Positions 1 to 33,691 of a DNA stretch of 33,691 nt are shown here, one piece after another (positions within the stretch are counted from its first letter, which is position 1; each line of letters begins with the position of its first letter). The position numbers were made by a program, and so were the translations under genes. The notes beneath the pieces are model-generated. The model saw only the letters and a program-made list of their open reading frames with translations. It ran no database searches and was not told the origin of the DNA. The stretch is taken from NCBI GenBank assembly GCA_031258835.1, contig JAIRMH010000267.1, positions 1 through 33,691 of the forward strand. Reading direction: 5' to 3'. This DNA is from Tannerella sp. (GTDB lineage: Bacteria; Bacteroidota; Bacteroidia; Bacteroidales; Tannerellaceae).

Positions 1-410
1 TCAATCGCTTTATCAGCGATTCAGGGAGAAAAAAACATAAAATAACTTTTTCTAAGAAACAGATACTTTTTTACATTTTTTCTGCTTGCTCACTTGCCTA
101 ATCTTAGGTAAGGTGGACACGATTTGCCTTTTATTTTTTATACATAATTGAAAACTGAAATTTTTTTTAATCGCTGAAGCGCTGCAACTTGTAAGAAATA
201 TCTTCCTCTGTAAAAACTTTTTTCATTTTATGCGCTTGGAAAACTCACATTTTTATGTAATTTTGTGCACGTCAAGGCCACAATATCTGTTCATAAACTT
301 ACATTTTAATTGTTTATCAATTATTTATTTAAAGCTACAAAGATAGCAATTGTACGTGAGAGTACGTCCGTACATCTATTACATGATAATAAAACGGCGA
401 CTCTCAGATT
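1..410. other. AT-rich non-coding left flank
   Basis: No credible gene is visible on either strand. A short open stretch enters from the left edge and stops within the first 101 bases in all three plus-strand frames; it is too short to assign. Small inverted repeats are present: AATCGCT/AGCGATT at 3-9 and 15-21, CTTGCCTAA/TTAGGTAAG at 93-101 and 104-112 (one G-T pair), and TGAGAGT/ACTCTCA at 357-363 and 400-406. The last lies just after the stop codon of the minus-strand regulator gene and could help end its transcript, although no clean T-run follows it on that strand. Confidence 0.6.
338..345 (-). promoter_or_regulatory. Possible leftward Bacteroidota -7 element
   Basis: Read on the minus strand this is TATCTTTG, an exact match to the Bacteroidota -7 consensus TAnnTTTG. 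I see no convincing -33 TTTG at the expected distance and no gene start to its left inside the window. If functional it would serve a leftward transcript beginning outside the window. An eight-base degenerate match can arise by chance in AT-rich DNA. Confidence 0.22.
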
Positions 411-2918
411 TTAATTCTTACGTTCTTCTCCGGTCAGCATTTCATAGGTTCGTTTGTAGTTTTTGAGGAAAACTTTGGCCTCTCTTTTTTTACCCAACTT
501 ATTGTAGGATTTGATGCAGATATTCAATATTTCTTCATTCAGCGGATCTATCATAAAAAAAGTAGTAGAAATAAGAATTATTTTTTGATATTGCTTTTCT
601 TTGTACAGATAAGTAATGTATTCCTTGAGCAATTGTGTCAGTTTTTCTTCTTCTCTTGATTTATAATCGTCGACTTCGGTATCGTGTACGCCTAAAAGGA
701 ACATGCCGTTACGTAAAATAGCTACAAGGCGTTCCATTAATTCCGTATACGATGCATGGTCGGTATACAGGCAATGTAAAATGCCGGAATACTCCAGATA
801 ATCGCAATAAAAAGGTTGTTCGAAAGTAAAGAACCATTGAGAGTTTTGATGAACCAGGAAAATTCCTCCAACATCTTCCAATATATTGCGCAAGCGCTTT
901 ACCGTTACTCCGCGTATATTTTTGGCTTCGTTTACATTTTTATCCGGCCACATTTTTGAGACTAATTCTTCGGTAGAAATTCCGCTTTCGTTGTTTGTAT
1001 GCAAAAGCACAAGAGAGAACAAAGCTCTCAATTTTATGCTGAAACGGTAGCTGATATCCATTCCTTTTCTGTCGAAAACCGTGAAGTTTCCAAAAATATA
1101 AACGGCCGATATTTTTTGCACTTTCCCGTCATATTCTTTTTCATTTTCATGAGGCAAATAGGGTAATTCTGTTTTCTCTTTTCCTTGTTTCTCTCTTTTC
1201 CAATAGAGGAAGCGCAAAAGAACGCATGTAACAAGAACAAGAGCGGCTATTGATGCAAATATACAGTACAGTTCGCGCGAAGAAACGGAATTTTCCAGTT
1301 GGGATTTTGTAATAGGAGGGGACAGCAATGAATAAATCTGCACATCAGTCTCATTTTTATCCGAAAACGCCCGGATTACGGCATAAAATTCGCTCATCTG
1401 TTTATTATAAAACAGGTTGACCGAGGTATTCATATCTTCCGAAATGAAATTGATAGAGTCGCTCATGACGTCGTACAATCCGTTTTGCAAATCGAAACGA
1501 TACAAATACCCAATGGTATTCGGTATGTGATGTGCATAACATAAAGCATAGAAATACTTCTTATCTTCGCTTAATATCAAGTTATTACCCGGGATAAATT
1601 CTACTTTGGGAATTTCGCGGAAACGCCATAATTCGGTAACAGTCAGTTGTTTGAGATTTAACAGATGTAAATCGTAGAGGTTATGGCCGCCATGTTCCTG
1701 TTTTCCTGTTTCATTTCCAAATCCGCCAAAAATTAGTTTTTCATCCGGCTGAGCGCCTTCTCCCACTGCAGAATAAAAACGAGGCGTTATTTTATCTCCG
1801 TAGCAATCAATAAATTCCCATTCCCGTTTCTCGTTGTTGTAGAAAGATATTTTATTCGAATATAGATGATTGCCGGAACCTCCGAATCGGTACAAATCGC
1901 CAGTCGACGAAAAAAAGTTATTGTGGTGCAACGAATTTCTTTCATTGGAAAGGTCAAGGCAAGTAAGCGTTAAATCGCCTGTCCGGATAATGGATTCCGG
2001 AATCGAACTTGTATCTCCGAATAAATAGCATTGCCTGGAATAGGTATCATAAATAGCGTCATTCACTCTGAATCCGGGAGGAATATGGTCGAACCTGTGG
2101 GTTTCCGTTTTGTCATGGCGGGGATAATAACATAAAATGGTATCGCTATTTATCAATATGATTCGGTTATTTGTTTCATCATATGCAACATAGGCTTTAT
2201 TCTTGATATGGAATTTCGATTTTGCCTGCCAGTAAAAATGTTTGTTGATCATCCATTCCGGATTTTTCACGATCGCTTTTACCTTTCCGGTCCGGTCGGA
2301 TGCAAAACAGCCTTTCGATTCTCTTAACGGGAAGAAAAATGACTTCCTTTGGTTTTGCCGGATGTGCAAATTCCGGATTAACATTTGAGGCACGTCCAGG
2401 TTTAAGCCGTACAGCCCGAACGTAAACTGAAGAAAAGAAGGATCTTTCAACCCCACAGGAGAACAAGTATATATGGAATCTTTCAAAACAATGTTTACCT
2501 TGTCTTCCCTGATATTAAAAAAAATGTCCAGGTGTAAGTTTTCTTTTTTATCAATATTTTCTTTGCTGATAGGAATTTGAACGGAATTGTGGGTGATCGG
2601 ACTATGGAAATCCAGATACATTTTATCAATACCATAGAAATTAACAAAGACAAATTCAACCTCCTGCTTTTGCTTGTTAATCACACGGAAAATATGTCCG
2701 AACTGATTGGCGTCCCAAATTGATAAATCAAAACTGACAAGGAATGAATCTTCAAATTTTTGAAGATTGTCGCCGAAAAGCACAAGCGATGTTCTTTTAT
2801 CTACTTTTTCCGCACTGGAGGTAAATAAAAGCCCGCCGGGCGACCTTTCCGAATAAGAATAAAAAGGGCAGAGACAGCAAACGGTAATAACAATATATAA
2901 TCTTTTTAAAAACGACAT
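411..2918 (-). CDS. Membrane-spanning Kelch-sensor/SARP-type transcriptional regulator
   Basis: Probable one-component regulator of the locus, 835 residues from ATG at 2918. A TTG six bases upstream is an alternative start. The order is: signal peptide or anchor at the N-terminus (hydrophobic IVITVCCLCPF); a LamG-like sandwich (about 25-200); Kelch/galactose-oxidase-like repeats with GG-containing blades (about 330-430); one transmembrane helix (about 551-573, IFASIAALVLVTCVLL) followed by basic residues; a cytoplasmic winged-helix domain (about 600-710) of the SARP/OmpR type, with GNFTVFDRKG at its start and VTVKRLRNILE in the recognition region; and a helical BTAD/TPR-like tail to the end. 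This layout would let an extracytoplasmic signal control a cytoplasmic DNA-binding domain without a kinase. It starts 2 bases after the stop of the upstream hydrolase gene (TGATCATG), so the two are probably translationally coupled. The family assignment of the winged helix is good; the ligand is unknown. Confidence 0.8.
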   Translation of the reverse strand: MSFLKRLYIVITVCCLCPFYSYSERSPGGLLFTSSAEKVDKRTSLVLFGDNLQKFEDSFLVSFDLSIWDANQFGHIFRVINKQKQEVEFVFVNFYGIDKMYLDFHSPITHNSVQIPISKENIDKKENLHLDIFFNIREDKVNIVLKDSIYTCSPVGLKDPSFLQFTFGLYGLNLDVPQMLIRNLHIRQNQRKSFFFPLRESKGCFASDRTGKVKAIVKNPEWMINKHFYWQAKSKFHIKNKAYVAYDETNNRIILINSDTILCYYPRHDKTETHRFDHIPPGFRVNDAIYDTYSRQCYLFGDTSSIPESIIRTGDLTLTCLDLSNERNSLHHNNFFSSTGDLYRFGGSGNHLYSNKISFYNNEKREWEFIDCYGDKITPRFYSAVGEGAQPDEKLIFGGFGNETGKQEHGGHNLYDLHLLNLKQLTVTELWRFREIPKVEFIPGNNLILSEDKKYFYALCYAHHIPNTIGYLYRFDLQNGLYDVMSDSINFISEDMNTSVNLFYNKQMSEFYAVIRAFSDKNETDVQIYSLLSPPITKSQLENSVSSRELYCIFASIAALVLVTCVLLRFLYWKREKQGKEKTELPYLPHENEKEYDGKVQKISAVYIFGNFTVFDRKGMDISYRFSIKLRALFSLVLLHTNNESGISTEELVSKMWPDKNVNEAKNIRGVTVKRLRNILEDVGGIFLVHQNSQWFFTFEQPFYCDYLEYSGILHCLYTDHASYTELMERLVAILRNGMFLLGVHDTEVDDYKSREEEKLTQLLKEYITYLYKEKQYQKIILISTTFFMIDPLNEEILNICIKSYNKLGKKREAKVFLKNYKRTYEMLTGEERKN

Positions 2919-2920
2919 GA

Positions 2921-5410
2921 TCAATCGGGCTGAAAAATCAATTTATCTTCCATCATTTTAATAAAGTAACCGCCAAGCACAGATCGTGCGCGGAACGATA
3001 TATGCTCCGGCTTGTCTGTCCAGTACCAATCAGACATGGGTATCCGGTCTGTCGTTTCATTCACAAAACGGTAGAGTGGATTGATAAAATGTTGAAAATC
3101 GGATGTACTGCGTGATAAAGTGGCAGACCAAACAATCCAGTCGGCTTTTGTATACTGATGTCTGCTGTCCAATGGTAATCCATATTTGTTTTGGCGGGTC
3201 AGATAATAAGCGATTTCTTTTTCCGGCACTTCGTGAGGAAATACATTTATCTTCATAATCTTATCCCAGACTAAGTTGTATTTTTGGCTCCAAGTTTCGG
3301 GTTGGTCAAAAGCAAGACGGTAATGGTCGCCATCATCCGATTTTTCTACCCATTCCAATGCCATTTTGCGTGCTAAAGCCATATATTTCCGTGCAATATC
3401 GTTCTGTCCCAACATATCGGCCAGACGCCCGTATGAAGCGATCGCTTGAATCGCTTTAATCGAAAGATTGGCGTTGTGCGCCAAATATCCGGTAAATACA
3501 TCTGTAGTTTCCTGATATTCGGGATCAAATCCTTTTTTTACAAGAAAATCAGCCCATTGGGAGAGCGTTTCCCAATGTTGCTGAGCATACTGGGCATTTC
3601 CTTCCATGGTTGCAATTGCCGCAGTAAGAATAAGCATATTGCCGGATTCTTCCACAGGAAGGAATATTTCCGAAAGCTGTCCGTTGGCTATGGGATAAAT
3701 ACCAATATCATGCGGAGCAAAAGGCTCTTTCCACTTTCCACTTTCTACATAATAAAAAATAGGATTCAACATTCCTTTTAGCAATTCGACATTATACAGT
3801 AAAAATAACGGAGCAGAAGGATACGATACATCTACGGTTGCGACGTGTCCGCCGCTGTAATTTTCTTTCGACAAAAACAGCAAATCGCCATTAGAAGCTT
3901 GCAATAATTTATGAGCAGATACCGATTGCCGGTAAGCCAGGGCGCACAGTTCGGCATATTCCTTTCCCCCGCACCGGATCGCCTCTTTCATAAGCGTATT
4001 ATCAAATTTGTCGCACGCTTTTTTGAGCGACCGATACTCTTTTGCTGCCGTTGAGAAAAGGTCATAAATATCTTTATCACCGTTTCGGTTCCAATAAGGA
4101 CGAAGGTTTTCGCCGAAATAGCAGATAGAATAAATATCATCGTATCCCAACATGAAGTAACCGCTTTCCGTTTTTTTCACCTTTCCCAGGGAACGAACAT
4201 AAGCAAGTCTGTTCTGTTCATCGGGAGAAACCGGATTATTTCCGCTAAGGGAACCTGACCGGCTAAAATCCGTACGCATTGTGTAAGGATTTCCTGTGGC
4301 CGACTGTGTATATTCTTTTCCTGCACATAAATAAAAATATCCCCAATCAATGCGGACAAGATCGCCTTTTCTCCCTAATATTTCTTGTTTTTTGCTTCCT
4401 GTTTTCAGATACAATAAACCGTCTTTTTCAAAAGTTTCACTTTCGCTTGGCTGGTTAAACACATGTAATGCCCAAGAAGTTGCGGCTTCCAAATACAGCT
4501 CGACCGTATGCGATTGGGAATCGTTGGAGGAAATCTTGTAAGAAATGTAATTAACCGGCCGGGACAGCAAATCAAGGTTATCCATCAGTAGGGGCGCAGT
4601 GAAAGTCAATTCCATATCCACCGGCCCACAGGTGAAATGATATATTGTTTGAGTAGGAAGCGCCGTTACCGAATTTTGCAACGCTGTTTCTGTAAAGCAC
4701 GGCCGTTCTTCTATTTCCATGTCTAACCCCACGTCAAAATAGGCTTCTCCCCCTGTATTCCGGCAATGTGCCGCAATGACATTTTTCCCTTTTTGTAATG
4801 ACGATATGGCTTCTTCCGGTAGCTCTATCAAGGCATTCGTCTGGCATTTGTTATTTACAGCGACAACTTCTATTCCATTGATATAAATCTCCACATCATC
4901 ATCGTGCGAGTACTCTAAAAAGATTTTTTTATCCGTCAACTGCTCATCCAGCATAAATTCTCTTCTCACCCAAATATCATCGTCTTCCCACAGGGTATTG
5001 ATATTTTTATTGTTCTTGTGTTTTCCGAAAGCAGCTTTGCCCCATTTCCATTTATTGTCATCAAAAAACCTTGCCGTCCAATTACCAAGAGGTTTTTCGT
5101 TTACATATTTAGCATCCCAGCTTTCACCTTCGCTCGTTTTTTCCAATGGTGTGAACAACTTGTTCTCAACGCCCATGAAACGGAAAACTTTACCGTCGAC
5201 ACGAACAGCGCCCAATAAAGGAAACTCCATTCCCGTCCAATGTGATAATTGTTGATTATATAAGGTATCGCCAAACAACCACGCATTTGTATAAGTATCT
5301 ATATTAATCAATGGATACGCCGACGCTCGCAACCGACTTGAAATACGAGGCTCATTTTGTTCTGTACATGCACAAGCGAATATAAATAGATAGAAAATAT
5401 ATTTTTTCAT
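2921..5410 (-). CDS. DUF4965/DUF1793 glutaminase A-like lipoprotein with inserted jelly-roll
   Basis: Predicted surface or periplasmic lipoprotein of the glutaminase A-like family, which has a DUF4964, DUF5127, DUF4965, DUF1793 order and an (alpha/alpha)6-type catalytic half. The activity in Bacteroidota is uncertain and a role on glycans is an inference from context. I start it at ATG 5410 (829 residues), because the next residues form a lipoprotein signal (MKKYIFYLFIFACACTEQ, lipid Cys at 13 or 15); an ATG 60 bases upstream would place a charged extension before it. Segments: DUF4964 about 25-75 (AYPLINIDTYTNAWLFGD), a galactose-binding-like jelly roll about 80-238 (WTARFFDDNKW, HDDDVEIYING, AAHCRNTGGEAYFDVGL), DUF5127 about 240-410, DUF4965 about 415-580 (SYPSAPLFLLYN), DUF1793 about 580-825 (AIASYGRLADMLG, WIVWSATL). 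The same jelly roll occurs in the three GH2-type proteins of the opposite operon. It is first in the minus-strand operon with the regulator. Confidence 0.85.
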   Translation of the reverse strand: MKKYIFYLFIFACACTEQNEPRISSRLRASAYPLINIDTYTNAWLFGDTLYNQQLSHWTGMEFPLLGAVRVDGKVFRFMGVENKLFTPLEKTSEGESWDAKYVNEKPLGNWTARFFDDNKWKWGKAAFGKHKNNKNINTLWEDDDIWVRREFMLDEQLTDKKIFLEYSHDDDVEIYINGIEVVAVNNKCQTNALIELPEEAISSLQKGKNVIAAHCRNTGGEAYFDVGLDMEIEERPCFTETALQNSVTALPTQTIYHFTCGPVDMELTFTAPLLMDNLDLLSRPVNYISYKISSNDSQSHTVELYLEAATSWALHVFNQPSESETFEKDGLLYLKTGSKKQEILGRKGDLVRIDWGYFYLCAGKEYTQSATGNPYTMRTDFSRSGSLSGNNPVSPDEQNRLAYVRSLGKVKKTESGYFMLGYDDIYSICYFGENLRPYWNRNGDKDIYDLFSTAAKEYRSLKKACDKFDNTLMKEAIRCGGKEYAELCALAYRQSVSAHKLLQASNGDLLFLSKENYSGGHVATVDVSYPSAPLFLLYNVELLKGMLNPIFYYVESGKWKEPFAPHDIGIYPIANGQLSEIFLPVEESGNMLILTAAIATMEGNAQYAQQHWETLSQWADFLVKKGFDPEYQETTDVFTGYLAHNANLSIKAIQAIASYGRLADMLGQNDIARKYMALARKMALEWVEKSDDGDHYRLAFDQPETWSQKYNLVWDKIMKINVFPHEVPEKEIAYYLTRQNKYGLPLDSRHQYTKADWIVWSATLSRSTSDFQHFINPLYRFVNETTDRIPMSDWYWTDKPEHISFRARSVLGGYFIKMMEDKLIFQPD

Positions 5411-5437
5411 CTGTATTGTGTTTTTCGTATATTTTTG

Positions 5438-5445
5438 CAAAGCTA
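5438..5445 (-). promoter_or_regulatory. Candidate -7 promoter element for the minus-strand operon
   Basis: On the minus strand this reads TAGCTTTG, an exact fit to TAnnTTTG, and lies about 28 bases upstream of the chosen ATG at 5410. That would give a leader of roughly 20 nt. The best upstream TTTG (5463-5460) is only 14 bases from the -7 box, closer than the usual 19-20, so the -33 element is weak. The position also argues against the upstream in-frame ATG at 5470, which would lie before the transcript start. Confidence 0.42.
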
Positions 5446-5575
5446 CAATTTTTTTTTTGCAAAGTTGCATTTTTTTTAACTGTTTCCACTTTATAAAAAA
5501 ATAAAACGCTTTTTGAAATATTTATACTTAGTAATGAAAAAATTATAACTTATAAGATATTAAACGGAAGACAAA

Positions 5576-5600
5576 AGACAAAAAGACGTCTTTTATGTCT
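5576..5600. repeat. Palindrome AAAAGACGTCTTTT with extended arms
   Basis: A perfect 14-base palindrome (AAAAGACGTCTTTT, 5581-5594) is flanked by AGACA at 5576-5580 and TGTCT at 5596-5600, which extend the inverted repeat with a single-base bulge (5595). It sits in the divergent region, about 170 bases from the minus-strand ATG. It could be an operator for a dimeric regulator or a bidirectional hairpin; the sequence alone does not decide. Confidence 0.5.
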
Positions 5601-5825
5601 CTGTCTGCCATCTTTGATCTTTTGTATTCTATCTTCAATTCGCATCCTTAAAAAAACTTATTATCAGCTAATTACAATAAAAAAAACTTTTTCCCAATTT
5701 TATCAATAGCTGTGAAGTAAAATATTTTGCCTCAAATTACTGTTTTTTTCGCCATGTAACCCTATATGTAACCCAAAAAATAATCATAGTTTATTTATAT
5801 TTACAAGACTTAAATGTATCGTATA

Positions 5826-5848
5826 ATCGCAATAATTAATTATGCGAT
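5826..5848. repeat. Inverted repeat ATCGCA...TGCGAT around TAATTAATTA
   Basis: Exact 6-base arms ATCGCA (5826-5831) and TGCGAT (5843-5848) enclose the self-complementary decamer TAATTAATTA (5833-5842), with one unpaired A between them. It lies about 240 bases before the first plus-strand gene of the operon. An operator for the neighbouring regulator is plausible but not shown. Confidence 0.45.
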
Positions 5849-6088
5849 CACATTATTAAATTTAATGTTTTAAATCTAATTTATTATGAATAACATTTGT
5901 AATTTTTTGTTGCAGCATTTATTCACGCCGATAAATCTATCGCTGACGGTTTTCCCTCTTAATACTTTATACTTTCCGGTCTTAATTTTTATTTTACTTG
6001 CCGCAATGATTAGAAAAAAGTATTATTCTATTCAGTCAATAGCACGTAAAGCAATAACAATCAATATAGTTTCTTAAAAATAAAAATA

Positions 6089-7549
6089 ATGATGAAAAAA
6101 AACAAATTAAAATTATGGAAAGCTGTAATTGCGCCATGTTTACTTTTTTCACTCTTCCTTACTTGCTGTGAAGATGAAACAAAAGAAGTAAAAACAATTG
6201 TGCCTTACAATCCTTCCAAGCCAATCATTATCGACAGGTTTTTGCCCGACAGCGGGCGCGTAGCTACGCAAATGTTTATTTGGGGCGAAAATTTCGGCGG
6301 TAACAAAGACAGTATATCTGTCTTTATCAACGACAAGAAAGCCGCAGTAATTGGCGTGAATCCCTCAGGGACGCTCCTCTATTGTATTGTTCCCTCGTTG
6401 AGAGGCGACGAGATCCGCAAAGATGGCGACGAATTGAAAGCCCCGATAAAAGTAGTTGTCGCAAATAAGGAAAGTAATGTACCCGACAAGCAGTTGGTTT
6501 ACACTTTCTCCCAGAATGTATCCACCTTCCTTGGTTTTACCGACCAGGACGGCAATAGCGATATCATTGATGGTGAGTTTGAAAAAGCGCAATTCAAAAG
6601 TCCTTTCTGGCTGGCTTTCGATACTGACATCAACGGTCAATCGGGGCCTGATGGAAAGCCTAAGAAAAACATTTATCTGATTGAAGAAAACGTCGGTTTG
6701 CGCTTCATTGATTTGTATAATAAAAATGTTTCTACCGTTTTCAGTGTCGGCAACGGAGTAAATCGCCCGAGAACAATCGCATTTACGTTGAGCAACGATA
6801 CAATGATTATTGCAAACGACGGTGACGAATGGGATTGGATCGGAACTATTATTATTCCGCGCGACACTGTGAGTCGCCGTTTCATGTCTCCCTGGCGTGC
6901 GGTAATGCACCACAAACAATGCAACGGAGGCGCTGTTCACCCTGCTACGGGCGATTACTGGTTCAATTCTTACAGCAAATCGCAAGTATATAAAGTCTTT
7001 GAGCGTTCCGGAGAGATTTGGCGTTATGGAGGGCCGACTGCCGACAGACTCAATGAAGACGGAAAGGAAGGAACAAACTGTTTCTTCTATGTACAGGACG
7101 ACAACTGGGAATTTAATATCCAAATCGCGCCGAGCGGAAAGTTTGCTTATATCGTGAGCAAAAACCAGCATTATATTGCCAGTATGCAATACAGTTTAGA
7201 GAAAGGCGCTTTTGAAAAACCGGGACCTTTTGCCGGAGCCAGACAGAAATCAGGATTTCAAGACGGAGTAACCGGTAATGCACTTTTCAATGAGCCGCAA
7301 CAGGGAGCTTTCGACAAGAACGATAATTTCTATGTATGCGACGGAGAAAACAATTGTATTCGCATGGTGACGCCGGAAGGGCAAGTTTCTACATTTGCCG
7401 GACGTCCCGGAAATCCGGGATACTCCGACGGCGCTTTGCGCGATGCTCAATTCGACGGGCCTTTCGGAATTATTTACGACGACGATATAGAGACGTTCTA
7501 CATCGCCGACCGCGACAACTTTCGTATTAGATCCATCAAAGTAGAATAA
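6089..7549 (+). CDS. IPT/TIG and NHL-repeat surface lipoprotein
   Basis: Predicted surface glycan-binding lipoprotein of 486 residues, first gene of the plus-strand operon. The N-terminus has a lipoprotein signal (LLFSLFLTCCEDE, lipid Cys in FLTC). An IPT/TIG immunoglobulin-like domain follows at about 45-140 (IIDRFLPDSGRVATQMFIWG, ENFGG). The rest, about 150-486, is a beta-propeller of NHL type; the clearest repeats are near the end (GFQDGVTGNALFNEPQQGAF, then DGENNCIRMVTPEGQVSTFA, then FYIADRDNFRIRSI). Proteins with this TIG-NHL layout are common next to susCD pairs, where they usually occupy the SusE/F-like binding role. Two ATG codons stand in tandem at 6089 and 6092. The stop is 14 bases before susC, so co-transcription is likely. 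Ligand unknown. Confidence 0.88.
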   Translation: MMKKNKLKLWKAVIAPCLLFSLFLTCCEDETKEVKTIVPYNPSKPIIIDRFLPDSGRVATQMFIWGENFGGNKDSISVFINDKKAAVIGVNPSGTLLYCIVPSLRGDEIRKDGDELKAPIKVVVANKESNVPDKQLVYTFSQNVSTFLGFTDQDGNSDIIDGEFEKAQFKSPFWLAFDTDINGQSGPDGKPKKNIYLIEENVGLRFIDLYNKNVSTVFSVGNGVNRPRTIAFTLSNDTMIIANDGDEWDWIGTIIIPRDTVSRRFMSPWRAVMHHKQCNGGAVHPATGDYWFNSYSKSQVYKVFERSGEIWRYGGPTADRLNEDGKEGTNCFFYVQDDNWEFNIQIAPSGKFAYIVSKNQHYIASMQYSLEKGAFEKPGPFAGARQKSGFQDGVTGNALFNEPQQGAFDKNDNFYVCDGENNCIRMVTPEGQVSTFAGRPGNPGYSDGALRDAQFDGPFGIIYDDDIETFYIADRDNFRIRSIKVE

Positions 7550-7563
7550 AATATTAAATAAAT

Positions 7564-10500
7564 ATGAAACATATACGAATTTTTACAAGCGCGATCTTTT
7601 TTCTGCTTTGTGTGGCGCAAAACATTTTCGCACAACAGGATATACAAGTATCGGGAACCGTCATCGACGAAAACAATGAAACAATGATAGGGGTAAATAT
7701 TTATGTGAAAAACGAACCCGGATTCGGAACAGTTACCGATAACAATGGAAAATATACGATAAAAGTGAAAAAGAACGTTACGCTTGTTTTCTCTTATCTC
7801 GGATACGACAAGCAGGAAATAGATATGGACGGCAGAACGACAATTGATGTGCAAATGCTCCCCAGCGAAAGCAGCGTATTGGATGAAGTAGTCATTACCG
7901 CTACAGGCGCTCAGAAAAAAGTATCCGTTTCGGGCGCTATCACAACCGTAGATGTAAAAACACTGAAAACGCCGACGGCAAACATTGCCAATGCGCTGGC
8001 AGGGAACGTAGCAGGGGTGATTGCCATGCAACTTTCCGGGGAACCCGGTTCCAACAAATCGGAATTTTGGATTCGAGGCATCTCCACTTTCGGAGCCGGA
8101 TCGAGCGCCTTGGTGCTGGTCGACGGTTTCGAGCGCCCATTCAACGAAATCAATATTGAAGACATCGAGTCGTTTTCGATTTTGAAAGACGCCTCCGCTA
8201 CGGCTATTTACGGATCGCGCGGCGCCAATGGCGTAATTATTATTACAACGAAAAGAGGCGATAGCGGAAAAATCAATATCAGCGGAAAAGTAGAATACGG
8301 ATACAATACCCGTACCCGCACCCCCGAATTTGTTGATGGCCTTACTTACGCTACTCTGATCAACGAAGCAAGACGCACGCGAAACCTCGAACCGCTTTAC
8401 AACGACATCGAGTTGCAAATTATAGAAAACAATCTCGATCCCGATCTCTATCCGAATGTCGACTGGATGGACCTCTTGCTGAAAGACGGTGCAAGCACTT
8501 ACCGCGCTTCTATCAATTTGAACGGCGGCGGTACTACCGCCCGTTATTTCGTATCGGGAAGTTATGTAAACGAAGGCGGGATGTACAAGACCGATAAGGC
8601 CTTGCAGGATTACAACACCAATAGCAATATGGAACGATATAACTATCGGATGAATTCCGATATCGACATTACCTCCACCTCGCTATTGCGTGTCGGAGTT
8701 TCCGGATTCCTCGAAAAACAAAATCGCGCCGGATTACCCCAATCGTATAAGACGTTTTATTACGATGATGTTACCCTGTACATGAGAGGACTTACCAAAG
8801 AAGGTATTGATATTTGGAAATCAATTGCAGGCTATTCGCCGGTAGCTACTCCACTGGTATATCAGAATGGTTTAACACCCGCTTATGGAACCGGCGATTA
8901 TACCAACCCCTGGGTAGTGGCTACTCAAACCGGTTACAATGAAGCCTGGCGCAGCAAGATAGAAACCAATATTACTTTCGAACAGAATTTTGATTTTATT
9001 ACTAAAGGCTTGCGGTTTATCGGACGTTTTGCTTTCGACTCCGATAATAAGAACAATGTCCGCCATATCCTCTGGCCCGAACAGCACAACACCCAGCGCC
9101 GGCGCGATTCTTCCGGAAATCTTGCTTTCTTCCGCGTTTCTGAAGCAAAAGTGATGAGCCAGGAATCCGATTCGTGGGGTGAACGGGTTTACAACCTCGA
9201 AGGAGACCTGTTTTACAACCGTCTCTTTAACCAGACCCACAATGTGGGCGTGTTTGTAAAATACGCTCAGCGTGAACGGGCGGAAACGTCCAATGTAGGC
9301 AATGATATTTCGCGCGGTATTCCGCGTCGCGACCAAAGTATATCGGGACGTATCTCTTACGATTTCCTCAGTCGCTACTTTATCGAATTTAACGGCGGTT
9401 ACACCGGTTCGGAAGTCTTCAAGACCGGACACCAGTTTGGTTTTTTCCCGGCTGTCTCAGGCGCATGGAACATCTCGGAAGAACCGTTGGTGAAAGGCTT
9501 TACCTCTGTTTTCGACATGCTCAAAATCCGTTACTCGTACGGACAGGTAGGAAATAACAAAATTAAAAGAGGCGACGACGAAATCCGTTTTCCGTATATA
9601 GGAACGATTGTCGGTACGGACGATTATGACTACGGAGAGCGCGACAATCCGAATTACAACGATAGAGGAAGCATAAGAGATCTTTTATTTAATGGTGGTC
9701 TGCGCGAGGGAACGCTGGCTGCCGATTATCTGACTTGGGAAGTGGCTACCAAACACAACCTCGGCTTGGATTTCAATCTTTGGAACAACCACTTTTCAGG
9801 AGCCTTCGACGTATTTCAGGAAACACGCAGTGATATTTACATGGAACGGAAACACCTCCCTCAATATACCGCGATCCTTTCGCAGCCGTGGGCTAATATC
9901 GGAAAAATGGAAAACAAAGGTTTCGACGGGCAGTTCAACTACAACCGGAAGTTCGGCGAAGTGGATGTAACCATGCGCGGAAATATTACCTACACCCGCA
10001 ACAAAGTACTCGAATACGACGAAGAAGCCAACGCGCTCCCTTACAAAATGACGCAAGGTTATCGTTGGGAGCAGGCAAAAGGATTGATTGCGCTCGGCTT
10101 GTTTGAAAGTTACGATGATATCCGCAACAACCCCGTACAGGAATTCGGCGCCTATATGCCCGGCGACATTAAATATAAAGACGTAAACGGCGACGGCGTA
10201 ATTAACGACAACGACGAAGTCGCTATCGGCGCTACCCGCATACCGAGTTTGATTTACGGCGTGGGCATGTCGGCTATATGGAAAGGGTTCGATTTCAATA
10301 TGCACTTCCAGGGCGCGGGCAAGTCATCCTATTTCATCAACGGACCGGCTGTATATCCGTTTTCCGAAATTCATCAGAGAAATACATTGCCATGGGGAAA
10401 TATCCTCACCGATGTAGTAGGCAATTACTGGTCGGAAAGCAATCCGGATCCCAACGCCAAATATCCGCGCCTCAGTTACGGCGGTAATTCAAACAACTAC

Positions 10501-10746
10501 CGCAACTCTACCTACTGGCTGCGAAACGGAGCCTATCTCCGCTTCAAAACCATGGAAATCGGCTACACAATTCCGAAACGGATTACGAGTCGCTGGCATA
10601 TCAACAATATACGATTCCATATTATCGGCTCAAATCTTTTTGTATGGGATTATTTGAAAATTTGGGACCCCGAATTGGGTAGCGGACACGGAATGGATTA
10701 TCCGATCGCGAAAAGTTTTACAGCAGGGGTAACAATTAGTTTATAA
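7564..10746 (+). CDS. susC: SusC/RagA-type TonB-dependent outer-membrane transporter
   Basis: Outer-membrane TonB-dependent oligosaccharide transporter of 1060 residues, a normal length for SusC. It has a cleavable signal peptide (ending AQNIFAQQ), an N-terminal carboxypeptidase-regulatory-like beta-sandwich (about 28-110: VSGTVIDENNETMIGVNIYV, GKYTIKV, VFSYLGYDKQ), a TonB box-like stretch (SSVLDEVVITATGAQKK), the plug domain (about 120-235: GVIAMQLSGEPG, IRGISTFGAGSSALVLVDGF, ILKDASATAIYGSRGANGVI) and the 22-strand barrel to the C-terminus, ending in FTAGVTISL with an aromatic/hydrophobic terminal strand. The following susD begins 19 bases downstream. Together they should form the gated lid-and-barrel importer. 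The substrate cannot be read from this protein alone. Confidence 0.97.
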   Translation: MKHIRIFTSAIFFLLCVAQNIFAQQDIQVSGTVIDENNETMIGVNIYVKNEPGFGTVTDNNGKYTIKVKKNVTLVFSYLGYDKQEIDMDGRTTIDVQMLPSESSVLDEVVITATGAQKKVSVSGAITTVDVKTLKTPTANIANALAGNVAGVIAMQLSGEPGSNKSEFWIRGISTFGAGSSALVLVDGFERPFNEINIEDIESFSILKDASATAIYGSRGANGVIIITTKRGDSGKINISGKVEYGYNTRTRTPEFVDGLTYATLINEARRTRNLEPLYNDIELQIIENNLDPDLYPNVDWMDLLLKDGASTYRASINLNGGGTTARYFVSGSYVNEGGMYKTDKALQDYNTNSNMERYNYRMNSDIDITSTSLLRVGVSGFLEKQNRAGLPQSYKTFYYDDVTLYMRGLTKEGIDIWKSIAGYSPVATPLVYQNGLTPAYGTGDYTNPWVVATQTGYNEAWRSKIETNITFEQNFDFITKGLRFIGRFAFDSDNKNNVRHILWPEQHNTQRRRDSSGNLAFFRVSEAKVMSQESDSWGERVYNLEGDLFYNRLFNQTHNVGVFVKYAQRERAETSNVGNDISRGIPRRDQSISGRISYDFLSRYFIEFNGGYTGSEVFKTGHQFGFFPAVSGAWNISEEPLVKGFTSVFDMLKIRYSYGQVGNNKIKRGDDEIRFPYIGTIVGTDDYDYGERDNPNYNDRGSIRDLLFNGGLREGTLAADYLTWEVATKHNLGLDFNLWNNHFSGAFDVFQETRSDIYMERKHLPQYTAILSQPWANIGKMENKGFDGQFNYNRKFGEVDVTMRGNITYTRNKVLEYDEEANALPYKMTQGYRWEQAKGLIALGLFESYDDIRNNPVQEFGAYMPGDIKYKDVNGDGVINDNDEVAIGATRIPSLIYGVGMSAIWKGFDFNMHFQGAGKSSYFINGPAVYPFSEIHQRNTLPWGNILTDVVGNYWSESNPDPNAKYPRLSYGGNSNNYRNSTYWLRNGAYLRFKTMEIGYTIPKRITSRWHINNIRFHIIGSNLFVWDYLKIWDPELGSGHGMDYPIAKSFTAGVTISL

Positions 10747-10765
10747 AATAAAACAGTTATATAAT

Positions 10766-13030
10766 ATGAAAATAAAAAATATCAGCACGTTTTTATTCGC
10801 AGCAATGTTTGCATTTTCTTTCAAAGCTTGCTCCGATTATCTGAATGTAGAACACCTGCTTGATGACCAGATCGACTTAAAGGATGTGTTCGAAAACTTG
10901 GATTATTCCAAGCAATGGTTAGGGGGCGTATATAGCCACCTGCGACACCTCGACAACTGGGATGTCTGCACCAAAGAACAGAATGCCAACCAGTTCAACT
11001 TTATTTCGGACGATATGTACTATACCGACCGCGAAAAAGTGGGCGACTTGGTGTTCGGGCAAATTGCTTCGTATCGCATTTATAGGGGCGGATTATACAC
11101 CGAACAATTCCTGCAAAGGCAGTGGACGGCATGTTATACAGGCATTCGCGACGCGTCCATTTATATTCATAACATCGACCGCCTGGCAAACAACGACAAT
11201 GTTCGCGAGGTTATAGGAGGAGACACAAAATTAGCCGAGCATATTACGAGAACAAAAGCGGAAGCCCGTTTCCTGCGTGCTTACTACTACTGGCTACTCC
11301 TGCGCAAATACGGGCCAATACCTGTTTTGCCCGACGAAGGCGTTAACTTCACCGACAGTTACGAAGATTTATCCTTTCCGCGTAGCCGCTACGACGTATG
11401 CGTTGAGTACATCGCTTCCGAAATGGCTTTAGCGGCTCAGGATTTACCATGGAAACAGGAACTCGGCATCAACGAAATAATGAAAGCGAACAAAAGCGCT
11501 GCGCTGGCAATACGCGCAAAAGTATATCTCTTTGGTGCAAGTCCCCAATACAACGGTAACACAAACGATTGGGCGGGCAAGTTGATTAATTACGACGGTA
11601 CTCCGCTCATCGATCCCATATACAAGGAAGAGCGTTGGGCTAAAGCCGCTGCCGCCGCTAAGGAATTAATAGACGAGGGTAAACATAACCTTTATACCGT
11701 TTCGATACGATCGGCAAGCGCTAGCAATATGAAAGGGGCGGCAGGTTCTACCTTGGGTTTTGATTATTATCGCTATCCGAAAACCATAGCGCCGGGTGGA
11801 ACAATAGTTCCCGACGGAAACAACTGGAAGATTGAAACGCAACCTGTTCGGGGCTATTCCGACGTGCCTTTTGGCGAGGGTGGGCCGGAGTGCGGATGGA
11901 GCGATATCGATCCCTGCGAATCGTATCGCCAACTTTTCGACGGATCCCTCTCGGCTTATGCCAATCCCGAACTGATATTCACGCGCGGATACGGGGACGA
12001 AATGAATAACCTCTCCTTTCACCAAATGCCTCGTTCACAGGGTGGATGGAACTGCCACGGCTTGACGTTAAAAATGTTCGACGCCTATTATATGGCGGAT
12101 GGATCCGACTTTTACCGCTACAAGGAAGGAAGTGACGAAAAAGGCAATCCGTATTATTACAGCGACCCCGGAGCGGAAGTACCGGCTTATGCCAAAGCAT
12201 ATACAACGTCTTCATCAACACGTAATTTCGATTACTACACCAAATGGATGCCGTTGCCTCCGGGCGTTTCTTTGCAAAATGGCAACCGTGAACCGCGTTT
12301 TTATGCTTCGGTGGCTTACAACGGTAGTATTTGGGAAAACTTAGGGAGCGCTACCAAAGACAACAAACGCAACCAGCAGATATTTATTTACCGCAACTGC
12401 GGCGATGGAAAGGATGCTTCGGGTTTCTATTACTGGACAGGTATCGGTATCCGCAAATACTATAACCCGGAAGACTGGTCGGGAAGTCGCATCCCAAAAG
12501 CCGAACCGGCTATTCGTTATGCCGACGTTTTGCTTACGTATGCCGAAGCGATCAACGAGTTGACGGGAGAACATTCTATTCCCTCTTACGATGGAAAAAG
12601 GATGATAAACGTTAGCCGCAATCAAACGGAAATAAGCAGGGGATTACGTCCCGTCAGGGTACGCGCCGGTTTGAATGACTTTACCGACGAGTATTTCAAT
12701 AGTCAAGCCGAAATGCGCAAACGCATCAAACGTGAATGGCAGATTGAATTTATGGGCGAAGCCCACCGCTATTACGACCTCCGACGCTGGGGTGACGCCG
12801 AACGCGAAGAATCCATGCCCGTTTATGGCTACAATATGGATATGATCGGACCTCTCACTTATGATGCAAATGATTTCGGGCAAAGAGATCTTTGGCATAT
12901 TCCGCATGAAATTTCGCTTGTCCCGGCTATTTTTTCCGAAAAAATGTATCTCTGGCCCATCTCGCAGGATGAATTGAGAAAAGACAGGAAAATGACACAA
13001 AATCCCGGATGGAAAACGTTCGAAGAATAA
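10766..13030 (+). CDS. susD: SusD/RagB-type outer-membrane glycan-binding lipoprotein, long variant
   Basis: Cell-surface lipoprotein that forms the lid of the SusC channel and binds oligosaccharide. The lipobox is in FAFSFKACSDYL. Family signatures are clear: an N-terminal TPR-type helical part with AEARFLRAYYYWLLLRKYGP and IPVLPDEG, the segment SAALAIRAKVYLFGASPQYN, the C-terminal core AIRYADVLLTYAEAINELTG, and the signature IKREWQIEFMGEAHRYYDLR followed by RWGDAE. At 754 residues it is longer than the usual 500-650; the extra material seems to lie in the middle (about 300-560), rich in Tyr, Trp and Gly, as expected for loops around a binding site. It follows susC by 19 bases. Confidence 0.96.
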   Translation: MKIKNISTFLFAAMFAFSFKACSDYLNVEHLLDDQIDLKDVFENLDYSKQWLGGVYSHLRHLDNWDVCTKEQNANQFNFISDDMYYTDREKVGDLVFGQIASYRIYRGGLYTEQFLQRQWTACYTGIRDASIYIHNIDRLANNDNVREVIGGDTKLAEHITRTKAEARFLRAYYYWLLLRKYGPIPVLPDEGVNFTDSYEDLSFPRSRYDVCVEYIASEMALAAQDLPWKQELGINEIMKANKSAALAIRAKVYLFGASPQYNGNTNDWAGKLINYDGTPLIDPIYKEERWAKAAAAAKELIDEGKHNLYTVSIRSASASNMKGAAGSTLGFDYYRYPKTIAPGGTIVPDGNNWKIETQPVRGYSDVPFGEGGPECGWSDIDPCESYRQLFDGSLSAYANPELIFTRGYGDEMNNLSFHQMPRSQGGWNCHGLTLKMFDAYYMADGSDFYRYKEGSDEKGNPYYYSDPGAEVPAYAKAYTTSSSTRNFDYYTKWMPLPPGVSLQNGNREPRFYASVAYNGSIWENLGSATKDNKRNQQIFIYRNCGDGKDASGFYYWTGIGIRKYYNPEDWSGSRIPKAEPAIRYADVLLTYAEAINELTGEHSIPSYDGKRMINVSRNQTEISRGLRPVRVRAGLNDFTDEYFNSQAEMRKRIKREWQIEFMGEAHRYYDLRRWGDAEREESMPVYGYNMDMIGPLTYDANDFGQRDLWHIPHEISLVPAIFSEKMYLWPISQDELRKDRKMTQNPGWKTFEE

Positions 13031-13143
13031 ATAAAATGGCGCTGTCATTGCAAGGATGCAGCCCGGAGCAATCCACGATGGCTTCGCCCGAAAGATCGCA
13101 ATGGCAAAATGCTCTTAGTTTTTAACTTTTAGTTTATTTATGT
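13031..13143. repeat. Dispersed GTCATTGC-type intergenic repeat after susD
   Basis: The spacer holds GTCATTGCAAGGATG at its start, then GGAGCAATCC and GATCGCAATGG. This resembles the widespread bacterial intergenic repeat with the pattern GTCATTGCGAGG...AAGCAATCC. Arms CATTGC (13046-13051) and GCAATG (13098-13103) are complementary. The element is degenerate and ends just before GCTCTTAGTT (13111-13120), a decamer also found in the next spacer. Confidence 0.55.
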
Positions 13144-14124
13144 ATGAAACAAACAATTTTTTATAGTATAATCGCTGTTCTGGCCACAATATTTTCTGCT
13201 TGCAACGACGAGTGGGAAGACGAACAGTACAAAAAATACGTGGCCTTTGTTCGTTCCGGCTACACGGAAATAAATTTGAACTCCAACGTTGCCGATGGCG
13301 TGATTCATTACAAGATTCCAATAATAATCAGCGGTTCTACCGGCAACGACCGCGATGTGACGGTAACAGTTGCACTCGATCGCGACACGCTGGATGATTA
13401 CAATATTGCGATGTATTACAAGCGCAACGATTTGTTTTTCCGCCTGCTCGAAGAAAAGCATTACGATTTCCCCAACGGAACAACCGTTACCATTCCCGCC
13501 GGAGAAAATGTAGGCTGCCTGGATATTGATTTCAAGATTAAAGAAGAGAACGAACTGGATTTGGTTGAAAAATACATTTTGCCTTTGCAAATTGTTTCGA
13601 CTTCCGAATACCTCCCTTCTCCTCATAAATGGTACAAAAAATCGTTAATGCGCATCATCCCCTTCAACTATTTTTCGGGAACTTATGCGGCTGGAGCCGC
13701 CTTAATCACTGCGGAAGGCAGTTCCGAATCAACTTCGGTGGAAAGCCGAGAGATGCGTGTAGTTAACGACAGCGCCGTTTTCTTCTATGCCGGATTGTGC
13801 GAAGAAAACGCGCGCGACAGGGCTACCTACAAAGTACGGGTACAGTTTAATGACGACCATTCGCTGACTTTTTCCGCCGACAGCGCCAAAATTAATTTTG
13901 AGGCCAATCCGGAAAAATGTAAATGGAGCTTAAAAGAAGAAATGGACGCTTTGCAACCCTACTTGATGATACGCACCATAAACATGGAATTGCAATATTC
14001 TTACGAAGACGTAACGAATCCGGATTATAAGGTAAAATATACGCTTAAAGGTTTTTATACGCTGGAACGCCGAAGGAACATACAAATTCCCGAAGAAGAC
14101 CAGCAGGTAATATTTGATTGGTAA
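13144..14124 (+). CDS. DUF4973/DUF1735-type surface lipoprotein
   Basis: Predicted lipoprotein of 326 residues in the SusE/F-like position behind susD. The signal ends in a lipobox (LATIFSACNDEWED). The region about 25-150 fits the DUF4973/DUF1735 beta-sandwich type: YVAFVRSGYTEINLN, a long YKIPIIISGS strand, VTVALDRDTLDDYN, TTVTIPAGENVGCLDIDF and KYILPLQIVSTSEY. The remainder (about 175-326) has the features of a lipocalin-like or DUF4361-type sandwich: FSGTYAAGAALI, then alternating strands ending LKGFYTLERRRNIQIPEED. Such proteins are thought to sit on the cell surface and bind glycan; that is family-level knowledge, not shown here. It is flanked on both sides by spacers with hairpin elements, unlike the compact genes before it. 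Confidence 0.85.
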   Translation: MKQTIFYSIIAVLATIFSACNDEWEDEQYKKYVAFVRSGYTEINLNSNVADGVIHYKIPIIISGSTGNDRDVTVTVALDRDTLDDYNIAMYYKRNDLFFRLLEEKHYDFPNGTTVTIPAGENVGCLDIDFKIKEENELDLVEKYILPLQIVSTSEYLPSPHKWYKKSLMRIIPFNYFSGTYAAGAALITAEGSSESTSVESREMRVVNDSAVFFYAGLCEENARDRATYKVRVQFNDDHSLTFSADSAKINFEANPEKCKWSLKEEMDALQPYLMIRTINMELQYSYEDVTNPDYKVKYTLKGFYTLERRRNIQIPEEDQQVIFDW

Positions 14125-14154
14125 AAAGATTGTCACGGCAGTTTATCAAGCCCG

Positions 14155-14184
14155 GTTCGGCGTAGCGTCTACGCCGCGCCGAAC
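14155..14184. repeat. Hairpin GTTCGGCG...CGCCGAAC in the spacer
   Basis: Outer arms GTTCGGCG (14155-14162) and CGCCGAAC (14177-14184) are perfectly complementary. An alternative overlapping pairing GGCGTAG (14159-14165) with CTACGCC (14169-14175) is also possible. It is GC-rich compared with the flanking AT-rich DNA. There is no immediate T-run, so it is not a textbook terminator. It is followed by GAAGCAATC and the decamer GCTCTTAGTT (14199-14208), which also ends the previous spacer. Confidence 0.6.
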
Positions 14185-14251
14185 GTGAAGCAATCATAGC
14201 TCTTAGTTATTTTTATATATTGATCACTTTTTTAATTTAATATAATTTTTC

Positions 14252-17200
14252 ATGAAAAAGACAAAAACTATTTTTTTGACTGCTTGTCTTTCCCTTTTTA
14301 TAACAGGGGGATACGCACAAGCGCCTGTAACACTCTATTCAGGCGAATCTTTACCAACGGAACAAAGTTGGAATGAATGGAAACTCGACAACACGGTAAA
14401 CTCGGTTGCTGCGCCGGTAACGCAAACGCTAACAAACGACGCCCTGAGATTCTCGTCTGTCAATGAAGCGAACCAATTTTCACAATTGGGATGGTACAAA
14501 ACCGGTTTGGGATTGGATTTAAGCAAAGGGTATACCGTCGAAATCAAAGCAAAGCTGAATGTAGCTACAAAAGGCTCGTTTAACATTCAGGGGTTTGACA
14601 ACGAAGGAAAAGGGTTTCGCATAGGTATCAGCGAAACGGCAATCACCAACCAAAGTAATCCCCTGGATTCGACTACGGTGATTGCAAGCAACTTAACCGG
14701 CGATACCGAATTTCATGTTTATCGCCTCACGGCTACCCCTTGGGGACAGATGAACGTGTATCGCGACGCTGTGCTAATCGGAACTTTTCCGCTGAAAGCC
14801 TTCCAATTCGACAACATTATCGAAAACGGCGGATTTGAAGACGAAGAATTTCCCGATTTTCAGAGCAACGCCATTTTGGAAAGGATTTCGGAACGTCCTT
14901 TTGCCGGACAGTCTGCTTTGTTAATAAACAGTGATGGGAAAAACAATGGTACGAATCCCAAAGAAGGCATGACTACGCGCGAATTTCCTCTTAAGCCCGA
15001 TACGGATTACGAGTTTTCCATGACGCGCCGCCGGGCAATACTCAACGATGAATGGGCTTGGCGTGATTTCGGCGCCTATTGGAACACCCAGAGCGGTTCG
15101 GTAAGAGAACAGAATGTTACTAACTCCGCACCCTGTGAAAAATGGTGGAACAACGGCTTTGAGAATCCGGGATGGATAACCGGCACAGAAACATTAAACA
15201 AAGGAAGCGATGTGGATAAAAACACTATCCGCTTTGAATTTCCGTCCTGGATACGGAATACTAACAATACCTCCAAAGTGGCGATTGATAATATTGTTTT
15301 ACGCGAGAAAACAGGTTTAAAAGTGGGAGTTACAACCACGCCGGAATCCGGAATACCCGATCCGGTTTTCCCGGAAGAATATACGAATCTGATCGCGAAC
15401 GGCGGCTTTGAAGATCACACCATAAACAACGACGGTACGACTTACACGTGGACATTAAGTAATGAAGACAATAATAATGAACCGGTAGGTAGTAATTCCT
15501 TGTGGAACGGAAGCGTTCGTATTCAACGCAACGACAAACCGGATGACGAACTGACCGAAGGAAACGGCGCTACCAAATGGGCGCACAGCGGAACTTCCTC
15601 CCTGCGCTTTTCTACCTTAGGCAATAACGCCAATAATTTTGATTTCGTAAAAGAACTGGATGCCGGCAAAACCTATCGTTTCAACTTCTGGCACAAAAAC
15701 CCAAGATGGGACGACTGGGGTTGGTTGAAAGTGAAGATAGGAGATACGGTTATCTGGGGACAGGAATCAAAAGCTCGAAACAATGTCTGGGCGAATGTCG
15801 ATTTGATTTTTACCACTACGAGCGAAAATAAGACCCTGCATCTTTATACCACATCTGCCGATCACGGCGACTGGTTTAATGTTTTTCTCGACGACCTGGT
15901 ATTGTATGAAATAACCGGAGCGGTAGATCCTCAAATAGCCGGAAAAACCAATTTGATTGCCAATGGCGATTTCGAAGATACTTCGATAGACAACGCAGGA
16001 CAAACCTACACATGGGCGCTCGCCTCGGATGTTGAAAGCAACGACAGTAATTATCCCGTAGCGTGGAACGAGCAATGGGGATCTTACGTGCGTATTCAGG
16101 ATAAGCAGAAACAGACAGATACCGGTTTGCAATGGGCGCACAGCGGTAATAACTCCTTGCGCTTCTCTTTTCTTGACGATATGGGTCATGCTCAAACTTT
16201 CGAAGGGCTTTCCTCTGATGTTTATCCGAACACTTACCGGATAAACATGGACTTTAAAAAAGAATTGGAACCGAATAAGACCTATACTTTCGTATTCTGG
16301 ATCAGATCGGCGAACTATGGTGATAAAGGAAAGGTAGCTATTGCCAACGACGATATACGGATATGGGAACAGGAAATGTCAACCCAATTTGTCAACTGGA
16401 CAAGAAAGTCCGTTACTTTCTCGACCACCGCCGCCAACCACACCTTGCGTTTCATTACCGAATTTACCGGATGGTTCAATTTCTATCTCGACGACCTCTT
16501 CCTGTATGAAGAAGATACGTATGTGCCTTATGAAGCCAACGGCGATTCTTATCTTTTCTTCGGCAAATCGCAAAACACGGCAAGCGCCGATATAGAAGTG
16601 GAATATGTGAAAATTATCGACGATGGAGCGTATGCGCCGGGAGAAGAATATGATATCGTCGTTACCTATAATTTGAATGGAGGCGAGGGCGATACGGAAA
16701 GCAATTACAATACGGCAAACGAGGCCGTAACATTGCCCGTACCCACAAGAACGGGTTATACTTTCCTGGGATGGTACGATAACAGCGCTTTCACAGGTGA
16801 AGCCGTAACCGAAATTCCGAAGGAAACCACCGACGATAAAGAATTTTGGGCCAAATGGGAAGCCATTGCTTACACCGTTACTTACAACCTGAATGGCGGT
16901 ACCGGCGACGAAACCGGCACATACACCATCGAAAGCAATACGCTGACATTGCCTGTACCCGCAAGAACGGGTTATACTTTCCGGGGGTGGTACGATAACA
17001 GCGCTTTCACAGGCGAAGCCGTAACCGAAATTCCGGCGGGAAGTACAGGAAATAAAGAGTTTTGGGCCAAATGGGAAGCTATTGCTTACGCTATTACTTA
17101 CAACCTGAATGGCGGTACCGGCGACGAAACCGGCACATACACCATCGAAACTGCCGTAACATTACCTGTTCCCGCAAAGGACGATTATGATTTCGCAGGT

Positions 17201-17539
17201 TGGTATGAAAACGAAGAATTGAGCGGAACTCCCGTAACCGAAATCCCGGTGGGAAGTACGGGAAATAAAGAATTTTGGGCGAAATGGGATATTAAAAATG
17301 CGATAAACACAGTGGACACGGCATTGCGCCTCTATCCGAATCCTGTTGTGAATGGAAAATTAACCATTGGCAACAGTTTGTCCGACGGCGGAAAAATTGA
17401 GATTTACAATCTTCTTGGTACGCTTGCCGGCGTTTATAACACGGCAGGAAGCAAATCGGTAATTGATATTTCGGCGTTGCCCGCAGGAACCTATGTTGTA
17501 AAGACCAGCGGTCAAATAGCTAAAATAGTGAAGAAGTAA
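14252..17539 (+). CDS. T9SS cargo with carbohydrate-binding-like modules and InlB repeats
   Basis: Predicted secreted, surface-attached binding protein of 1095 residues; no catalytic domain is recognised. Parts in order: signal peptide ending GGYAQAP; a LamG-like sandwich about 25-185 (YTVEIKAKLN, FHVYRLTATPWGQMNVYRDA); three galactose-binding-like CBM4/9-type modules, each opening with a variant of NLIANGGFED (about 187, 379 and 567) and having WAHSG(T/N)(S/N)SLRFS and FNVFLDDLVLYE-like strands; a LamG-like closing strand about 767 (YLFFGKSQNTASADIEVEYV); three InlB/Listeria-Bacteroides repeats about 804-1013; and a type A T9SS sorting domain about 1015-1095 (LRLYPNPVVNGKLTIGN, IEIYNLLGTLAGVY, ALPAGTYVVKTSG). 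The N-terminal portion is paralogous to that of the next gene. The signal plus the sorting domain imply transport through T9SS. Function is inferred as glycan capture or adhesion. Confidence 0.85.
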   Translation: MKKTKTIFLTACLSLFITGGYAQAPVTLYSGESLPTEQSWNEWKLDNTVNSVAAPVTQTLTNDALRFSSVNEANQFSQLGWYKTGLGLDLSKGYTVEIKAKLNVATKGSFNIQGFDNEGKGFRIGISETAITNQSNPLDSTTVIASNLTGDTEFHVYRLTATPWGQMNVYRDAVLIGTFPLKAFQFDNIIENGGFEDEEFPDFQSNAILERISERPFAGQSALLINSDGKNNGTNPKEGMTTREFPLKPDTDYEFSMTRRRAILNDEWAWRDFGAYWNTQSGSVREQNVTNSAPCEKWWNNGFENPGWITGTETLNKGSDVDKNTIRFEFPSWIRNTNNTSKVAIDNIVLREKTGLKVGVTTTPESGIPDPVFPEEYTNLIANGGFEDHTINNDGTTYTWTLSNEDNNNEPVGSNSLWNGSVRIQRNDKPDDELTEGNGATKWAHSGTSSLRFSTLGNNANNFDFVKELDAGKTYRFNFWHKNPRWDDWGWLKVKIGDTVIWGQESKARNNVWANVDLIFTTTSENKTLHLYTTSADHGDWFNVFLDDLVLYEITGAVDPQIAGKTNLIANGDFEDTSIDNAGQTYTWALASDVESNDSNYPVAWNEQWGSYVRIQDKQKQTDTGLQWAHSGNNSLRFSFLDDMGHAQTFEGLSSDVYPNTYRINMDFKKELEPNKTYTFVFWIRSANYGDKGKVAIANDDIRIWEQEMSTQFVNWTRKSVTFSTTAANHTLRFITEFTGWFNFYLDDLFLYEEDTYVPYEANGDSYLFFGKSQNTASADIEVEYVKIIDDGAYAPGEEYDIVVTYNLNGGEGDTESNYNTANEAVTLPVPTRTGYTFLGWYDNSAFTGEAVTEIPKETTDDKEFWAKWEAIAYTVTYNLNGGTGDETGTYTIESNTLTLPVPARTGYTFRGWYDNSAFTGEAVTEIPAGSTGNKEFWAKWEAIAYAITYNLNGGTGDETGTYTIETAVTLPVPAKDDYDFAGWYENEELSGTPVTEIPVGSTGNKEFWAKWDIKNAINTVDTALRLYPNPVVNGKLTIGNSLSDGGKIEIYNLLGTLAGVYNTAGSKSVIDISALPAGTYVVKTSGQIAKIVKK
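16661..17290 (+). repeat. Three tandem InlB-type repeats, 216-base period
   Basis: Three in-frame units start at 16661, 16877 and 17093, each opening with (V/I)TYNLNGG and closing with EFWAKW. Units 1 and 2 share a nearly identical second half (TGYTF, WYDNSAFTGEAVTEIP), whereas units 2 and 3 share a nearly identical first half (YNLNGGTGDETGTYTIE). The pattern suggests recent unequal exchange within the array. The units belong to the InlB B-repeat/Listeria-Bacteroides family, which usually acts as a rigid stalk. Confidence 0.85.
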
Positions 17540-17545
17540 AAAACA

Positions 17546-17595
17546 GACCTCTACCTTGCCTCCCTTCTCCCGGAGAAGGGGGCAAGATAAAGGTC
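17546..17595. repeat. Nested hairpin in the spacer, terminator-like or REP-like
   Basis: A long interrupted stem occupies most of the 80-base spacer. GACCT (17546-17550) pairs with AGGTC (17591-17595), CTTGCC pairs with GGCAAG, and CCCTTCTC pairs with GAGAAGGG around a CCG loop. CTCCCTTCTC...GAGAAGGG elements of this sort occur as dispersed intergenic repeats in many bacteria. No T-run follows directly, so partial termination or RNA processing is more likely than full termination. Confidence 0.65.
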
Positions 17596-17619
17596 ATAAT
17601 TAATTAAACTTTTATAGAA

Positions 17620-20600
17620 ATGAAAACAGGTAAAATTATTTTTATAATGATGTGCCTGCTCGTATTTTCGTGGAAGATACAGGCACAATCATTGGTAGAG
17701 ATATATAGAGGTACTTCTTTACCAACCGCACAAGGTTGGAACGAATTACGTTTCGATAATACGATGCCCTGGGAACAGGCGGCAAAAGATTTGTTGGCGC
17801 CCCCTTCGAAGTTTTCGGCTGTTGCCGGTACGACCCTCAAGCTGAAAGTCGACGAAGCGATTAATAGCAACGGTGATTATCCCTTGTATTCACAGTTAGG
17901 CTGGTACAGGACACGTACCGGATTTTCGCCGGCTATTGGTTTTACGGTAGAATTTAAGGCGAAAGTGATTAACTCGCCGAACGGCGCATTTACCGTTTCG
18001 GGCGTTGGCGGAGGCAAAGGTTTCCGTTTGGAATTTTCGAACAACCGGCTTACCGAACACGCCAATGTATTGGATACGGTTCGGGTATTGAGTACCGCCG
18101 GCACTACCGACGCTTATCATGTGTATCGCGTAGCTGTTGCTTCCGATGAAAAAGTGCGCGTATGGCGCGACGGCTCTTTACTGGGCGAATTGCCTTTGCA
18201 AAATTTCAAACTCGACAATATCCTGAAAGACGGCGGTTTTGAAAACGGAGAAGACGCCGAGGCGCATGGCTGGATTTATACGGATGAAGGAAAAAGCGGC
18301 TCTATTACCGTAACTGCCGACCCCAACTACGTGCATACGGGAAAATACGGTTTGTATGTGAATAAGGGACTGCATAAAAACGATTTTATCCCCGTGAAGC
18401 CGGGAGCGGTATACGATATGACGGCCTGGGGAAAAGTCATTTCCTATCCTGAGGGAGATAATAATTGGCGTGACTTTAACGGCTGGCACGATCCGGCAGC
18501 CGACAAAAGCGTGTATTTTGTAGCCGACAGAAATAACCCGGATTGGAAATACTACGAAAAACTGGGGATGGAAGGCGGAGCGCATTTCCAGCGGTTTATT
18601 GTGGAAACGCCTACCGGCGATAATAATACGAATCAAATGGCGTTTGACGATCTGCATTACAGCGAACGCATTACTGCTTCCCGCATTCCTGCCGGCGCGG
18701 TGAATATCTTCCCCAACGGCGATTTTGAAGACCCTTGTTACGATTATTTCCCGACCGGCGACTCGCGCAACGACACTTGCATCGTTAATCCGGACAACTA
18801 TCGCTATTCAGCCGATACTTATTATGGCGGACAGGCGGACAATGATGCAGGATGGTTTGACCCGCCTTACTATGCCGAACACAACGCAGCCCCTTTCTGG
18901 CATCCTTTTTGGGGAGCGCGCGTGCGTATGCAGTACGACAGACAACCCGGTAGCGATGAAGCAGGAAACCACTATGCACGCGGAAAATACTCCCTGCGCT
19001 ACTTCAATTGCGGAGGTGCTAACATCGGATACGGTGAAGACTTTTCCTCCGGAATAGGGGAAAACCGAGGTAGCAACAGCGAAATCAAAACAGTACCCAT
19101 CAATCTTGAAGTCGGTAAAAAATACACCTTCCTTTTTGCGTATCATAATGCTAAATACGAAGGAGACGGAATGAATGTGATTGTAAAAAACGGCAACCGG
19201 GAAATTTACCGAAGGGAAGCCAAAGGCAGTAATACTTTCCCTGAGTGGAGAGACGAGGTAATCGAATTTACAACCGATGCGGACAACCATGCGCTTCAAA
19301 TCCGGACCGAACGCATTGCCGGCAACTGGGAAGGATACCCGTATACGCCCAGCGTTATCTATTTTGACGATTTCTTCCTCTTCGAAGGCGAACTCCTGCC
19401 CCAGGACCATACACACCTCTTTTTCGGAAAACAAACCGGAACGAACGGGGTGGAAGTAGAGATTGAATATATAAAAATAGACAATACAGGCGCTTATACT
19501 CCCGACGGAACTCCTATCTCCTCGTCTTACACAAAGAAAGAGGCTCCGCTGATGACGGTCTGGGGCGAAGCATTGCAGCCGACCGACCCGATTTTGAACG
19601 AATATCCGCGTCCGCAACTCAAACGGGAAGGTTGGACAAACCTAAACGGTATTTGGGATTATACCTGTAAAAACAAAGACGATTTCGGTATATACAAGGC
19701 TAATGAAACCTATAATCAGGAAATACTGGTTCCTTTCCCTGCCGAATCGGCTCTTTCGGGAATTATGGAAGTTGAATACAACAACCAAAATAAAGTTCAC
19801 ATTTACAAACGTACTGCAACGATTGCAAAACCTTCCGATAGCAGAAGAGTGATATTGAACTTCGGCGCAATAGACTGGGAAAGTTACGTATTTGTGAACG
19901 GACAGGAAGTAGCTCACCACAAAGGAGGCTTCGATCCTTTCTCTGCCGATATTACCGATAAGTTAAATACAAACGGCAATCAGGAAATCGTAATACAGGC
20001 ATTTGACCCGACACGGGGCGGACAACCTTCCGGAAAACAATCCCCAACTCCGGACGCAACAAACTACACGCCCGCATCGGGTATCTGGCAAACCGTCTGG
20101 ACGGAACTCGTAAACCCGGCTTATGTAACCGGTGTGGCGCTCACTCCGGTGGATAACACGGCGGTAAAAGTAAAAGTGGAAGCCGCCAATGCCGGTGGCG
20201 CTACGGCTACCGTGAAAGTGTTCGACGGAGCCAACCAGGTAGCAACGGCCAATGTTGCTGTAGGTACGGAAACGGCTATTCCCATCGCCAACGCAAAACT
20301 CTGGTCGCCCGAAACGCCTTTCCTCTACAATGTAAAAGTAGAACTGAAAAAAGACGGCGTAGCCGCCGACGAAGTAACTTCCTATTTCGGTATGCGTAAA
20401 ATAGAAGTGAAAAAATTGCGCGATAAACCCTTCGTTTACCTGAACGAACTTCCGGTATTCAGCTATGCAACCCTCGACCAAGGCTATTTCCCCGACGGCA
20501 TTTACACGCCGGCCTCTTACGATGTTTTCCGCCACGACCTCTTGAAACTGAAAGAACTTGGCTTCAACGCCGTGCGCAAATTTGAAAAGATTGAACCGGC

Positions 20601-23001
20601 CATCTGGTATCACCTCGCCGACTCGCTCGGGTTCCTTGTATGGCAAGACATACCGGCCGCCCACAATGTTTCTGGGGCGATTGCCGAACTCAGTACCGAA
20701 GCGGCACGCAAAGCCAACTTCCTGCGCGAAACGGCTGCAATGAGCAAGAGTATCCGCAACTTCCCGTCTATCGTGGCATGGATTGGATTCAACGATAGCT
20801 GGGGACAATACGAAGGTACTATCGAACACACCAAAAACACCGTCGACTTGCTCCGCTCGCTGAACGACGGACGTCTTATCGTTCCCGAATCGGGCGGAGA
20901 CCATTTTGAACTCGGAGACGCGGTTTCGTCTCATGGTTTACCTACGCCTGTTTTGCACGCCAACGCTTACAACGAGCGCGCTTCGATTTGCGGAGTAACC
21001 GGTAATTACAATTATGCGATCAGCGGGAACATTTGGGACTCAAGCAGTTCGAGCGACATTAAAGATGACTCGACTTATGCCGCCCGTTTGGGAGAGTTTA
21101 CCGCTGCCGCCGGAAGTCTTACACTATCAGGTATAAGCGGTTTGGCAATGGTGCAAACTACCGACGTTGAAAGAGAAATCAACGGTTTGGTGACCTACGA
21201 TCGCAAAGTCTACAAGTATGCCGGTTCGGACAGCATAGCCGGTAAGGTATTGAAAGAAAATACGGCCTTTATGAAAACGAAGATTACCGCGCCCATCCTG
21301 AAATTGCAAGCTCAGGGAGGTGAAACATGGAAATACCTGGACGGGGCAAAAGATATGCCTGAACCTCCATCCGGATGGAACAGCAATCCCACATTCGACG
21401 ACAGCAGTTGGCTCGAAGGTTTGTCGGCGTTCGGCGACAGAACATCGTGGAACACTTACTGGGGCGGCTCGGATCGCGGATTGTATCTCCGTAAAATGGT
21501 CGATATTCCTGTTTTGGAACCAGGCGACAGCTTGAAGTTCACTATGTTTTACGATGATTTCTTTGAATTTTACATCAATGGCGTATTGGCGGCTTCTGTA
21601 GTAGACGCCGGTCAATGTTGGGTCGATGATTATGTAAGCATTACTATTTCCGATGCGGCGAAAGCCGCCATCCAATACGGCAGTGCCAACCTGTTTGCGC
21701 TTCATGTGGGCCAAAACACCGGCGGTGCGTATATGGACTTGGGCGTAACGACTACCAAACTGTCTTATCCGATCAATTATGAAATTCCGGATGTAACCCC
21801 GCAATGGATAGAGATTGCTACGGCCGAAGAATGGAACAATATAGCGAACAACCTCGACGGTTTCTACCGCCTGACAGCTGATATTGATCTCAATGAAGTT
21901 ACATACATGCCTGTCGGCAGCACCAATTCTCCTTTCAAGGGTTACATTGACGGACAAAACCACACGGTTGTATGTCCCGAAATGCGCAATTACAGCAACG
22001 ACCGCATTGGCTTGTTCGCCTGTGCCGATGGCGCTTATTTTGTTAATCTGCGCTTTACAGGGGCATATATAGATGTTGCCGAGCGAGCCGATGTAGGTGT
22101 TTTGCTTGGCCGCGGTAAAGGTATTACGGTAGAACACGTCGTATTCGACGTACACGAAACTTATGGAGGAATCGTAGTCAACGGCCGTGAACATGTCGGT
22201 ATTGTTGCCGGTATGCTCGAAAGCGGTAAATTATCGACCATTAAAGACGTATATGTTGTAGACGGCGCGGTTGAATCGACCGAAAACCAGGCGGGAGGAT
22301 TAGTGGGAATCATGTGCGATACGCGCATTACCAATTCCTACTTTACCGGAACAGTGGCCATCACCCACGACAGTCGCTTAACAGCAGACAATCGCGACGC
22401 TTCGGGTATCGCGGCGCAACTCGAAGGCGGTCATAATTTCCTCAAAGGTGTAATGTCGCTGGCAACAAGTATCGGGAGCGCTTCGGGAAACGAATTTATT
22501 TCATACAACGGCGGCGGATATGTTGATATCGACTCGGCTACCTGCTTTGTCCGAAACAATATGACGCTCGACCCCTTGCAAGACTCGAACCGATCCGGAC
22601 AGTTTGCCCGTGCATCCGAATCAATGAAACGCCCGGAAAGCGCTTTCAAATCTTATCCCTTGTATGCCGGAGCCGGCTGGGATCTGATAAATAGATGGGG
22701 AATCCCGAAAGGAGGCGGGTACCCGATTTTCAGAACAATTCCAGGCGCCGAATTTGAACCCTACACGTCTGTGCCGGTAGTAACAAAACCGGAAAACAAA
22801 ATGAAAGTTTATTCGACCGGTGGCAATGTAGTCCTGGTGGCCGACCAACCGACTGCCGTTTGGATATACAACCTGCAAGGTTTGCTGGTAGAACGTACGG
22901 ACATCGACAGAACGCAAACGATTGCGCTGCCGCATGATATTTACATCGTGAGATCGGTGCAAAACGGCAGCGTGAAGACAGTGAAAATTATAAACAGGTA
23001 A
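17620..23001 (+). CDS. Giant GH2-like protein with substituted catalytic residues, CBMs, GLUG beta-helix and sorting domain
   Basis: Secreted modular protein of 1793 residues. Order: signal peptide ending KIQAQ; LamG-like sandwich about 25-200; two CBM4/9-like modules (about 205-345, NILKDGGFENGED; about 355-595, NIFPNGDFEDPC); a closing LamG-like strand (LFFGKQTGTNGVEVEIEYIK); a GH2 unit about 644-1225 (EYPRPQLKREGWTNLNGIWD; SGIWQTVWTEL; TIM barrel from about 932); a jelly roll about 1236-1390; a repeat region about 1395-1700 with GLUG-type turns (GGLVGIMCDTRITNSYFTG); and a C-terminal segment about 1725-1793 resembling a T9SS sorting domain (VWIYNLQGLLVE, IYIVRSVQNGSVKTVKI). In the GH2 barrel the acid/base motif FNE is FND (Asp1059), and the nucleophile motif CGEYGG of the neighbouring GH2 proteins is CGVTGN (Val1126). 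It is therefore probably not a working glycosidase, and more likely a binding protein. Confidence 0.85.
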   Translation: MKTGKIIFIMMCLLVFSWKIQAQSLVEIYRGTSLPTAQGWNELRFDNTMPWEQAAKDLLAPPSKFSAVAGTTLKLKVDEAINSNGDYPLYSQLGWYRTRTGFSPAIGFTVEFKAKVINSPNGAFTVSGVGGGKGFRLEFSNNRLTEHANVLDTVRVLSTAGTTDAYHVYRVAVASDEKVRVWRDGSLLGELPLQNFKLDNILKDGGFENGEDAEAHGWIYTDEGKSGSITVTADPNYVHTGKYGLYVNKGLHKNDFIPVKPGAVYDMTAWGKVISYPEGDNNWRDFNGWHDPAADKSVYFVADRNNPDWKYYEKLGMEGGAHFQRFIVETPTGDNNTNQMAFDDLHYSERITASRIPAGAVNIFPNGDFEDPCYDYFPTGDSRNDTCIVNPDNYRYSADTYYGGQADNDAGWFDPPYYAEHNAAPFWHPFWGARVRMQYDRQPGSDEAGNHYARGKYSLRYFNCGGANIGYGEDFSSGIGENRGSNSEIKTVPINLEVGKKYTFLFAYHNAKYEGDGMNVIVKNGNREIYRREAKGSNTFPEWRDEVIEFTTDADNHALQIRTERIAGNWEGYPYTPSVIYFDDFFLFEGELLPQDHTHLFFGKQTGTNGVEVEIEYIKIDNTGAYTPDGTPISSSYTKKEAPLMTVWGEALQPTDPILNEYPRPQLKREGWTNLNGIWDYTCKNKDDFGIYKANETYNQEILVPFPAESALSGIMEVEYNNQNKVHIYKRTATIAKPSDSRRVILNFGAIDWESYVFVNGQEVAHHKGGFDPFSADITDKLNTNGNQEIVIQAFDPTRGGQPSGKQSPTPDATNYTPASGIWQTVWTELVNPAYVTGVALTPVDNTAVKVKVEAANAGGATATVKVFDGANQVATANVAVGTETAIPIANAKLWSPETPFLYNVKVELKKDGVAADEVTSYFGMRKIEVKKLRDKPFVYLNELPVFSYATLDQGYFPDGIYTPASYDVFRHDLLKLKELGFNAVRKFEKIEPAIWYHLADSLGFLVWQDIPAAHNVSGAIAELSTEAARKANFLRETAAMSKSIRNFPSIVAWIGFNDSWGQYEGTIEHTKNTVDLLRSLNDGRLIVPESGGDHFELGDAVSSHGLPTPVLHANAYNERASICGVTGNYNYAISGNIWDSSSSSDIKDDSTYAARLGEFTAAAGSLTLSGISGLAMVQTTDVEREINGLVTYDRKVYKYAGSDSIAGKVLKENTAFMKTKITAPILKLQAQGGETWKYLDGAKDMPEPPSGWNSNPTFDDSSWLEGLSAFGDRTSWNTYWGGSDRGLYLRKMVDIPVLEPGDSLKFTMFYDDFFEFYINGVLAASVVDAGQCWVDDYVSITISDAAKAAIQYGSANLFALHVGQNTGGAYMDLGVTTTKLSYPINYEIPDVTPQWIEIATAEEWNNIANNLDGFYRLTADIDLNEVTYMPVGSTNSPFKGYIDGQNHTVVCPEMRNYSNDRIGLFACADGAYFVNLRFTGAYIDVAERADVGVLLGRGKGITVEHVVFDVHETYGGIVVNGREHVGIVAGMLESGKLSTIKDVYVVDGAVESTENQAGGLVGIMCDTRITNSYFTGTVAITHDSRLTADNRDASGIAAQLEGGHNFLKGVMSLATSIGSASGNEFISYNGGGYVDIDSATCFVRNNMTLDPLQDSNRSGQFARASESMKRPESAFKSYPLYAGAGWDLINRWGIPKGGGYPIFRTIPGAEFEPYTSVPVVTKPENKMKVYSTGGNVVLVADQPTAVWIYNLQGLLVERTDIDRTQTIALPHDIYIVRSVQNGSVKTVKIINR

Positions 23002-23042
23002 ATGAGTTAACGAGTTGACAAGTTAACCCGTCGCAAAAACAA

Positions 23043-23072
23043 TCCCTGCGTTTTTTGATCGAAACGCAGGGA
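23043..23072. repeat. Perfect 11-bp stem hairpin in the spacer
   Basis: TCCCTGCGTTT (23043-23053) and AAACGCAGGGA (23062-23072) are exact inverted repeats with an 8-base loop, between the giant GH2-like gene and the next GH2 gene. It is GC-rich at the base and not followed by a T-run. The surrounding spacer also holds GAGTTAACGAGTTGACAAG-type sequence, similar to that near the end of the next gene. Confidence 0.65.
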
Positions 23073-23134
23073 ACAAAGGGGCCGACTCGGTTTTGAGACA
23101 ACTCGTATGGATCGAATAAATAAACAATAAAACA

Positions 23135-25477
23135 ATGATCTCAAAAAACAAAAGTAAAAACAAATGGACTTTATTTCCGATGTGCTTTGCAATGCTTTTT
23201 CCGCACATCCTTTTTGCTCAAACACCCTACGAAAAGAAAACCGCAACATTAATGACGACTTGGGGTGAAAATCTTCGGGCGACCGATCCGGTTTTGCCCG
23301 AATACCCCCGTCCCCAGATGATGCGCGAAAAATGGCTGAACCTGAACGGAATCTGGCAATTCCAACCGGCTGCAAGCGCAACGGAAGCCCTGCCCGCCGG
23401 AAATCTCTCGCGGGAAATCCTGGTGCCTTTCCCTGTAGAATCGGCCCTTTCGGGCATCATGGAACACCACGAAAACGTCTGGTACCGCCGTTCGTTTACC
23501 GTTCCGGCAGACTGGGCGGGGCAACAGACGCTGCTTCATTTCGGGGCGGTCGATTACGCTTGCGAAATCTTTGTCAATGGCAAAAGCCTGGGTACGCATG
23601 AAGGAGGATACGACCCCTTTTCGTTCGACATAACGGACAAGCTGACCGCTAGCGGAAAGCAAGACCTCGCCGTCAGAGTCAGCGACCCGACCGACGCCAA
23701 AGGTTATCCCAGAGGGAAACAAACCCTTTACCCCGGAGGCATCATGTACACGTCCACCACCGGCATTTGGCAAACGGTATGGCTCGAAGCGGTACCTCCG
23801 ACCCGTATCGACGCTTTCCGCATGATCCCGGACATCGACTGCGCCGTTTTGAAATTTTATCCGACCACAGGCGGACAAAACATCCGAAGCCTGAAATTTC
23901 GCTTTCAAATTTACGACAACGGCCTCGAAATCGCCCGTACAACGCAAAGCTACCGGTCGGAAATGATACTGAACGTCCCTCAACCGCTCAAACTCTGGTC
24001 GCCCGACAGCCCTTTCCTCTACGATATGAAGGTTTTCCTCATCAACGGAACGGAAGTCATCGATTCCGTTTCAACCTATTTCGGGATGCGGAAAATATCA
24101 AGTAAATTAGTAAAGGGCCAATACAGGATGTGCCTCAACAATGAACCGCTTTTCCAGATGGGACCGCTCGACCAGGGCTTCTGGCCCGACGGAATCTATA
24201 CCGCACCCGCCGACGAAGCATTACGATTCGATATTGAAAAAACAAAAGCGTTAGGTTTCAATATGATACGAAAGCATATCAAAGTAGAACCGCAACGCTG
24301 GTATTACTGGTGCGACAAGCTCGGAATGTTGGTCTGGCAGGATATGCCTTCCATGAATTCGTATATCGACACGGGTAAACGTCCGATGCCGCCGCGTGAA
24401 GATGCCGCTTTTGAACGCGAACTCGAAGCGATGATAAAAACGCACTGGAACTCGCCCGCTATCGTTTCGTGGGTCATATTTAACGAATTTCAGGGTTTGC
24501 ACGGTGAGCCGAAACGGGTTGGTCAGGTTAAAAAATGGGACGATAGCCGCTTAGTCAATGTAAACAGCGGCGTGAATGATACGCGATACGGCAATACCGG
24601 TACCGACATCCTGGATTATCACAGTTATCCGCCCCCGGTCTGTCCACCGACAGCAGGATCGCAAATTCGCGTTTGCGGCGAATACGGCGGTATCGGTTAT
24701 TTCGAAAAAGGACATATTTGGAGCGAAGGAAATCCCTACGAAACGGTAGACAGTCGCGCCAAACTGCTGGATAAATACACGCTCTACGGCGAAATGCTGA
24801 TTTATTACAAAAGCAACAAAGGTTTAAGCGCCGCCGTCTACACCGAAATTACCGATGTGGAAATGGAATTGAACGGCTTGATGACTTACGACCGCAAGAT
24901 GATTAAAGGAAACAGAGAAGATTTCTTTGCCGTCAATCAGCGAATTATAAACGAAGAGCAATATTATACCGGTGTTGTCCCCACTGCGGACGAACGCGCC
25001 CAGACATGGAAATATACGACCTCTCAGCCGGACGACGCATGGATTTCCAGCAGCTTTGATGATTCGGAATGGACAACAGGCCTTGGCGGTTTCGGAACGG
25101 AAAAAACGCCGGAAGCGGTTATCAAAACGACCTGGAACACAGAAAATATCTGGTTGCGACGGACATTCTATTTGCCGGCAAATGCACTCGAATCGGAAAA
25201 ACTGATGCTCAAAGTACATCACGACGAAGATTGCCGGATATACATCAACGGCATAAATGCGCTCAATCTGACGGGTTACACCGGAGATTACGCTCTCCAC
25301 GATATATCGCCGGACGCCCGCGCAGCTCTGGTTCCGGACGGCGAAAACACCCTGGCTGTATATTGCCGGCAAACACGCGGAGGACAATACATCGACGCAG
25401 GTATTTATAAAAAAGAGACAAATAAACAGGTTAGCAAGTTAACAAATAATTCAAAATTCAAAATTCAAAATGATTAA
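23135..25477 (+). CDS. GH2 family glycoside hydrolase with C-terminal jelly roll
   Basis: Exported GH2 exo-glycosidase, probably beta-galactosidase-, beta-glucuronidase- or arabinosidase-like; the specificity is not determined. It has 780 residues. Signal peptide about 1-29 (FPMCFAMLFPHILFAQ). GH2 N-terminal sandwich about 38-225 (EYPRPQMMREKWLNLNGIWQ, VPFPVESALSGIM, FVNGKSLGTHEGGYDPFSFD), Ig-like sandwich about 225-305, TIM barrel about 305-610 with LGFNMIRKHIKVEPQRWYYW, acid/base Glu451 in IFNEFQG and nucleophile Glu516 in CGEYGG, and a jelly roll about 620-757 (HHDEDCRIYINGI, YCRQTRGGQYIDAG). No T9SS sorting domain is visible. The last 20 or so residues (KKETNKQVSKLTNNSKFKIQ) are encoded by spacer-type repetitive DNA. 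The stop overlaps the next ATG by 8 bases. It is a close paralogue of the first half of the last gene in the window. Confidence 0.93.
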   Translation: MISKNKSKNKWTLFPMCFAMLFPHILFAQTPYEKKTATLMTTWGENLRATDPVLPEYPRPQMMREKWLNLNGIWQFQPAASATEALPAGNLSREILVPFPVESALSGIMEHHENVWYRRSFTVPADWAGQQTLLHFGAVDYACEIFVNGKSLGTHEGGYDPFSFDITDKLTASGKQDLAVRVSDPTDAKGYPRGKQTLYPGGIMYTSTTGIWQTVWLEAVPPTRIDAFRMIPDIDCAVLKFYPTTGGQNIRSLKFRFQIYDNGLEIARTTQSYRSEMILNVPQPLKLWSPDSPFLYDMKVFLINGTEVIDSVSTYFGMRKISSKLVKGQYRMCLNNEPLFQMGPLDQGFWPDGIYTAPADEALRFDIEKTKALGFNMIRKHIKVEPQRWYYWCDKLGMLVWQDMPSMNSYIDTGKRPMPPREDAAFERELEAMIKTHWNSPAIVSWVIFNEFQGLHGEPKRVGQVKKWDDSRLVNVNSGVNDTRYGNTGTDILDYHSYPPPVCPPTAGSQIRVCGEYGGIGYFEKGHIWSEGNPYETVDSRAKLLDKYTLYGEMLIYYKSNKGLSAAVYTEITDVEMELNGLMTYDRKMIKGNREDFFAVNQRIINEEQYYTGVVPTADERAQTWKYTTSQPDDAWISSSFDDSEWTTGLGGFGTEKTPEAVIKTTWNTENIWLRRTFYLPANALESEKLMLKVHHDEDCRIYINGINALNLTGYTGDYALHDISPDARAALVPDGENTLAVYCRQTRGGQYIDAGIYKKETNKQVSKLTNNSKFKIQND
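25447..25470 (+). repeat. ATTCAAA tandem repeat at a gene junction
   Basis: Three near-perfect copies of ATTCAAA(A) lie across the 3' end of the GH2 gene and run into the ATG of the next gene. Similar short A/T-rich repeats are common between genes in Bacteroidota. Here they are translated (NSKFKIQND), which suggests that the original stop codon of the GH2 gene was lost or moved. Confidence 0.6.
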
Positions 25478-26186
25478 GTATGTATTAGAGAACAACATTC
25501 TCACACAAAAAGAACCCAACGACCGCTACGCGCGCGTCGTAGAAGTACGCACCCGTACCCAGGAAGACCTGGCGCAAGCCGTCGCCGACCGTAACATGGG
25601 TATCAGCAAACCCGAAGTACTGGCCATGCTCGAAGCACAGGCCGAAATCATCGAACGATGGGTATCCGATGGCGATGCCGTTCTCACGCGGACGGTGCAC
25701 ATCCATCCCACCGTCCCCGGCGTTTACAAGGAAGGCGAATATCCCTCGCAGGCCGTTGTCCGGGCTACGCCTACCAAGGAACTCTCCGAAGCGATCAAGC
25801 ATACGCCCCTCCAGCACACGGAACCCATCAGCCCGATACGCATCGAATTTGTCCACGACATCCCCAGCAACACGACCAACGACAAAATCACGCGCGGAGG
25901 TACGGCAAAAATCAAAGGCCACAGCCTGAAAATCGCAGGTACGGACCCTTCCGTCGGAATCGAATTTATCAGCATCGAAGACCCGGAAGCCATCTACAAA
26001 GTAGCCGCCAAGAACATCCTAATCAACAATCCTTCGGAACTGATGATTATCGCCCCGCAGATGGTGGTCAACGAAGAAGTTATCGTCCGCGTCACCACTC
26101 AATATTCGCCAGGTACATCGCTGAAAAAGCCCCGTTCTTATACGTTTGAACGGAAACTCAAGGTAGTTACCATACAGAACGAATAA
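25470..26186 (+). CDS. HU-like DNA-binding/DUF4469 domain protein
   Basis: Protein of 238 residues with no signal peptide, so probably cytoplasmic. The N-terminal part (about 1-115) matches the divergent HU-like/HU-HIG type found in Bacteroidota: MIKYVLENNILTQKEPNDRY, then VRTRTQEDLAQAVADRNMGI, a helical LAMLEAQAEIIERWVSDGDAV and strands TRTVHIHPTVPGVY. The C-terminal part (about 120-238) fits the Ig-like DUF4469 domain (RGGTAKIKGHSLKIAG, SVGIEFISIEDPE, LMIIAPQMVVNEEVIVRVTT). Members are often annotated as DNA-binding proteins, but their role is unknown. Its location inside a glycan-degradation operon, between two glycosidase genes and with an 8-base overlap with the upstream one, is odd. It could be a passenger that entered between GH2 paralogues. 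It reads visibly more GC-rich than the left part of the window. Confidence 0.75.
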   Translation: MIKYVLENNILTQKEPNDRYARVVEVRTRTQEDLAQAVADRNMGISKPEVLAMLEAQAEIIERWVSDGDAVLTRTVHIHPTVPGVYKEGEYPSQAVVRATPTKELSEAIKHTPLQHTEPISPIRIEFVHDIPSNTTNDKITRGGTAKIKGHSLKIAGTDPSVGIEFISIEDPEAIYKVAAKNILINNPSELMIIAPQMVVNEEVIVRVTTQYSPGTSLKKPRSYTFERKLKVVTIQNE

Positions 26187-26195
26187 TCCGAACCA

Positions 26196-26275
26196 TTCGG
26201 GGCATGAGAGGCGACCCACTCGGAGCAGTGAAGACACCCCACTCGGAGCAGTGAAGACGCCCCCCTTGCCCCGAA
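26196..26275. repeat. Inverted repeat enclosing a 23-base tandem duplication
   Basis: TTCGGGGCA (26196-26204) and TGCCCCGAA (26267-26275) are exact inverted repeats. Between them CCACTCGGAGCAGTGAAGAC occurs twice (26216-26235 and 26239-26258), with a period of 23 bases. Each copy carries CACT...AGTG, which can form a small hairpin. The element fills the 119-base spacer before the GH43 gene and is much richer in GC than usual spacers. Confidence 0.7.
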
Positions 26276-26305
26276 CAAATATAATTAACAAATTCATCAA
26301 CAGCC

Positions 26306-29278
26306 ATGAAAAAGATTCTTACATTATTATTACTTGCAGTCGCCATGAACGTTTCTGCACAGACCTGGACAAATCCGCTTACGCTCGGCAACCAGTGGCC
26401 AAACTACGGAATAGGCGACCCCTATATCCTGAAATACAGGGGCATTTATTACCTCTATTGCAGTACAAAAGACAACAATACGGGCGTCAAGTGCTGGGCG
26501 ACCAAAGATTTTATGACATGGTCGGACGCCTATACCTGCACCAGTGAAGCCGTTACAAAAACGGCTTACGCTCCCGAAGTCGTTTATTGGAACGGCACGT
26601 TCTACATGTACACATCGCCCGGAGGGAACGGGCATTACGTCTTAACAAGCAGCAGCCCGACCGGTCCGTTTACCCTTGCCACCGAAAACGTTGGGAAAAG
26701 CATCGACGGCTCTGTCTTTATTGAAGACGACGGCAAATGGTATTTTTACCACGCAGGAGACAACAGCATACAGGGATGCGCCATGTCAAACCCAACCACT
26801 ATCGGTGCCGGCATTAGCCTGAATGTACGTGTAGGAAACGGATGGACGGAAGGACCGACAGTCATCAAAAGAAACAGCGTCTATTACCTGATTTACACCG
26901 GAAACCACGTGATAAGCAAAGGATACCGCATCGACTATGCCCAAAATACAACAGGACCCATCAGCTCGTATACTCCTCAATCGGCACAAAACCCGATTCT
27001 GATAAAGACCGAAGGTTCATTTGTCGGACTGGGACACGGATCGACATTCATCGGTCCAGACCTCGATTCTTACTATTACACCTACCACAATTTGGTCAGC
27101 GGAACAGGCCCGCAACGGAAATTGAACTTCGACCGGATTGCATGGAACGGAACAAAGCTCTTGTTGCTCGGCCCGACTACCTGGGCACAACAGGCTTTCG
27201 AGCAGGCCGACGGGTCGGATTTCTTCAACCGCAACGAGCCGGGCGAAAACTGGTCGACCCCCAACGGCGGAAACTGGACAATCGCCGAACAGGACCGCCT
27301 CTTTCAATCCCGCACCGACAACGAGAGCGACACGCCCTTCAAGGCGCTTTTCCTTCAATCGACCGGTACCGACTATACAGCCGAATTTACCGTGAAAGAA
27401 GAACAGAGCGCCGCCAATGACGCCCGCTTCGGAGCCGTTTTCAATTATACGGACGAAGAAAACTACGGAATTGCCGTCTTGAACAGTCACTCAAACCGGC
27501 TGGAGATAAACTTCAAAACAGACAATCAGTGGGGAACGCCGAAGTATTGCAGCCTGCCGGACGGTTACAACCTGAAAGTCTGGCATCACTTGCGGATAGA
27601 AAAGACGGGGACAACCTGCAAGTTTTTCGTAGACGGCATGTTAAAAGCCTCAATGACCCACAATCAAGAAGGAGGAAAAATCGGCTATCTGACCGACCGC
27701 TGCCAGGCAAACTTCGGCTACATTGCTTTCCATAACCGGACAAACGGCTTTGGAATCTTCGATATTCACAAGCCTATACCCGGAATAATCGCCGCCGTAC
27801 ATTACAATACCGGAGGCGAAGGCGTCGCTTATCACGACCTGACCGCCGGAAATTCCGGCAGAGTGACTTACCGGAACGACAGCGTAGATGTAAGCAGCAG
27901 CAGCGAAGGCGGATACACCATATCCGATAACAAGGAAGGAGAATGGTACAAATACAATGTGAATGTGAAAGCAACCGGTCTATACCATCTCGGACTCCGT
28001 TATTCGGCAGAGAAAGCCGCCCGGATACGCATCCTGCAAGGCGATACGGATTTGAGCGGAGTCATTGTGCTGCCTGCCACCGAACGCCTTACAAACTGGC
28101 GCACATTTACCGTCAAAAATCTGGCGCTGTCCGCAGGACTTCAAACGCTCACCGTCGAAACCGTAAACGGAAACTTCAACTTTTACGAAATGCGCTTTGA
28201 AGAAGCCGACAGTTCCATTGTAACATTATCCGACTCGTTCGATACCACTTTCAGTTCCCAATGGAATTACAGCGACGGAACGTGGAGCATACAGTCGGGC
28301 GAAGCAACCCTGGACGGCTATGGAAAACGGACATTCGGAAACACCGGCTGGACGGATTACTCCGTGCAGGTCGACGTTACCTATTACAGCACCTTCAACG
28401 CCGGTATTATCTTCCGGGTAAACAATCCGGCTTTGGGCGGCGCAGGAAACGACCCTGCTTTAGGAACCGATTTCTTGCAGGGATACTTCGTTTCACTGTC
28501 TGCCAATTCGGTTATCCTCGGAAAACAAAACTACAGCTGGCAGCAACTCGCTACCGCGTCGGGCAGTTACACGACCAATAAAAAATACACCCTGAAAATA
28601 GAAGTAAAAGCATCCAATATCAAAGTCTATGTAGACGACATGGAAACACCCAAAATAGACTACACCGATACCCGTCCCTTCATCTGCGGGAAAGTCGGAC
28701 TGAGAGTCTGCAACGCTAACGCCGCTTTCGACAATTTCAGCGTGACGACCTTCCCGCCGGAAGAAAATCCGGTAACAGTTCCGGTTACTTCCGTTCAACT
28801 GGACACGGAGGAAATTACGCTCCAAGTCAACGGCAGGCAACAACTGACCGCAACCGTTCTTCCCGAAGACGCAACCGATAAAACCATAGCATGGTCAAGC
28901 AGCAATACGGCAGTCGCAACCGTCGATGAAGGAATGGTAGCCGCCGCTGCCGCCGGAACAACAACAATTACCGCGACCACTCAAGACGGAGGATATACGG
29001 CAACCTGCGAAGTAGCGGTAGCCACTCTTAATTCCATAAACACGTTCAAAGAAAAACCGCTCGTTGTCGTTACACAGGAAAACGCCCTGAAAATAGAGGT
29101 AGATAAAGCTTACACTCCTCACGAAGTAACGCTTTGCGATATTTCAGGGAAGAAAATTGTCTCCGGAAACGTTTCGGAAAACCGCTTCTCAATCGGTTTC
29201 GCTCCCGCAAAAGGCATTTACCTGCTCCTGATCAGACACGATAAAGGAGTGATTACCCAAAAAATAATCATTAATTAA
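26306..29278 (+). CDS. GH43-family multimodular T9SS cargo
   Basis: Secreted GH43 glycosidase of 990 residues, of the arabinofuranosidase/xylosidase/arabinanase/galactosidase clan; exact specificity is unclear. Signal peptide 1-18 (LLLLAVAMNVSAQ). Five-bladed propeller about 20-300 with the expected acidic triad: Asp38 in GIGDPYI (base), Asp134 in KSIDGSVF (pKa modulator) and Glu182 in GWTEGPTV (acid). Then a LamG/DUF1080-like sandwich about 304-490, a CBM6-like module about 491-635 (AAVHYNTGGEGVAYHD, GEWYKYNVNVKATGLYHLGL), a second laminin/DUF1080-like sandwich about 640-815 (DSFDTTFSSQWNYSDGTW), a Big_2 Ig-like domain about 825-907 (VTSVQLDTEEITLQV, AWSSSNTAVATVDEG) and a T9SS-type sorting domain about 910-990 (VTLCDISGKKIVSGN, GIYLLLIRHDKG). 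It is preceded by the tandem-repeat spacer and followed 88 bases later by the GH2-GH43 chimera. Confidence 0.92.
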   Translation: MKKILTLLLLAVAMNVSAQTWTNPLTLGNQWPNYGIGDPYILKYRGIYYLYCSTKDNNTGVKCWATKDFMTWSDAYTCTSEAVTKTAYAPEVVYWNGTFYMYTSPGGNGHYVLTSSSPTGPFTLATENVGKSIDGSVFIEDDGKWYFYHAGDNSIQGCAMSNPTTIGAGISLNVRVGNGWTEGPTVIKRNSVYYLIYTGNHVISKGYRIDYAQNTTGPISSYTPQSAQNPILIKTEGSFVGLGHGSTFIGPDLDSYYYTYHNLVSGTGPQRKLNFDRIAWNGTKLLLLGPTTWAQQAFEQADGSDFFNRNEPGENWSTPNGGNWTIAEQDRLFQSRTDNESDTPFKALFLQSTGTDYTAEFTVKEEQSAANDARFGAVFNYTDEENYGIAVLNSHSNRLEINFKTDNQWGTPKYCSLPDGYNLKVWHHLRIEKTGTTCKFFVDGMLKASMTHNQEGGKIGYLTDRCQANFGYIAFHNRTNGFGIFDIHKPIPGIIAAVHYNTGGEGVAYHDLTAGNSGRVTYRNDSVDVSSSSEGGYTISDNKEGEWYKYNVNVKATGLYHLGLRYSAEKAARIRILQGDTDLSGVIVLPATERLTNWRTFTVKNLALSAGLQTLTVETVNGNFNFYEMRFEEADSSIVTLSDSFDTTFSSQWNYSDGTWSIQSGEATLDGYGKRTFGNTGWTDYSVQVDVTYYSTFNAGIIFRVNNPALGGAGNDPALGTDFLQGYFVSLSANSVILGKQNYSWQQLATASGSYTTNKKYTLKIEVKASNIKVYVDDMETPKIDYTDTRPFICGKVGLRVCNANAAFDNFSVTTFPPEENPVTVPVTSVQLDTEEITLQVNGRQQLTATVLPEDATDKTIAWSSSNTAVATVDEGMVAAAAAGTTTITATTQDGGYTATCEVAVATLNSINTFKEKPLVVVTQENALKIEVDKAYTPHEVTLCDISGKKIVSGNVSENRFSIGFAPAKGIYLLLIRHDKGVITQKIIIN

Positions 29279-29366
29279 ATAGCACCCACACATCCGGAAG
29301 AACGGACGCGCAGAATGTATAAGAACCGTGAAAAGCGCCTGTGTCAACTAAATAAACAAAAAAACA

Positions 29367-32300
29367 ATGATTTCAAAAAACAAAAAAACACAAACATTAC
29401 TTCTGATGTGCGCAATAATACTTTTCCCGCACATCCTTTCCGCGCAATTGCCGTACACGAAAAAGACGGCTGCGTTAATGACCCCCTGGGGCGAAGCGCT
29501 TCAAGCGACCGATCCGGTTTTGCCTGAATACCCCCGTCCCCAGATGGTACGGGAAAAATGGCTGAACCTGAACGGTATCTGGCAATTCCAGCCCGCTGCA
29601 AGTGCAACGGAAGCCTTGCCTGCCGGAAACCTCTCGCGGGAAATACTGGTCCCTTTTCCGGTCGAATCAGCTCTTTCGGGCATCATGGAACAGCACGAAA
29701 ACGTCTGGTACCGCCGTTCCTTTACCGTACCCGAAGACTGGGCGGGACAACAAGTACTGCTCCATTTCGGAGCCGTCGATTACACCTGCGAAGTCTTTAT
29801 TAACAGAGAAAGCATCGGAACGCACCAGGGCGGTTACGACCCCTTTTCATTCGACATAACGGACAAATTGACCGGCGCCGGCGCACAGGATATCGCCCTC
29901 CGGGTCAGCGACCCGACCGATGCCAAAGGCTACCCCCGCGGCAAACAAACCCTCTATCCCGGAGGCATCATGTACACTTCCACCACCGGTATCTGGCAAA
30001 CGGTATGGATCGAACCGGTGCCGCAAAATTATGCTATTGCCGATTTCCGTATGGTACCCGACATCGACAACGCCGTCCTGAAATTCTATCCCGCCGTGCG
30101 CGGGAAATACCGCTTTAAGATCTACGACAGGGGAACGGAAATTGCCGATTGGGAAAAAGACATTTCCGGTTCGTCGGCAGGCGCTGATTTGGCGATTCCG
30201 CAACCGATCAAGCTGTGGTCGCCCGACAGCCCGTTTCTATACGACATGAAGGTATTCCGGATCAATGGAACAGAAATCGTCGATTCCGTTTCAACCTATT
30301 TCGGGATGCGTAAGATCTCCAAACAACTCGTCGACGGTTATCAACGAATGATGCTCAACAACCGGTTTCTTTTCCAAATGGGGCCGCTCGACCAGGGCTT
30401 CTGGCCCGACGGTATCTATACCGCCCCAACCGACGAAGCCTTGCGCTTCGATATTGAAAAAATCAAAGAATTAGGCTTCAATATGGTACGAAAACACATC
30501 AAAGTAGAACCGCAACGATGGTATTACTGGTGCGACAAACTCGGAATAATGGTCTGGCAGGACATGCCCTCCATGAATTCTTATATCAATACGAATGAGC
30601 ATCCCGTGCCGGCGCGCGAAGACGCCGCCTTCAAACGGGAACTCGAAGCAATGATAAAAACGCACCGGAACTCTCCCGCTATCGTTTCGTGGGTCATATT
30701 TAACGAATACCAGGGGTCGCACAATGAAAACACGCTCGCCGATCAGGTGAAAAGCCTCGATAATAGCCGCCTGGTCAATATAAACAGCGGCGTGAACGAT
30801 ACGCGCTACGACACGAACAGTACCGATGTCCGCGATTACCACAACTATGCGCCTCCGGTAGCGCCGCCCAAAAATACAGCGAACACCCAAGCGCTGGTTT
30901 GCGGCGAATACGGCGGTGTCGGCTATTACGAACAAGGGCATTTCTGGAGCGAAGGCAATCCCTACGCAACGGTAAACAGTTATGCAGAACTGCTGGAAAG
31001 ATACACCGAATACGCTAACATGCTGATCGATTTCAAAAGCAACAAAGGCCTGAGCGCAGCCGTATATACCGAAATCACCGATGTGGAAATGGAACTGAAC
31101 GGTTTGATTACCTACGACCGCGAAGTCCTTAAAGGCTATGCCAAGGATTTCTATGACGTCAACCGGAGGATTATCAACGAATACCGGTATTATACCACCA
31201 TTGCCCCTACTTCCGAAGAAACGCCTCAGACCTGGAAGTACACAACTACCCAGCCGGCGGCAAACTGGTTTGAGCCGGTTTTTAACGATGCGGGCTGGAC
31301 AACCGGCAACGGCGGTTTCGGAACGGAAAATACGCCCGGCGCTGTTGTTGGAACAATCTGGAACAGCACGAATATCTGGCTGCGCCGGACGTTTACTTTA
31401 CCCGCTCAGGCAATCGAACAAGCTACGCTGATACTCCGCCTGCATCACGACGAAGATTGCCGGATTTACATCAACGGCGTGAAAGCGCTCGAACAGACCG
31501 GTTACACCTCCGGTTATGCTTACTACTCGATTACGCCGGAAGCGCAAGCGGCCCTGGTTCCGGACGGCGAAAACGTCCTGGCGGTGTATTGCTATCAAAC
31601 AAACGGCGGACAATACATCGACGTGGGCGTTTCGACGATGATCTTAACCGGCTCCGACGAAAACGACGCTTATTCCAATCCGGTAGTTGCACAAAGCTTG
31701 CCCGACCCAACGGTTATCCGTGCCGACGACGGCTATTTCTACCTCTATGCAACGGAAAATATCCGCAACATCCCCATTTACCGTTCGATCGATTTGGTCG
31801 ACTGGACTTTTCAGGGAACGGCTTTTACCGATGCTTCCCGTCCTACATTTGAACCCGACGGCGGATTGTGGGCGCCGGACATTAATTTCATCAACGGGAA
31901 ATATGTCCTTTACTATTCCATGTCGGTCTGGGGCGGCGAGCAAACATGCGGGATAGGTGTCGCCACGTCCGATTCGCCGCAAGGCCCTTTTACCGACCTG
32001 GGGAAACTCTTTCGCAGCAGCGAAATAGGCGTTCGGAACTCGATCGACCCGTTTTACATCGAAGAAAATGGGAAAAAATACCTCTTTTGGGGCAGCTTTC
32101 ACGGCATTTATTACGTGGAATTGAGCGACGATGGGCTTGCGCTGAAATATCCCGACAATCCGCAGCCGCAACAGGTGGCCGGAACGGCCTTTGAAGGTAC
32201 ATACATCTACAAGCGCGGCGATTATTATTATCTTTTTGCTTCCGTCGGATCGTGCTGCGAAGGTTTGAACAGTACGTATCAATTGGTAGCAGGACGTTCC

Positions 32301-33691
32301 GCATCGCTTTTCGGGCCTTACGTCAACAAACAGGGCAACAGTATGATGTCGAACGCTTACGCTCCGGTTGTCGGCTTCAACAACCGCTTTGTCGGCAACG
32401 GACACTGCTCCGAAATCGTACGGGATGACGCCGGAAGCGATTGGATGCTTTTCCACGGCTGGGACGTAACCAACGCCGCCAACGGGCGAATCCTGCTCCT
32501 CAATCAAATCAAATGGGAAAACGGTTGGCCCTATGTCAACGGCGAATCCCCCGCGCTTTCCGGCAGAAAACCGGAATGGTCGGAGGCTACGGCAATCTCC
32601 CTTTCCGGAAGCGACGCGATTACCCCATGCGGCGGCTATATTCAACTCACGGCGAAGGCCGAACCGCAGGGCGCACTTCTTCCGGCAATCCGATGGAGCG
32701 TGGATAATGAAGCAATCGCCCGAATCACCGAAACGGGCAAACTCTACGCCATAGCAAACGGAACGGTGACCGTTACCGCTACTGCCATGCTTGCAGGAGG
32801 CGCAACGTTGACTACTGCGAAACCGGTTGCCATCACCGGGCAAAACGCCGGTGATTATTCCTTTACCGTCATGGGATCGTCCGTCCCCTGGGGACAGGGC
32901 GCCGACCCGCGCGAAGTAAACGGCTATGCATGGCTCTGGACAACGTACCTGCAAAACAATGCGCTTCATGAATGGACAACCGACAACATTTCTATCGGCG
33001 GCAACACAACTACCGACGTTATCAACCGCTGGGACAGCGATCTCCTGCCTTCCTGCAGCCGCTATGTCTATTACGGACTCTCATTGGGTAACGAAGGTAT
33101 CCACGAACGCGGACAAACCGCTTTCGACAGTTGGCGCGATAACATGCTGCTGCTGATTAAACGCACCCGCGATCACGGAAAAATCCCGCTGGTCGGCAAT
33201 AACTATCCGCGCGGCGATTTCAATGATGTGGATTATGCTTTCCTGAAACAACTCAATCTCCTTATCCACGAATGGGACGTGCCGAGCGTCAACCTTCTGG
33301 GCGCAATAGACAATGACGCCGGACGGTGGGCGTCGGGTTACATGGCTGATAACGCACATCCGAACACAGCCGGACATGCCGAAATGTTCTACGCCTTAAC
33401 GCCTTCGCTCTTGGACGCTTTGGCGGACGGTAAACCGCAACCGGTACGCAACGGGAATGTTTCGCTCACGCTCACAAAAACGAATCCGGTCAAACGGATT
33501 GCTTTTACACCCGAAAACATCCTTCATTCCTTTACCCTCGCTTTCGCTTTTAAGACAACGGGTACGGGAACGGTTGCCTCTTTCGTTACCGCCGCCGGCG
33601 ACACGGCGCGACTGACGCTGGGCGATGACGGTAAATTGACTTACAAATCGCAAACTTCCGCTGCCGCCCTCAACGACGACGCCTGGCATAC
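29367..33691 (+). CDS. GH2-GH43-SGNH esterase chimera, partial at right edge
   Basis: One reading frame is open from ATG 29367 to the window end without a stop (1441 residues visible, 3' end missing). Order: signal peptide about 1-27 (LLLMCAIILFPHILSAQ); GH2 unit about 40-610 with acid/base Glu447 (IFNEYQG) and nucleophile Glu514 (CGEYGG); jelly roll about 615-755 (HHDEDCRIYINGV); GH43 propeller about 770-1065 with Asp780 (LPDPTVI), Asp894 (NSIDPFYI) and Glu943 (AFEGTYIY); a Big_2-like Ig domain about 1074-1160; an SGNH/GDSL hydrolase about 1160-1350 with Ser1172 (MGSSVPWG), SIGGNTT, LGNEG at 1240-1244 and Asp1328/His1331 (DNAHPN); then a LamG-like sandwich that runs off the edge (LNDDAWH). 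Such a protein could remove two kinds of sugar and an ester group from one glycan. The GH2 half is nearly the same as the 780-residue GH2 upstream. A T9SS sorting domain may lie beyond the edge. Confidence 0.93.
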   Translation, partial: MISKNKKTQTLLLMCAIILFPHILSAQLPYTKKTAALMTPWGEALQATDPVLPEYPRPQMVREKWLNLNGIWQFQPAASATEALPAGNLSREILVPFPVESALSGIMEQHENVWYRRSFTVPEDWAGQQVLLHFGAVDYTCEVFINRESIGTHQGGYDPFSFDITDKLTGAGAQDIALRVSDPTDAKGYPRGKQTLYPGGIMYTSTTGIWQTVWIEPVPQNYAIADFRMVPDIDNAVLKFYPAVRGKYRFKIYDRGTEIADWEKDISGSSAGADLAIPQPIKLWSPDSPFLYDMKVFRINGTEIVDSVSTYFGMRKISKQLVDGYQRMMLNNRFLFQMGPLDQGFWPDGIYTAPTDEALRFDIEKIKELGFNMVRKHIKVEPQRWYYWCDKLGIMVWQDMPSMNSYINTNEHPVPAREDAAFKRELEAMIKTHRNSPAIVSWVIFNEYQGSHNENTLADQVKSLDNSRLVNINSGVNDTRYDTNSTDVRDYHNYAPPVAPPKNTANTQALVCGEYGGVGYYEQGHFWSEGNPYATVNSYAELLERYTEYANMLIDFKSNKGLSAAVYTEITDVEMELNGLITYDREVLKGYAKDFYDVNRRIINEYRYYTTIAPTSEETPQTWKYTTTQPAANWFEPVFNDAGWTTGNGGFGTENTPGAVVGTIWNSTNIWLRRTFTLPAQAIEQATLILRLHHDEDCRIYINGVKALEQTGYTSGYAYYSITPEAQAALVPDGENVLAVYCYQTNGGQYIDVGVSTMILTGSDENDAYSNPVVAQSLPDPTVIRADDGYFYLYATENIRNIPIYRSIDLVDWTFQGTAFTDASRPTFEPDGGLWAPDINFINGKYVLYYSMSVWGGEQTCGIGVATSDSPQGPFTDLGKLFRSSEIGVRNSIDPFYIEENGKKYLFWGSFHGIYYVELSDDGLALKYPDNPQPQQVAGTAFEGTYIYKRGDYYYLFASVGSCCEGLNSTYQLVAGRSASLFGPYVNKQGNSMMSNAYAPVVGFNNRFVGNGHCSEIVRDDAGSDWMLFHGWDVTNAANGRILLLNQIKWENGWPYVNGESPALSGRKPEWSEATAISLSGSDAITPCGGYIQLTAKAEPQGALLPAIRWSVDNEAIARITETGKLYAIANGTVTVTATAMLAGGATLTTAKPVAITGQNAGDYSFTVMGSSVPWGQGADPREVNGYAWLWTTYLQNNALHEWTTDNISIGGNTTTDVINRWDSDLLPSCSRYVYYGLSLGNEGIHERGQTAFDSWRDNMLLLIKRTRDHGKIPLVGNNYPRGDFNDVDYAFLKQLNLLIHEWDVPSVNLLGAIDNDAGRWASGYMADNAHPNTAGHAEMFYALTPSLLDALADGKPQPVRNGNVSLTLTKTNPVKRIAFTPENILHSFTLAFAFKTTGTGTVASFVTAAGDTARLTLGDDGKLTYKSQTSAAALNDDAWH

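Follow-up and report, generated by a model that had tools for sequence, protein, structure and literature searches.

Among the closest described systems is BACOVA_03431 of Bacteroides ovatus, an inactive GH10 lipoprotein encoded in a PUL, which has lost its catalytic nucleophile and binds xylan at the surface, as demonstrated by experiment (PMC4491172). Other pseudo-glycosidases that bind glycans are listed in a review (PMC7828330), and a beetle GH28 pseudoenzyme reported to be without substrate binding (PMC8213348) provides a counter-precedent. Within GH2, a survey attributes arabinofuranosidase and galactofuranosidase activities to subfamilies GH2_18 and GH2_19, describes GH2_19 members (PDB 7XYR) in which the motif NE is naturally replaced by TV, NA or NQ, and calls the nucleophile Glu invariant (PMC12243196). 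GalfNeoLect, a lectin engineered as the E464Q variant of a Streptomyces galactofuranosidase, is a GH2 furanosidase in which catalysis is weakened and the sugar is bound (PMC11084152); according to the abstract of that paper no galactofuranose-specific lectin is naturally available, and human intelectin-1, which has Galf among other ligands, served as a control. Our own literature search, which covered few subscription journals, returned no title describing a GH2 pseudoenzyme.

Here, we analysed P0001, encoded in a SusC/SusD locus of Tannerella sp. (assembly GCA_031258835.1, contig JAIRMH010000267.1) within a window of 33,691 nucleotides, i.e. the whole stretch of DNA under study. Like BACOVA_03431, P0001 is a GH homologue in a PUL that has lost its catalytic nucleophile; unlike it, P0001 belongs to GH2, shows no visible lipobox, carries a putative T9SS-type tail and a large CBM-like block, has both catalytic carboxylates replaced, and is a putative rather than an experimentally established binder. 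Its likeness to the GH2_18 furanosidases (9J6M/9J6N; subfamily taken from PMC12243196) extends over residues 632-1200 and includes the kept Arg986, Asn1058 and Thr1181, whereas the nucleophile, the acid/base Glu and the equivalents of His988 and Tyr1107 are replaced. With GH2_19, a sister subfamily, it shares the natural loss of the acid/base motif, but in P0001 the nucleophile described as invariant is lost too. GalfNeoLect, finally, is likewise a GH2 furanosidase with weakened catalysis, but results from a single man-made acid/base change that leaves residual activity, whereas P0001 has been rebuilt naturally at many sites, the nucleophile among them, and is a putative binder. The features of P0001 and its surroundings are listed below, with positions counted from the first letter of the window.

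7564..14124, + strand: SusC, SusD and DUF4973/BT_3987-like genes of the same locus.
14252..17539, + strand: P0004, the upstream gene, with the N-terminal block, List_Bact repeats and a Por_Secre_tail.
17620..23001 (stop codon included), + strand: P0001, a predicted secreted multidomain pseudo-GH2 protein of 1793 aa, in an open frame of full length.
17620..17688, + strand: P0001 putative signal peptide, approximately residues 1-23, from visual inspection.
17689..19515, + strand: CBM-like N-terminal block, residues 24-632, with a CBM_4_9 match (profile and homology).
19777..20397, + strand: GH2 sugar-binding (sandwich) and immunoglobulin-like domains, residues 720-926 (Pfam PF02837, PF00703).
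20425..21234, + strand: GH2 TIM-barrel, catalytically degenerate, residues ~936-1205 (PF02836 at 968-1093; 7sf2/9j6n alignment to 1200).
20581..20583, + strand: Phe988, where 179 of 180 homologues have His and L037 has Phe.
20584..20586, + strand: Glu989, a new acid beside Phe988, found among the 180 homologues in L037 only.
20794..20796, + strand: Asp1059 at the acid/base position, codon GAT (E in 178 of 179 homologue rows).
20887..20901, + strand: Glu1090 to Asp1094; Glu1090 recurs only in L037, Asp1094 in L037 and one other of 180.
20926..20940, + strand: SSHGL, with Ser1103 (usually Asp), the kept His1105 and Leu1107 (usually Tyr), from the homologue alignment.
20995..20997, + strand: Val1126 at the nucleophile position, codon GTA (E in 171 of 172 rows, Ile in L037).
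21337..21774, + strand: post-barrel domain, about residues 1240-1385, also in P0002 and P0003, whose matches reach 1378 and 1381.
21790..22764, + strand: GLUG-like region, about residues 1391-1715, a sub-threshold Pfam match also present in the intact L056, L089 and L090.
22792..22998, + strand: T9SS type A-like C-terminal sorting tail (TIGR04183, 21.9 bits, cut-off 23).
23135..25477, + strand: P0002, a GH2 protein with the Glu pair intact.
29367..33689, + strand: P0003, a GH2 (intact pair) with GH43, Big_2 and GDSL-type domains, open at the window end.

At the level of its sequence, P0001 has the GH2 fold and domain order, with PF02837, PF00703 and PF02836 all scoring above their cut-offs between residues 720 and 1093. 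Solved structures aligned over long stretches, 7sf2 along residues 644-1200 (E 2e-112) and 9j6n/9j6m along 632-1200 (E 6e-108 to 7e-108), and the bit scores (380 for 7sf2, 365 for 9j6n, 237 for 7xyr) suggest that the GH2 part may be nearest to the GH2_18 furanosidases.

The sequence-only reading had proposed that the acid/base Glu is replaced by Asp1059 and the nucleophile Glu by Val1126, and that both neighbouring GH2 proteins keep Glu at each place. Alignment of P0001 with P0002 and P0003 set Asp1059 opposite the Glu of FNE and Val1126 opposite the Glu of CGEYGG; together with the codons it bears out both substitutions, and both neighbours have Glu at the two positions, as do 7sf2, 9j6n and 9j6m, the solved relatives compared residue by residue. 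The third proposed change, of HSYP to SSHGLP, held in part: Asp1103 has become Ser and Tyr1107 Leu, but the His is kept as His1105. We extended the comparison to an alignment of 180 homologue rows plus P0001, drawn from the window, its genome, genus, family, order and phylum and from the family of a second genome (G511, see below), after 13 hits had been dropped as duplicates or short; it succeeds a 78-row alignment from which matches above E 1e-90, duplicates contained in other rows and pieces of ~300 aa or less had been left out. Of the rows that have a letter, 171 of 172 read E in the nucleophile column and 178 of 179 in the acid/base column (eight rows and one row, respectively, have no letter there because the local match or the frame ends early), and the sole exception in both is L037, the orthologue of P0001 in a Candidatus Symbiothrix MAG, with Ile as nucleophile and Asp as acid/base. 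The suggested search for relatives with both substitutions thus yielded this one protein, with Ile, not Val, in the second place. L037 is again the odd row at position 988 (His in 179/180) and at position 1107 (Tyr in 177/178), where P0001 has Leu and L037 Lys; His1105, present in P0001, is lost only in L037 (Asn). As a separate observation, six genomes of the family encode, near the first, a second and diverged GH2-like protein (L038, L039, L041, L042, L046 and L047), which has Glu at the acid/base position and whose local alignment with P0001 stops short of the nucleophile.

Replacement is spread over the barrel. At 71 barrel positions with a conservation of 97% or more across 171 active relatives, P0001 differs at 16 and L037 at 17, as against a maximum of 6 and a median of 0 in the actives themselves, on which the positions were chosen, favouring low numbers. 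Besides the residues already named, the near-invariant residues replaced include His988 (now Phe), Tyr1177 (Met), Thr1178 (Val) and Gly950 (Ala), and by the Kyte-Doolittle scale 12 of the 16 changes in P0001 raise hydrophobicity, two are neutral and two lower it. Arg986, Asn1058, Thr1181 and Asp1182 are retained; the Thr1181 column is T in 162 of the 172 rows with a letter, and its equation with the loop-8 Thr of the survey is our own assignment. The new acids common to the degenerate pair are among 11 positions listed for P0001/L037. Taken together, the alignment indicates an active site that is rebuilt, not merely knocked out.

Candidatus Symbiothrix is reported to live as an ectosymbiont on flagellates of the termite gut (PMC11481507). 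The genome of the MAG, G511, has the gene split over two contigs, and the two proteins are 59% identical over P0001 residues 1-644 and 65% over 870-1793; both genomes have the N-terminal block fused to the GH2 start. The neighbours are kept as well. The first G511 contig (L091:2243-13715) carries relatives of the NHL, SusC, SusD, DUF4973 and P0004 genes in the order and direction of window positions 6089-17539, and the second carries a relative of P0002/P0003. At the far end, both genomes have a glutaminase-like gene, which is only 50.6% identical and points the other way in G511. The RpoB proteins of the window genome and G511 share 79.1% identity along 915 residues, compared with 89.0% for the window genome against a genus mate, and with 89.2% and 90.5% for G511 against the genomes G527 and G535, so that the two hosts of the degenerate protein are distant and apparently belong to different families. 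The identities of SusC and of the degenerate barrel, about 75%, are close to this RpoB value, and hint at horizontal transfer of the locus.

No third degenerate member was found among the 180 homologue rows with catalytic positions read, and the degenerate protein is present in only two of the genomes searched. The searches, made with P0001 or its GH2 part, covered the genus of the window (41 genomes, E 1e-60), its family (123 genomes, E 1e-80), its order (393 genomes, E 1e-115), the family of G182 (5 genomes, E 1e-118), the family of G511 (45 genomes, E 1e-125) and the phylum (394 genomes, E 1e-50, with 5 of 43 listed places set aside as short partial matches); these sets overlap, and the cut-offs hide weaker matches, so a more diverged degenerate member may have been missed. 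In viral contigs, 71 stretches matched an alignment pattern of the relatives, none of them encoding a relative.

The degenerate domain is not decaying and is under purifying selection. Over the Ig-plus-barrel part (residues 870-1210, 329 codons) the pair is 74.2% identical with a dN/dS of 0.184; the barrel segment of P0002 and its G511 relative, which also groups with P0003 and is not a strict one-to-one orthologue, gave 75.3% and 0.166, and SusC of the two genomes gave 75.0% and 0.154. Across P0001, dN/dS was 0.18 to 0.28 in each segment tested (Nei-Gojobori; dS 0.9 to 1.7, i.e. partly saturated), the least conserved segment being the post-barrel domain (51.4%, 0.277). In the barrel alone, 195 of 263 residues are identical in the degenerate pair and 195 of 262 in P0002 and its relative. 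With strand and loop numbers assigned from sequence motifs and the survey (PMC12243196), the segments around presumed strands 2 and 4 are identical throughout in the pair (16/16 and 17/17; 16/16 and 12/15 in the P0002 comparison), and presumed loop 6 matches at 5 of 11 positions, as it does for P0002, with 8 of 11 for P0003. In a careful 26-row tree the pair groups with support 100/100 on a stem of 0.89, with tips of 0.18 and 0.20, and its next of kin are intact; for the intact sister pair L089/L090 the stem measures 0.10 and the tips 0.21 and 0.26. A quick 81-row tree gave the degenerate pair a longer stem (1.16; tips 0.20 and 0.24), and the stem length is approximate, given the difference between the trees and the missing first part of the domain in L037. 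Judging from the alignment and the careful tree, the clade that lost the catalytic residues sits within a set of intact enzymes, and the branch lengths point to a burst of change and, after it, a return to constraint. The proposal that P0001 is a pseudo-glycosidase is therefore upheld by the loss of both carboxylates, an orthologue with the same loss, and purifying selection on the degenerate domain.

The repurposed enzyme had further been thought to have gained its accessory modules, namely CBM-like modules, a GLUG beta-helix and a sorting-type C-terminus. Three proteins with Glu at both catalytic places, L056, L089 and L090 (genomes G182, G527 and G535), are 42-43% identical to P0001 along residues 635-1792 and possess the same GLUG-like region and tail; they differ from P0001 in their intact Glu pair and in frames that start directly at the GH2 part, without the N-terminal block. 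Since these intact sisters carry the C-terminal region, the tail predates the catalytic loss, and we reject an addition of this region at the time of that loss. What survives of the idea is the N-terminal block. In a search of the order (393 genomes, E 1e-20), it occurred only in the window genome, in P0001 and the upstream P0004, and it is also found in G511; by these searches it is special to the degenerate lineage, and it was perhaps exchanged with the neighbouring gene, the P0004 and P0001 versions being 31% identical over residues 1-586. By eye, the block looks like a concanavalin-like domain with CBM-like inserts.

As to the modules themselves, CBM_4_9 is unlisted in the scan of whole P0001 but passes on the N-terminal 633 residues alone (30.5 bits against a cut-off of 25.9, E 5e-7). 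The GLUG match (PF07581) is weak, at 15.6 bits against the Pfam cut-off of 20.5, and a single PHROGs family of unknown function matched residues 1398-1491. The last 123 residues had no Pfam match. A sorting tail was likewise missing from the whole-protein scan; NCBIfam TIGR04183 scored 21.9 bits on the last 100 residues, short of its cut-off of 23, but 32 bits in the tail of the orthologue. The window genome encodes SprA in a near full-length frame (2791 bits). P0001 would thus reach the surface by means of its signal peptide and a T9SS-type tail; in the lack of a lipobox Cys visible by eye at its N-terminus, it differs from typical SGBPs.

Besides P0002 and P0003, the locus encodes an HU-like protein and a GH43 with CBM35. 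The best NCBIfam match of the GH43 part of P0003 is AbnA, below cut-off, and the GDSL-type domain of the same protein is a lipase. The activities of GH2_18 and GH2_19, together with the GH2/GH43 neighbours, suggest that the likely target of the locus is a furanose-decorated plant glycan, arabinan- or galactofuranose-like.

We consider it most probable (about 0.6) that P0001 is a secreted, non-catalytic pseudo-GH2 that captures glycan for the SusCD locus of an arabinofuranose/galactofuranose-type PUL, with predicted surface location and putative binding. A GH2 would have lost the retaining machinery in one lineage and then been held by purifying selection; signal peptide and T9SS-type tail would bring the protein to the cell surface, where a furanose-decorated glycan would be captured mainly through the N-terminal CBM-like block, the barrel acting as a rebuilt secondary site or as scaffold, and the captured glycan would be handed to SusCD and to the active GH2/GH43 enzymes. 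Glycan recognition is plausible given the position of the gene and the precedents, and the emphasis on the N-terminal block follows from the lean of the old-pocket changes towards hydrophobic residues and from the beetle GH28 case (PMC8213348). Weighing against the favoured reading are the missing lipobox, the sub-threshold tail in P0001 itself and the occurrence in just two of the genomes searched, as well as presumed loop 6, which differs between the orthologues, although P0002 does no better there. The same shift argues against a sugar still held in the old pocket. It is unlikely that the barrel still binds arabinofuranose or galactofuranose without cutting, as a natural GalfNeoLect; that the nearest solved relatives include the beta-D-galactofuranosidase 9j6n/9j6m, that Arg986, Asn1058 and Thr1181 are kept, and that a weakened GH2 furanosidase can bind (PMC11084152) speak for such a pocket, whereas GalfNeoLect differs from its parent at one residue and here the equivalents of His988, Asp1103, Tyr1107 and Thr1178 are gone as well. 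Somewhat less doubtful, though still not the reading we favour, is a barrel outside glycan chemistry altogether, i.e. a rigid scaffold or docking surface for a protein partner (e.g. an active GH2 or SusCD); all sugar would then be bound by the CBM-like block, if at all. The increased hydrophobicity at 12 of the 16 positions, the high conservation regardless of the loss, as expected of an interaction surface, and the lost substrate binding of the beetle pseudoenzyme are all consistent with this; the fully identical segments around strands 2 and 4 of the pair suggest that the old active-site face partly matters, but discriminate weakly, strand 2 of P0002 being fully identical too.

A rewired enzyme, in which Asp1059 remains the acid and Glu989 (presumed strand 2), Glu1090 and Asp1094 (both presumed strand 5) serve as new carboxylates for a different mechanism or substrate, is very unlikely. 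The narrower version, a moved active site made up of Asp1059 together with Glu989 and Glu1090 at the three-strand spacing of the canonical strand-4/strand-7 pair, would be a shade more improbable. The exclusive sharing of Glu989 and Glu1090 by P0001 and L037 among the 180, and of Asp1094 by these two and one other, favours such rewiring, as does a different Glu hypothesised as acid/base for GH2_21 (PMC12243196); the same survey, however, treats the nucleophile Glu as fixed across GH2, a burst of change would be expected to leave some shared new acids by chance, and the strand placement of the acids derives from motifs and not from coordinates. Lastly, a pseudogene or an assembly artefact, to which the fragmented state of the window genome (354 contigs, completeness 86%, contamination 4.9%) might give rise, has a negligible probability: the open frame is of full length, and we rejected this explanation on the basis of an orthologue with the same kind of changes in another assembly and the low dN/dS throughout. 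The reading we favour is a surface glycan-capture protein that would bind through its N-terminal block, with the barrel as rebuilt site or scaffold.

As the survey calls the nucleophile Glu invariant, a GH2 clade that has lost it and yet is strongly conserved would offer a natural test of what the scaffold does without the chemistry, for which the intact sisters and the active neighbours of P0001 are ready-made controls. If P0001 binds furanose glycans, it would be the natural counterpart of an engineered furanose lectin.
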